Shown in pieces: positions 1-64,000 of a DNA stretch of 64,000 bases. Within the stretch, counting starts at the first letter, position 1; each line of letters starts with the position of its first letter. This stretch comes from Craspedostauros australis (taxonomy: Eukaryota; Bacillariophyta; Bacillariophyceae; Mastogloiales; Achnanthaceae): contig JAMXDE010000012.1 in NCBI GenBank assembly GCA_026770025.1, forward strand, positions 2,046,001-2,110,000. The letters run 5' to 3'. The notes beneath the pieces were generated by a model. The model was given only the letters and a program-made list of their open reading frames with translations, made no database searches and was not told where the DNA came from. The translations under genes and the position numbers were made by a program.

Positions 1-3000
1 ATGCATTCATCCTTCTCGGTGCTGTCTCCGGTGCCATCCTCGACGCTGCTGGTCCATCTGCACTCGCTGAGGGCGTTGCTGCGCAATGCACCCACCGACA
101 AGCCGCTCGTGGCGGCCCCATCCATCCTGGCATTGCTCATGAAGCTGCTCGGAGCATCCTCCACGCTTGCGTTGGCGGCATCGTCCGCCACGACCATCAC
201 GGCCATGGGCGCATCCTCGAGAGCACACAACGTGCTGGGCAGCAAGGTGGCGAGTCCAAGCAGCGGCAACAGCACGGGCAGCCTCGGTTCGACCGGATCC
301 GGTAGCTACGGTGGATCCTCCGGCGGTCCCATCATCAAGCGCGTGGAACCACCGCCGATGTGGTCCACCCCGCTGCGGAAGCTCTGGGTCGATTGCGTGG
401 TGCTGTGCCATGCGTTGGGCGATGGGCTCTCCGGGGCGGCGCGCATCAACCTGTACGGCTTCGTCCAGAACATGATCGCGCTGGCGGGGACCAACCCGCG
501 CAGCGCCCGTGCTGCTGGCGGGACCAGAATTGCGGCGATGGAAGTTCTGGCGGGTCTGCTGCAAGTTCCCAAGCTGTCCTCGCAGCTGTCGTCGTGGGCG
601 CTGGATCTCATCCACCTGACGCAGCGTGCGCTCAAATCTGCTGGCAACGGCGAGCCGACCTACCGCATAGCGTCGGTGCGAGCGGCCTGCGCCGTTGCCG
701 TGGCCTGCCGACAATCCACGCTGAAGGCAAAGCCGGTGGACGGCTCGGAAAAATTGGTGCTCAAAGGCACGTTGGAGGACAAGGCCATCGTGGAAGTCGT
801 CAAGCTGCTGAAGCAGGGCACCACCGACAAATTCCCGGAAGTTCGACAGGCAACGGCGAGTCTGGCGGGACTGCTCGCGCCGATGCTGATCCTCTCATCC
901 AACTCGTCAGGCTCGGGGTCTGGCAGCGGCTTGGGTATGGGCGGCCGGCAGGGTGGCGACGGACGAGGGGAATCCTCGCCGACAACCAGCCTCGAGGATG
1001 TCATGACGATATCCTTCAAGAACCTGGATGACAAGATGCCTGACGTGGCTGCTGCATGGGCGGAGGCATTTGCCAGATGCATGTGCACCGGAATCGAACA
1101 CTGCAGACAGGTCAACGTCGAGAGCGGTGGGCGCAGGGGTGTGGATGCGGATGGATCTGCGCCGTCTGGCGGAAGCGGCGCAGGCGGTTCGGGCGGCAAC
1201 GGCAGTGGCGGTGGAGCCAACGACAGCTCCACATCCATTCGCATCACCAGCGGTCGCAAGGGAACCGTCTTGACCTCCGTCTGTCTTACCCTGCCACAAG
1301 CCGTCAAGTACCTCGTGGGTCTCTTCGTGAAGGTGGGAGGACAGCTGATGGCACCCAAGGCCGGTGGCCCGTTCTCGTCAGGTGGGAGGGCAGTGCGGTT
1401 GGGTGTGTGCAGGACGCTGGTGCAACTGCTGCGGGTGCAATCGCAGATGGGCAATATCGGCGAAAGCAGGGACATGTCGACGAAGGAAGCCATCATGATC
1501 GTCCTCACCATGGTGGGCAGCGACATGGAGGCGCAGCTCAACGCACCAGGCCGCAATGCTGCAGCCGCGACGCACGATAACCTGGATGCCACATCCGTCA
1601 TGCTGCAGGGTGCATCGCGGGATACGCCCACGAACACGCTGTTCAGTCAAATGCCAAAGAAGTCGCATGCCGACCCTGGCATTGCGAGAGTTTGCACGAA
1701 TCGTGTGATCCGGGAAGGCATCGCCGAGGTTTGCACAGAGGCAGCACAGATAGCAATGCTGCATGACATCGTCAGCCTCTGCAAGAACAATATTGCCAAA
1801 CTCAAAGGTAATCAGCTGCAGGTGCTTCTGATTGAAGCATCTCACCTCTTCACAACTCTCGGCGAGGCGACCGCATCCGTGGTCGACGACGCCATCAGCG
1901 GCCTGAGGCCCTGCATCGTGCACCCGGATCACGGAGTCCGCCACGAGGCAGCCATTGCGCTGGCAGCCGTGAATTTGATCTTCCCCGCACAGGGCAAGCA
2001 GCTCGTGCAGCATTCGCTCAACGATATCCAGATGGAGCACGCGGAATTGATGGCCCTCGCCAGCACGAAGAAGGTCGAGGAGGCTCCTGAAACCACACCG
2101 CGGTTGTTGCGCTTTGGACGACGTGCGCCCGTCAAGGAGAAGAAGAAGGATGGTTCGTTGAAGCACCAGTACGCCATTCACGGCCTCGCTCTCATGGTGT
2201 CCATGATCATCCGCGACATGCCCGGCTTGCCCGGTGGACTTCCCGCCGATCTCTTCGGTGACGTCATGTCGGTTTCGGAGATCTTAGTGTCCAGCTTATT
2301 CAACGAGATCATGAGGCAGGGCAACCCCAGCGCAGCCTGCACCAGCATGCGCGCAGGATTCGCCATCATCTGCGGTGGCCTCACGGCTGGTCCGGAAGCC
2401 ATCGGTCATCACTTTGCGTTGATCTTCGACCTGTGGCAGAAGGTCGGAAATCCTGCCAAGATCGATAACACATTCACGTTGTCGCACGAATTGATCTGCG
2501 TCGACGCGATGCTCGCTTCGATCGTCGCCTTCCTCAAGTGGTGCACGGAGCTGCTTCTGTCGGTACCTGATGCACTGAGTCGAATTTCGATCCTCCTGGA
2601 AGAATTGCTCGCGGCGTTCTTCCCCGATGGTAGACTCGGAAAGGCACCAGCGAACCCCATCATCATGTCACGATTCCAAAGCGCCAAGGCATCCATTCTG
2701 GAGTCCTTCGCGTGGCTCCCCCCTGGTTCATACCCCATGACTGCAGATTCCGTCTTCTCCTTCGCAGCCTACCACATCAGGCTTGCTTCTGAAAACGGCG
2801 TGCCGTGCTCCATCCTCCAGTCCTTGATCAACAAGGAGGATCATTTGCTGGATGCCAAGTCTTTGTCGAGAGCCACGAGGGTGGGACAAGTCGGCGGAGC
2901 ACGGGATTTGGAGGAGGACATACTCACGCTAACTGCGGAGATCGCACACCACAGCGATCGGGAATCAGTGCTTCACCTCATCTCGCATGCACCAAACGAT

Positions 3001-6000
3001 TCCGGCGGCGTCAGCCAGAATGGGTCCGGGCGACATGGATTTCGAGACAGCATCATCCTTGGCATGTACGCATACGATGGCATCGAATTCCAACCACCCA
3101 CGCCGTTGCACCGTGTTGGGACCTGGCAGCTTCCCATCAACGCATCCACCTGCTCCAAGATCCGGCTGGTCGATGCGGCAGTGCAGGCCTTTTCCGCCAC
3201 GTTTTGCCTTAAGGGTGGCAAGGAACAGCAAAGTGCTGTCCAGATGTTGGAAACCCTGATCCCACAGCAAACATCACAATCCACGCGCGGTGTGGTGGTG
3301 CCTATCCAGTCATCGGAGCAGGACAAAAGGGGCAAGCCAAGCACGGGAGGTGCTGCCATCTCCAACATCGTGGCTGTGGTTCTGGCGTGCCTCAAGGCGA
3401 TTCCATTGCACGAGGCCACCCACAACGTTCCTATCGGGCTCGGGCCGCTCTGGATGAACAAGGCGAAAGATCTCCTCGTCATGCTGTTACCGTCATCGAC
3501 ACACGAAGTCCGACGTGCGGCAGCCGAAGGTCTTGGTCTGTTGGCGACGCTTGGCGTGACCGAAGATTCCCATTTCTTGCAAAGCTCTGTCCTTCATTCG
3601 TTGGATGAACTCATGCAAGGCAATCGCACCGAAGCCAAGGGCCGGTCTGTTTCTTCCGAACCAATTTCCGCCGTTAGATCTGGCGCCTTGCTCACCCTTG
3701 CCTGCATCCAACGCACCGCGACGACAATTCAAGAGAAACGATTACGTAAGGCGCACAAGCGACGAGTTGACACGATGGCAGGATCTTCATCTGCAGCTGA
3801 GCAGCAGCAGCAAGAGCAGCAGCAACAACAGCAGGATCAGGAACAAGCTGAATCCGTGCCAACAACGCAGATGATTACGAAGCTGTTGCCATCCATCGCC
3901 TGCCAGGGAGTCCGAGACTTCTTTGGGGTCCGAGTGTACGCTCTGCACGCATTCGGGATTCTCCTGACGTACTCCAAACGCTTGGAACGTTCACCACTGC
4001 AACCAGAAGACGAACATTTACTGAAGAAGAGCATCGAGCTGGTCGAGGACAACTTCGCAGCGGCGTGGGCAGCTGGTTCGGCCGATTATGACAAAGGCAA
4101 TGAAACGGAAAAGTTGGCATCCGAATCGTCATTTTTGGCATGCCTGCTACGTCTCATGACGCTGTTGGTGCCTCACTTGCATCATGTGCAGGCGATGGAT
4201 ACGGCGATCGCTACACGTTTCTCATGCATGGTCGTCATCATCTTGGAATGCCAAGACAGCCATCCTGCGGTGGTCACCGAGGGCATGGCATTCTTCGAGG
4301 TGTTGGCAAAGCACAATGATCTGTTGCCACCACCTTCCCGTCATGTGCAATATCATGAGAATGCTCTGCTGTCGTGCACGCCGTTCGTCGTTGCAGTGAT
4401 GACGCCGGAACGATGTCACATCCATTCCGATCAAAGGTACGCACCGTCCAAGGCATGCGCACCGTCTATTCGATGCTCCCGCGCCGCAGTTCAAACTGCG
4501 CAAGCGCTGTCGTCGCAAGGATTCGTTCTGGCTGACTTGAGTGACATGACCACGGTGGCTGCCATGTTCGCGAAGCTGGAAGACTTGACAGCCTCCAGGC
4601 ACTGTGCGATCGATCTCATCCATCGGAGTCTTTCCGAGCCACGGAACATGGAATATGATGTGGCCGCGAGCAGCATCGTCGAACGCGAGCTATGCGGCGT
4701 GCTCTGTGGTTCGGTATCCATCTGTGGTGCCGGGAGGGATCTGAACAAGTCAAGGGCGTTGCTTTTGCGAGCAATCCTGCTTGCGAAGATGATGCTTTCG
4801 GGAGTTGCATCGGACGTCTCTGATGCGCATCTCAACCGTCCACCGTACAACCCCGACAAGGTGATTGATGCCGCCTTGGCCAAGTCTGCCGAGGACGCCT
4901 GGCCATTGTTTGAGATTGTTACTTCCGTGAGATGGCAGGTCAAGAGTATCGCAGTGCGCGTTGCCCTGGTCGCGATGCACAAACTCAACTCGCGGGTCGG
5001 TTTGGGATCCAACGGAACAGCCGATCTGGTGACGTCGGCGATGTACAATCCATCAGTGACCAGACACAAATCTGCCGAAGAATGCAAAAGAGCCGAGAAG
5101 GATGGAAATGCACTTCCGGCATCGTACCTTGCGTTCCACTTCTCGGAACTGCTCATGGCTGCATGCAGCACATGCACAGCGACGGTCGATCAAGCGGAGC
5201 TCCAGGTCCTGCAAGAAAATGCGTTGCACTTGCTGGTCGCCATGATCCAGAACTTCGGCCCAATCCCTGATCCTGACCAGCCAGACAACAAACTACTTGA
5301 AGACTCCATTCCACAGGTCTCCTCGTGCATCAAGCATGCTCTGGGTGCGTGGAAGGAACATCAAACAGCATCATCGAATCAGCTATTTCTGGTCGGCTGC
5401 GATGCATTGGAGGCATTCATCAATGCAAGACTGTCATCGGAGAAGGCAACGCTGAAGCGCATGGGCCGTTCTGTGTTCTTGGAGCACGGTGAAAGCAAGA
5501 CATTCGCCCCCTCTGACGTCTTGCCATTGTCGTCGAACGACGATGACGATTCTGGGTTGGACATGGAAGGGAAGCTGCTCATGAAGCTTGGCAAGCTGCA
5601 CATGGCAGGGATCGTGTCGGAGAATGCCCCTCAGATCATGTCGGAGTTCAAGGCAAGTCCTTCGGAGTTGGGCGTCCACTTTGCGGCCATCGCACTGGAC
5701 GGTGTGAGCTTGCTGGTGGATTCGAATTTGTCACTCTGTGGCCTGCCGTTGCAGGTGGCGCAGGGGGCGAAGGCAACGACGGGGAACGAGCCAAGCGGGT
5801 TCTTTTTCGACAACGCTGCGGATCTCACAGATTTCGCCAAGTCGCAGCTGGTCAACAAGTGGGCATCTTGTGCAAGAAATGCAGTCAAGTTCCTGGCGAG
5901 CGTCGTGAGTAATGAAGGTGAAGTCGGTGCCGAAGAGTACGCCGTCTGCAAGGCATGGATCTGCAAGATCATCAACGTTGTGTTTGCAGGATTCCAAACC

Positions 6001-7473
6001 ACCATGTCTGCAATCGTGGGCAAGAAGACCAACGGCAGCTCCAAGCACAAATGGGCACGCTCGATCGATCTGTTCGATGTTGCCAACGACTGCCTGCAAG
6101 GCATCTCCTTCATCATCGAACATCCATCAATTTTGCAGCTCAATGATGCCTGGACGACTGAGGTCGAATGCTTGCTGCAAACGATGACGGCATCCATCAT
6201 GCAGCCGGTCTTGGAAGGGCGGAAGATAGCACGCAACCTTGTCTCGACGTCATGCATGCTGATGAAGCGCATGGCGAAGGCAATGCCATCATCGCAATCA
6301 CCGGCCGCCGGTGAATCGGCACTGTTGGTGTGCATGCTCATGCCATTGGATTACCTCCAGCAACGTTCCCTACAGCTGACAGCGAACAATATTTGCGAAG
6401 TCGTTGCGGCATCGTTGGAGTCCGTCACTGTCCTGTTCGAAGAATCGAAGGGCCCGCCATCGCTCGACGAAGCGCTTCTGCCGGTCGTGGTTGATATCTT
6501 GGCAAGACGATACGATGGCAAGAAGGAAACATCAGTGTCGGGAGCGTCGGCGCAATCTCATTCGGAGATAGAGAATGCCGCATGCAGAGTGCTGAAGGCG
6601 TGCATGACAGGTGCGAGCGACATTCCTATCTCACAGAAGTGTGAGATTGCGACGGCGATGGCGAGGTCCGAGGTGTGGCCAGCGTGGAAGCTGATGTGCA
6701 TTTGCGGTTCCATGGCAACCCCAAACGCCGAGAACGTCGCCGCCTTGATCGCGCCAAGTCTTGATGTGATCCGAGATCACATGCTGTGTCTGTCCGAACA
6801 TGATACGCAGCTGTCAGCTTTGCGCGCCGTCCACGAAGTCATCCAGGCACTTGAGGTGCCGAATCCCACAACCCGCTTCCTGACCCTGGCGTTGGGTGCA
6901 GAGATTCTGACGATGTTGAGATCGTACGGAACGTTGCACACGTGCAGCCGTGACCCCGCGTCGGCAATTGCTGCGATGCCGATGGATGCGACGAAGAAGC
7001 AACGTACCGAAGTGTTCGGTCACTGCATGAAAGTGATCCTGACGACGTTACAGCAGCTGTCAAGCGAGGAGATCGAAGCAGAAACTGTTGACACGAACGA
7101 AGGAGACGAGGAAAGCAAGACTGCCACCGTGTCAGCAACCAACGAGCAACGGTTGATGGCGTACTTGTCGTTGCTGTTCGAGACCTTCGTCGCCATTATC
7201 CGTTTCAATGGATTGCCGAACCATCCGCAGCCCCAGCCGGGCAAGTCGGATCCGACCATCGGACGCACGTGCGCGCAGGCCCTTTTGCACATTGCGCGCA
7301 CGTACCCCGGCGCCTTCAAGGCCTGCATGGGCGGCGCCGGAGTCGCTGAACAGGATCGCGCTGTTTTGGAATTCGCCGTGCGCGGCGAGATGACTGGATA
7401 CGCTGGTGGAACAGCAGGCAAGGCGGCGGCACCGGCCAAGAAGAAACTGAATCTGAAGGGGTTCAAGAAGTAA
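1..7473 (+). CDS. HEAT-repeat protein, HEATR5/Laa1/SWEETIE-like (possibly 5'-partial)
   Basis: An uninterrupted frame of 2490 residues runs from the first base of the window to a TAA. The ATG at base 1 may be an internal methionine, so the true start may lie outside. The protein is built of helical HEAT-like repeats. Recognisable blocks include residues about 120-240 (WSTPLRKLWVDC ... GNGEPTYRIAS ... CAVAVACR), about 1165-1190 (VRRAAAEGLGLLA) and about 1225-1240 (SGALLTLACIQR), which resemble HEATR5 proteins. A Gln tract (CAG/CAA, about 3800-3838) and Gly/Ser-rich loops at residues 80-105 and 300-410 look like disordered insertions. The C-terminus is short and lysine-rich (KKKLNLKGFKK). HEATR5/Laa1 proteins are about 2000 residues long and help recruit AP-1 clathrin adaptor for endosome-Golgi traffic; that role is inferred from family resemblance only. 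HEAT architecture is clear; the HEATR5 assignment is moderately sure. Confidence 0.7.
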   Translation: MHSSFSVLSPVPSSTLLVHLHSLRALLRNAPTDKPLVAAPSILALLMKLLGASSTLALAASSATTITAMGASSRAHNVLGSKVASPSSGNSTGSLGSTGSGSYGGSSGGPIIKRVEPPPMWSTPLRKLWVDCVVLCHALGDGLSGAARINLYGFVQNMIALAGTNPRSARAAGGTRIAAMEVLAGLLQVPKLSSQLSSWALDLIHLTQRALKSAGNGEPTYRIASVRAACAVAVACRQSTLKAKPVDGSEKLVLKGTLEDKAIVEVVKLLKQGTTDKFPEVRQATASLAGLLAPMLILSSNSSGSGSGSGLGMGGRQGGDGRGESSPTTSLEDVMTISFKNLDDKMPDVAAAWAEAFARCMCTGIEHCRQVNVESGGRRGVDADGSAPSGGSGAGGSGGNGSGGGANDSSTSIRITSGRKGTVLTSVCLTLPQAVKYLVGLFVKVGGQLMAPKAGGPFSSGGRAVRLGVCRTLVQLLRVQSQMGNIGESRDMSTKEAIMIVLTMVGSDMEAQLNAPGRNAAAATHDNLDATSVMLQGASRDTPTNTLFSQMPKKSHADPGIARVCTNRVIREGIAEVCTEAAQIAMLHDIVSLCKNNIAKLKGNQLQVLLIEASHLFTTLGEATASVVDDAISGLRPCIVHPDHGVRHEAAIALAAVNLIFPAQGKQLVQHSLNDIQMEHAELMALASTKKVEEAPETTPRLLRFGRRAPVKEKKKDGSLKHQYAIHGLALMVSMIIRDMPGLPGGLPADLFGDVMSVSEILVSSLFNEIMRQGNPSAACTSMRAGFAIICGGLTAGPEAIGHHFALIFDLWQKVGNPAKIDNTFTLSHELICVDAMLASIVAFLKWCTELLLSVPDALSRISILLEELLAAFFPDGRLGKAPANPIIMSRFQSAKASILESFAWLPPGSYPMTADSVFSFAAYHIRLASENGVPCSILQSLINKEDHLLDAKSLSRATRVGQVGGARDLEEDILTLTAEIAHHSDRESVLHLISHAPNDSGGVSQNGSGRHGFRDSIILGMYAYDGIEFQPPTPLHRVGTWQLPINASTCSKIRLVDAAVQAFSATFCLKGGKEQQSAVQMLETLIPQQTSQSTRGVVVPIQSSEQDKRGKPSTGGAAISNIVAVVLACLKAIPLHEATHNVPIGLGPLWMNKAKDLLVMLLPSSTHEVRRAAAEGLGLLATLGVTEDSHFLQSSVLHSLDELMQGNRTEAKGRSVSSEPISAVRSGALLTLACIQRTATTIQEKRLRKAHKRRVDTMAGSSSAAEQQQQEQQQQQQDQEQAESVPTTQMITKLLPSIACQGVRDFFGVRVYALHAFGILLTYSKRLERSPLQPEDEHLLKKSIELVEDNFAAAWAAGSADYDKGNETEKLASESSFLACLLRLMTLLVPHLHHVQAMDTAIATRFSCMVVIILECQDSHPAVVTEGMAFFEVLAKHNDLLPPPSRHVQYHENALLSCTPFVVAVMTPERCHIHSDQRYAPSKACAPSIRCSRAAVQTAQALSSQGFVLADLSDMTTVAAMFAKLEDLTASRHCAIDLIHRSLSEPRNMEYDVAASSIVERELCGVLCGSVSICGAGRDLNKSRALLLRAILLAKMMLSGVASDVSDAHLNRPPYNPDKVIDAALAKSAEDAWPLFEIVTSVRWQVKSIAVRVALVAMHKLNSRVGLGSNGTADLVTSAMYNPSVTRHKSAEECKRAEKDGNALPASYLAFHFSELLMAACSTCTATVDQAELQVLQENALHLLVAMIQNFGPIPDPDQPDNKLLEDSIPQVSSCIKHALGAWKEHQTASSNQLFLVGCDALEAFINARLSSEKATLKRMGRSVFLEHGESKTFAPSDVLPLSSNDDDDSGLDMEGKLLMKLGKLHMAGIVSENAPQIMSEFKASPSELGVHFAAIALDGVSLLVDSNLSLCGLPLQVAQGAKATTGNEPSGFFFDNAADLTDFAKSQLVNKWASCARNAVKFLASVVSNEGEVGAEEYAVCKAWICKIINVVFAGFQTTMSAIVGKKTNGSSKHKWARSIDLFDVANDCLQGISFIIEHPSILQLNDAWTTEVECLLQTMTASIMQPVLEGRKIARNLVSTSCMLMKRMAKAMPSSQSPAAGESALLVCMLMPLDYLQQRSLQLTANNICEVVAASLESVTVLFEESKGPPSLDEALLPVVVDILARRYDGKKETSVSGASAQSHSEIENAACRVLKACMTGASDIPISQKCEIATAMARSEVWPAWKLMCICGSMATPNAENVAALIAPSLDVIRDHMLCLSEHDTQLSALRAVHEVIQALEVPNPTTRFLTLALGAEILTMLRSYGTLHTCSRDPASAIAAMPMDATKKQRTEVFGHCMKVILTTLQQLSSEEIEAETVDTNEGDEESKTATVSATNEQRLMAYLSLLFETFVAIIRFNGLPNHPQPQPGKSDPTIGRTCAQALLHIARTYPGAFKACMGGAGVAEQDRAVLEFAVRGEMTGYAGGTAGKAAAPAKKKLNLKGFKK

Positions 7474-7844
7474 TGCGCTGAGCAAAGCATGGACTAATAT
7501 TACTAGAATAGTATAATAGGCAGCGAAGGAATGCTACGCCTATCGGTGCGGGAATTGTTATGGTGGACACACTGCAGTATGCTTCTGGAGATGAGACGGC
7601 ACGTGATGCCCTCTCTCTGGAGAGAGACTACGAGTATTGATGTGAAGAGTTGGCGATTGAGTGGGGTATGTACTTCGCATTCTGTTTAATTTGTGTGTTT
7701 CCATCGGGATGGTCTCCAAGCGCCATACTCATGCAACGATGATAACAGCCCATGTTTCCTTGATGGTACTCATCGCTAACGATCTTGCACGATCATTGGG
7801 AGACAGCGAGCCATAGCGTGACCAGAACAAAGACCGCAACATTC
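7474..7844. other. intergenic region between convergent genes
   Basis: This holds the 3' flanks of the HEAT-repeat gene and of the hotdog-fold gene on the other strand. It is AT-richer than the genes and includes TACGAGTA-like words (about 7628-7640). I see no credible coding frame or RNA gene. Confidence 0.5.
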
Positions 7845-9015
7845 TTACATCATCGTCATGGTGGTTGTGTACGGAATCCAAACAGACTGCGTGCCAGTCG
7901 CGATCATGGCCCCGTCCTGCAATCGTTCCACTCGGGTGGTCATCTGGATGTGATAGCCATCACATTTGCCGCTGTTCTTCATGGAGGAAAGGTCACCGTT
8001 TTGGTAATCCAAGCTTGTGTCGGCGGGCATGGCAGGTGCACTCGCGGTGTTGACGTTGACCTTGGCTTCGGCCAAATCGACCTCGACTTCGGCGCGCACT
8101 TTCACTCCAACCTGTAAGTAGAGAGCGATGTGATGACATGAAGAAAGCAAATGCAAATAAAGAGAGAGAAAATAGACATGTTAGACAATTGGCACCTGGG
8201 CGAATGGAAATGCAGGGACAGCGCAATAGAGTATTCCGTGTTGGCTGGTCATCATCCAGCGATACACCATGCAATGCATCATGAATCAAGGTGGAAACCT
8301 CGCTTGATCGCAGCAATATTGATGAGCAATGCATTGGTACACTCGACGTAATAGTACTCACGATCAAGGGTCGTATCTGCTGCATCGATGATTCGATTGG
8401 CACGGAATTGGGCAACGCAGCTTCGACCAGCGCGCCGATCAAGCCGCTGATGAGCACCGGGGAGACGACGGCGGGTCCCACTGCATGCTGCCGGATCCAT
8501 CCCTGCGCACGGCTGTAGTTGGGATCGAAGCTGGCGTGCTTGGCGAGATTGCTGCCACCGCACACCAGGAGCCCCTGCGCGTTGTCACCAGCGCTGTAAG
8601 TGCGTTGGATCGATGCGGACCGCCCCGTGATCCATTGCGGATAAGCCGTTTGCGGGTCGCGCTGTTCGAAGAGGTTGCCGCTGGGCCCCGTTTCGTACTC
8701 GTATTCGTACAAGGCGTCAAAGTCCTCCATCGAAGTCTTCGCGGCAGTGGATGACAGCCTGGACGCGTTTGCATTCCAATGAGGCGCAAGCGGAGGTCGG
8801 GCATCAGGTGCTGCCATCGCTGGCTTCCCTCTGCTGTCGGCAGCACCTGCGAACGGCATCCTGTTGAATGACTGCAATTGCGTCGAGAGACTGCGGTGGA
8901 AGCCAGAGTTCCACGCTCCTCTTCCTGCCGCACTTGCGGGTTCCGCCGAGGACGCAAGGACGGAGCGCTGCCCCGTTCGGTACAGCGTCTTCTGGAGTGC
9001 CTTGAGGGAGCTCAT
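7845..9015 (-). CDS. MaoC-like / hotdog-fold dehydratase homologue, degenerate active site, probably mitochondrial
   Basis: Two exons on the minus strand: 9015-8362 (218 codons) and 8111-7845, joined over a 250-bp GT-AG intron (donor GTGAGT, acceptor TTACAG) in phase 0, giving about 306 residues. The first 50 residues are rich in Arg, Ser and Ala and nearly lack acids, as in a mitochondrial presequence. From about residue 135 the pattern fits a MaoC/(R)-hydratase fold: RTYSAGD, then GGSNLAKHASFD where active enzymes have GDxNPxH, then a hydrophobic hot-dog helix (SPVLISGLIGALVEAALP), then strands ending in TGTQSVWIP. Active family members hydrate or dehydrate acyl thioesters using an Asp/His pair. 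Here the Asp position is Gly, the Asn-to-His spacing is longer and the usual HG before the helix is SP. It could be a non-catalytic structural homologue, or my alignment could be offset. The neighbour TIM21 lies upstream on the same strand, about 1.4 kb away. Confidence 0.6.
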
Positions 9016-10401
9016 TGTTGTGCTTGGCTGTTTTATGGTTGGTGCTGTCTTGCTGTCTGTCTGGAGAGGAGGTTGGATTTGTTGATTGATGGATGGCTTG
9101 CTTGACGGGTTCTGGATACGCGTTCCTCTGAATGGCGGTGATGGCGATCCTGGGACGAATGATTGTGTGCTGGACGTCTTCGAGAACCTCAGGTGTCAAA
9201 CAGTGTTGCGGGTTTGCACTTTCGGTTGGTGAAGCAATTGTTTGTCAGTGCAAGTTGTTATGGTCTTCGCCAGTGGGTGCGTGTGGTGTTATGGTTAGTG
9301 GTGGTGGAGAGTGGTGGAGAGTGTGGATGCAATCTGATGCTTGCGTTGTGCTTTTTGTGTCGACGGCGATGATGACGACGATGACGACGATGACGACAGC
9401 AGCGATGTTGTTGTTCGGTGTGTGGTCTGGTACGAGTATGGCAGGGAGCGAGGTACAACCGCGCAGAAGCGCGCGAGGACGTGCTTCGTCTCTTTGTTTT
9501 CTCCCGTTGTGTGCCGTGGGGTGATGCGGTCACTTCGAAGAACGTTTCTCGTGAAGGTTTGACACGCACAGACGAGTTTTTTGCGTTCGGTGTCGTGATG
9601 GCGACATCATTGTTCGGTTTCGTTCGATGATGGACATTGCTCGTGCATTGTGCCTGTTCTTCCATTTATCAATGGTCGCAGCACGAGAATTCCGATTTCG
9701 CGCGATCGATGTTCTTTTCCGTTCCGTGACATCAGTCCTGACGCGATCGACGTTGCAGCCATCACCAATCATGCCTCGCCGTCGTCCGTCAAGCCGAAAC
9801 CACGATTCGGTGTAGTATCATACCATTGAGTCTAGATAGATCGAGAGAGACAAACACAGAGACCATTGCTTTTCCAGGGTCTGCCACTGAGAGTACAAAT
9901 AGTGCTATGATGGGCATCAATCAGCAGTGCGAAGTTTTTTCTGGTTGTAGTATGCCAAAACATCGCTAATGATCTCTGCTCTCCATTGATGTTTCGCATC
10001 ATGTATTATATTTGATCAAGGAAGAATGCGTCACGCTCAACAGGCGTTGGGCTCCGCTTCCGATACTTGGTCGCAACAGACAGTTGGCCGCAAGGAGGGA
10101 TTGAGCACAGAATCCCCCTTCCGCAAATACTAATACGGTCAGGAATGCCAGCATTCGTCGTGGAGGTTTGCCGAGTTTTTAGTTTACTCCACTCCAGCGT
10201 TTGTGATCTCCAAACACTGCACCATTCCGTAATCTTCAACCATGTCTCTGAACGCTTTGTGGCCGCCATTCGGTTGCGATGTGTGCGGGTTCCTTGCGCA
10301 GACCAACGCTGCAAATCCGGGATATTCACACGAGTCGTCTTGAGCATATTCAAAGTCTTGAGGAATCTCTGGACGAAAGCGACAGCAGCAACGGCAATAC
10401 T
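9016..10401. other. intergenic region between two co-oriented minus-strand genes
   Basis: About 1.4 kb between the 3' end of TIM21 and the start of the hotdog-fold gene, presumably holding the TIM21 3' UTR and the promoter of the next gene. It contains a GAC/GAT microsatellite and GTG-rich tracts. A 115-codon frame at 10006-10353 on the minus strand has no recognisable features and I treat it as chance. Confidence 0.5.
9368..9399. repeat. GAT/GAC trinucleotide microsatellite
   Basis: Imperfect tandem of GATGAC/GACGAC units seen directly. It lies in the presumed 5' region of the hotdog-fold gene and has no coding context. Confidence 0.8.
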
Positions 10402-11208
10402 CTAATTCTTGCCGCTGCCACCCAAGAGCTGCTGCATGGCCTGCGACGTCTCCTTGTTACCACCTGCCAAACGCTTGGCGGTGATCGCGGCGCGATTGTC
10501 CACGACCGTGATGACGCGTCCCGTCTGCTTGTCCTGCACCAACACGTAAACGAATTCTCCCGACGGCATGTCGGAGCTGACCTCCGCAAAGCAAAAGGCA
10601 TTCGCGAACTGTCCCTCGAGGTTGAATCGCACGCGCGTGCGGTTGGTGTCGTCATCGGGCGACTTGTACTGCGTGTGCTCGATGAAGTTGCGACGTCCCT
10701 CCCGATGGCCACCGTGATCCTTGCCGTACATTTTGAGCTTCTCGCCGTACTGTCGCTTGACCTGCGGGTCGTTGCGGATGGTTTTGATGGCGCTGTTGAA
10801 GACGGAGTTGGGCGACATCTTGGTGGGCAGGAGTTCGCGCACGATATAGAACGCGCACGCGCAGGCGAAACCCAGCGCTATCGCCCAGATTCCCAGACGC
10901 GAGGCGGCGACGACCTGCTCGCCTGGCGTCATCATGATCTCCTTCGTTTCCTCCCCCTCGTCTTTGGCCTCGCCGTCCTCCTTCTTCGGAGGCTCCTGCT
11001 GATCCTGCTTGCCTTGGCTGCTGAATGCGCGCAGGTGGTTGCTGCCAAAGCGTGCGCTGCTGGTGGGCGGGATGCGAAGCAGGGAGCGGCCGGAGGCTCT
11101 GGATCCGATCACGACGCATCGCGAATTCAGCACCACCCTCTTGGATTGCTGTGAGAGCAAGGCCCCTGACTGCGACAGGATGCGCGCTGCGGCTGCTGAT
11201 CGGAGCAT
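10402..11208 (-). CDS. TIM21: TIM21, mitochondrial inner-membrane import subunit
   Basis: A single exon of 268 residues from the ATG at 11206-11208; the frame extends six codons further up but only to a TTG. Residues 1-65 form an Arg/Ser-rich, acid-poor mitochondrial presequence (MLRSAAAARILSQ...). An acidic Lys/Glu linker follows. One membrane segment (about residues 108-128, LGIWAIALGFACACAFYIV) precedes the intermembrane-space domain, with the family-typical block TRVRFNLEGQFANAFCFAEV near residues 190-210. TIM21 is a single-pass subunit of the TIM23 presequence translocase that contacts TOM22 and respiratory-chain complexes. Length and topology match the family. It is transcribed divergently from the NAD(P)HX epimerase gene, 495 bp away. 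Confidence 0.85.
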   Translation of the reverse strand: MLRSAAAARILSQSGALLSQQSKRVVLNSRCVVIGSRASGRSLLRIPPTSSARFGSNHLRAFSSQGKQDQQEPPKKEDGEAKDEGEETKEIMMTPGEQVVAASRLGIWAIALGFACACAFYIVRELLPTKMSPNSVFNSAIKTIRNDPQVKRQYGEKLKMYGKDHGGHREGRRNFIEHTQYKSPDDDTNRTRVRFNLEGQFANAFCFAEVSSDMPSGEFVYVLVQDKQTGRVITVVDNRAAITAKRLAGGNKETSQAMQQLLGGSGKN

Positions 11209-11703
11209 CGTTGGCTTCTTCTGCAAGTGCGGGTGCGGGTGAGAGTGTGAGAGTGAGAGTTCAGATGGGCTTGTGATTGTGATTGTGATTGTGATGGTGC
11301 TGGTGGTTGGAGTCCGCTCTTGGCATGCCTGATTGGTGTCATCGTGGTCTTCTCTTTTTGGGATCTCGCTCTGTGTCCATCGTGTCGAGGCGTCACGCTG
11401 GGATCTCTGGCCTCGAGCTATTTGCGAGGTCTGTATCCAAACCCATCAAAACCCTGGTTGTTCTCCTTCCACAACGAAAGGATCCACCGACGAAAAGCGG
11501 AGGCAATACTGCCACCACAACCACCGCACTATACCCATAGTCGTACCCAGACGTGTAGATCACACTCTGCGATCCATCCCACACCCCTGTGTCTTTGCCA
11601 TCATCACCCAGAACAAACGTGAGCTTGGTGCACAATACGGATGACTGAATAGAACATTCGAGAGACCTTGTGGACTACGAGTATTCGTATTAGCACAACA
11701 GCG
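11209..11703. other. divergent intergenic region between TIM21 and NAD(P)HX epimerase
   Basis: A likely shared promoter region. It contains a GTGATT hexanucleotide run (about 11270-11295), GAGTGT/GAGAGT repeats (about 11238-11260) and, close to the epimerase start, an ACGAGTATTCGTA partial palindrome (about 11686-11698). No clear TATA box and no coding content. Confidence 0.5.
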
Positions 11704-13092
11704 ATGGTCTCGATCGCAAGGTCATCGATCGCGTTTCTGACGACTGCATCACTGGGCCGGTGTTCCTTCTTGGCGAGCTCGTTCACATTCACATCCGCAT
11801 CTGCATTCGCTTTCGCGTACGACTCGCTGTCAGTCAATCGTCGATCATTCTTCAGGGCTGCGACGACCACCGCAACAGGGTTCGTGGCGACATCTCCGCT
11901 GTGGCTGTCGCCTTCCTCCTCAACAGTCGGCGCCACGACTGCCTGCAGTCCATCCGTTGCGGCACAACGCGCGGCAAGTCAGACCTCTGCCAGAGGAGCA
12001 CCTCAGCCCAGCACAACAGCTCTGTCCATGTCGCCGTCAACGCTGCCGCCCGTCACCACGGGATACCTCAACGCGAAGGATGCCGCAGCGTTGGATGCCG
12101 AGTTGATGTCCACGCCAGGCTTTTCGCTGGAGCAACTCATGGAATTGGCAGGGCTGGCAGTCGCGGAGGCCGTGTATCAAGTCGTCCCAACATCAGCGAC
12201 AACACCAACATCAACGCCGTCGTCATCCTCGACGACCAAACCGAAGATCCTTCTGGTCTGCGGACCTGGCAACAACGGCGGTGACGGGTTGGTGGCAGCG
12301 CGCCATTTATTTCATTTCGGATACGACTGCACGATCGTCTATCCCAAGCGACCGCGGGAATCCAATCCGCACCAGCAGCATTTCGTCAACCTCGTCACGC
12401 AATGTCAGGACCTAAATATTCCCGTCCTAGATACGATGCCCAACGATCTGCAGCAGTACGACGGCATCGTCGATGCCATCTTTGGATTTTCGTTTCATGG
12501 AGCGCCGCGATCGCCCTTTGATGAGATATTGCGGCAAATGCAAGACGCACAGCAGCAACAGCAACAGCAACAGGAGTCACCATCCTCCTCCACCAGCAAC
12601 GCTGCTGCGTCATCACCCATCATCGTCTCGGTCGATGTGCCATCGGGATGGAACGTCGATGAAGGCGATGTTGCAGGCATGGGATTCCTCCCCGACGTCC
12701 TGATCAGCCTCACGACGCCCAAGTACTCGTCAAAGAAGTTCGTCAAGGGTCGTCACTTCATCGGTGGGAGGTTCGTGCCGCCCGCCATCGCGGCCAAGTA
12801 CAATATTCAGATGCCGCCGTATCCTGGCACGAGCCAAGTCATGGAGGTGGCGGTGGGAGAGTCTTCGACGCAGGGTTGGGAGGCCGAGTATCATGCCTAC
12901 CTGGTAGAAAAGGAGAGAGCAGCTTCCGTAAATGACAATGGCAGTGGAAACGATGGCGACGCTGACAAGGGCAAGGAAGAACCAACGAAAACAGAAGAAC
13001 CAACCTGGGAAGAGCAGTATGCAGCCCACTGTGCCGAAAAGGAAGCCAAGTTGGCGAAAGAAGACGAAGAACGTCGCAAAAAAGGAATTTAA
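11704..13092 (+). CDS. NAXE: NAD(P)H-hydrate epimerase (YjeF N-terminal domain), plastid-type leader
   Basis: The frame is open from 11668, but the first ATG is at 11704, giving 462 residues. The catalytic core is unmistakable: GYLNAKDAAALDAEL with GFSLEQLMELAG, the NAD(P)HX-binding signature LLVCGPGNNGGDGLVAARHL and SVDVPSGWNVDEGD. The enzyme epimerises damaged R-NAD(P)HX to the S form used by the partner dehydratase, a metabolite-repair step. The core starts near residue 120. Before it lie a hydrophobic signal-like stretch, ASAFAFAYDS resembling the diatom ASAFAP plastid motif, a basic Ser/Thr stretch and an RRSFF twin-arginine-like block. A Met just before the core (MSPSTLPP) could serve as an internal start for a cytosolic form. 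The protein also has a poly-Gln insertion in the core (about residue 285) and a charged C-terminal tail. Core assignment is sure; plastid location is inferred. Confidence 0.88.
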   Translation: MVSIARSSIAFLTTASLGRCSFLASSFTFTSASAFAFAYDSLSVNRRSFFRAATTTATGFVATSPLWLSPSSSTVGATTACSPSVAAQRAASQTSARGAPQPSTTALSMSPSTLPPVTTGYLNAKDAAALDAELMSTPGFSLEQLMELAGLAVAEAVYQVVPTSATTPTSTPSSSSTTKPKILLVCGPGNNGGDGLVAARHLFHFGYDCTIVYPKRPRESNPHQQHFVNLVTQCQDLNIPVLDTMPNDLQQYDGIVDAIFGFSFHGAPRSPFDEILRQMQDAQQQQQQQQESPSSSTSNAAASSPIIVSVDVPSGWNVDEGDVAGMGFLPDVLISLTTPKYSSKKFVKGRHFIGGRFVPPAIAAKYNIQMPPYPGTSQVMEVAVGESSTQGWEAEYHAYLVEKERAASVNDNGSGNDGDADKGKEEPTKTEEPTWEEQYAAHCAEKEAKLAKEDEERRKKGI

Positions 13093-13192
13093 AAGTAGAA
13101 AATGTAGTACCCTCTCCAGCAGACGAGTACGCACGAGTATGGTAGAGTGGCAGACTTTGGTGGATAGCAAGCTAATGGCTTTGCGTGAAGTG

Positions 13193-15151
13193 TCACTGAT
13201 AGTAAATCTCGGCGTCGCGGCCCAACCAATTCTGCAAGGTCTGAACGCCACGTTCCGTGATATCCGGATTGTCGCGAAGGCTCAGCAAGGTCAGGGACTT
13301 TCGGGATTGCTTGTCCATGAAGTGCGCACACAGCTGCAGCAGGCCACGGTCCGACAGAGCGTTGCCATTCAGATGCAATTCGGACAAGACATGCAGGTTG
13401 TTCTCGTTGTTCGACAGCGCCCCGGTCGCGAAAATGGCGTCAGTCAGTTGATTGTGGTTGGCACTCAGAGCGCGCAGGGATGGTTGGATCTGCGTCACGA
13501 CGGCGACGAAGCCTTCCGTGCGGATGAAGTTGCGATCCAGGTTGAGCCGTCGCAGGGTGGTGTTGCAGGAAAGTCCCTGCGCGAGCGCAATTGCACCTTT
13601 GCAGCTGATGCCGCATTTGGAAAGCATGAGCACCTCCAGGCTGGTGTTCTGATGCAGTGCCTTCGCGATCGCCATGGCACCGGCATCGCCCAACGCGGTC
13701 TTGCGGATGTAAAGGCGCTCGATCTTGGACAGTCGGCTATCGAGAACGGCCTTGGCAAAGGGGACCAGGCTGCGCGATGATATCGTTGCTCCCTCCAGAT
13801 ACAATGATCGCACAGTCGGTTGGTTTTCGGCCAACGCGCTCGACAGCAGCAGCACTTCTTCGTCGCCGATGCTCTTCTTGGTGAGGTTCATGTTGACGCT
13901 TTCCTTCTTGTTGATGGCACGCAGCATGTCGCCCAGCCAGCTCTTGTAATTCCGCTTGATGCGCGGTATGCGAGATAGCGATGCGACGCCCTCGTCCGAG
14001 ATGGGATTGTCTTTCCAGTGGATCCGTTCGACGCTGCTGGTTGGCTTGGACAGGGTGAGCGACAGCGCGAACGCTCCTTGATTTTCGATTTGGTTGTTCG
14101 TGAGATCGATCTCCTTGAGGGTAAGGTTGAACTCCAGTGCCTGCGTGAGCGCCATGGTGCCCTCGCATCCCAGCTGGTTGCCAGTGAGGACGAGAGACTC
14201 GAGCGTCGAATTCCGTGGCAGCGCTTCTGCCAGCGCGAAGGCGGACTCCGGCGTTAGCTGATTCCATGACAAGTCCAGATGCTCCAACGTCGAGTTCTCC
14301 GCCAGCTGATCCACGATCAACGTGGCGCCGATGTCGCCAAACTGGTTGTCTGAGATGCGCAAGTCACGCAGCGTGTAATTGTGCTTGAGCACACCCGCCA
14401 GGTAGGCAGCGCCTTCCGGCTTGATCTCATTGCTGCAGCAGTGCAGGGCTTCTAACCTTCGGTCCAGTACGAGGAAATCGCAAAACGCGTCCATTCCGCT
14501 CGTCCGTATCTTGTTGCTGGATATGCGTAGCTCCTTGAGCTGCCATATCCTTGACTTTTGCAAGGCTTTGGCCAGCGCCGACGCACCGCGTGCGGTCAAT
14601 GCATTGTGTGACAGGTCCAGAACCCTGAGTGTGCTGTTGTTGGCGATGTGCGGCGCCAACGTCTTGATCCCCCTGGTGCTAAAATTGTTCCTTGACACGT
14701 TCAATTCCTCCACCGTGCGGTTGTGCTGCAGCAAGCTCGCGATGATGGATGCACCCTTCGACCCCATTTGCGTGCCCGTCAAATTCAGATGTCGCAGCAC
14801 CGCGCAGTCATCCAGCAGCGGCTGCAGCACGTTGACCACGCCTTCGCACGTGAGTGGATTGTGCGACAGGTCCAGCCGCACCAGGCTTTCGCACTGCGTC
14901 TGGACGATGCGCTGCAGGGATGGCGACGAGAGTTTGGACAAACCATTCTTTGGCAATTCCAAGCATGACAGATGAATCCCATTGTGATACTGCCACAGAA
15001 GCTCATCGATGGCCTGCACATCATCGTTGGAAACGGTTTCTTCGCAGGACAGCTCCTCGATTTCAGGGTGCTCCTTGAGGCAGTTGAGAATGTCGGCGAT
15101 GTTGCCTTCCACTCCGTCTGACGGCGATCTTTGCAATCGTTTGATCGCCAT
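13193..15151 (-). CDS. leucine-rich repeat protein, ribonuclease-inhibitor type
   Basis: A single exon of 652 residues starting at the ATG at 15149-15151. Almost the whole protein is made of 28-residue RI-type LRRs of the form LxxLxLxxNxLxxxGAxxLAxxLxxN, running from about residue 55 to the end, with a break near residues 385-420 (SRIPRIKRNYKSWLG). There is no NACHT, kinase, signal peptide or membrane segment, so it is a bare LRR scaffold for protein-protein contacts. Similar NLRC3-like proteins are abundant in diatoms and other protists, and specific function cannot be read from sequence. It converges on the NAD(P)HX epimerase gene (100 bp between stop codons) and diverges from the p23 gene. 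Confidence 0.85.
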   Translation of the reverse strand: MAIKRLQRSPSDGVEGNIADILNCLKEHPEIEELSCEETVSNDDVQAIDELLWQYHNGIHLSCLELPKNGLSKLSSPSLQRIVQTQCESLVRLDLSHNPLTCEGVVNVLQPLLDDCAVLRHLNLTGTQMGSKGASIIASLLQHNRTVEELNVSRNNFSTRGIKTLAPHIANNSTLRVLDLSHNALTARGASALAKALQKSRIWQLKELRISSNKIRTSGMDAFCDFLVLDRRLEALHCCSNEIKPEGAAYLAGVLKHNYTLRDLRISDNQFGDIGATLIVDQLAENSTLEHLDLSWNQLTPESAFALAEALPRNSTLESLVLTGNQLGCEGTMALTQALEFNLTLKEIDLTNNQIENQGAFALSLTLSKPTSSVERIHWKDNPISDEGVASLSRIPRIKRNYKSWLGDMLRAINKKESVNMNLTKKSIGDEEVLLLSSALAENQPTVRSLYLEGATISSRSLVPFAKAVLDSRLSKIERLYIRKTALGDAGAMAIAKALHQNTSLEVLMLSKCGISCKGAIALAQGLSCNTTLRRLNLDRNFIRTEGFVAVVTQIQPSLRALSANHNQLTDAIFATGALSNNENNLHVLSELHLNGNALSDRGLLQLCAHFMDKQSRKSLTLLSLRDNPDITERGVQTLQNWLGRDAEIYYQ

Positions 15152-16403
15152 TGCAGTCGTCCAGGTTGCGGTTTTGGCTGGCTGGCTGGCTGGCTGCTGG
15201 GTCTCCTATGTCTGCTGTCCAAGTTGTTATCAGAACCCTCCAAATGGTCTCTCCAAATGGTCTGATCGAGATGATGATGATGGTAACGATGGAACGGGGA
15301 AGATTTGTTCCTGGACACGAGAGGTCTTGTGCGGGCGTGGTTTCTCAAAGCACAGAAAGAACGACAGACGGCGGAGGGAACAGCGCCGAAGTGTTCGATT
15401 TGGGGCGGCCTGTTGCTTCGCGTACTTGCACGACTACGCGTGCGATGGTACGACCACGAGTAATGTGTGTCTTGGATGTGACCCGATGAATCTTCTTGGC
15501 TTGGAATGGAATTGTTGGTGCAAGTATTGATGCAAGTGTTGATGAAGGTGTCGCTGTGTCGGAGGGACTATCCTCCTCTCATTGCCATCGCCCGCGATAG
15601 CTTCCGTTTCGCCAATGTGCCTATGTTACTTGTGTCGACAGCAGATGAATTATGCGAGTGCGAGTGCGAGTGCGAGTGCGAGTGCGAATGTGGTTGGATT
15701 GATGGTCGATAACACAGATTGTGTGCGTCTTGGTACATAGATGTGCGAGCTGTGGCAACGATGGGGTTGTGTGCCTTGTGCCTGTGGGTATTGGTACTCT
15801 CACGAATTGTTCCCTTCTCGTGGCGGCATTGCCAATGCCTGCGGAGCAGATGGCCACATCACGAAAAATTGTCCGAAAGGCATCCACGTAAGGTGCGGTA
15901 GAAGCAATAAACAATCGTTAATGGGAAATAAAATCGAATGGCATGATTCACGATTATTATACGGTTGAGATGACGTTTGTCCGTCTATCTGATACCAAGG
16001 ATGATTCGTGCACGATCAGCCATGAAATTGGTCCCGAAAAAGATCACAAAAGAAGAATGGTTTTGAAGCACAACAACCAACAAGCGACAAGCAATCGAGA
16101 GACAGATCACCACAAAACGCCCGCAAAACCAAAAAAACAAACACAACTACATCCAACCACCACAGGATCTTCGCGAAGACAACAACAACGACAACAACGA
16201 CAGGAAACAAAAGGAGACCGAGGAGGACTCTTCCATCACAAAACCAGCAATCCATCAAATACAAAAGCAGACAAGGCAAGCAACACATTTGTCAGCCTCA
16301 TACCAACTCGTGCCACAAGAATAGAAGTACGCCTGGCATAGCTCGTGCAATACATAGCAATCGAATCAGCAGCAGCAGCAACACCAACAACGACAGAATC
16401 ACC
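15152..16403. other. divergent intergenic region between LRR gene and p23 gene
   Basis: About 1.25 kb with no convincing gene. It contains a CTGG tetranucleotide run (about 15175-15197), a TGCGAG hexanucleotide run, an A-rich tract with CAACAA repeats near 16180-16210 and one TGACGT word near 15970. Presumably it holds both promoters and the p23 5' UTR. Confidence 0.5.
15653..15688. repeat. TGCGAG hexanucleotide microsatellite
   Basis: About six tandem TGCGAG units, the last slightly altered, between the LRR and p23 genes. Confidence 0.85.
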
Positions 16404-17563
16404 ATGCCAGCCAACACAGCACCAATCAAGTACGCGCAGAGAACGGATTCGATCTACCTGACGATCAGTCTCCCAGGTGCGTCCAACCCTTCCGATGCGC
16501 AGAGTCTGTGTGTGCGGTATGCTACATGTGCCAATCGTGGAGACCCCGTGATGGACTGTCTCAGTTTCCACGATGCGACCTTCAATGGAGCGCAAATACC
16601 ACAACTTGGCACGTTTCTCTGCGTCCGTTGTGCGAGCACAGCATCGCACAAGTGTCCTTGCTGTTCCCTTCGAGTGTGATCGTGAAAAGCAACGATGGAA
16701 TGGAGATTTTGGTTTGACGCATGGAGGATTGGCAGATGAATGAAACCATGCCATACCATGCCATGCAACACCATACGTATCATTGATGATCTTGCTGACA
16801 CCATCTGCTTCCCAAACATATCATACTCTATCGTGTATTTCCACGTTGACAATCGCCGATGGCGGTGAACGTGTACTCATCCAAACAATGGCATTGCAAA
16901 TCAACGTGGATGCTGTGATTTGCAGATGTGAAGGATGAGACAATCACACTGACAGACACCGAGCTTCAATTCAAGGGGAAATCGGAGGACAAGGATTACG
17001 AGGTCAACATTGCATTCTTCAAGCCAGTCAATGCGGATGGATCCACGTACAAGGTCTTGCCACGGTCCGTTCAGATGCACATCATCAAGCAGGAAGGCGA
17101 CGAGGACAAGGAGAAGGACGACGATGAAGAAGCCTTCTGGCCACGGTTATTGAAGGACAAGGCCTTGGAGAAGAACCAGGTCAAGATCGATTGGGATCGA
17201 TACGTTGACGAGGATGAAGAAGCAGAGGAAGGTGGATTCGACATGAGCAACCTGCAGGGTGGAATGGGCATGGGAGGAGGCGGCATGCCGCCGGGAATGG
17301 GAGGAGGAATGCCAGGAATGGGTGGCATGGGCGGCATGCCTGGTATGGGTGGCATGGGTGGTATGCCAGGAATGGGTGGCATGGGCGGCATGCCAGGAAT
17401 GGGCGGCGGCGGTGGCGGCATGGGAGGCATGGACATGGAGGCACTGATGAAGCAGATGGGTCAGATGGGCGGTGGCGCCGATCTCGGTGCCATGGGCGGC
17501 GAGGATGGCGACGATGATGGCAGCGATGATGGCGATCTCCCAGATTTGGAGGAGGTGTCGTAG
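16404..17563 (+). CDS. p23 / Sba1 Hsp90 co-chaperone with GM-rich tail
   Basis: Two exons, 16404-16476 and 16926-17563, joined over a 449-bp GT-AG intron (donor CAG/GTGCGT, acceptor TTTGCAG), total 236 residues. The join splits an Asp codon and produces YLTISLPDVKDETITLTD, which restores a continuous CS domain (residues about 8-105) that neither exon has alone. The WPRLLKDKALEKNQVKIDWDRY block near residues 95-118 is the p23 tail-proximal motif. An acidic stretch follows, then a low-complexity GM/GMGG region like that of plant p23 proteins, and an acidic end. p23 binds the ATP-bound N-domain of Hsp90 and stabilises the closed state. The intron is one of the longest in the window. Confidence 0.88.
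17309..17407 (+). repeat. 27-bp tandem repeat encoding GMGG/MPGMGG in p23
   Basis: Three and a fraction units of 27 bp encode MPGMGGMGG. Copies differ at only a few silent sites, suggesting recent slippage or unequal exchange. Confidence 0.85.
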
Positions 17564-17941
17564 ACCAGCAGCACCCGTCCACAGGCGTTTACAACATGAA
17601 AGCTGCAAGCACGCATGGACTCGCCCATACTCGTACTACACGAGATCTGCTCCTCCACTCGACAAGTAGAGTCTCTCCACAAGCAAGAAAGGAATGCCAT
17701 AGCCAGAAATAGTGGTAGACTAAGCATGGCATAAAAACCATTCAAAAGTAGCTTCCTCACGGCCCACGCCTCGCCCACCGAATGAGACAGTCCTCTCGAG
17801 AGACGAGCACTCTAATCCAGTGTGTGTACAAGTACAAGTACGAGTGTGCATACTCTACGAGCTACGTAAATGTCACATGGCCAAGTACCGCGGTAGAGCT
17901 GAATACGAGTACTGTTCTAATACAATGCTTGAGCAGAGGAG
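17564..17941. other. convergent intergenic region
   Basis: It separates the p23 stop from the end of the coiled-coil membrane protein gene. It is rich in TACGAGTAC-like and GTACAAGTAC words (17825-17915). No coding signal. Confidence 0.5.
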
Positions 17942-19840
17942 TTACTTTTGATTTGCGTTCTTGTCCTTTGCTGGCAACTTCGCCGCCATCCCCTGGATCG
18001 TCGGCACGTGGAATTTGCCAGCGGTCTTGAGCAAGGCATTCGCCACAACCTGTCCGACGCGCTCTTCGCCAGGCGCGATGGAATCCAACAATCGATCGAC
18101 CTGATCGTTGTACCCGCCCACGACATCCACCAGTTGATCCAACCAATCCTTCGAACGTTGCAGCAGTTCCGTGTCCAGAACATGGCGCAAATTGATGGAC
18201 TCCTCTGCCTGTTTCTGCAAGGCGGTTGGAACTGGCATGGGCAGGTCCGCATCGAGAATGATTTGCGAGGACGAACCGTCGTCATCCGACGCCAGCTCTT
18301 CCATGAAATAGTCTTGAAGGACACGGCGCAGATCATCCTGGCGGTACACGGCGTCGACGCCGTACTCCATCATCTCTTTCAGTTGATCACGCGTGAAGCA
18401 GTCGTCTGCATCGAATTCCGATTCGGCTTGGTCTGCTGCGCCTTCGATGCGGGCGATCCTCGCCTTCTCTCTCTCCTCTTCGACGCTCTGCTGAAGGTTC
18501 TCCACCTTGCGTTGCAGCCGTTCCTTGAGCATGTCCAGTTGCTGATCCCACTCGTCCTCGATACGTTGCAACGTGTCGGCGCGCACCAGCTTCTCCAACG
18601 ACTGCGCGGTGGGACGTCTCTGAATGACCTGCCGAACGGAACGCATGTGATTCTCCAAGTCGTCCTTGGTGGCCGCGTCGGATGGAATGGCTGGCTGTCG
18701 CCTCTTGTTGTTGTTCTTCTTCTTGTTTTTCAGCTTGCTCTTCTTGGTGGCGATCGCAGCGACGGCGGCGGCCTGCTGCTGTTGGAGCTCCTGGTGCTTC
18801 GACATGATTAGATCGACCTTCCTCGTCTGGCGTTCCAGCTTGCGTTCGCGACGCAGCTTGGCGCGCTCCAGCTGATGGCGGGCGTAGGCCAGGTCGTACC
18901 GCGACACGGGGCATTGGTCATACTCCCTGCGTTCCCGTGGCGGTACGAACATCTCGCCTTCCGCGCCATCTTCCAAAGGACGGATGGAGTATCGCCAGAA
19001 GATGGCTCCAATGGCGCTCCAATCCACGGCGTTGGCATCGTTGCCTTCATCCTCGCCATCGTACAGCGTCGGGATCTCCATGAGCCGGTGCAGCTCGTCG
19101 AAGAGCTTGGGGAAGTCGTTCTCGACGTCCACGTAGTGCAAGGAGACCTCGCCCAACACCTTGTGGAAGGTCTCGAAGGTGACGTGGCGGTAGTCCCCGC
19201 CAACACGATGCTGGTGCTGCTGGTACTGCTCGATGCCGTCGAGGGTGCGCTGGACGCTTTCGCTGAGCTGGTCCAGTCGCTGATTCTGTTCGTCGATGGT
19301 GCGCAGCATGTCCTCCTGATGATTTTGAAACTGCTTGGTCTGCTGCAGGATGTCCTGCACGGAGCTGGAGTATCCCTGGAAGGGATCCGTCGTGATGAGG
19401 TGCGGCCCCTTCGACTCGATGGCCGGCGCTTGGTCGGTCTGGTTTTCAGCCGCCAGCGATCGATTCGCCGTCGTCAGCTGCTGCGGATTGTGGTAGGAAT
19501 CCCATTTCCAAACCACGAGGCAGTGGGCGAGGACGGCGTACACGACGATCCATAGGCAGAATGCCTGCACCGCCGCGTCTCGAATCTTTGTGACTGCCAA
19601 TGACAGGGAATCGGCCACAGTGAGCGACTGCGGAGGAACGTAGTCCTCATCATCGTCATCGTCACCGCCATACCCATCGTCGTAACCATCGTCGTAACCA
19701 TAATCATCGACAGCAGGATCCATGCCATCCTGGTCGTATTCCATGCCATTGTCGCCGTAGGCGTAGTCTTCATTCGCATCCATGCCCATGTTCATGCCCA
19801 TGTCCTCGCCGTCGCGCATGTCGTCGTAGCCGCCAGACAT
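17942..19840 (-). CDS. uncharacterised coiled-coil single-pass membrane protein
   Basis: A single frame of 632 residues from the ATG at 19838-19840. Residues 1-70 are very acidic and Tyr/Gly/Met-rich (DDGYDDGYGGDDDDDED). One strongly hydrophobic segment follows at about residues 92-112 (FCLWIVVYAVLAHCLVVW), then long charged stretches predicted as coiled coil (about 165-215 and 310-470), a Lys/Asn-rich block (KKNNNKRR) and a helical C-terminus. No signal peptide is visible. The single membrane span with long coiled coils recalls SUN-domain or tethering proteins, but I cannot find a SUN or other named domain, so no function is assigned. The copia element is inserted about 390 bp upstream of its start codon, possibly in its promoter. 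Confidence 0.7.
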   Translation of the reverse strand: MSGGYDDMRDGEDMGMNMGMDANEDYAYGDNGMEYDQDGMDPAVDDYGYDDGYDDGYGGDDDDDEDYVPPQSLTVADSLSLAVTKIRDAAVQAFCLWIVVYAVLAHCLVVWKWDSYHNPQQLTTANRSLAAENQTDQAPAIESKGPHLITTDPFQGYSSSVQDILQQTKQFQNHQEDMLRTIDEQNQRLDQLSESVQRTLDGIEQYQQHQHRVGGDYRHVTFETFHKVLGEVSLHYVDVENDFPKLFDELHRLMEIPTLYDGEDEGNDANAVDWSAIGAIFWRYSIRPLEDGAEGEMFVPPRERREYDQCPVSRYDLAYARHQLERAKLRRERKLERQTRKVDLIMSKHQELQQQQAAAVAAIATKKSKLKNKKKNNNKRRQPAIPSDAATKDDLENHMRSVRQVIQRRPTAQSLEKLVRADTLQRIEDEWDQQLDMLKERLQRKVENLQQSVEEEREKARIARIEGAADQAESEFDADDCFTRDQLKEMMEYGVDAVYRQDDLRRVLQDYFMEELASDDDGSSSQIILDADLPMPVPTALQKQAEESINLRHVLDTELLQRSKDWLDQLVDVVGGYNDQVDRLLDSIAPGEERVGQVVANALLKTAGKFHVPTIQGMAAKLPAKDKNANQK

Positions 19841-20221
19841 TGCGTGGCCCTGAGTCTTGCTATCTATTGTACTATTGTATTATATGTCTCCGTTTTGTCC
19901 TGCGTCTGCGTGGATGAATGAGTGCGCCCGTTTGCAGTTGCAGGTTGGTCTCTATTCGTAGAGTCCGCCCTTGTAGAAGTGCGATGCGAATGATCAGAGT
20001 ATGTGGGTACTATGGTATTGTACGAGTGCAAGGAGGATGATGGATCCGTTGGTGCATTTGATTGTGTTGGTGTTTGTGTGGTGCTACGAGCTATTCCACG
20101 CCACTGCCACCACGAACGCCCTTGCAGCCAACAACACGCGACATCGTCGGCAGTTGGGCAAACCAGCAAATGTCTGCGTGTGCGGAACTAGGCGAATTCA
20201 ATCGCGTTTGTAGTTTTCACT
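19841..20221. other. intergenic region, 5' flank of the coiled-coil gene, interrupted by the retrotransposon
   Basis: Upstream region of the minus-strand coiled-coil gene. No coding signal. It ends at the CGGGA target-site copy. Its original continuation resumes at 29692. Confidence 0.5.
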
Positions 20222-20226
20222 CGGGA
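20222..20226. repeat. target-site duplication, left copy (CGGGA)
   Basis: Five bases directly before the 5' LTR are repeated exactly after the 3' LTR (29687-29691). Five-bp duplications are typical of Ty1/copia integration. Confidence 0.85.
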
Positions 20227-20986
20227 AGTTGCAATATACCATGATGTCACTGAAAAATTGCTGAAAATTGGTATTTTCCCTTCATGTCCCCATTGACCGG
20301 TGACCGAATTGTCTGTACTACCACCAGTACACACGATTGAGCAACAAATGGACAGGCACTCTACCTCCAAAAAAGACTACATATGTGAAGGCATCTGTCT
20401 GCAAGAATACAAGTGCATGACTCATCCTGCATGCACAGTTGATGCTTCTCACTTGCCTCTTTGCCATGTGTTCCAAGATTACATATGTATGAAACTGACA
20501 TCTTCCATGCAGGATGTGCCGGTCTTGGATCAAAAGCAAGACTATCCTGCAAAATTGGAACAAGACTAAGACATGGAACACTCGCACCTTCACTCCAACA
20601 ATTGGAGAATCAGCTCCCAAACCTGCCAAGAGCGATGAAGCATCGTGGTCTCATCGCCTGGGGATTGTGGAGCAATTTTTCAAATGTACAAGACCATGAA
20701 CAGCGACAACCAACAGCAGAGCAGTGTGATGACCAGCCCATCTCGTTTTCCTCTCCAACCTTCAACCAAAACAATCTCATAAAAACAACAACCTTACAAA
20801 ACTCAAGCTTTACAACCACCAAATCAACTCAAAACACATTCTCAATCGTCTCATCTACGTTCGTGGTCACACTACGTTTAACCGCGCTGACGTTGGCAGT
20901 TTCACTTCCCCTTTTGACCTGCCAAAGTCCGACACTGGAAGGCAAAGCCGGACACAACCGGACTTCTTTTGCCCTCTATTCTCGCT
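20227..20986 (+). repeat. 5' LTR
   Basis: 760 bp, identical to 28927-29686. It carries a perfect GCN4/AP-1-type palindrome ATGACTCAT (20417-20425), a TGACGT word (20888-20893) and an A-rich CATAAAAAC stretch near 20777 that could serve as a TATA-like element. Short frames inside (for example 89 codons from 20300) show no recognisable product. Confidence 0.95.
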
Positions 20987-21000
20987 GGTTATGAGCCTGG
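20987..21000 (+). other. primer-binding site complementary to tRNA-Met anticodon arm
   Basis: Directly after the 5' LTR, GGTTATGAGCC is the reverse complement of GGCTCATAACC, the anticodon loop region of eukaryotic initiator tRNA-Met. This implies priming by a tRNA fragment cut in the anticodon arm, as in Drosophila copia, rather than by the tRNA 3' end. Confidence 0.75.
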
Positions 21001-21231
21001 TCTTACGCTGAAGTCAAGATTCGACAGAGAGCCTCATCAATAGCGCAAGAACCGATCCCACGAAGTCTCAGACTTCCTCATCCAACCAAGTCGCTGCCAC
21101 AGCGACCCGCATCCGTGGCTTGGACCCTGTGAGCTTCACTGCAGGAAGCAAGAGTCAAGCCGCTCACTGACAGTCCAGCTGTCCGAACGCCAGCAACGCA
21201 GTTGCTCCGACGATAATCAGCCGATCATCTG

Positions 21232-21341
21232 CTGATCTACCCGCAGCAGCGCAGCTGACTGCTTGCAACACAGTTGCTTCTGCCACAGGCACCCACTGAT
21301 CTACCCGCAGCAGTGCAGCTGACTGCCCGCAACACAGTTGC
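21232..21341 (+). repeat. 64-bp-period repeat in the retrotransposon leader
   Basis: A 46-bp block beginning CTGATCTACCCGCAGCAG at 21232 recurs at 21296 with three mismatches. Shorter relatives (GCAACGCAGTTGC-like) occur before and after. It lies in the untranslated leader between primer-binding site and gag start, where packaging signals usually sit. Confidence 0.75.
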
Positions 21342-21494
21342 CTCACTCCCAGACACCTGCTGACTGAAGCTCAGCAATCACAACTCGCAACGCAGTTGCG
21401 ACCATCGATCGATACTCCAGCAGAACATCTGCAAACCAGCAGCTCAGCTGCTCATCAGGAAATCCGCAACCTCTCCAAGCGCAGCTTTTGAAGG

Positions 21495-24400
21495 ATGGCG
21501 GATGATCAACCAGAGGCCACCGTCACCCAAGGTGGAGCCACCACAACTCAAGCCGAGGTAGCTGCCACTCAAGCAGCAACCTTGGAACAACTCAGCCAGA
21601 TGCAGGCCCGCCTTCTGGCCCAGCAACAACAACTGAACGAAGCGAGCCAAGTCCTTCAAGAACGACTCGCGAATCTGACTGAGAGGGAGGAAGCCCACGA
21701 GCGTCTCCTTCAAACCGAGGTATCTGGTGTCAACACCTCCCAGGAAATCTTCGAACTGGGCCGCACCGCAGCCGAGACAGAACGTGAACTCGCCAATCGC
21801 CCAACCAAGCCGGTGATGGGCAACATCGTCAAGGTGGGAAAGAACTGGTTCCCCTTCACTGGGGGAAAGCCCAAAGCTGACTGGTCTGGGCTTGTTGACG
21901 AGCCCAACACCTACCTCTACGTTCTCCAGAAGCGCTCCACTGCAAGCGGAGCCAATGTCAAGAGCCAACCTGACATGGAGAAGGGCCTTGAACCCAAGTT
22001 CCACCGCCAGAGTGATCTCCAAGCCTTCCAGCGCGATTTCATGTCCGAACTCAAAGCCAGAGGGCTCGACACTATCTCCTACCTCAAGGAGCCATCCGAC
22101 CCCGAAGACACGACCAGCGTCGTTGCCCACCCGTACCGCTTCAACCAAAAGACCATCATGGAAGAAGCAACCGAAATGGCAAGCCATTTTGATGAGTACG
22201 ACTGCCGCAACAATGTCACCGCCTGCCGCTTTCTCCTCAACTCTCTCCAGCCAAGCCTGAAGGACGACATCTTGGCGCGGGTCCATCCGGATCAACGCGA
22301 GGATTTTGTCATTCTTTGGATGGAGCTGATCGAGGACTTGCGAACCACCACTTTCGACAAGTATGATCGCATCAAGCAGAACATCCGCCGTCGCACTCCC
22401 AAGACCTACGCCGGTGAGAACATCAAGAAGTTTGCTGATGACACCCGCAAGGACGCCCAAGTTCTCGAAGATGCTGGTCAATATGACCACGCCCTCACTG
22501 CGGACATCCTCACCAAGTTTCTCTCTGCTGGCGGCTCTGGCACATCCGGGGAGCGCTACCGCTTTGGTCTCCACAGCAAACTCGGCAACCTCAAAGAAGT
22601 GCTGATCCAAATTGGGTGCTGCACCAAGGCCGAGAAGGACCGACGCATCTTGAAGGATCGCCTTCACTGGCGTGATGTCTGCAATCTTGCCACCGACCTG
22701 TACAAGCAAGAGCTCCATGCTGGACAATGGCATGCTGCCTCCTACTTGCGCAATCGCAAGAACAGCAACGCTGGGTATTTCCTCTCTGGAGAAAATGGAG
22801 GCATCGAGATCGACGAAAGCACGGCACTGGCCCTGATGCAGAATGGTGGAAAGACGCCCATCATCTGCCACAACTGCGGAGAACCTGGTCATGTCAAGGC
22901 CAACTGCCCCAATCTGAAGAAAGGTGCAGGCTCCAACCACAGCAGCAAAGGCAAGAAGGGTTCCAACAACGCGAAGAAGGGTTCTTCCAACACCAGTTGG
23001 CGTTCTGTTCCCCCTTCCAAGGGTGAACCGCACCAGAAGGTTGTCAGGAGCTCCACTTTCAAGTGGTGTGCCAAGTGCAAACGTTGGCTCACCTCCCATG
23101 GCACCAGCGAGCACAGAAGCGACTTCAAGGACAAGGACAAGAACAAGAGCGAGACCGCTGCCAACACAGTCACATTCGATTCCACTGAATGGCACGTCTA
23201 CAAGGTGATGGAAGAAAGTCCATCTGAGTGGTTCCAAATCATCCAGGCCTACCTTGGTCCATTGGCTCTCCTCATTGGTGCCTTTCCTCTTTTCATTCCA
23301 CTGCTCATCCAGGTCCTCATCTTTGCAGTCATGCATGGGTGGGAGACAGCCTCGATTGCAGCATGGATGGTCACTGCAACATACCTGGCACGCAAGCACC
23401 ATGACATGCCTCGCCACCCTGATGGTCCAGTTCCCAAGCCTCGTTGGCAACGCCGCTGCGAAGCCTATTGGGAAAAGAAAGATCGCCGTCGTGACCAAGC
23501 CCAACCCAAGGATTGGATCAACTTTCATCGTCGTGCTCCGATTCGTCTCCGCCACCACCGCTCTCGCTTCGACCCTCCAGTATCTGCAATGCATGCATCA
23601 ACCAACATGCATCCCAGAGCAAGAGCAGCTGGGTTGAGGCGACGCAGTCATCGTGTGATCGGTCTTGAGAACAACCCGAACAAGCACAGATTCAGAAGCA
23701 CGGCTTTCTCCAACCCACGGCCAAGAGCCAATTCCATCAGCCATGGTGCCAGGTTCGGAACCAGAGCCGTTCCTATTCGTCGGCATGAAGTGCAAGGACC
23801 ATCCAAGAAGAAACATCGCAATCAGCGTCAGCGAATGATGGTATTTGATGCTCCTGCTCAGCGACAGCAACTCACCGAGAAACAAACCGGCAGACTGGCC
23901 CAGATCCTCAGCACCTACTTCAAGCCTGAGGACGCGCCTCCGTCAAATTCTGTGTGCACACACGATGGACCATCCTCTATCACGAGTTTCTCGGCTGTCC
24001 GTCACAGCTCAGACGAGCTCGCCAACGTACTTCCAGCCAAGATGATAAGTGATGTCATTTGGGACAGCGGATCCACCGTCTGCATCTCACATGACAAGTC
24101 CGACTTCGTCTCCGAACCCAGAAGGCCAATTGGAAACCAAGCCAAGAAACTGACAGGGCTGTTTGGAGGACGATCTGACCACTTGGTGGGAACCGTGGAA
24201 TGGGGCATTCAAGACACGAGAGGAAACATTCGCCGTCTCAAATTCCCGGCATACTATGTGCCAAGAAGCAACGCCAAGATCATCAGCACCTCTGTGTTCG
24301 AAAGAATGTATCCAGGCGAGCTGCAGTATGTGAATGGCAGGTGGAAGGTCCAAGGAAGAGAAGGAGAGATCAACATCGAGATCAATCCCAAGAACAAGCT

Positions 24401-27400
24401 TCCAACTTCCAAGGCATACAACATGAAGTCATTGACCGAGCACATTCCACATGCCCTCAATGCAACCATCACTACTGTTTCCTCTGCCAACCGCAACCTG
24501 TCCGAACCACAGAAGGAGCTGCTGCGTTGGCACCAACGCCTGGGCCACAATGACATGAGGAAGATCCAGCACCTTTTTCGTTCGGGAACCCTGGCGCACA
24601 CCGAAGCCGCACGCAAGCTACAAGCAAGCGCCTCCCGCCTCGCCACACTTCCAAAGTGCGCAGCATGCCAGTTTGGGAAACAAGTCTGTCGCTCAAGCCC
24701 TGGCCATCTGCACCGACCAGTACGTGATCGAGAGGGAGCCATCAAGTTCGGTAATCTTCGGCCTGGCCAACTCGTCTCTGTGGATCATTTTGAAGGGGGT
24801 GGAAAGGGACGACTCTTCTCGGGATATGGAAAAGGGAGCGATGACGAAATGTACGGAGCCGGCATCGTATTCGTCGACCATGCTTCAGGATTCATCTTCG
24901 CTGAGCCAGTCCTGTCTACATCTTCTCAAGACATGATCAGAGCAAAGGAGAAGTTCGAGAGCATGTGTCGAGATCTCGGCATTGTTGTCCAACAATACCA
25001 AAGCGACAATGGAAGGGCATTCACCTCATCAGACTATGCTGACCACCTTCAACACTTCCATCAATCCCATCGATATGCAGGACGCGGAGCACATCACCAC
25101 AACGGCATCGCCGAACGAAGCATTCGTACCGTGGTGTCAAGCGCTCGAACCATGATGCTCCATGCCACTCTGCACTGGCCCGAACTTGACGTCGTGCCAC
25201 TCTGGCCCATGGCAATTCGTCATTCCGCATTCATCTTCAATCGGCTGCCAAACCTCGCGAACGGCCTCTCTCCCTTCGACATCCTTGCCCGAATTCGCTT
25301 CCCACAGAAGCATTTCCACAACCTACACGTCTGGGGATGCCCCACTTATGTGCTGGATCACAGAGTTGGAGATGGAAAGAAGATCCCAAAGTGGAAGGCC
25401 CGGAGCGATCGTTTTGTGCACGTCGGCCTCTCCGAGAAGCACTCCTCTACCGTCCCACTGGTTCTGAATCTCAAGACTGGAAGCATCACACCTCAATTTC
25501 ATGTGGTGTTTGACGACTGGTTTGCCACAGTGCCTTCGGATCCATCCAACCTTCCCAACTATAACTCGGATCAATGGAGGAATCTGTTTGGAGATACCGA
25601 GTACAAGTTCCCTTTTGATGAAGAAGATTTGGAACGCCTCGAGCAGCAGGATCAGGAAACAGAGGAGCAGGACAGCCATGACCGGGATCTGAATCGCCAA
25701 CTCGCAGAGCAAGCAAATGCGGATCATCGACCATCAGAGCCGCTTCCTGTGGAACTTGGACCGGAGCTCCCACCATCACCATCAGATACTGCACCAGCGC
25801 TGGATGAAGTCTCTGCACCACCAACAGCTCAACCAACAAGTGCTGCAACTGATGCACCAAGAGAAGGCCAGAACAATATGGAGAAGGCCAACTTGCGAGA
25901 CTCAGTCCCACCATCGCGCAGGGAGGCTGCTCATAACAACAGGGGCGACGACAATGACACCATGCCACTCCCATCTGACGATCAGGACACCATGGACCAT
26001 GACAGACCCAGCGTGGAGACACCTGATGCTAGCTCAGCGAAGGCTCAGCCAGCAACATCTCCAGCTGCATCGGAACCAGCACCTCAACAGAGGGAGCGTC
26101 GCAGACGAAACCGACAACAGCAACCAGTCCGACGTTCAGCACGAATCGAGGCACGACGGGCAAGCACAAGAAACAGGGCTCCTCCACAACGTCTTGGGTA
26201 CAGCAAGATGGGTGGTATAGCTCAAGCCTTCACTTGCCAACCGATTCGCTCAGCCCCACCATCCATTGACACTGTGACAGCCGCCCACTTGTCGAACGCA
26301 ATCCTCTCAGCCACCGCATTCCTCAGGAGAACCAATGAAGGAAACAATGCACTTGTTTCGAAACTGCACAGCATCGAGACAGCAACGACCCACATCACGA
26401 CCTCTGTGGCTGAGCTTGAGAGATGCAAGCAGGACTCTTGCCGACGCACCGACCCCTACGTTGTACAGATGAACGACAATGCCAGAGCTCATTTGGTCAC
26501 TGCTGAAGAAGCTGCTTGTGACATGATCAGGGCCGCGCTCCTCGCTCTGTCTTCCTACAGCTCGCCAGACAACCACTTTCGTCCACAAGTTGGAGACATG
26601 TGCGAGACCATGTACGCAGTACAAGGCCTCCTGCTTCAGCGCGATCGAAGCGACGAGGAAGAGAGCGATGGAGGAGGAGACCGAATCATGATTCACATGG
26701 CCATCCAAGATGATGAGATGGGTCCAGACGGAGGGAATACGCAACAGGAGGAGGAGTTCTCTCTACCCCTCGACCTGCAGAACGAGGTCAATGCACTTGC
26801 CAACCTCCTCACCGCACTTCACATCATTGAGCACTACGGACTTGACGCATACTCAACCAACTTTGACTTTGATGAGCTCAGAGACTGGTGGACTCAGGTA
26901 GCTGCAGGCCACAATATAGATCCTCCGGAAGGGCTGCCTCGAGTCTCTCCCAATGGCGAAGATAACTCCCAATCCAATGCCTCCAGGTCCAGTGACAACC
27001 CCGACAGCAACATGCCCGATTCCACTGAGCAAGACACCAGCGACCATGATCCAGATGACGTTGAGCAATGCCTGTGGATCGACTCCATCCCGCAGCTCGC
27101 AGATCCATCCATGACCGCCTGCGACACCAACGGAGCAGAGGAATATGCGTTTCTGACGATGAATGAGGACGGCGAATCCGACCCATCTGGCAGATCCATT
27201 TCAGGATCCGAAGCCGTCTTCCTGATGTCTAACGGCCACCTGGAGCTGAGCGAGGGACCGAGCAGCTTCAAAGCATCACCAACAGACCCTGACACCCTTT
27301 CTTTCGATGAAGCTATGAAGGACGAAGACAGAGAGAAATGGATGGAAGCAGCCAAGAAAGAAGTCACAGACTTGGTCTCCAAGGGCACATGGGTCGAGGT

Positions 27401-28859
27401 CAGCAAGGCTGAAGCAGTTGGCAAGATCGCACCGGGTACCTGGGTGTTCCGTCGCAAGCGCCGACCTGACGGATCCATCAAGAAGCACAAGGCCAGGTTC
27501 TGCGTTCGAGGCGACCTTGTGGACGAAACAGAATCCACTCTTGCTCCTGTGGTCGCTTGGCCGTCGGTCCGCGTCTTCCTAATCACCGCAATTCTCCTTG
27601 GATGGGTCACTGTGTCAATCGACTTTGTGAGCGCCTTCGTCCAAGCCGCCATCCATCGAGACATCTACATCCACCTACCTCGGGGCTTTCGGTCAACCAA
27701 CGGACCCAATGTATGTCTCAAGCTCCGAAAGAGCCTATATGGCTTGACAGTGGCCCCTCGGCTCTGGCATGAGCACCTACTGCGAGCACTAACAGCTGAA
27801 GGGTTCAAGGCCAGCGAGCAGGACTCCTGTCTGTTCTTGCGCCCTGGGATGATGCTGGCACTATATGTGGACGACGCAGGCATTGCAGCACCACACGAGA
27901 AGGACATCGACAATTTCATCCAGTCAATGACCAGACGCGGCTTCGAGCTGACCAAGGAAGGAACGTTCAACGAGTTCCTTGGAATCAAACTGGATAAGAA
28001 CCGCGACGGATCGATCCACATGTCTCAGCAAGGACTGATCGATAAGATTATCGCGGCAACTGGAATGGAAGCGTGCAACCCAAACTGGATTCCTGCTACC
28101 AAAGCAGCTCTCGGTAGTGATCCGGATGGAGAAGCGATGAAGGAATCTTGGAACTATCGGTCAATCATCGGTATGCTGCTGTACTTGGCAACCAACACAA
28201 GGCCAGACATTGCGTTTGCTGTGTCCCAAGCAGCACGCTTCAGCCACGCTCCCAAGCAATCCCACGCCAGGGCGCTTAAGACCATCGTGCGGTACCTTGC
28301 GCGAACCAAGGCACAAGGCACCATCATCCGGCCATCTGGCAAGCTGGACCTGCAATGCTACGTCGATGCTGATTTTGCTGGGCTACATCATCGAGAGCCC
28401 GACGATAATCCTACATCAGTCAAGTTGCGTACTGGATACATCATTATCCTTGGAGGATGTCCTCTAATCTGGCGGTCCAAGCTGCAGACCGAGATAGCTC
28501 TCTCTACAACTGAGGCCGAATATGCTGCGCTATCAATGGCAATGCGAGCCCTCATCCCACTACAACAGCTCATTCGGGAGGTCGCCGCCCGCACCGGACT
28601 CAAGCAGGAGTTGCTCACGCATCTCCAGTGCACTGTGTTTGAAGACAACAACGCGTGTATCTCACTCGCAACGAAGCATCACATCACAAATCGCACCAAG
28701 CACTTTCTTGTGAAGTGGCATTTCTTCTGGTACTGGGTGAAGGAGGGCTTCATCAAGATCCAGCGCGTGGCATCCGCAGAACAAATCGCCGACATCTTTA
28801 CCAAGGGCTCAGTGCGGGAGATATTTGAGTCTCTTCGCAAATTGCTCATGGGATGGTAA
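21495..28859 (+). CDS. copia gag-pol polyprotein
   Basis: 2454 residues in one frame. Gag: Gln-rich N-terminus, CCHC zinc knuckle CHNCGEPGHVKANC at residue 458, and a second possible zinc site CAKCKRW...H...H near 527. Residues about 585-634 are strongly hydrophobic (GPLALLIGAFPLFIPLLIQV, then WETASIAAWMV) and are followed by about 200 very basic residues; neither is normal for copia Gag. Protease: WDSGST with Asp 857. Integrase: HQRLGH and CAAC zinc site near 1012-1058, catalytic Asp 1097, Asp 1171 and Glu 1207, exactly DD35E. A disordered linker of about 600 residues precedes RT (about 1960-2215, YVDD at 2124-2127) and RNase H (about 2285-2440, ending near ADIFTKG). Translated from the ATG at 21495; Gag/Pol ratio control by frameshift or stop is absent, as in copia. 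Confidence 0.95.
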   Translation: MADDQPEATVTQGGATTTQAEVAATQAATLEQLSQMQARLLAQQQQLNEASQVLQERLANLTEREEAHERLLQTEVSGVNTSQEIFELGRTAAETERELANRPTKPVMGNIVKVGKNWFPFTGGKPKADWSGLVDEPNTYLYVLQKRSTASGANVKSQPDMEKGLEPKFHRQSDLQAFQRDFMSELKARGLDTISYLKEPSDPEDTTSVVAHPYRFNQKTIMEEATEMASHFDEYDCRNNVTACRFLLNSLQPSLKDDILARVHPDQREDFVILWMELIEDLRTTTFDKYDRIKQNIRRRTPKTYAGENIKKFADDTRKDAQVLEDAGQYDHALTADILTKFLSAGGSGTSGERYRFGLHSKLGNLKEVLIQIGCCTKAEKDRRILKDRLHWRDVCNLATDLYKQELHAGQWHAASYLRNRKNSNAGYFLSGENGGIEIDESTALALMQNGGKTPIICHNCGEPGHVKANCPNLKKGAGSNHSSKGKKGSNNAKKGSSNTSWRSVPPSKGEPHQKVVRSSTFKWCAKCKRWLTSHGTSEHRSDFKDKDKNKSETAANTVTFDSTEWHVYKVMEESPSEWFQIIQAYLGPLALLIGAFPLFIPLLIQVLIFAVMHGWETASIAAWMVTATYLARKHHDMPRHPDGPVPKPRWQRRCEAYWEKKDRRRDQAQPKDWINFHRRAPIRLRHHRSRFDPPVSAMHASTNMHPRARAAGLRRRSHRVIGLENNPNKHRFRSTAFSNPRPRANSISHGARFGTRAVPIRRHEVQGPSKKKHRNQRQRMMVFDAPAQRQQLTEKQTGRLAQILSTYFKPEDAPPSNSVCTHDGPSSITSFSAVRHSSDELANVLPAKMISDVIWDSGSTVCISHDKSDFVSEPRRPIGNQAKKLTGLFGGRSDHLVGTVEWGIQDTRGNIRRLKFPAYYVPRSNAKIISTSVFERMYPGELQYVNGRWKVQGREGEINIEINPKNKLPTSKAYNMKSLTEHIPHALNATITTVSSANRNLSEPQKELLRWHQRLGHNDMRKIQHLFRSGTLAHTEAARKLQASASRLATLPKCAACQFGKQVCRSSPGHLHRPVRDREGAIKFGNLRPGQLVSVDHFEGGGKGRLFSGYGKGSDDEMYGAGIVFVDHASGFIFAEPVLSTSSQDMIRAKEKFESMCRDLGIVVQQYQSDNGRAFTSSDYADHLQHFHQSHRYAGRGAHHHNGIAERSIRTVVSSARTMMLHATLHWPELDVVPLWPMAIRHSAFIFNRLPNLANGLSPFDILARIRFPQKHFHNLHVWGCPTYVLDHRVGDGKKIPKWKARSDRFVHVGLSEKHSSTVPLVLNLKTGSITPQFHVVFDDWFATVPSDPSNLPNYNSDQWRNLFGDTEYKFPFDEEDLERLEQQDQETEEQDSHDRDLNRQLAEQANADHRPSEPLPVELGPELPPSPSDTAPALDEVSAPPTAQPTSAATDAPREGQNNMEKANLRDSVPPSRREAAHNNRGDDNDTMPLPSDDQDTMDHDRPSVETPDASSAKAQPATSPAASEPAPQQRERRRRNRQQQPVRRSARIEARRASTRNRAPPQRLGYSKMGGIAQAFTCQPIRSAPPSIDTVTAAHLSNAILSATAFLRRTNEGNNALVSKLHSIETATTHITTSVAELERCKQDSCRRTDPYVVQMNDNARAHLVTAEEAACDMIRAALLALSSYSSPDNHFRPQVGDMCETMYAVQGLLLQRDRSDEEESDGGGDRIMIHMAIQDDEMGPDGGNTQQEEEFSLPLDLQNEVNALANLLTALHIIEHYGLDAYSTNFDFDELRDWWTQVAAGHNIDPPEGLPRVSPNGEDNSQSNASRSSDNPDSNMPDSTEQDTSDHDPDDVEQCLWIDSIPQLADPSMTACDTNGAEEYAFLTMNEDGESDPSGRSISGSEAVFLMSNGHLELSEGPSSFKASPTDPDTLSFDEAMKDEDREKWMEAAKKEVTDLVSKGTWVEVSKAEAVGKIAPGTWVFRRKRRPDGSIKKHKARFCVRGDLVDETESTLAPVVAWPSVRVFLITAILLGWVTVSIDFVSAFVQAAIHRDIYIHLPRGFRSTNGPNVCLKLRKSLYGLTVAPRLWHEHLLRALTAEGFKASEQDSCLFLRPGMMLALYVDDAGIAAPHEKDIDNFIQSMTRRGFELTKEGTFNEFLGIKLDKNRDGSIHMSQQGLIDKIIAATGMEACNPNWIPATKAALGSDPDGEAMKESWNYRSIIGMLLYLATNTRPDIAFAVSQAARFSHAPKQSHARALKTIVRYLARTKAQGTIIRPSGKLDLQCYVDADFAGLHHREPDDNPTSVKLRTGYIIILGGCPLIWRSKLQTEIALSTTEAEYAALSMAMRALIPLQQLIREVAARTGLKQELLTHLQCTVFEDNNACISLATKHHITNRTKHFLVKWHFFWYWVKEGFIKIQRVASAEQIADIFTKGSVREIFESLRKLLMGW

Positions 28860-28917
28860 ACGGTGAGATGGTTTGAAGAAGAAGAGGTTTTTCACGATAC
28901 GGGTCCCATTGCTTGTC

Positions 28918-28926
28918 GAGAGGGAG
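28918..28926 (+). other. polypurine tract
   Basis: GAGAGGGAG lies immediately before the 3' LTR, the expected site of plus-strand priming. Confidence 0.75.
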
Positions 28927-29686
28927 AGTTGCAATATACCATGATGTCACTGAAAAATTGCTGAAAATTGGTATTTTCCCTTCATGTCCCCATTGACCGG
29001 TGACCGAATTGTCTGTACTACCACCAGTACACACGATTGAGCAACAAATGGACAGGCACTCTACCTCCAAAAAAGACTACATATGTGAAGGCATCTGTCT
29101 GCAAGAATACAAGTGCATGACTCATCCTGCATGCACAGTTGATGCTTCTCACTTGCCTCTTTGCCATGTGTTCCAAGATTACATATGTATGAAACTGACA
29201 TCTTCCATGCAGGATGTGCCGGTCTTGGATCAAAAGCAAGACTATCCTGCAAAATTGGAACAAGACTAAGACATGGAACACTCGCACCTTCACTCCAACA
29301 ATTGGAGAATCAGCTCCCAAACCTGCCAAGAGCGATGAAGCATCGTGGTCTCATCGCCTGGGGATTGTGGAGCAATTTTTCAAATGTACAAGACCATGAA
29401 CAGCGACAACCAACAGCAGAGCAGTGTGATGACCAGCCCATCTCGTTTTCCTCTCCAACCTTCAACCAAAACAATCTCATAAAAACAACAACCTTACAAA
29501 ACTCAAGCTTTACAACCACCAAATCAACTCAAAACACATTCTCAATCGTCTCATCTACGTTCGTGGTCACACTACGTTTAACCGCGCTGACGTTGGCAGT
29601 TTCACTTCCCCTTTTGACCTGCCAAAGTCCGACACTGGAAGGCAAAGCCGGACACAACCGGACTTCTTTTGCCCTCTATTCTCGCT
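28927..29686 (+). repeat. 3' LTR
   Basis: 760 bp identical to the 5' LTR. It ends ...TCTCGCT and is followed by the CGGGA duplication. Confidence 0.95.
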
Positions 29687-29691
29687 CGGGA
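29687..29691. repeat. target-site duplication, right copy (CGGGA)
   Basis: Matches 20222-20226 exactly. Confidence 0.85.
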
Positions 29692-30115
29692 CTAACTCCA
29701 AGTTTGTGGAAGATGCGCGCTCAGACAAGAGATGGAATGACTTGGAGTTGATGACTGTGTGTGTTTGGGGCGACCTTGTGTCGTGGTTTGTACGACCTGC
29801 GAGTGCAGCTCGTAGTACCAATACATGTTGCAAATGCATAGTCCATCTCAACCTATAAGGACGCGGGGTGATAGCTATTGTACTATCATTAGTACACTAC
29901 GAGCTATACCATAACGCTGTGGCATGCAATGTTGTGGGAAGTCTGTCCGGTATTGTGCTCTGGTACATCGGGACACTTGCGGAGCACGTGTGTAGACAGC
30001 GGGCCTGCCAATCTGCTCGTTGTGAGGAGAAAGGCAAAGGCACCAATAGCATGACCAATTATCCTCTCTCTATAGAGTACTATTCTCATCAGTACCCTAC
30101 CTGCGTTACATGCGT
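29692..30115. other. intergenic region between retrotransposon and syntaxin gene
   Basis: 3' flank of the minus-strand syntaxin gene. Contains GTACTA/TAGTAC words (29880-29895, 30075-30100). No coding signal. Confidence 0.5.
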
Positions 30116-31662
30116 TTACGCGAAAAAGACAATGAACATGACGATGAAAACGACAAGGATCCCGAAGACCTTGAAGAAGAGGGAGCGGTTCGATTGCAGA
30201 TTCGTGAACGTATCCGTGAGCGCGCCGAGACCCAGATTGATGTTGCTGTTGGCATCGTCGACGTTATCTTCCACGCGTTGCACCATCTCGCGGTGCTCGG
30301 ACACCATGACAGCGAGCTTGTTGAAGATGGTACCGAGTTCGACGATGTTGGCTTCGACCTGTTCCATGGCATTGGCACGTTCCTGCAGGTATTCCTGGTC
30401 AGGAATGAGCTGCATCATCTGGTCCGACCCCGATTCCTGTTCCATGCGTTGGATGTCGAAGGGGGTGAGCGGGCTGGAATCGGATCGTCCGTAGTAATTG
30501 CCTGCTGTGTTGCCGTTGGTGTAACCGGATGTGTCGTTGCCAGTCTTGCGCAATCTCATTCCAGAGTCAGCACCGTCTAACAGGTATGTTTGGGTGGTTG
30601 CATGTGGAGTGTGTGTATGTTTGGGTGGTTGCATGTGGAGTGTGCGAGGAGTGTACGAGGAGTGAAAAGTAAAACAACGAATGGTGTTGATGTGAGCGGC
30701 GTGATGGACAGTGGTGAGGATTGATATGATGCAACATGAATTATACCATCGTGCTCGTACTCGTTTGAGAAAGCAGCGCTTGCATTGGCATGAACTCGAA
30801 TGAGGCAACAAAAATGTGAAGTCAGAACACATCGTATCTCGGACTCTCCCAACCATACAATCGCTCGCATGGAACCAGTCAACAGCAACTTACGAGGCCT
30901 TGGCAATTGGGAAGAACTCGATGTGTCTTCGCCTGCTGCCATGCCGCTTGTGAGGTCCAGGGTGGGGAATCCAGCCTGTCCCATGTTGGGTGGTCCACCG
31001 AGATTCAAAATTGGAACATCCTCATAGACGGGTGGCTTGTTTTCGAGGCTGACGAGCGATTGCTGATTCTGATCGGCGCCCTTCGTGTCGACGCCGTAGA
31101 CCTGCCGTTTCCGGTCGGAGGTCTCCTTGAGGGTGTCCGTGCGCTCCTGCAGCACCTTCTTGAACCCGGCGGCGGCCTGCCCGAACTCCTCCTTGAGCTG
31201 CCCCACCAGGTTGGTGGCCTCCTGCCCTGCCTGCGAGTTCTTTCCCAGAGCCCGTTTCTGCTGCGCGATGATGCGACCGGCATCGTCGAGACGGCCGTTC
31301 AGATTCTCAATGTTGGATTTGATGCGCACCACCAGATTGTTGACCTTGTGCGAATCATCCGTGAAGAGGCTCTTTTGGCGCACGAGGTTGGTGAGCTCGC
31401 CCAGCAGCTGAGACGTGGCCGCGATGTCCCGCGATATGCCTCCCGCCGTGGAGTGGAAGGTCTTCAGCTGCGCGTAGGCTGCCGCGTTCTTGCCGGTCCC
31501 GACGTCCGTGCGGCCGTACCGTCCCTTGGCTGCGCCACCGGGCAGGCTGGAAGCGGTGCTGCCGCCCATGCCGCTATTTCCGGTGGAGTACAGGCCGCCT
31601 CCTCCTCCGCCAGGCATCGAACGTGCCATGGAGAGGAACTCGGATGTGCGATCTTCCGCCAT
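30116..31662 (-). CDS. STX5: syntaxin-5 / Sed5-like Golgi Qa-SNARE with His at the zero layer
   Basis: Two minus-strand exons, 31662-30894 and 30576-30116, join over a 317-bp GT-AG intron (donor GTAAGT) that splits a codon, giving 409 residues. The N-terminus has DRTSEF, the Sly1-binding N-peptide of Sed5. A helical Habc-like region spans residues about 60-190. The SNARE helix (about 320-385, YLQERANAMEQVEANIVELG ...) is followed by a C-terminal membrane anchor (FFKVFGILVVFIVMFIVFFA). Sed5 acts in ER-Golgi and intra-Golgi fusion. The ionic zero-layer Gln expected in MVxxQxExxxRI is His here (codon 30293-30295). Gly-rich N-terminal insertion and Asn/Gly linker are additions. Divergent from UTP21. 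Confidence 0.88.
30585..30646. repeat. 31-bp perfect tandem duplication in the syntaxin intron
   Basis: Two adjacent copies beginning TATGTTTGGGTGGTTGCATG, differing only at the last couple of bases, lie just inside the 3' end of the intron near the acceptor. Confidence 0.85.
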
Positions 31663-32590
31663 TGTAGCAGTGGTTTCCTTGCTAGTTGCTTGCTAGTTGC
31701 TTGGTTGTTGTTATTGCCTGGTATTGGCCGGTCTTGGGTTGCTGGTTCTTCCTGTGTCTCCTACTGTCGCTGTTCCCACGATAAGGGAGATGTCTGCGAT
31801 GCGTGGTTAGATCCCTCTGTTGCCTGGAATGGACTGCTGTGTTGTCTTATCTTGTCTTGTGTTGCGTTGATGTGTATAGTCCAGTGGATGGTATTGGTAG
31901 TAGTATGCTTCTCTGCTTTGCCGGAACTCTTGCTTCCTTTCTGTCTCTCTCTCTCTCTGTGTTGGGGAGGGTGACATCTTGGAGGCCCACGTCGTTGCTC
32001 TCGATGCCGCTGTCATTCAGTTGTCCTCCCTTGTTGTTACCGTTGGTCTTTGTGTTGTTGTTGTTGTGCCTCTTGTCGGTGGGAGTCCACAGTCTTCGCC
32101 ACAAACGAGTCCTGTTTTCCTCTTTGTGTCTCTATGTAGTCGATGTAATCAAATTCGACATCACGCTTTCTGTCCGAATCAATCGAGTCCTACCACGCTG
32201 CGTCTGTCTGCGTACGACTTCCCTCCCATCTCCACCAAAACCAACAACGCAAAAACCGAAAAAAACGATTGACGATGGTGCGACGGTTCTGCGTTGATGG
32301 GTTTCTCGATCCGTCAACGACAACGCGGATTCACAGGAAGATCTCCCGCCCTCATCGTCGGTACCTCACATCCGTCGACGCGATTGGATTGAGTATAGTA
32401 GGGCAGACAACAACGTCGCAGCATAAGACAACCAGCGGAGCATCTGCAACACTTTACAGAGGAAGCATCAGAGTCGTCGATTGTTCCATTCTGGCAGAAA
32501 CAAGAAGCAAGAGCAAGCCTGGAGAGACCTTCATTATTATTCTCAGTCACTGCCATCAAGCCGCAGTTTCACATTTCCTGACCTCACAAA
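31663..32590. other. divergent intergenic region between syntaxin and UTP21
   Basis: 928 bp with a CT-dinucleotide run (31941-31960) and T/G-rich tracts on the syntaxin side. Presumably two promoters and 5' UTRs. No coding signal. Confidence 0.5.
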
Positions 32591-35500
32591 ATGGCCAAAC
32601 GACGCCAAAAGTCGCCAGCCAGAAAGCAAGGCAAAGCCAAACCCGAAGCGGCTGAAACCGCCGATGATGACGATGCTGGAAAGCAGATGCACGCCGTGTC
32701 GCTGTCTTCCCATGAGGCGTCTGACGATTCGGATTCATCGTTGGGCACTGGCAGTCGCAGCGGACACAAGACGAACACCAGCGCCAATGCCAATGCCATT
32801 GTTGATGATGTAGACATGGAGGAGGAACAAGAGCAAACGCAACTGGTCGGAAGCTCCAGACTGTTCTCGCCATTCCGAACCTTGGGAGTCGTCTCCGATG
32901 GTGCATTCCACCTGATTCCCAACCAAAACAGTTCCAACGCGCTCGCGGTGGTCCCAATCGGCGAACGATTTCAGATCCTCAGATGCAACCGGCTGCATCC
33001 CGTCCTGGTCAGTCAGGCCGTGCCAGCCAGCGAAGGATCGACGAGGCCGCAGCGCATTTCGCACCTGATTTCCGATGAAGCTCTCAACGTTGCCCTCGTG
33101 GCGCATGGATCGGTCTACACGTCCGAGCAGGTCACGCTCTTCAAACGAACGAAACCGATCGCGTCCATGAAGCTCACGCCGTCGTCACCATCTTCTGACA
33201 GCAGCAGTAGCGATGGCGGCGATTGGGAGATCGTCAATTTGCTTCACTTGGGACGCATCAAAATGAAAATGACCGGCGAGAAGGAAGGCAAGAAGGAAAA
33301 TGTCGTCTTCTGCGCTGCCATCCTGGCCAAGACCGTACCAGACGATGGCGATGACGGCGTGCCTGTTTTGGGAGACAGTGATGACGAAGGCAGCGACGAC
33401 AGTGATGACGACAGTGATGACAACAGCAGCACAGAAAGCAAACCAAAGAAGTGCTTGGGACAGATCGTGCTCCTGCTGGCATCACGAACTTCCCTCACAG
33501 TGTACAAGAGGATAGAATTGTCTGACGATCCGACCTTCCAACCTCGCTGCGCCGTACATCCATCAACCTACGTGAACAAGATCCTGATCGGAGGTGTGGA
33601 TCAGCAGACGAAACAACCTTCCATGGTCCTCATCAATGTCAAGACGGGGAAACTCCTGCACACCTTCAGCTGTATTCCAAAGTCCCAATACGAACGTTCT
33701 GAAGTCTCGACGTTGGAACAATCCCCAGCGATCGACACAATCGCAGTCGGCACGTCCACGGGTTCCGTCCATCTGATCAACGCGCGGCACGACAAGCTCC
33801 TGTTCTCCGTACATCACAAATCCAAGGACTCCTCGGCAGTTCGCGTCACGTCGGTGTCCTTCCGTACCGACGCGGCCGCCTTGCAATACGGCGTCGCACC
33901 GATGGCCGTTGGTCGAGCAGACGGTACAATCAGCATCTGGGATCTCACGCCGCCAGAACATGACTCGCTGGGACGTAGCCTCCTGCATGAAATGGAGAAC
34001 GTGCACTATCCCGGCGGCGTCGCCAAGCTGCAGTACATGCCACAGGAACCTGTGCTGGTCTCCACGGGAACCAAATCCAACGCATTCCTGATGCACATCT
34101 TTGACAATCCAGATCATTCCGCAACCTTGCTGCGACAGCGCAAGGGGCACACTTCCGCACCTCGCAATATCCGATACTTGCATTCGGCGTCCGGCGTGCT
34201 AGCCAACACGGGCGATGGAACGGACGCGGCGGTGTGTCAGATTTTATCCAGCGGTGGTGACGACCGGACCTTTCGATTGTTTTCGACTGCGCGTTCCGTG
34301 CTTGACAAGGAGTACAGCCAGGGTGCTGGGCTGGAGAAGCGGGCCAAACAGTTTGGCTTGAAGAGCAAGACAGATCTGTTGCTACCACGCCTCAGCGCCA
34401 TGACCATGGCGGAAGCCAGGAGCAGGGATTGGGGAGACATCGTCACGATCCATGAGAATCATGCATTCGCGTACGTTTGGAGCTCCAAGCGTGGTGCCCA
34501 GTCCGGACCAGTGCTGAGGCAGAGCAAGTGGCAGGTCAGTGCGATGAAGAAACCATTGCCAGACTACACCCACGCCACGTCAGTGGCAATCTCAGCGTGC
34601 GGCAACTTTGCCGTGGTGGGGACCAAGGGCGGCAAGATTTACAAGTACAACATCCAGAGTGGACATCCGCGTGGCTCCTATCCCCGACAAGATGGAGACG
34701 ACGAAGACGAAGAGCAACGCAAGAGAGATGCGCGCATCGCCGGCAACCTGGGTCGAACGATGAAGATGCTGGAGAAGGAGATGAAGATCAGCCAACGCCC
34801 TGCCAACATGGACAAGTTCGAGCAAGATGCCGTCACGAAAGCCAAACTTCAAAAGCGCAGGGATGCCAAGCTGAAGATGGCTTGTCACGATGGACACTCC
34901 GTAACAGGCCTCGCCGTCGACTCGATCAACAAGACGCTGATTTCGGTGGGCGCAGATGCCAAGCTCATTTTGTGGAATTTCGCCAACCACGGCCCGCACA
35001 AGAAGAGCCCGTACATGCTGCCAGCGCCGGCCACGAAGATGTCACATGTCCGCGACTCCAACCTTGCCGCCATCACGTTGCAGGATCGAACGGCGGTGCT
35101 GTTCGATTGCTCGGATCTCACCATCGTGAGACGATTTGGCAAGACAGATCTTTCATCGATGCACAAGGCGCCCATCACAGATGTTGGATTCAGTCCTGAC
35201 GGGCGCACGCTGTACACATCGTCGTTGGACTCCACCATCCGGGTTTGGGACGTTCCCACCAACGTCTGCATCGACTGGCTTGCCTTCCAATCGCCACCAA
35301 CCTCGCTCACCGTGAGCCCGACCGGAGAATTCCTGGCCACGACTCATGCTGGAAAGATCGGGATCAGCCTGTGGAGCGACAGAAGCTTTTACGAAACCGT
35401 CCACTTGGACGGTGGCCAATCGATCAAATCCGCAGCCAAGATGAACGATCCAATTCCCATCTCTGAAGACAAGGAAGACGGCGATGACGAGGAAGACGTA

Positions 35501-36535
35501 TTCGCCTTGACAGCAGCGGCCGCGAAGAATGGGTCGACGCTATCCAGGTCGAAGCTCGCCAAAAGTCAAGCTGACGAAGAAGAGACAGAGGCATTCCCGG
35601 TGCCACCGAAACGATCGGGCCTCATCACCCTCAGTGGCCTGCCGCCAGCCCATTGGAAGAATCTGTTTCATTTGGAGCTTGTGAAACAACGGAATAAGCC
35701 CAAGGAAGCACCAAAGAAGCCTCCATCGGCACCATTCTTTCTGCAATGGAGACCGGGCACGGAAGACACCAAACCAACTACTTCAAGCGCCACTGCAGCA
35801 ACGCCCGGCGTTGATGCTGCTGCCAACAACAATGATGACGACGACGATGCTTGGAACGCGGCTTGGTCCGACGATGATGACGAGAATAACGATGTTGGCA
35901 TTGCGGACGACGCCATGATGACATCCGACAAAGACAACGGGAATACCGACGACGATGCAGAAATCACGGCGAAACGCTCGCTAGACATGGATGCATCCGC
36001 GCAGCCCAAGAAGCGCCGCATCGCGCACCATCGATCCCACTTGGCAGCATTGCTGCAACAGTGTGAAATGAGCACAGCAGCCACGGCAACGGGGACAAAG
36101 ACCAACCACCAATTCCAAGAGGTCTCCGACTACATTGCGACGTTGGGTCCGTCCGCCATTGACGTCGCCCTATCCACACTGTGCAACGGCATGCACGATC
36201 TGGAGGACGGCATCCCGCTTCTGCTACTGGCATCGAGCTGGTTGCTCGAAGCCGTGCGATCCCGCGAACGTTTCGAAGCGGTCAATGCGTACTTGCATCG
36301 CTTTTTGCATCTGCATGCCTCAGTGATCGCGGGTGTGGATGCGTTCGCCAAGATGGACGGGAAGACGCAGATCGGCGAGGAAAGTGCTCCGAAACCATCC
36401 GACGTCGCGGAACGGGAAGAGTTGTTGCAAAAGATCACCGAATTGCGTCACGTGCAGAAGGAATCGGCTGAGTTGTTGTACGAAAAGATGCAAAGTAGCC
36501 TGTGTTTGCTCCGGCACTTTTCAAGGATGGTGTAG
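32591..36535 (+). CDS. UTP21: UTP21 / WDR36, small-subunit processome WD40 protein
   Basis: A single exon of 1314 residues from the ATG at 32591. After an acidic, Lys-rich N-terminus the family start is clear (SRLFSPFRTLGVVSDGAFHL, about residues 90-110). Many WD40 blades follow, for example GGDDRTFRLFS, SVAISACGNFAVVGTKGGKI and VGFSPDGRTLYTSSLDSTIR. The Utp21 C-terminal domain starts near residue 1013 with LITLSGLPPAHWKNL and EAPKKPPSAPFFL and runs to the end. UTP21 is a UTPB subunit needed for 18S rRNA maturation in the nucleolus. It is longer than the roughly 950-residue human protein because of acidic insertions (about residues 200-290, 955-975, 1075-1130). A basic KKRR cluster near 1138 may be a nuclear signal. 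Confidence 0.92.
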   Translation: MAKRRQKSPARKQGKAKPEAAETADDDDAGKQMHAVSLSSHEASDDSDSSLGTGSRSGHKTNTSANANAIVDDVDMEEEQEQTQLVGSSRLFSPFRTLGVVSDGAFHLIPNQNSSNALAVVPIGERFQILRCNRLHPVLVSQAVPASEGSTRPQRISHLISDEALNVALVAHGSVYTSEQVTLFKRTKPIASMKLTPSSPSSDSSSSDGGDWEIVNLLHLGRIKMKMTGEKEGKKENVVFCAAILAKTVPDDGDDGVPVLGDSDDEGSDDSDDDSDDNSSTESKPKKCLGQIVLLLASRTSLTVYKRIELSDDPTFQPRCAVHPSTYVNKILIGGVDQQTKQPSMVLINVKTGKLLHTFSCIPKSQYERSEVSTLEQSPAIDTIAVGTSTGSVHLINARHDKLLFSVHHKSKDSSAVRVTSVSFRTDAAALQYGVAPMAVGRADGTISIWDLTPPEHDSLGRSLLHEMENVHYPGGVAKLQYMPQEPVLVSTGTKSNAFLMHIFDNPDHSATLLRQRKGHTSAPRNIRYLHSASGVLANTGDGTDAAVCQILSSGGDDRTFRLFSTARSVLDKEYSQGAGLEKRAKQFGLKSKTDLLLPRLSAMTMAEARSRDWGDIVTIHENHAFAYVWSSKRGAQSGPVLRQSKWQVSAMKKPLPDYTHATSVAISACGNFAVVGTKGGKIYKYNIQSGHPRGSYPRQDGDDEDEEQRKRDARIAGNLGRTMKMLEKEMKISQRPANMDKFEQDAVTKAKLQKRRDAKLKMACHDGHSVTGLAVDSINKTLISVGADAKLILWNFANHGPHKKSPYMLPAPATKMSHVRDSNLAAITLQDRTAVLFDCSDLTIVRRFGKTDLSSMHKAPITDVGFSPDGRTLYTSSLDSTIRVWDVPTNVCIDWLAFQSPPTSLTVSPTGEFLATTHAGKIGISLWSDRSFYETVHLDGGQSIKSAAKMNDPIPISEDKEDGDDEEDVFALTAAAAKNGSTLSRSKLAKSQADEEETEAFPVPPKRSGLITLSGLPPAHWKNLFHLELVKQRNKPKEAPKKPPSAPFFLQWRPGTEDTKPTTSSATAATPGVDAAANNNDDDDDAWNAAWSDDDDENNDVGIADDAMMTSDKDNGNTDDDAEITAKRSLDMDASAQPKKRRIAHHRSHLAALLQQCEMSTAATATGTKTNHQFQEVSDYIATLGPSAIDVALSTLCNGMHDLEDGIPLLLLASSWLLEAVRSRERFEAVNAYLHRFLHLHASVIAGVDAFAKMDGKTQIGEESAPKPSDVAEREELLQKITELRHVQKESAELLYEKMQSSLCLLRHFSRMV

Positions 36536-36913
36536 ATTGCAGATGAGAGATGGTGGTGGTCGAAGAGAGTTCACGACAGTGCAGACACTGCAATGCCACG
36601 CCACGTAAAGCGCTGCGATAGAGAATTCAGGAGCTAGGAGTAGGATACTAAGGCATATATTTCTCCTCGGACGGATTGTGGACGATGTAGCTTCTGATCC
36701 AGCGTGTGTGTATGTGCGTGTTTTACGTCTCGTGTATGGTACGTAAGTTGACATTGCATGCTAATGTTACTGTGTAAATCTACATCGATTGTTGCCAAGT
36801 TGTCCACGTTGCACTTTTTGGAATGGACGTATCTGGCTGATACGATTGTTGGGTTGACATAACGTCGCTTTTCGCGCACTAACACACGTTGCCCATGCGC
36901 TCGTCCCTTGTCT
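36536..36913. other. convergent intergenic region
   Basis: 3' flanks of UTP21 and of the plastid membrane protein gene. No feature beyond short TAC/GTA words. Confidence 0.45.
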
Positions 36914-37918
36914 TCATTGCCATACTCCCGTTGTTGTGATTGTGTCTGTTGTTGTGGTTGCTGCTGCTGCCGTTGATGCATCATTGTCGGTGCCGATCTT
37001 GAGGAGGCTTTGGATGGGCTGCGGCAGACTCTCGGTGTCGATGTCTTCCACATGCGACAGGAGGGAGCACCATAGACTGGGTCGCAGCGCAAACTCTTGC
37101 CACGTGAATCTGGGTGCCTGAATGAATGGAAAGAACTCTGTCAACGGATCTGATGGCGCCGCCATGCCGCGCACATGGTAGAAGTACTGCGACAGGAAAT
37201 GCACCTGTCGCAACCCCACGATCAAATTGAAGGGAAGGAAGAATGGAAAGCACCAGCACACCTGCAGCGGCTCCTCCAAGCCTTCTCGCTGGTAGGCCTG
37301 GTTGATGCGATCGTACAGCAAGAATTGCGTGTAGTACAGAAAGCTGATACCCACCACGCACCAATTCATGCCACCCGGGAGATGCAAGAGCTCGGCCAAG
37401 GGTCCCAGCAGCATGCCGTAGGAGAACAATCCCAAGGTCCCGTATCCACCATACCCACGCGGCGGTTCCATGCTGCCGGCTTGGGCGTTGGCCGCATCGA
37501 GTTCCACCTGCAGGAGCTCTTCCTCGATGGCGAATTTATAGTAGCCGTACCACAGCAGGCCGGTGGGCAAGCTGGCCAGCAGGACCAGCCACAGCGGACG
37601 CGGGACGCCTGGTCGTCCTGGTGCCGCCGTGAGGATGGTGATGGCATCATCATCGAGCTGGGTGTCTGGAGATTCGGAAAAGACGGAGACGGCATTGCGG
37701 ATGGGTGGTGGCACTGGTCGCTTGAAGAATTCGTTGAGCTGGACTTGGATGGGCTCTTCTTCGATGGGGACGGATGCGTGCAGTGCGGAATGGGCAGTTG
37801 TTGCTGACCCAACGATAGCAGCGTGTGATGCGCTGGTTGGAATGACGAACCCGCTAACTTGGCATTGCTGCGAAAGCAAGAGCAGAGCGCAAGCTGCGCC
37901 GGGAATTCTGATGGGCAT
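36914..37918 (-). CDS. predicted plastid-targeted multi-pass membrane protein, unknown function
   Basis: A single exon of 334 residues from the ATG at 37916-37918. Residues 1-22 form a signal peptide (ACALLLLSQQCQVSG), with Phe right at the predicted cleavage site (SG/FVIPTSASHA) and a Ser/Thr/Ala stretch after it, fitting the diatom ASAFAP-type plastid leader. Four hydrophobic segments occur at about residues 112-132 (LWLVLLASLPTGLLWYGYY), 163-184, 188-207 and 225-245, in a body rich in Trp, Tyr, Pro and Gly. The tail is a Thr/Ala run. I do not recognise the family. A thylakoid or envelope protein conserved in algae is a reasonable guess. It is co-oriented with SF3A3 upstream, about 930 bp away. 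Confidence 0.75.
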   Translation of the reverse strand: MPIRIPGAACALLLLSQQCQVSGFVIPTSASHAAIVGSATTAHSALHASVPIEEEPIQVQLNEFFKRPVPPPIRNAVSVFSESPDTQLDDDAITILTAAPGRPGVPRPLWLVLLASLPTGLLWYGYYKFAIEEELLQVELDAANAQAGSMEPPRGYGGYGTLGLFSYGMLLGPLAELLHLPGGMNWCVVGISFLYYTQFLLYDRINQAYQREGLEEPLQVCWCFPFFLPFNLIVGLRQVHFLSQYFYHVRGMAAPSDPLTEFFPFIQAPRFTWQEFALRPSLWCSLLSHVEDIDTESLPQPIQSLLKIGTDNDASTAAAATTTTDTITTTGVWQ

Positions 37919-38851
37919 CTTTCAAGTGATTTGATGGCTCCTATGATACCTCCCGTGATGGCTGTTCTGTGGTATCTTTGCGTTCTCTGTTTCGTCCGTT
38001 GATTGATGAAATACGTGGATTGATTGATTGGATGCTGCTGAGTTTATGGGTTTGTGCGGTACCTGGATGATCAACAATGTCGGGTTGCTTGCTTTTGTGA
38101 GGCGACAGGGGTCTACTCTATCTGCAATTGTGACGCTGCGCGGTGCTGTGCTATACAATTACGATGCAATGTGATGCATCGAGTCCACTTGTGATGCTGA
38201 CGCTGATGCGGAGGATGATGATCAGAGATGGGAACAATGGTGGTGATGTGCTTCTCAAATGACGGAACGAACACACGCGAAGGAGAAGCGGAAAAACGTG
38301 GGTGGCAGATGTCTGCGTCAGCACCAGAAAAACGAAAAAGGAAAAAGTGGGGAAGGAATTTTGGAGGTCCGAGATTGTTCTTCTTTTGTGGCATCAGCAG
38401 TTGCTCACGTGGTTCGTTGTGGTTGTTTTGGATGATACTTCCAACCGCGTCCGTGAATCACGTGGCGGTCTTGTGCCAGGAGGTGAGTGACATGTGTGCA
38501 AGCACCACCCACGGTGCGGATGCACGCGTCTGGCAACAAATCAAAGATACGATTTTGGATCCATCCTCTCGTGTTTGGACACCGGCAGCGACAACACACA
38601 ACATCGACACGCTTTGCGAAGAATGATAGCAGAATAGGAGGGTGGAATAACACTCCCCATTCCTTGTTCTTGCACTGCCGACAGTACTTCCAGTAATCGT
38701 AATAGAGGGAGTATAATACAAAGTACTCGTAGTCGTATGAGTGGGCAGTATGCTCGTAGTGGTAGATTGTGTTGTATTGAATGGTACGCAATCAACTGCG
38801 CTTCCGTTCGTCTTTGTGTCATTTTCCCAAACTCTTCCTCTCCTCTCTTCT
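37919..38851. other. intergenic region between SF3A3 and the plastid membrane protein gene
   Basis: 933 bp. Presumed promoter of the plastid protein gene on the left and SF3A3 3' UTR on the right. TGACGC words near 38133 and 38200. TACTCGTA-like words cluster near 38720-38765. A 132-codon frame at 38228-38626 has no recognisable features. Confidence 0.45.
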
Positions 38852-41176
38852 CTACAATAGCCCTTGCCGCGCCATGTCTTCATATGTCGCCCTCGTCAGG
38901 ACGTTTCCATGAGAATCTTCGTACTCCTCTTCCTTGGGCGCATCGAACTGATTGGTGTCCATCTTGTTCTGCAACGACTCCCACAGCTTTTGGGCATCTT
39001 CGATTTTGGTGACGCCATGGAAATGCTTGGTGTTGGGAATGCCCAAAGCGCGCATGCCGAGGCTGTGCTTCGTCTCGGCAAAGTGCAGCTCGAAGTTACG
39101 TCGTCCGCGATACGTTTCGTTGCCGCAGATTTCGCAAGTATAGAAGTGATTGAGACCGTGCAGTTTGAACAACCAGTACGGCATCGGCTTGCCGTCCCAG
39201 CCCAAAGGCACGCCCTTCGGGTTGTAGATTGGGGCATCCTCGTCATCCGTGTCCTCGTCATCATCCCCGTTGGACTTCTTCGGTGCCTCCACGGTGGAGC
39301 CATGAAGATCTTCGAACATCTCCTTCTCCTTTTCATTCGTGGTCTGGGCTTCCTGTCGTTCTATGCGTTTGACTGTCGCATCCAGCGTGGGTCCGACCTG
39401 ATTCAATAGCGCCGTGATGACGGCCTCGGTGCGAGCCACGTCGATGCGGCGTTCGGCCTTCACGGGTGCTGCGCCAGCTGTGGAAGATGCGGGGGCAGCC
39501 TTCTTGGCGAACATCTTCTTGGGCAGCTTGTCCAACGGCGTATCCTTCGTGAGGAAGAGACGCTTAGCACGATCGGCAGGCGTACCTCCGCACTTGAGTC
39601 CCAAGCGAGACAATTCCACCTTGAGGACAGCGGGGTCGACGCCCTTTTCCAATTTCTTGGCCGACTTGTACTTGGATAGATCGATGCCAGCGGGCTTGTC
39701 GTTGCCATTCTCATTGTCCACCAGCAATGCCTCGGCCTTCTTGGCCTCCCATCCTGGCGCACCACCCGTCGACCCCCATTCCTGATCGAAGGCTGCGATC
39801 GCAGGCGCCGTCACGTCCTTCAGAGTCAACGCCGGCGTGGTGCGCGCGATGAACTCCTCCAAGTAGGTCTGCAGGGCGGCCAAGAAACGCACGTACTTCT
39901 TGCGATCCTTCAGCTTCTTGGATTCGGCGATGGTGTCGAGACCCTTGTGCAACGTTACCAGGAAATCGCGGTACATGAATAGTTTGGTGTCGGCGTCGTT
40001 TGCAACAAAGATCTGTTTGATAGGCGCGACGGAATTCCCGTAAACGCCTTGCAGATCTAGATACTTGCCCAGCACTTCTTCCGTGGCAAAGATCTGGCCC
40101 TCCTTGAGTTTTTGAATTTTGTCGGCGACGAGAGACGAGAGATCGTAGCCGTCCACTGCCGGGTTGCCAAACTTACGTCGCTTGGCAGTGGCCTGGTGAA
40201 CTTCGGGGTGCTGGGCATGGTAGGATTGCAGATCTCGTAGTTTCTTGTCAAAAACCTCGAACCAAACATCGACGTCGCGGTTGGATCGGACGGTGTCGAT
40301 GCTCTGCTCGAACATGGCTGAGACGGTCTTTTGCTCCGTGCGTATCTTGTCGGTGAGTTGGGCCGCCTGCTGAAGGCATTGGGACAGCGCCAAGTCGTGA
40401 GTCGCCTTGCCCAGCTGGCCTTGTCCCATGGTGACCTGGGTGCTTTTGCTTTTGGGGTCGGTGAATGCCTCCATGGGGTTGTCGGGCAGGATCTGGTTGG
40501 TGTCCATCGATTGCGAGGTTTGGGACAGCGTGACCCAGGTATCCTGAATGCCGCCCGGCATGCTGGATATGTCCACCTTGCTTTCGTTGGTGCTGGGCAT
40601 GTGCTGCAGGAGAGACGAAGCCATGAGCATGCAGGCCTCCTTCTCGACCTCCATGCAGCGGGCCTTTTCCAAAGCTGTCGCCGTCGACAGCAACGATGCC
40701 CTCATTGCCTCCTGGATCTCAGGGCTGGCTCGCTGTGGATGCAGTGCAGTGCAGTGCATTGTAGTGTTGCGTTGTTTGGTCATGATTGCATGATGGTTAG
40801 TATGGATGCGTGTTGTGTGTGGAATCGAAATAGAGAACGCGAAAGTGAGCAAAAATGAAGGAGTGATAGTGTGAGTGTGAGTGCCTTGATGTCCGAGTAC
40901 GTATTGGTACAAGTGAGAAAGAAAATGTGCGCAATGCACACGATGAATGAACAGACCATGATGTCTTCCATGGATGAGGTAAGTCTACCAGCGGATCCCA
41001 TGTGCACACGAGCACGTGCAGCAGCATACAGCACTATTAAATCGCATATGATACGAGAAACAGCCGAATGAATGTCCTCTGCGTACCTTCTTTGTGGTGG
41101 CGGCTTCTGATGCCGATCCTGTTTTCGGTGGCGGAGGCGGCGGCGGCGGTGGTGGTGGCGGAGGAGGAGGAACCAT
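38852..41176 (-). CDS. SF3A3: splicing factor 3A subunit 3 (SF3a60/Prp9)
   Basis: I propose two minus-strand exons: 41176-41087 (30 codons, starting Met-Val then a run of about 15 prolines) and 40732-38852 (627 codons including stop), joined in phase 0 over a 354-bp GT-AG intron with a TACTAAC branch-like site (about 40796-40803); total 656 residues. The alternative is an intronic ATG upstream of RASPEIQEAMR, which would add a Thr/His-rich leader lacking family character. Family features: helical N-terminal half with Prp9-type block (DVWFEVFDKKLRDLQSYHAQ), SAP-like stretch (LKVELSRLGLKCGGTPADRA), acidic linker, and a C-terminal C2H2 matrin-type zinc finger (CEICGNETYRGRRNFELHF) with the conserved HSLGMRALGIPNTKHFHGVT. 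It is part of the U2 snRNP SF3a complex that helps recognise branch sites. Confidence 0.88.
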
Positions 41177-41812
41177 GGTGAAGGAGCTGGGCTGTCTGTT
41201 GTCTGTGACTGCGATGGTGGTAATTGTTCAGATGGAGATTGGTGTGATGGTGGATGTTGATGCAGATGTTTCAGTGTTGAGAACGGTGAGGACGGTGATG
41301 CCGCAATCGGTGGCGGTGGTCGGCAAAGTTCGTTGGCTGCAATTGTTGATGTTGTTGTGACAGTTTGGTGGTTGTTCCGCATGGACGAATGGTGGTCGAT
41401 GCACCAACGATAACCTCCCTTAGCTTCAGGTCTAATTCATCAAAAGCTTATTACGGCACTGAAGCGGATGCAAATGATAGTGACTGGAAATATGCAAGAC
41501 CGAACGAATCAATCGTGGATCTGGGTCTTTTTCGACCCACCTGATCACACAGGATCGCTGAAAGGTGTCGAAATGTGTGACATCAGTAATTCCCGATTGT
41601 ACGGGACTGAACCAAAATAGAGTACAGAAACAACAAATACCCCCCTACCGTAAACGTGGCAAGCGCATGATCGATCACTCCTGAGCGTTACAGGAGCACG
41701 TTACTTTTGGGACTACGGGGAATTTCGACAGAAAGGCGATGTCAGCAACAACCGTTAAAATTAACGTGCAAATTACGCTTTTCGAAGAATCGACAGCGTT
41801 GGGGAGGAGGAC

Positions 41813-41818
41813 TGACGT
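41813..41818 (+). promoter_or_regulatory. CRE-like word TGACGT, upstream of AWSP-repeat gene
   Basis: TGACGT followed by CG, about 1.0 kb before the start codon. The same word is the core of known CO2/cAMP-responsive elements in diatom carbonic anhydrase promoters. Function is inferred. Confidence 0.3.
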
Positions 41819-41933
41819 CGAAGAATGGGTTCTCGTTTGTTGATGTGCGCTTGTGTCGAGTTCGCAACCAGGAGTATCAGTGAAGTCATTAGCACAGACG
41901 CCGAACTTCGACAAATGTTTGTGCAAACGCTTC

Positions 41934-41939
41934 ACGTCA
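41934..41939 (-). promoter_or_regulatory. CRE-like word ACGTCA, upstream of AWSP-repeat gene
   Basis: Lies in CACGTCAC, about 880 bp before the start codon. Confidence 0.3.
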
Positions 41940-42156
41940 CGCAAATCTGCATCCGAATCCGCGCGCACGTCGCAGCGCGGTGCCATGGAACCACACACAC
42001 ACTCATCTCTTTCTTGACACGACACGCATGGGACGAATGCCGCTTCTGATTCGGCTTCGGAAAAGAAACTCTCAAAGATCGTGTCGAAGGACACCATCAG
42101 AGAACGATACTGCAACGACAGCCGGAGCAGCAGGCGGAGCGAGGCAGACAAGTCGA

Positions 42157-42162
42157 ACGTCA
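42157..42162 (-). promoter_or_regulatory. CRE-like word ACGTCA, upstream of AWSP-repeat gene
   Basis: Lies in GAACGTCACA, about 660 bp before the start codon. Confidence 0.3.
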
Positions 42163-42369
42163 CAACTGCCTCCTGATCCTCGTGGTCGTGCTCGTGGTCG
42201 TACTTGTGGTCGTCCTCGTAGCCAAGGCAAGGACAACAGAACCCTATCGGATCTGCGGAAGGCCGTGCTGCCGACTCATCCAATCCGGATCTCATCTCAG
42301 CCATCGCATCGCAAAGCGACACGACGCAGCTCGGTCCAGACAGAATCAAACCAGTTCAAACCAAGCCAG

Positions 42370-42389
42370 ATCAATTCAACTCGATTCAA
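42370..42389 (+). promoter_or_regulatory. shared upstream motif, copy 1
   Basis: A 20-bp stretch fits ATCAATTSAACYCGATYCAA, 429 bp before the start codon. The second copy at 55860-55879 matches at 17 of 20 positions. Confidence 0.45.
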
Positions 42390-42798
42390 GTCGACTGACT
42401 TGAACTCAAATCGCATCAAGCACGAAGGTCTAGCCAAGTCAACTGCTCCAGAGCACAAGTGGAGAGATCGATTGGCTTATCATACTAATACATATTGTAC
42501 CACACGCGTATTCGGGATACCTCTCTGCTTCTGGTGCGACTGCATCAGTCTCGCTGACCATCGAGGTTTCAGTCCATCCATTGGCCAGGATCGCCCATCA
42601 GTTGCCAGGGTCGGCAAAATTCGAAGCACGAGCATTGGGTTCCGAACCCCGCGTCAATTGGCAGCCCCAAGAATCCCGACAAACCACAACATTCCAGACT
42701 GGCAAGAGCGATCAGGTGGGACGGCGGCAAGGGCGCCACAGCTACTCATACTGCTGCTGGGCCAAAGCACGGAGAGAGACCTGATACTGCTTGAGCAG

Positions 42799-42804
42799 AC
42801 GTCA
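42799..42804 (-). promoter_or_regulatory. CRE-like word ACGTCA next to the start codon
   Basis: Lies in AGACGTCATCG, 14 bp before the ATG at 42818, probably within the 5' UTR. Confidence 0.3.
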
Positions 42805-42817
42805 TCGTCACGGCAGC

Positions 42818-45800
42818 ATGAAGCTCAGCAACGCCATTCCGATACTTCTGCTGGTAGCACCGATAGATGCATTCACATCTTGGGCACCGCGTTCCTTCGT
42901 CTCGCGAACGGGTGCCAACGCTGCTCGATCGACCGACACACTCCTCTGGTCATCGACGCCACCATCGGATGCAAGTGACGACAATGGCAACAACGCTGAC
43001 GACAACGACAGCTCCAAGAACACTCTGGATGACGAAGTTCGCAGCGCGTACGACCAGTGGCGGACGCAATACGACATCGGAGACTATGATGAGGAACGAT
43101 ATCAGAACTTCAAGCTCAACTACATGTCCTTGATGGGCGCGAATTCATTCTCCATCCAACGCGCCCGCGAAGAAGGCAAGGATCCCGACACCCTCATGAT
43201 GCTCAATGAATTCGCCGACTTCTCCAAGGAGGAATACCGGGCCATGATGCAGGATCAGATGGCCAATTCCGATCAGATGGATTCCTTCACCAGCAACGAT
43301 GCCTACGGCGATGACGATGGCAACTGGGACGGCACCGGCTTTCAGACCTTCGGCAGCGTGGAAGATCTCGAAAATGCCATGGCCAATATGGACGTCGACA
43401 CGCCACCACCGCCACCACCTCCCGAGCAGCCACCCACACCGCCGCCAACCGCAGCATCGCTGCTGGCAGAGCCGCTGTCGCGGGTGCAACCGCAGGAGAA
43501 GTCGGCAGGTTTGCAGAGTTACGAGCGCAAAATGCAGGATGAACAAAAGAGGCTGCGGGCAGAATTTGAACGAGACCAGCAGCAGAAGTCTCAGCAGACG
43601 CCACAGCAGAAGCAGCTGCAACTGGAGCGGGAGAGGCAGCTGGAGCAGCAGCGACAACAGCAGCAGGACCAGCAGAAACTGGATGACAGCGTCAACGTTC
43701 CAGACGACAGGGAGGTTTGGACGGCATACACCGATTGGTGCAACGACTTTGGCAAACCGCTCAATGAGAACAGGTTCCCCAGTTTTAAACGGAACTACAT
43801 CTCCATGTCGCGCTACAGCCAGCAAAGCGGCAAGGTCATCACCCTCAACGAATTCGGAGATTACTCCTACGACGAGTACAAGGAGATGGAACTTCGGGGG
43901 AAGCAAATGCAACAATCGGCGAATGCCTTCGGGGCGGCGCCCAAGCCATTGCAGGTGGTCGATCCGCCCAAGTCACAGGCTGCGGAATCGTCTGAAGAAT
44001 CGAAACAGGATGCCGACAAACCGAAAGCCAAGTCGTTGACGGAGATGCAAGCCGAGGCTGCCAAGAAGGGATCGTCTGAAGAATCGAAACAGGATGCTGA
44101 CGAGCCAAAGCCTGCTGCAGCGAAGTCGTTGACGGAAATGCAAGTGGAGGCCGCCAAGAAGGAGGCAGACAAGTCGAAGCCGGTAGCCAAGTCATTGACG
44201 GAGATGCAGGTCGAGGCTGCCAAGAAGGAATCGGCCAAAGCACCCAAGGAGGATGCTGACAAGCCAAAGCCTGCAGCGAAGTCATTATCAGAAATGCAAG
44301 CCGAAGCTGCGAAGAAGGAGGCCGATAAGTCAAGGCCGGCGGCAAAGTCATTGACGGAAATGCAAGTCGAGGCTGCAAAGAAAGACTCGCTCAAGGATGG
44401 CGTTGCTGACAAGCCGGACGACGAGGCAGATGCGCCTGCTGCTCCCGCCCCGCCATCTCCCACCAAGGAGGCTAAAGAAGTCAAGCGGACTGATGCTGGC
44501 AAGAAATGGTTCAAGCTGTGGTCGTCAGAGAAGTCTGATGATGAGAACGCAGCACCAAAAGAAATCAAGGAGGAGCCAAAAAAGACGAAGGTCGACGCCA
44601 AAACAACGACACCTACAACACAGGCGGCGGTAAAGAAACCGAGCGAGGTCACCAAGGGTGACGGCATCGCAAATGCCGAAACCAACAAGTCATCGGACGG
44701 CACGGATGCGTCAACCAAGGTACCCACGAGCGGTAATTCGTCGACAGCGACAAAGAAGGACGACGGGGCGAAAGAGTCCAGCAACAGCGTCAAGCCACCT
44801 GTCGAGGAGACCAAGGTCTCAGCACCGTCACTCACCACCATGGCGAAAGCGGCCAAGGAGGCCACTGAAGCCGGTCTCGGCCAGCAATCGTCCAAATCAT
44901 CGACTTTCGATAGCCCGAACATTCCATCCATGCCATCCAATGCCGACAAGAGCACAGGCAAGTCAACCAATACCAAGCAGGTCACCATGATCAAGGAGAT
45001 GCCTTCCGAACAGGAGGATACATCTGGCGACGAGAAGAAGTCAATACAGAATACCTCCTCCGGACCACGGTCGCCGACGAGTCCGGATTCCGAGACATCC
45101 GGTGGATCGCCGCCGCCACCCAAGAATCCCTCCGGTTCCTCAAGTTCCTGGTCCTTGGATAATCTACAGAAGGCCGCGTCTATGTCATCTGACGAAAAGA
45201 AATCGAAAGAGACAGATAAGCCGTCAGATTTAACGACAAAGGCTGAACAACCAGAGAAGAAGGATGCACCTGCTGCCAGCAATCCATTCAGCGCGTGGTC
45301 ACCCAATGATTTGGGAACGCCAAAGGCGGAGGAGCCAGAGAAAGCTACCGAGTCCAAGAAGGCGGAGCCCGCAGCTAGCAATCCCTTCAGCGCGTGGTCA
45401 CCGAATGATTTGGGAAAGCAGGCTTCAGACACCAAGGAAACCGAGAAGGAGGAGAAGGCCCAACCCGCCAGCAATCCTTTCAGCGCGTGGTCACCCAACG
45501 ATTTAGAAACGCCCAAAACGGACAACATAGACACAACAACAAAGTCCAAGAAGGAGGAGGAGGCTGAGGAGAAATCGAAGAAGACCGAGCCCGCAGCCAG
45601 CAACCCATTTAGCGCATGGTCGCCTGGTGGCTCGGGAAGCAATGCATCCGACAGCAAAGAGACGAAGGAGGAGGAAACCAAGAAAGCACAGTCCGCGACC
45701 AGCAATCCATTTAGCGCATGGTCTCCTGGTGACTCGGGAACACCGAAGGCGCCGGAGCCAGTGAAGAAGTCGGAAACCAAGAAGACAGAACCTGTTACCA

Positions 45801-48800
45801 GCAACCCATTCAGTGCATGGTCTCCTGGCGGTTCAAGAACACCGAAGACAGAGGAACAAGAGACCACCCCCGAAAACAAAAAGGCAAAGCCTGCGACTGG
45901 CAATCCCTTCAGCGCTTGGTCTCCTGGTGGCTCGGACAGTAGTGAATCCTCTGACAGCAAGGAAACGAAGAAGAAGGAGGAGGAAACCAAGAAGGCAAAA
46001 CCTGTAGCCAGCAATCCCTTCAGCGCTTGGTCACCTAACGACTTGGGAGCACCGAAGGCAGACGAGCCAGATAATTCTACCGAGTCCAAGAAGGCTGAGC
46101 CCGCAGCTAGCAATCCCTTCAGCGCATGGTCTCCTGGTGGCTCGGGAAGTAATGAATCTTCTGACAGCAAAGAAACCAAGAAAGCGGAGGAACCAACGAA
46201 AGCAGAGCCTGCGGTCGGCAATCCTTTCGGCGCATGGTCACCAAATGATCTGGGAACACCGAAGACGGAGGAGCCAGAGAAAGCTACCGAGTCGAAGAAG
46301 GCAAAGCCTGCGCCCAGCAATCCCTTCAGCGCATGGTCGCCCAATGATCTGGGAACACCAAACGCGGCGGAGCCGAAGGCGGAAGAGCCAGAGAAAAAGG
46401 CACAACCAGCAGCCAGCAACCCATTCAGCGCTTGGTCTCCTGGCAGTTCCGGAGGCAATGCATCCGACAGCAAAGAGACGAAGAAGGAGGAAGCGACGAA
46501 GAAAGCTGGACCCGTTGCCAGTAATCCCTTCAGCGCTTGGTCTCCTGGTGGTTCAGGAAACGAGACCTCCGAGAGCAAAGATGCTAAAAAGGAGGAGACT
46601 GAGGAAGAACCGAAGAAAGCTCAGCCTGCGGCCACTAATCCTTTCAGTGCTTGGTCACCCAATGACTTGGGAACACCAAAGGCGGAGGAGTCAGAGAAAG
46701 CTACCGATTCCAAGAAGGCAGAGCCTGCGCCAAGCAATCCCTTCAGCGCTTGGTCTCCAAGCACTTCCGGAACTCAGCTTTCTGAGACCAAGGAGGAGAA
46801 GAAGGAAGAAGTGCCGAAGAAAGCAGAGCCTGCGGTCAGCAATCCTTTCAGCGCATGGTCACCCAACGACCTTGGAACACCGAAGTCGGAGGAGCCGAAG
46901 AAAGATCAGCCGGCTGGGAATCCATTCAGTGGATGGTCTCCTGGTGGTTCAGGAAGCAACTCCTCGGGCGATGACAAAACTGCTGACTCAAAGAAGAGAG
47001 AAGAAAAAGAGAAGGCAGAGCCCGCGACTAGCAACCCTTTCAGTGCATGGTCTCCCAACGACTTGGGAAGCAAGGCTTCTGATACTGGCACACCCGCAAA
47101 GACAACAAATGCAGTTTCAGAAGTCGAAGCCGAAGCCGAAACAACGACCGAGAAGCCTGAGCCGGCCAAGAATCCATTCAGTTCGTGGTCTGCCAACGAC
47201 TTGAGCAAGAACTCAACAGACAGCAAGGCAGAGGAACCAACGAAGAAGGTCGAATCTGCGGGGAACCCATTTAGTGCTTGGTCACCCAACGATTTGGAAA
47301 GCGGATCGTCGACCAGCGGAGCCAACGAAACATCTCCGAAGAGCGATGAGGAGACCGCTGGAGCCAAGGCAGCCGGGGCGAAGAAGTCAGAACCGGCCAA
47401 GAATCCATTCGGAGCATGGTCGCCAAACAACCTTGAGGCCAAGCCTGCTGAAAGCGAATCGGTCAAAGCGGCGGAGACCAAGAAGTCGGAGCCCGCAAAG
47501 AATCCATTCGGGGCTTGGTCGCCAACCAACGTCAATGTCGACAAACCAAAGGTGGAGGAAACCCAGAAAGAGAAGCCCGCCGGCAATCCTTTCAGCGCGT
47601 GGTCTCCCAATGACTTGAGTGCCAATTCGACAACCAGCGAGACGAGGGAAGCAGCGAAACCGACGGAGGAGGCGAAGAAGGCGAAGCCAGCGGGGAACCC
47701 ATTCAGCGCGTGGTCTCCCAGCGATCTCAGCGCAAATTCGACCTCCGATGGATCCAGCGAAAGCTTTGGTAAGACGCCGAAGAAGTCAGACGAAGCAAAA
47801 GTCGAGGAGGCACAGAAGCCGGAACCTGCGAATAATCCATTCAGCGCGTGGTCGCCAACAAATGCCAACGCCAAACCAGACAAGCCCAAGGCGGAGCAGG
47901 CCAAGCCAACCGCCAATCCATTTAGCGCATGGTCGCCAACCAACACCGACAAGCCAAAGGTGGAAGAGGCGAAGGATGCCAAGCCAGCCGCCAATCCGTT
48001 CAGCGCTTGGTCTCCCTCTGCCTCGAGCTCGAATCCCACAACTGACAAGGCGAGTGAAGCGGCTGGAAAGCCAGCTGAGCCGAAGAAGCCAGAGCCAGCA
48101 AAGAATCCATTCAGCGCATGGTCGCCAAGCAACACCACCACCGACAAGCCAAAGGTGGAGGAGGCCAAGCCAACCGCCAATCCATCTAGCTCATGGTCTC
48201 CTTCTGCATCGAGCTCGAACTCCACAACTGACAAGCTGAGTGAAACGGATGGAAAGCCAGCTGAACCGAAGAAATCAGAGCCAGCGAACAACCCATTCAG
48301 CGCATGGTCGCCAACCAATGCCAACAACACCGTCGACAAACCAAAGGTAGAGGAGGCGAAGGATGTCAAGCCAGCCGCCAATCCATTTAGCGCTTGGTCT
48401 CCCTCTGCCTCGAGTTCGGACTCCACAACTGTCAAGGCGAGTGAAGCGGCTGGAAAGCCAGCTGAACCGAAGAAGTCAGAGCCGGCGAACAACCCATTCA
48501 GCGCATGGTCACCGACCAACTCCAACACCGACAGTGACAGTGACAGTGACAAACCAAAAGAGGCTGAACCGACGAAAAATCCCTTCGGTGCATGGTCTCC
48601 CAATGACTTGAGCTCAAACTCAACAACAGACCAGACAAGCGCAACAGCTGGAGAGCCGCCACTTGAACTGGAGAAGAGTGAACCTGCAAAGAATCCTTTC
48701 GATGCGTGGTCGCCAACCAATTCCAACAGCGACAAGCCAAAGACCGAGAAGCCGCAGAAGATTGAGCCGAACAAGTCAGAGCCAGCGAAGAATCCATTCA

Positions 48801-51800
48801 GCTCCTGGTCACCGAACGATTTGGAGTCCAAGTCCGCACAAAATATCACCACGGGATCTTCCAGCACACCCCAGATGGCCAAAAAGCCAGAGCCAGCAAA
48901 GAATCCGTTTGGCGCGTGGTCGCCGACCAACTCCAATTCCGACAAGCCCAAGCCAGCTGAACAACAGACGGAGGAACCAAAGAAGGCTGAACCTGCAAAG
49001 AACCCCTTCGGCGCATGGTCGCCGACCAACATCACTACAGACAAGCCGACAACTGAGCAGCCGAAAAATGTCAAACCTGCACAGAATCCCTTCAGCCCAT
49101 GGTCTCCTTCAGGCACGGCCATGAATGCAACTGAGTCCGGTGGCAACGCTTCGACGAAGGATATGCAGCTGCAGCAGCCCAATACATCTGCTAGTTCCTC
49201 GGTTCCAGAGAGGCCTCAGGCAGCACCAACTGCTGACAAGCCAGTCAACTTCACCAGCTCAGCAATGGCACCGCCATCAGCATCAAATGGACCAGCGCAG
49301 ACAGGCACAAACAGCAGTGTCTTGGGTGTGCCATCGCCAGCTGGTGCTTCCAAGCAAGCGACGGAGCGGAACGTCGAAAAGAATGTCGTGGAAGCAAAAG
49401 TTGCGAAGCCATCTTTTTTCGATCAACCCAAGAAGGAAGAACCTCGCAAGAATCCATTTGGATCGTGGTCAACAGGCGGTGATGGTAGTGCTTCCGAAGG
49501 CAAGCCAAAAGAAGTTGCAGCGGGCAACAGTCTGGATGAGCCAAAGCCAGCAAGTGAAGCGTACAACCCACTATCAGCGAACAAGCCACAGCAGTCACCG
49601 CAGAAGCTGCAGAAGCAAGAGCAGCCTGAGCAGTTTGGCATTCCTTTCGTCACAGGAACGAATGACAACAAGCCGGTCACGCCAAAGGTACAACAGAAAT
49701 CACAATCGGCCCAACCTACGCAAGCAAAGGGTTCGTCCATGTCTCCTCCACCGAACAAGCCAACAACCAACGAGCCAGTGAAATCAGGAGCAACAAAGAG
49801 TGGAACTGTACCCTCAAAACCATCTCAATCAGGACCAGGGACATCATCAACGTCACAGCCACCACCGCCGCAGCGGGATCTGATTGCAGAACGGATGCAA
49901 CAGAGGAAGGCTGCGCCAGCACGAACAACGTTCTTCCCATGGTCGCCGGAGAGCGACAATTTCATGCAATCGGATGCTACTCCTGAAAGAGTTCCTGAGA
50001 CACCCAGGAAGCAAGCAGGATGGGCGATATCTTCGGCGCAAGGCGCGGCTCCAACGCCGAAAGGAGCAGGAGAAGTCGAAGTACCCAAACAACAACCCAG
50101 GCCTGCGGTTGAGCAGAAACTCTCGCAGGACAAAACAAAACAAAGGACACCGCCAACAGCATCGAAGGTTCCTCCTCTGACATCTGGATCTGGGTTCACA
50201 ACTGCTGTCACCAATGCACAAGCTGGAAAGCCAGCAGAAGACGGGAAGAAGGATGAAGCTCCGTCCCAAAACTCATTCTTTGGCAGCCTGGCGGATACTT
50301 TTTCGCCAAAGCAGAACACAAAGCAGGAACAGAAACCAAACGTGGAGAAACCAAAGATGGAGCAGCCAAAGATGGAGAAACCAAAGGTAGAAGTGAAGAA
50401 GAATACCACAACGCCAACCTCTGTGTTCGCAACCAAACCAGCCGCACCAAAGGACACCAAACCAGCGGTGCCGAAGAGTGCGGAAACTGGACAGCAACAA
50501 GGAGTCTCGCCACCACCACCTTCGTCCTCAGTTACCGGTAGCTCGCTGGATTCCATGGCAAGATCGCAGTCGACCAATGCGCCGAAGAAGCCCGCCGTCG
50601 AGCCGAATGAAGGCACAACCTTCTTTTCACCCAACAAGCCACCACAGGCTTTGGAGAAGCCTCCACAGCCACTCAAGGAGAAAGAGAAGCCGCCACCCGT
50701 TCCAAAACAAGAGCAAAAGCCACCTCCGCCACAGCAGCAACAGAAGCAGGGAGATGGCGCAGGGTGGAACCCGTTTGCACCGAAAGATGCTGCGCCAGAA
50801 CCGAAGGCCGACTCCGCTGCTCCAGAAATCACGAATGCCAAGCCAGACATCCCAGATCCAAAGAAGGACTCGCCGCCAAAGACATCAACTCCAGAGCAGT
50901 CCCAGCCAGAAACAACGACTGAAGGATTCGGAGGCTTCAGGATGCCGTGGGATAAGCCGAAGGAACCACCTGCTTCCAAGATCAAGGAAGAGGAAGACAA
51001 AAAGAAGAAGCTGCAGGAGGCGGCGGCGAAGGCTGAAGCTGAGGCAAAGGCGTCACAGATGAATGCAAAACAGGACGAGGCGCAGCAAAGTCAGAAACCG
51101 AAGCCACAATCGAAGGCGAAAGACTCCGTGGCGTCTTCTACCGCGCCAGTCAATGGCAGCGTCAATGGCGTATCTCCACGACAATCTCTGAATGGCACGC
51201 AGACTGGCCCGCAGAGCGTCACGCAACCGCTCAACCCTGCACGCAATGATCCACCACAATCCGTGCAGCCACCGAATCGTGCGCAGAATACTGCGTCGAG
51301 AACAACACAACATCCGCCCCAACGCCCGCCGCAACGCCCGAATGGATCGGCACAGGTTGCCTCTGAGAACAATTTGCTCAGCAGCAACCCTGTCAACAGA
51401 CTCCAGCAACCCGGAGGAGCTTCTATTGGACGACCCGGCGCCCCACCCCCGCAGCAGCCAGTGAATCGCCCTCCCGTCAATCGCCCGCCTCCACAAGCTC
51501 GACCACCCCAACAGACACGACCACCGCCACAAGCACAGCCGCCTCAGCGGCCTCAGCAACCGTCGCAAGTACAAGCCCAAGGGCGTCGGACGACATCGCC
51601 GCCTCCTCCGAATCGACCCAATCAACGACAGAATCCTCAGGCACAGCGGCCAAACCCTGGGCAGCAAGCAACGAACGGCGCATCTTCGGGATTCTTTGGT
51701 GATACACCACGACCCAATCCAAATGGATCGTACGGAGGTGGCAACCAGAACAACCAAGCTCCAACGGGCACCAGTGCTCAAGATTTGTTGGCAGAACCAT

Positions 51801-54800
51801 TATTCCCAAAAAACAACCAAGGCAGGGAAATGAAAAGTCGCATGCCCATTGAGTACAAGACGCAGTCCATGTCGGACAGAGTCGCGAACAAGATGCAATC
51901 GCAGAATGGGTACGACCAAATGCCCATGATCGACCGTCCTCTGAATGATCCCTTAGAGGCACCCAAAGAAACGGATACGAATAAAAAGCCCGACCAAAAG
52001 GTACCGGAGAAGTCAGATTCATCGTCATCTTCGAACTTCTTCAGTTCTGTCTCTACATTCCTTACAGGGGAGACAGAAGAAGAGAGAGAGCAGAAGAAAA
52101 AGGCGAAAGAGGCAGCCAAGCAAAAGGAGGCAGAAGAAGCTAATGAAAGAAGACTAGCAAAACAACGAGCCCAGAGGATTGCGTGGGAGAATGCGCAGGT
52201 CGAGAAAGAGAGAGAGCAGGAACGGAAGAAAGTCCAGATGCAAAAGGAGGCGGAAGAAGCGAAAGAGAGGCAGCTCGCGAAGCAGCGATCGCAGAGAATC
52301 CAGCGGGAGAATGTGCGACTCTCACGACAGAGAGAGGAGGAACGCGCCGAACGTGAGAAACAAAAGGAGGAAGAGAGGCTGGAGAAGCAGCGGTTGAAGA
52401 TCGAGGCGCAGCTGGAGCGTGAGCGGCAGAGAGAGGCCGATCGCATTGAGCAAGAACGAAGGAGAGAAGCCGAACAGATCGAAAAGGTAAGCAATGACGA
52501 TGTTGACAATGTTGAAGATGACGTTGACGACATTCGCGTTGATGATGTATCAATTTGTGTACTGATATGGCTCCGGGCAACACTACATTCGCCGTCTCAT
52601 TCCCTTTTGTTACATTTGACCGTCGCCTATCACGTCGCCGACACCACGCACGATGCTACTCTACTCTACTCTTCTCCACGTTTGTGACTGAGTGCGCAGG
52701 CTGCCCAAAAGCTTGCAGCGCAACAAGCGCAGTTGCGGAAAGAGCAAGAGGATCTGGCGGCGGAGAAAGCCCGTCAGTTCGCCCAGGAATGGGAGGTAAA
52801 GCAGCTCCGTTTGGCCAAGGAGGCTGTGGAAGCTGCGAGGCGCCGAGAAGAAGAGGAGCTGGCCGCCGAACAAGCCCGAATTGAGGCCTTGGAATGGCAA
52901 GGAATCCAGCGCGATTTGGAAAAAGAGGCCAACAAGGAAAAGCAGCGGCGGGAGATCCAGGAGATGATTGCGAAGAAAGTGGAAGGTAGAGCGAAGGAAC
53001 TGCAGAAGACACCACGACTGTCTCCGCCTGAACCTGAGAGTAAGAAGTTCGCACGACCACCGAAGTCCCCGCCTGTGACCAGTCTGGTCGATGGCAGCAG
53101 AGATCAAACGAAGGCCGATACTCGGGACAATTCGAAGAAGCAGAGTACCTCGTTTGGGTTTGGTGGGATCTTCACAGCGTTTGGAAGCAGCGTCGATCCT
53201 GGCGATGCGCCCGTCCCCGATGGTAGGTCCACCATTGTGATCGAGCCTGTTCCTGAGGAGAAGATCTGGAAGCCTTTCAAGTTCTTCGACATCTTCGTCT
53301 CGAAGGAGAAGCTTCGAGGTCAAACGGAACCAAGAATGACGATTGCCATCGCGCCCCCAGAGCCAGAGAAGGACTCGGACGCGCCAAGACGAGGAATCTT
53401 CTCCTGGATCTTTGCTCCAGGGTCATCGTCATCGAACAACGAAGAGAACAACGCTGGTGACCAGAGTGATGCTATAGCCGCCACTTCGTCGGTTGGTTCC
53501 GCCGCAAGCGGGCAGCCCACAACGCCGCGACCAATCCTTCTTTCACTCTTCGACTGGTCGAACAAGAACAAGGATGCGACAAACGACAAAGAAAAGAAAA
53601 TACAGAAGAGCCAACAGGCCAAGGCAACAAGCGCAGGCACATCCAACAAGCCATTTTCGATGTTTGGGCAGAGCGCCACCAATTCCACTGAAACACCAGT
53701 CGTACCTGGCATGGACAACAAGAAGGAACCAGACACCATGTTTGCATTTTCGTTCTTCAACCCGCCAAAGAACGTCACAAGCAAGCCAACCGCCGAACGT
53801 GTGCAACAGCCAGCGAAGAAAAAGCAACAAGCAGCATCTACGAATTATTTCTTCAGCAGGCCAACCAACCCTGTAGCAGACAAGACACCAGTCGACAGGG
53901 AGGTAAGTACTCTACCCGAGTCTTCTCCATGCATTTGCCGGATTTGATATTGACATCAACATGGTTTTCTCACCCCAGTCATCCTCATTTTGTTTCACTA
54001 ATATCTCAACTGACGCCGTGGCATGCTCCGAGTAAACTCCGCAAATGTGATGTGTGTGTACGTGTGTGCGCCATGATCAATCCTCTGGTACTGCCGTCAT
54101 CCATCGTAACAGGCTCAGCAAAGTAAGATCGCGGCACTCCGTGCCAGGTATGCGAAGAAGTCAGCCGCGGCGCAGACAAAGGTGACTCCTGCCCGAGCTT
54201 CTCCACCAGCAAGGAAGCCGGTGGTAACAGCTGTGACCAAGCCAAAACCAACGATGCGCATGCCAGCACAAACGAAAGAGGCCGCAGCAAGGCAGAAACC
54301 AGCACCTCAAACGAATTCGTTCGGTTCATTTTTTGGCATGGGAGGCAACCAACAGGCGGCAAAGAAGGAGGCGCCAAAGCCTAGAGCCACGGCGAAACCC
54401 AAACCAAAGCCATTAACGAAGCCAAGGCCCACACAAGTAATGAAGACGAAGCCGAAACCAAAGCCGATGGTGCGGCCAAAGCCAGTGGCAAAACCCAAAC
54501 CCGTCGTCAAACCAAAGCCAAAGGTGGCGGCGAAGGCCACGCCGGCCACCAAGCCAACGCCCAAGTCAGGCGGTCTGTTTGCCAATCTGCGATTAGGCGC
54601 AAAGAAGCCACCGCAACAGCCCAACATCAAGGCAGTCGTCGAAGTGCCAACCATCTCCTTGTGGAAGCAAAACCCAGACGGCACTATCACCGGTTTTGTG
54701 AGCGGTTCCCAGTCCATTCGCAACGGTTCCAAGATCACGACCTCCATCGTTCGGAACAGGGTGAAGCCAGGCGACGTCGTCTCCACCATCTCTGGCAGCA

Positions 54801-55156
54801 AGTACAAGCTCGCCAAATCCACGACGTCGTACAGTCCCTACGGCAAAACGCCGGAGGTCGCAGGACGCTCTAAGACTGCGACAACCGCAGGGCGTAACGC
54901 TAATGCACCGAAACAGCGTGGTTTCAATGCAGGCACTGGTGGGATGTTTGGTGGTGGCGGCGGCGGCGACAGTGGTGGAACCATGGCCGAGCTGTCGAGA
55001 TGGAAGCAGAACCGCGATGGCAGCATCACCGGCATCATCCGCAACAAGGCCGGTTTCGAGAATGGAACGAAGATCACGACGTCCCCCGTGAAGAGCGGAG
55101 CAAAGAAGGGGATGGTCATCAAGACCGCAGCAGGAAGCCGATACAAATTGATGTAA
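42818..55156 (+). CDS. giant disordered plastid-targeted NPFSAWSP-repeat protein; candidate pyrenoid Rubisco linker (PYCO1-like)
   Basis: Three exons: 42818-52486 (3223 codons), 52700-53902 (401) and 54113 or 54119-55156; both introns are GT-AG, about 210 bp, phase 0; total about 3971 residues. The upstream TTG at 42791 is ignored. Order: signal peptide then DAFTSWAP (F-type plastid motif); I29-like propeptide domains at about 74-146 and 298-359; five SLTEMQ helical repeats (about 404-523); about 38 NPFSAWSP-type repeats (822-2100); Pro/Gln-rich disorder; coiled coil (about 3085-3327); TIVI/aromatic modules (about 3375-3520); a Lys-Pro-rich stretch; and two WKQNxDGSITG domains (from 3808 and 3921). 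PYCO1 of Phaeodactylum binds Rubisco through repeated KWSP stickers, so W-S-P repeats in a plastid-targeted disordered protein suggest the same role. Alternatives: another plastid scaffold, or a silica-associated secreted protein. Presequence and repeats are seen; Rubisco binding is inferred. Confidence 0.8.
44027..44385 (+). repeat. five tandem AKSLTEMQxEAAKK repeats
   Basis: Units of roughly 22-30 residues, each with AKSLTEMQ(V/A)EAAKK, separated by short Lys/Asp/Pro spacers. The heptad-like spacing suggests amphipathic helices. Confidence 0.9.
45281..49111 (+). repeat. array of about 38 NPFSAWSP repeats
   Basis: Counted in translation: NPF(S/G/D)(A/S/G/P)WS(P/A), average spacing about 34 residues (103 bp). 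Spacers are charged (Lys/Glu/Pro/Ala). Early copies are followed by NDLG or GGSG, later ones by TNxN or SASS, marking subfamilies from segmental duplication. Degenerate relatives follow at about 49450 (NPFGSWST) and 49931 (FFPWSPES). Confidence 0.95.
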
Positions 55157-55472
55157 AGCAATGAATGGAAGAATGGGTAGAATGGGTAGAATGGATGCAC
55201 GAATGGCATACCCGAGCCACAACTGCTCCTACGAATGTGAATACACGTGAAAGGGAATGATAAGATGTAGAGTATTTACGTAGGAGTAGTTGGCGAAACC
55301 CAATAAGTTACAGGCGTGCATGACGGTCCTCTGTTGCTTTGATTACTGCAGTTGCGGCGCGAAGCGGGTAGCGGTAGATCGTAGGCGAATTCTTGATTTG
55401 ACATCATAGTATGCTATTCACGAATAGTGTATGACTCGACTGAATGGACTAAGGTGTCAACGTACGACAACA

Positions 55473-55480
55473 TGACGTCA
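55473..55480. promoter_or_regulatory. perfect CRE palindrome TGACGTCA
   Basis: About 635 bp before the start codon at 56110. It matches the bZIP/CREB consensus and includes the CCRE core of CO2-responsive diatom promoters. Confidence 0.45.
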
Positions 55481-55618
55481 TTGATGAGATCGCCAAAAGA
55501 TGTTGCTGACAACGCAGTTCGCCTGGCGATTGCTTGGCTTTGTTTGCGCGTTGTTTCGCGTCGTTGATTGGAGGAGAGATAGCGGCACCCATCACGAAAC
55601 TGCCCGCCCGATTCCGAA

Positions 55619-55626
55619 TGACGTCA
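55619..55626. promoter_or_regulatory. perfect CRE palindrome TGACGTCA
   Basis: Second copy, about 490 bp before the start codon and 146 bp after the first. Confidence 0.45.
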
Positions 55627-55859
55627 ACGATCGCACGTGTTTGGCAACAATCAGGTCTTGCTCTCTCCTTTTTGTGTTGGGTTGCATCGTGTGTTGCGCG
55701 TTGTGTTGTGTCGTGTTGTGTCGTGTTGATTTGCTTTGATTTGGCACAAACGTACTCGCACCATCCACCAGATCCAGGCGCAAAGAGAGACAGATCATCG
55801 CAACTCAGACAACAGAGAACGCCACTCTGGATCCTCGACTTCAAATCAAATCAAATCAA

Positions 55860-55879
55860 ATCAATTGAACCCGATCCAA
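55860..55879 (+). promoter_or_regulatory. shared upstream motif, copy 2
   Basis: Fits ATCAATTSAACYCGATYCAA, 231 bp before the start codon, directly after an AAATC run. 17 of 20 bases match the copy upstream of the AWSP-repeat gene. Confidence 0.45.
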
Positions 55880-55954
55880 TTGTCGAGAGCGTGAAGTCAC
55901 CAAGGTTACCATACAAACAAGCCAACTCAGCTCATCAGTCGGACATCCAGTTAG

Positions 55955-55960
55955 ACGTCA
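55955..55960 (-). promoter_or_regulatory. CRE half-site ACGTCA
   Basis: Lies in TAGACGTCACT, 150 bp before the start codon. Confidence 0.3.
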
Positions 55961-56109
55961 CTCTGGCGACATTGCTGAACTCTCCGGAGGGACATTCATC
56001 AAAGCCTCAAAAGACAGAAGACTGACCACCCCAACACCCACCAACGATCTCTGGCTCAACACAACGTGACCATCATTCATTCGTTCACCGACAGCGAGGT
56101 GAAAGCAAC

Positions 56110-59100
56110 ATGAAGGTTCTGGGCAGCGCAGTCAGCACATGGCTGCTCCTGGCGTCCGCATCGGCAGTCGCCAACGGTTCCTCTTCGTCCAACATCGCAG
56201 CCTTCGCACCTGCGAGGATCCAACGATCGAGACATGCAGCGCAAACGCCATTGGTCGTCCTACCAATGGCCGCCACAGTCGATGACCCACAGCAACAGCA
56301 GTACCTCAACAACTACAACGGCAACAACAGCAACGGCAACAACAGCAACGGCAACAACAGCATTGACGATGCTGTCATCCGCGCAGCCTACGATCAATGG
56401 AGGCAGGAATATGGCAAGGCCGAATTCAACGCCGATCGTTACGAGCAGTTCAAGATCAATCATCTGGCGTTGGCGGAGAAGAATGTAGAGATGCAACAGC
56501 AGGCCATGAAGGGTGGCAGGCCCGTGCCGGCTGACATGACGTTGAACGAGTACGGCGACTATTCCCTGGAGGAATACCAAGCCTTGCTCAATGGCGATCG
56601 GTTGCACAAGCGGACTCTGCCCGTCATGTCAAATGACAAGTTGGTGAGTTCGCATGGTGCTGTCTGCGTGGAGCACGCCATTTGTTCAATTGCTCGCTGA
56701 GGTGTTGATGGCTGTGACCTGAAGGAATTGAAGGCTTGTCACGATGTTGATGATGACGATGGTCTCAATAGAGTCAATGCGTTCAAATGCAGCGCAGTGC
56801 GGCGCACTTGAAGTTGTTAGTGTGATGACATGCTACGCTCCCCTGTTCTCACCTCTGATGTCCTTGGACCATCACTCCATGCACGAACCACCAATGCATG
56901 CCCGTTCTTATCACCTCAACACGATCACCCTGTTTCACGCGTTTGCAGGCTCTCGCAAACCGACTTGGTATCGACAGCATCGATGAGCTGGAAGTCACGC
57001 TCGCTGCCTTCGAGTCGCCCATCGATCTCTCCAACGGCGTGCTGGACCCCGCTACGGTTGAGCGAGAATCCTTGGTGCGCGCCTACTACAGTGAGGCACG
57101 TGTGGCCTACATGGCCTGGTGCCAAAAGTACGAGAAGGAGCAAGACCCTATCCGCTTTTCCACCTTCGCCTCCAACTTTGCCGCCATGAAGGACTTCGCG
57201 CTCAAGAATGGCAAGCAGGTTCAGTTGAATCAGTACGCCGATTTTACCCAGCAGGAGTACCAGCAGCTCATCCAGAGTGAGATCGAACGCGTCCATGAGC
57301 AAGTCGCGGACCGTCGTGTGAAGCATGCGCAAACGGCCGGAACCTGGATCATTCCGGAAGATGCGGCATCTCGTGCCACCACTCAAGTTGCCACGGAGGT
57401 CACGCCAGCCACGACAACAGCTGCAGTCAATGGTAGCGGTTCTGGAATGCAATCCTACGTCGATTCTCTCAATGGAGCGACAGCGGCGACTCCGATTGAG
57501 CCAGAAGAACCGGTTTTCGAGGAGGCACAGGCTGCCAGCATCAACGGTGCCAATGACGCTGCGCCTGCCCAATCTGCAATCACCACAACATCTTACCTTG
57601 ACAACCTGTCCTTGAACACCATCGCGGACGATACGGAGCAACCACCATCGTCGTCGTCAGGTACGGGCAGTTACTTGGACTCTCTGGCTGCCGCGCCCCA
57701 ACCCAATGAACCGGATAGCGCAGGACGCTCAACGCAGCTGGTAGACGATCTGCCACCATCGGGCAGCGATGGATCTGCCCAGGATGCTTACGGACGCCCC
57801 GTTGTTGCGGCGCAACCAATGCAAGGAACGCAGGTCGTCCGAATGGGTGGCAACAGCCCGCCTGTTCGTGGCACTCAGGTCATTCAGCGGGCCGGTTCTG
57901 TGGCAGGCACGCAAGTGATCCAGAGTGCATCTGCTGTGGATCCGCAACCGCGGGGTACGCAGGTCATTCAACGTGCGAGCGACCAACAGCGACCTGTGCA
58001 AGGGACCCAAGTAATCCAACGGGCGAGTGATCAACAGCAGCCACCGATCCGAGGAACCCAGGTCATCCAGAGAGCATCCACCACACATCAACAACCGCGG
58101 GTGCAAGGGACTCAAGTTATCCAACGGGCGAGTGATCAGCAGCAACCGCCAGTGCGGGGAACCCAAGTTATTCAACGCGCAAGTGATCAGCAGCAGCCAC
58201 CTATGCAAGGTACGCAAGTCATCCAGCGGGCAGCTCCTGCAAACCAACAGGCACCAGTCCAGGGCGCCCAGGTCATCCAACGTGCAAGTGATGCCACTGG
58301 CTCTGTCGAGGCCAACGCACCTGCCTTGGTTGAGGATGAGACCGCGCGCAAAACGGCTCTCATCGAAGACACAACCGCTCCTACCACGACCACAACTGGC
58401 AACGACAATGCCGGTGATACCGCCACAGAAAAGAAGACTCTCCTGATTCCTGATGCACCTGAATCCGACGGCAATCCGCCACCGTTCAACTACGACGGGC
58501 CAGCCCGATCTACGGTCGTCATCACGAAGGAGCAGCAACAACAGCTTCAACAGGAGCAGCAACAACAACAACAACCAAAGCCAGAATCCACGGGCAACCC
58601 ATTCGCGTTCTTGCAATCTATCACCAAGGAGGCCGCATCGCTCCTAGGAGCATCTTCTCCGAACAAGCCAGAGGAGTACAACGTCTCCAATCCAGCACCA
58701 CGCGGAACCATCGTCATTCAGAAGGGCACTCCCCGTGCACAGACACCTGCGCGAGGCACCGTCGTGATTCAGAAGAACGGTGGGCGTGTCCAATCAGAGT
58801 CCAGTGCTGCTGCGGCTTCTACTGCTGTCCCTGCCACAAATGATAGACCCACCCAAGTCATTCGACCCAACACCGCTGCGCCTCCACAGACGAATGAAAA
58901 TGTTCGTGGAACCGTGGTCATCAAAAAGAACACCAACGCTCCAGGGCAAGTCCCAATGGGCACCCAAGTGATCCAACGAGCGCCGCAAGGACACGCAGCG
59001 GAGGACAAGAAGTCGTTGCCCCCAAAGTGGGACTTCCTCGGTTCATCCACAACCGATCAACCACCAGCTCCACAAGGCACAATCGTCTTGCAACGCAGAA

Positions 59101-60370
59101 GCGATGCAGCCGCCGCGGCCACCAACGACGGCAAACCAAGCATCATGTCCTTCTTCGGTGGCATGAAGCGTGATACCAACCCCAGAACCGTGCGGGGTAC
59201 CATCACGCTTCAAAAGGAAACCAAGCGGTCACCGCTCTCCTTGTTCGGTGGTGGCAAGGCCGCATCGAAGGATCCCATTGTTCGCAAGACGTTGGTGATC
59301 AACAGCAACTCCAAGAAATCTTCCATCTTTGATTTCCTTGGCGGTGCCACGAAGCGACAACCTCAAGCTGCCGCGACCTCTGCGAAAGCGGACGGTGACA
59401 AGAAGATCACCATCGTGATCAAGAAGAACGATGAGAACTTTTTGAATGTCGCGTATTCCTTGATTGCTGGTGGTGTGCGATCACCAGAATCGGTGTCCCG
59501 TTCCATCAAGTTGCCCAAGAAGTCGGTGAGTTATGACTTATTTGATGAATGAGAAAGAAGATGACTGTGCCATTGATGCCGTGCTGTGTTGTGCTGCATT
59601 GTGTTTGCTTGCTTGATTGATTGTTGGTTTGTTCTATGATGCGTTTACGCCGCATCCTCACCATTTTTCTCATTCTGTGCCGTCGTGCTCTGCTTGTTCT
59701 GGATGCATCTGGTCTATTCACAATTACATTGACACTGCCCTATGTGACCAAACCACACAATACAATACTATACTCCACAATGGACAACCATCAGCGCTCT
59801 GAAAAGGAGCAGATCGAAAACCAGGTCGCTCGTGCCCGCGCCAAGCACTTAGAACGCAAACAGAAACGCCTTGAGACTGAGGCCAGACAGGCTGAATCGT
59901 TGCGCAAGGCAATGGAAGAAAAGGCCGAAGCCGCACGCAAGAAGGCATCCAAGTTGAAGAAGGGCGATGAGGATAGCGCACCCGCGTTTTCCTTTCTGAA
60001 CAACCTCATGGGACAATCGGAAGAGAGCATGGCATCATCCACCACGACGCAAAAGCCAAAGAAGACGCCAGTTCCGCCCACCCAGAAGGCACCCATTCAC
60101 AACGAAGAAAAGCCCAAGTCGTACGCGTTCTGGAACAAGGACACCCCAAAGACCGACACCAAGAAGAGCAAACCGGCCGTGGATACAAGCAACATGCCCA
60201 CCTTGCGCCGATGGAAGCAGAATGCCGACGGTTCCGTGACAGGCCTGATCCGCAACTCCAAGAACTTTGCCAACAACACCAAGGTGACGACGTCCCCTCT
60301 TCCCCGAAATGCCACCGCGCAGAAAGGCGTGATCAAAACTGTGACCGGCTCGCAGTACCGATTGATGTAA
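56110..60370 (+). CDS. disordered plastid-targeted GTQVIQRA-repeat protein, paralogue of the AWSP-repeat protein
   Basis: Three exons: 56110-56643 (178 codons), 56949-59525 (859) and 59795-60370 (192 with stop), GT-AG introns of 305 and 269 bp with GTGAGT donors, all phase 0; total 1228 residues. The leader has a signal peptide followed by IAAFAPARIQRSRHA, a near-perfect ASAFAP plastid motif. I29-like domains sit at about residues 87-163 (exon 1) and 218-285 (exon 2). Ten GTQVIQRA units (471-625) are followed by looser GTVVIQK / GTIVLQR / TLVIN strands, each with a nearby aromatic block (FAFLQS, SFFGGM, LSLFGG, FDFLGG). Exon 3 has a charged coiled coil and ends with one WKQNADGSVTG ... GSQYRLM domain (from 1177). 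Architecture mirrors the gene 950 bp upstream, but there is no WSP repeat. Function unknown; a structural partner of the AWSP protein in the pyrenoid or stroma is my inference. No protease domain is present. Confidence 0.8.
57825..58283 (+). repeat. ten GTQVIQRA repeats
   Basis: Units of about 12-18 residues, each (R/Q/A)G(T/A)QV(I/V)(Q/R)xA, with Gln/Pro-rich spacers such as SDQQQPP. Codons vary between copies, so the conservation looks protein-level rather than simple recent slippage. Confidence 0.9.
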
Positions 60371-60792
60371 AGCAGACAGCCAGCGATGCAGTTTTGCTTT
60401 TGGGGGCGTGCCAAGCAGCAGAGAGCTGGATGTAATCGCAAAAACAACTACCAATACATATATACTCCACAAAACGTAATGCGACACCACGTTATGTTTC
60501 AACATGACAACGTAGAGTAGTGTGTAGCATAGGATCATGTCTGCCGGACGAAGTGTCCTGACTGTGAGCAGTGTTGGCCCAGTTGGGCTCCTCCGCACAG
60601 GATGATTCTTGGTGCCCGATCTTCTCCAACGGATCAAACTGAAGCTCGTCTGGATGCCTTACGCACTACCTTCAGCCGGCGGCGGCATGCGCAAGTAGGT
60701 TTGTACGCAGAATATGAATGTATGTATGTATGATATGTGGTCTGTGTAGTATGGAGTATTTAGAATAAGTGTATGTATTGTAAAGTTTTTGT
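60371..60792. other. convergent intergenic region
   Basis: Holds 3' flanks of the GTQVIQ-repeat gene and the HSF-type gene. It has a TATGTATG run (about 60716-60732). No coding signal. Confidence 0.45.
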
Positions 60793-63291
60793 TTACTTTG
60801 ATTTTTCGGAGATGCTGGTCTTGCGGGCCATGGGGAGCTTCATCTTGGACTTTCTGGGCCCCTTGGATTCCGCGGAGGAATGGTGTGATGTGGTGGAAGT
60901 CTCCATTGGCGTGGCATCGTTTGCGGTTGCGTCCATGACGGGTGATGCTGATGGCGATGTCTGCGTTGCGTCCTTGCCGATGGCTGTGTTGGACACCGCG
61001 GAGGCCGGTTTGACCGGGCGCGCAGTGACCGCGCGGCGTCCCTTGCCTCTGTTGGAGACAGGGAAGGCACGGCGGAAGCCAGCAGCTGGCACGTTGGCAG
61101 GCGATCGCATGGCGGCATCACGGGTGCTTGCTGGCAGACGCATGGCACCGCGTCCTGATCGCACTCTGGGTGCGACGTACTGCGGTGCGTGGCGCATGAT
61201 GTTGTCCGGCGCGTGCTGTGCCATCGGGTGGTGGAGTTGGTAGGGGTGTTCGGCGTACGTCTGTGGCACGTATGTGACAGGTGGGCGGACGACATCGCTG
61301 TAGTAGGCTCTGCCGTAGGCGTCGACGGTGGTGTACTCCAGCGGGCGTACCATCCAGCCTGCTGTCATCGGCGCAGCTCTGTTCATGGGACTGGTCTCAA
61401 CGACGTTGGTGGGCTCGTCGTACCGCGTGCGCTTTGGCTGCGGCGGCATGGAGGATGGTGCTGGACGGCCACCGACTCCCAGCGAGGGCACCTGGAGGCT
61501 GGAACGATCGGCACCCTTCGGTCTGGGTGGGGAGACCGCCTTTGGCCGTGGGCTCTCTTCGCTGGCAGAGAATCGCATCTTGCTGCACAGCTTGAGTGCT
61601 CCGCGGATGAAGAGCTGTGAGAGTGGAGTAGATAAGAGTGGAGTAGAGTGAAGTCGAGTGTTCATGTTGGAGTGGATGGAGTGGATGTGTGAGAATAATG
61701 ATCGTGGAAAGGAGACGGAGCAGCCACGCAAGTACCAATCCAATGCAGCAAAGTAGCAAAGTAGCAAGGATGCAAATGGAGCTGAGGGACTTACACCATG
61801 CTTGTAGGCACCGGCATCCGGACCGCTCTTGACTTCCTCAAAGCCCCAGGCATCGAGGTGCCAAAGGAAGGCGTCGATGGTACCGCATCCCCGGCCGTTC
61901 TCATCGCGCAGATCCGCAAAGCAACGCGGCAGGACCTCTCGTCGCAGGGCATCCCAGCGCTGGATCTTCCAGGCCTCTCCATGCGGCAGCCACTGCAGGA
62001 TGGTGCTGGACTCGCGATCGGAAAGGACCTGGTGCAGGACGGTGGGGAAGTGTGGAAGGACGACGGAGATGGGAGGTGCGCCGATCTCGTTGGAGCTGTG
62101 GATCTTGGCGGATGCTGGCAATGCCTGGGTGGAGCTGGTGTCGCGGGCGGTCATGGGGGATTCCTTGGAATCGTACGAATGCGTCCTCGAGGCAGAGTGC
62201 GGGTGCTGTCTGGCAGGTCGCGAGGGCGTGCTCTCCTCGGTGCTGATGGTTCTGCCGCTGCTGCTGAGGGATGCGTGCGAGACGGGGCTGACATGGCACG
62301 GTTCCGAGGATGGCTGTCCCGGTGATTTGGTGGCCGCGGCATCAGCAGGAGTCGTTGTTGCTGTTGCTGTTGTTGCTGATGTTGCTGTTGTGGATTTGGC
62401 TGGTGCAGACGATGATGGCGTTGAGGGCGATGAAGACGATGCGGAGGTGGAAGTTGGCGACTGATCCAATGGAGCAGAGGAGGAAGGGGAATCGGCCTCG
62501 GCCTGCTCGTTCTCAGAGGAGACCTCCATGCGCATGCGCTTGCGCTTCTTGAGCGGCACAGTGCCAGGAGATGCGGAGGTGCGCCTGGAGGATTCCCGGT
62601 CAGGCGTGATCGCAGCACTGACCTCGGCATTGGCAGTGTCATCGTTTCTGGAGGCCAGGGCGACCGTTTCCGGCTTGCTGGTGTGCAGAGCAGCCGAGAC
62701 CATGAGGAGTGCCGAAGCTGTCTCCCGCTGGATGTCCTCGCTGTTGGTTCTCTGCGTTGTCATAGTGGCAGCAGTGCCCACAGTGCCCACAGTTCCGACA
62801 GTGCCGACAGTGGAGTCATCTCCCTCGTGTCTGCGGCTCTGCTTGGGCATGTGGCTGTGGGCATGGCCGTAGCTGTGGCTGTGAGCATGGCTGCGAGCAT
62901 GACCGAGAGGCTGAGAACGAGGGTGGCCATGACTGGCGGTGGATCGATCAGAGCTGTCAGCGCTCTTCATGGGAGATGCAGGAAAGGCAGGCTGGGCGAT
63001 CATGCGGTGGATGCCGGTCATGTTGGCACCAGAGGCGTTGAGCCATGCCTTGTGGGTCGCCATCGGAGTCACTGGGTTGTAGATCCTGCGATGGTGCATC
63101 ATGGGGACCCCAACAGTCTGCAGTGCTGGGTTCTGAGGCAGCTGAGAGGGGTACATGGACTGTGCCATGGACTGTGCCATCGATTGCATAGACTGCATGG
63201 ACGGCATTGCGCTGCTCTGGCTGCTGGAAGCGGTGTTTGGGCCTGCTGGGGAAGCAGCTCCTGCTGCGGTTCCTTCGTTTCTGTGTGGCAT
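60793..63291 (-). CDS. HSF-type DNA-binding domain protein with divergent recognition helix
   Basis: Two minus-strand exons, 63291-61795 (499 codons) and 61614-60793, joined in phase 0 over a 180-bp GT-AG intron (donor GTAAGT, acceptor CTCACAG); 772 residues. The splice rebuilds AYKHG/LFIRGALKLCSKM, the C-terminal end of the HSF domain. The domain (about residues 405-515) opens FPTVLHQVLSD, continues ILQWLPHGEAWKIQRWD and LPRCFADL, and has FLWHLDAWGFEEV where canonical HSFs have SFxRQLNxYGF. Flanks are long and disordered: Met/Ser/Gln-rich N-terminus, a KKRKRMRM nuclear-signal-like cluster near 252, and Pro/Arg-rich C-terminus. No HR-A/B trimerisation heptads were evident. HSF-domain regulators are expanded in diatoms. 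It converges on the plastid scaffold gene. Target genes unknown. Confidence 0.85.
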   Translation of the reverse strand: MPHRNEGTAAGAASPAGPNTASSSQSSAMPSMQSMQSMAQSMAQSMYPSQLPQNPALQTVGVPMMHHRRIYNPVTPMATHKAWLNASGANMTGIHRMIAQPAFPASPMKSADSSDRSTASHGHPRSQPLGHARSHAHSHSYGHAHSHMPKQSRRHEGDDSTVGTVGTVGTVGTAATMTTQRTNSEDIQRETASALLMVSAALHTSKPETVALASRNDDTANAEVSAAITPDRESSRRTSASPGTVPLKKRKRMRMEVSSENEQAEADSPSSSAPLDQSPTSTSASSSSPSTPSSSAPAKSTTATSATTATATTTPADAAATKSPGQPSSEPCHVSPVSHASLSSSGRTISTEESTPSRPARQHPHSASRTHSYDSKESPMTARDTSSTQALPASAKIHSSNEIGAPPISVVLPHFPTVLHQVLSDRESSTILQWLPHGEAWKIQRWDALRREVLPRCFADLRDENGRGCGTIDAFLWHLDAWGFEEVKSGPDAGAYKHGVSPSAPFASLLLCYFAALDWYLRGCSVSFPRSLFSHIHSIHSNMNTRLHSTPLLSTPLSQLFIRGALKLCSKMRFSASEESPRPKAVSPPRPKGADRSSLQVPSLGVGGRPAPSSMPPQPKRTRYDEPTNVVETSPMNRAAPMTAGWMVRPLEYTTVDAYGRAYYSDVVRPPVTYVPQTYAEHPYQLHHPMAQHAPDNIMRHAPQYVAPRVRSGRGAMRLPASTRDAAMRSPANVPAAGFRRAFPVSNRGKGRRAVTARPVKPASAVSNTAIGKDATQTSPSASPVMDATANDATPMETSTTSHHSSAESKGPRKSKMKLPMARKTSISEKSK

Positions 63292-64000
63292 GTTGTTACT
63301 GTTGCTGATACTGTTGCTGATACTGTTGCTGATACTGTGGCGAATGCTGTCAACGTCAGAGGATGGAGCGAGTCGAGGTAGGTCTTGGTGGATTGTGACG
63401 GTGGATTGTGACAGCTGATGATGAGGATGTTGTTGATGAGGATGATGGCGCTCTTTTGTGTGAATTTGGATAACGAAAGCACGGATGCTGAGATGTGGGA
63501 GATTGTTGCGGTGGTCGGATGGAGGAATGGCAGAGCACTCGGAGAGCAGAGAATAGTATCGTAGAATACTATGCTATGGCAGACTATGACACAGAGTAAG
63601 AGCAGTAAATGTGTGTGTGTGACCTGTGTCTTGTGAATGAAGATCGATGCGGACTGTACGAGTGATGCAATGTTGCTGATTGTCTGTTGCCAATTGTCTG
63701 TTGTGGAAGGACGGAGTCTGGAAGAGGCTCCTTCTCGCTGCGATTGACACTGCACGGGCTGATCTTGTCCACTGTCCCACTCCACCAATACCGTCCCCTG
63801 ATCTGATCTTGTCTGCGATCTCCTGCTTTGGTTGGCTTTTGTATCCGGTGGGTTTTGTCTCCCTCCATCCAATTCCTCTTTCCACTCTTCGCACACCAGA
63901 TCAACGTCTCCATTTTTTATTTTTTTTCCTCTTTTCTGCCTCCGCACGCACCCACATCATCACCCAATCGTTTCCTGAATCGTGTGGTGGCCTCACGGCG
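63292..64000. other. upstream region of the HSF-type gene
   Basis: 5' flank with a 12-bp tandem repeat next to the start codon, a GTGTGTGTGT stretch near 63610 and a T-rich run near 63915. No coding signal recognised up to the window end. Confidence 0.45.
63299..63336. repeat. 12-bp tandem repeat CTGTTGCTGATA
   Basis: Three exact units and a partial one lie within 10 bp upstream of the HSF-type start codon, in the presumed 5' UTR. Confidence 0.9.

Follow-up and report, generated by a model that had tools for sequence, protein, structure and literature searches.

Among described Rubisco linkers, the nearest point of comparison for the locus reported here is PYCO1 (Phatr3_J49957) of the diatom Phaeodactylum tricornutum. 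According to PMC10288592, PYCO1 carries the sticker KWSPRGGS, whose Trp packs on the GGS of the next sticker, and Trp-Ser-Pro (WSP) forms the heart of its small-subunit sticker; a GTGYNP tyrosine motif is assigned to homotypic phase separation, PYCO1 and EPYC1 are both described as positively charged, and no BLAST homologue of PYCO1 is reported beyond P. tricornutum. In Chlamydomonas, according to PMC10473226 and PMC13086578, SAGA1/2, RBMP1/2 and the kinase KEY1 share a Rubisco-binding motif. This motif holds KEY1 at the pyrenoid, and KEY1 phosphorylates the Rubisco-binding sites of EPYC1 (PMC13086578); LCIB/LCIC act in CO2 recapture at the pyrenoid periphery (PMC10473226). A repeat spacing of 20–120 residues has served as the range for finding Rubisco linkers (PMC11570498).

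Much of the carbon fixed in the ocean is fixed by diatoms, and a selected 39-copy Trp-Ser-Pro array in a second diatom bears on whether Trp-Ser-Pro stickers recur. Here, we describe a gene encoding such an array, located in a window of 64,000 nucleotides (the whole stretch of DNA analysed) within contig C10 of a 74.8-Mb genome assembly. Elsewhere in the window, positions 11704-13092 encode a YjeF_N protein (PF03853, 115.7 bits) whose N-terminus reads as plastid-targeted, and positions 21495-28859 hold a single 2454-residue frame that, by eye, is a copia-type gag-pol retroelement.

The giant gene and its sticker array

The giant gene (42818..55156, forward strand, as are all its features) comprises three exons, joined by GT-AG introns into a single frame of 3971 residues with no internal stops. 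Exon 1 (42818..52486, residues 1–3223), defined by its open frame and GT-AG junction, is followed by intron 1 (52487..52699, GTAAGC...GCGCAG), exon 2 (52700..53902, residues 3224–3624), intron 2 (53903..54112, GTAAGTA...TAACAG) and exon 3 (54113..55156, residues 3625–3971 and the stop). Read by eye from the translation, the protein begins with a signal peptide and an F-type plastid cleavage context (42818..42871; ...APIDA↓FTSWAPRSF, cleaved between A and F), by which the nucleus-encoded giant would be imported into the plastid. Two I29-like domains follow. The first (residues 74–143, 43037..43246) matches Pfam Inhibitor_I29 below the curated cut-off (17.9 bits for the giant against 24.4) and aligns by blastp to the tandem neighbour and to a multi-I29 protein encoded on contig C22 of the same genome; the second (residues 299–357, 43712..43888) aligns to the C22 protein at 47% identity over 64 residues (E 4e-15). 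An A/K/E-rich stretch leads to the sticker array (residues 822–2219, 45281..49474), after which come a P/Q-rich stretch, a charged coil-like region recognised by eye and interrupted by intron 1 (residues ~3080–3330, 52055..53020), a K/P-rich stretch and two copies of a domain that we name the W-domain. A charge-hydropathy plot placed 186 of 196 segments of 60 residues in the disordered class, a crude measure that also scored as disordered the I29-like and coil regions and part of the chain holding one W-domain. The first-pass annotation of this DNA had proposed a plastid-targeted, extremely disordered protein of nearly 4000 residues with folded ends and about 38 evenly spaced Trp-Ser-Pro motifs, and this outline agrees with the spliced frame, the N-terminal context, the disorder plot, the I29-like, coil and W-domains, and the motif counts below.

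The array contains 39 copies of NP[FS]xxWS, 37 of which read WSP and 36 NPFxxWSP; a 38th WSP lies outside the motif at residue 2375. The first 38 copies, which end at position 49108, are separated by 37 spacings of 25–46 residues (mean 34.3, s.d. 5.2), and copy 39 lies 122 residues beyond copy 38. By the measures of a FLIPPer-like linker search, the giant is largely disordered in charge-hydropathy, and 37 spacings lie between 20 and 120 residues, the last being 122. In 1000 shuffles of the giant protein, WSP occurred on average 0.76 times (maximum 4) and NP[FS]xxWS 0.007 times (maximum 1). The array has no Cys, His or Tyr.

At the codon level, the WSP serine varies between TCT, TCA and TCG across copies, and all four proline and three alanine codons are used. 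Over all pairs of the 39 copies, the core residues N, P, F, W, S and P gave a pS of 0.75 and a pN of 0.011 (pN/pS 0.014); pN/pS was 0.063 for the whole octet, 0.72 for the five codons 3' of it and 0.68 for the six codons 5' of it, so that the constrained part of the sticker is N-P-F-x-(A/S)-W-S-P. Recent DNA duplication does not account for the copies, since synonymous sites are near saturation and the core residues hardly vary. The contrast between core and flanks shows that the motif's amino-acid sequence matters. At the sequence level, the sticker idea is strengthened by this test for selection, and the relaxed flanks suggest that the linkers mainly set distance. A repeat search at E<=1 returned 11 matches within the giant gene and one weak match elsewhere that lacks repeats, and no homologue of the array appeared among 7994 scored candidates.

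Relation to PYCO1 and the host Rubisco

Like the giant, whose plastid targeting is putative and read by eye, PYCO1 is plastid-targeted and disordered, contains Trp-Ser-Pro in its repeat unit and occurs in an organism with a diatom Rubisco. The two proteins differ in size (592 residues with 6 repeats of ~80 residues in PYCO1, 3971 residues with 39 copies at 34 residues in the giant), in charge (pI 10.03 for PYCO1 against 5.06 for the giant's acidic array; 8.97 for the mature giant) and in their stickers, KWSPRGGS and NPFxAWSP, which overlap in the three residues W-S-P; the I29-like, coil and W-domains of the giant lie beyond PYCO1's make-up. Residue by residue, the sticker KWSPR/Q is missing from the giant, with K at -1 in 0/39 copies and R/Q at +3 in 0/39, and neither K[WF]SP nor WSPR matched anywhere in the protein. 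The giant also contains no GTGYNP motif, its array having no Tyr, and no EWxSMN, PYCO1's large-subunit motif. GGS, which in PYCO1 makes the groove for the adjacent Trp, comes after WSP in 6 of 39 copies, within the flank with pN/pS 0.72. A 30-residue query typed from the published PYCO1 motifs matched nothing in the PDB. Given the missing KWSP, WSPR, GTGYNP and EWxSMN motifs and the acidic array, an assignment of the giant to PYCO1 or to linkers of its type is unsupported.

To look for a PYCO1-like gene, we searched the whole genome with nucleotide patterns encoding KWSP and, directly after it, a codon set including R and Q, using reversed patterns as controls. The two patterns gave 37 and 36 matches against 20 and 4 for the controls, and no KWSP cluster emerged elsewhere in the genome, the closest two of the 73 matches lying 4.2 kb apart on opposite strands; such a search misses genes with another sticker type. 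Pattern AARTGGAGYCCNMR accounted for 36 matches against 4 for its reversed control, and many of these have TGGAGTCCGAA in common, perhaps marking a repeat family.

The Rubisco genes of the host, rbcL and rbcS, lie on contig C90, and their closest PDB chains are diatom Rubisco, the best five for the small subunit including 7YK5 (P. tricornutum) and 5MZ2 (Thalassiosira antarctica). Compared with 7YK5, the C90 small subunit keeps the PYCO1-contact residues N105 and N133 and has S instead of G at 137; all seven large-subunit contacts of PYCO1's second motif are present if the C90 fragment is numbered from a 490-residue chain. These contact residues may be common to diatoms generally.

As a proxy for expression, we took all codons for N, D, F, Y, K, E and Q and used the fraction ending in C or G. 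The giant scored 0.63, its array 0.66 and the tandem neighbour 0.62, within the 0.59–0.71 of six other genes (four in the window, a W-domain kinase on C1 and a MiaB-like gene); scaffold-like genes on C18, C22, C47 and C8 ranged over 0.59–0.73. In comparison, the LCIB-type carbonic anhydrase described below reached 0.86 and six FCP genes 0.78–0.92. The giant's ordinary codon bias, unlike that of LCIB, argues against an abundant bulk linker; since a low copy number could suffice for a protein with 39 stickers, it does so without excluding a linker altogether. That the giant is this diatom's bulk Rubisco linker, a functional and mechanistic counterpart of PYCO1 as the first-pass annotation had it, therefore appears improbable: the shared WSP, high valency, disorder and the absence of a KWSP cluster elsewhere by pattern search would fit, but the motifs that define PYCO1 are missing, the array is acidic and codon usage gives no sign of high expression. 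Of that linker reading, what survives is the targeting (by eye), the disorder, the valency, the selection on the Trp motif and a tie to CO2 fixation, and what lacks support is membership of the PYCO1 type; the tie itself comes through features that the earlier annotation had not seen, the shared W-domain with its LCIB link and, weakly, the tandem paralogue next door.

The tandem neighbour and the W-domain family

Downstream of the giant lies a tandem paralogue of 1228 residues (56110..60370, forward strand; exons 56110-56643, 56949-59525 and 59795-60370, the last splice acceptor being chosen among five that preserve the frame), which aligns to the giant at both ends by blastp. Its I29-like domains are accompanied by ten GTQVxQ/R repeats, a coil-like stretch and a single W-domain (60185..60367), the last aligning to the giant's W-domain 2 at 61% identity over 56 residues (E 2e-15). 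The GTQVxQ/R repeats, in the exon 56949-59525, are a second type of short repeat beside the giant's stickers. An SYLDxL stretch of the neighbour (57549..57707) resembles Pfam DPC2 (PF25195), whose pyrenoid link is its family name, 'Diatom pyrenoid component 2', but its score of 24 bits is below the cut-off of 70 (exon E-value 5e-5). The giant itself has no DPC2 match, and a whole-genome DPC2 search at E<=1 yielded six matches on C12, C18 and C22, none above the cut-off and none on C10.

Several other genes share these elements. Two related small proteins on C12 (L040:4091-4951 and L041:4377-5096, both reverse strand) consist of a signal peptide and SYLDxL repeats, match DPC2 as proteins at sub-threshold 53.7 and 41.6 bits, and have codon biases of 0.90 and 0.96, as high as those of light-harvesting genes, making them candidate abundant pyrenoid proteins. 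The C22 protein (L033:2395-7902), 1835 residues with a signal peptide, combines nine I29 stretches (together 172.5 bits, eight of the nine individually above cut-off) with SYLD-like motifs, and so employs the cathepsin propeptide domain in an unusual way. On C18, a coil-like protein of 976 residues (L042:3282-6212) has SYLDxL repeats, with an upstream frame encoding a signal peptide and F-type context.

The W-domain spans 60 residues, has no Pfam family and occurs twice at the giant's C-terminus, as W-domain 1 (residues 3799–3858, 54635..54814; 79.3 bits against a profile of which it is itself one row) and W-domain 2 (residues 3914–3971, 54980..55153), which ends the protein and for which AlphaFold2 gave five strands at a pLDDT of 90.7. 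An alignment of 22 sequences, both giant domains included, has six invariant columns in a W, G, TS, T, S pattern. The top fold match was SANTA (M18BP1/KNL2), a likeness that is structural only and weak (E 0.05, 14–15% identity, Z tied with DNMT1 RFTS); SANTA proteins are kinetochore proteins, and the Pfam SANTA profile was silent in this genome and in 14 control genomes.

We found nine W-domain genes in the genome: the giant, its neighbour, three coil genes, three kinases and one LCIB-type carbonic anhydrase, the sole metabolic enzyme found with the domain. The coil genes (L034, L035 and L036) are plastid-type and have three W-domains each; their short hydrophobic repeats, for example PRPSFSIP and RSTFSLGxLF, echo the giant's stickers. 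By eye, seven of the nine genes, LCIB included, have F at the cleavage site and one has W, the C48 kinase being ambiguous. This residue, F in the giant, tells against a repeat protein of the cell wall or an adhesive, secreted by a signal peptide alone, a reading to which we give very little credence, even though the giant is very long, repetitive and rich in Ser, Thr and Pro, giant adhesive proteins occur in raphid diatoms, and I29 domains occur in secreted cathepsins.

The carbonic anhydrase gene (L043:7698-9264, contig C53) encodes a signal peptide and a W-domain, which splicing joins to an LCIB_C_CA domain (247.2 bits). The 403-residue model is identical to the MMETSP transcript-derived protein P0007, which supports the splice model and shows that the gene is transcribed. 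Among the best 120 of 1120 homologues, 27 of the 29 with a length of 385–410 residues have the W-LCIB fusion (P0007, identical to the C53 protein, among them) and the remaining 91 all lack it, as judged by a profile that contained the C53 protein's own W-domain. For the LCIB gene, the best full-length relatives with a name come from Cylindrotheca fusiformis (69%) and from a Bacillariaceae MAG (66%), which makes it likely that the host is a pennate diatom. This network places the giant near CO2-fixation components without leaning on the WSP resemblance, and the fact that its one metabolic enzyme is an LCIB-type carbonic anhydrase with a conserved fusion makes it unlikely that the giant is a plastid scaffold apart from the pyrenoid (at thylakoid, envelope or division machinery) whose W-domain is an adaptor of general use in plastids. 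The three W-domain kinases and the indirectness of the giant's pyrenoid ties would speak for such a role.

A proposed high-valency scaffold compared with known pyrenoid systems

Taken together, we favour, tentatively and at somewhat below even confidence for the full proposal, a plastid-imported, mostly disordered scaffold of ~425 kDa in the pyrenoid or the CO2-concentrating machinery, acting as a low-abundance cross-linker of very high valency with Rubisco as the likeliest partner of its stickers. Within this proposal, a high-valency plastid scaffold of pyrenoidal location is probable, and Rubisco binding by the stickers is plausible. The NPFxAWSP stickers, set on near-neutral polyampholyte linkers of 17–38 residues, would bind weakly and multivalently, most likely to Rubisco through PYCO1-like Trp-Ser-Pro contacts, and the I29-like domains, coil and W-domains would anchor the chain to a network of the neighbour, the W-domain coil proteins, the kinases and LCIB. 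More speculatively, Ser-Pro, present in 37 of 39 stickers, is a type of site open to phosphorylation, and the W-domain family has kinases.

Several observations favour this proposal: the strong constraint on the motif core relative to its flanks, a sticker spacing inside the linker-search range (PMC11570498), a WSP that is the heart of the PYCO1 sticker together with a Rubisco whose contact residues are largely present, the absence of another such array from the repeat and KWSP searches, a W-domain that eight further genes have as well, among them LCIB_C_CA with its recurrent fusion, and the neighbour's weak match to DPC2. Against it count the sharing of W-S-P alone with KWSPRGGS and the rarity of GGS, an acidic array where PYCO1 and EPYC1 are positively charged, a codon bias within that of ordinary genes, DPC2 and I29 matches below Pfam cut-offs with the neighbour absent from the whole-genome DPC2 matches, the lack of an array homologue among the scored candidates, the kinases making up 3/9 W-domain genes, and targeting judged by eye. 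Some of these points, namely the ordinary codon bias and the missing PYCO1-specific residues, along with the W-domain network and its LCIB link, would suit a pyrenoid or CCM scaffold whose WSP stickers bind another partner, such as a W-domain, a shell protein or an abundant SYLD-repeat protein, the giant then being a client hub or matrix-periphery tether like Chlamydomonas SAGA/RBMP. We consider this a real but less probable alternative, as WSP is identical to that of the one characterised diatom Rubisco sticker and no such partner was seen.

Of these findings, the W-domain network is the most useful: it yields a short list of nine genes, one a carbonic anhydrase with a recurrent fusion. Compared by description with EPYC1 and CsLinker (PMC10473226 and PMC11570498), the giant, our candidate high-valency scaffold, is likewise a disordered chain with an even sticker spacing that might span from one Rubisco to another; EPYC1 has five stickers, whereas the giant, a candidate Rubisco binder, has 39 in an acidic array. 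The W-domain could conceivably play in diatoms the part that the Rubisco-binding motif plays in Chlamydomonas, gathering scaffold, LCIB and kinases at the pyrenoid, with the giant as high-valency organiser and the W-domain kinases setting condensate size through phosphorylation of sticker Ser-Pro, although we regard this as doubtful. The Chlamydomonas motif is a small module found on scaffolds, a kinase and pyrenoid clients, much as the W-domain is found on scaffolds, kinases and an enzyme; the former is short, linear and Rubisco-binding, whereas the latter is a folded domain of 60 residues.
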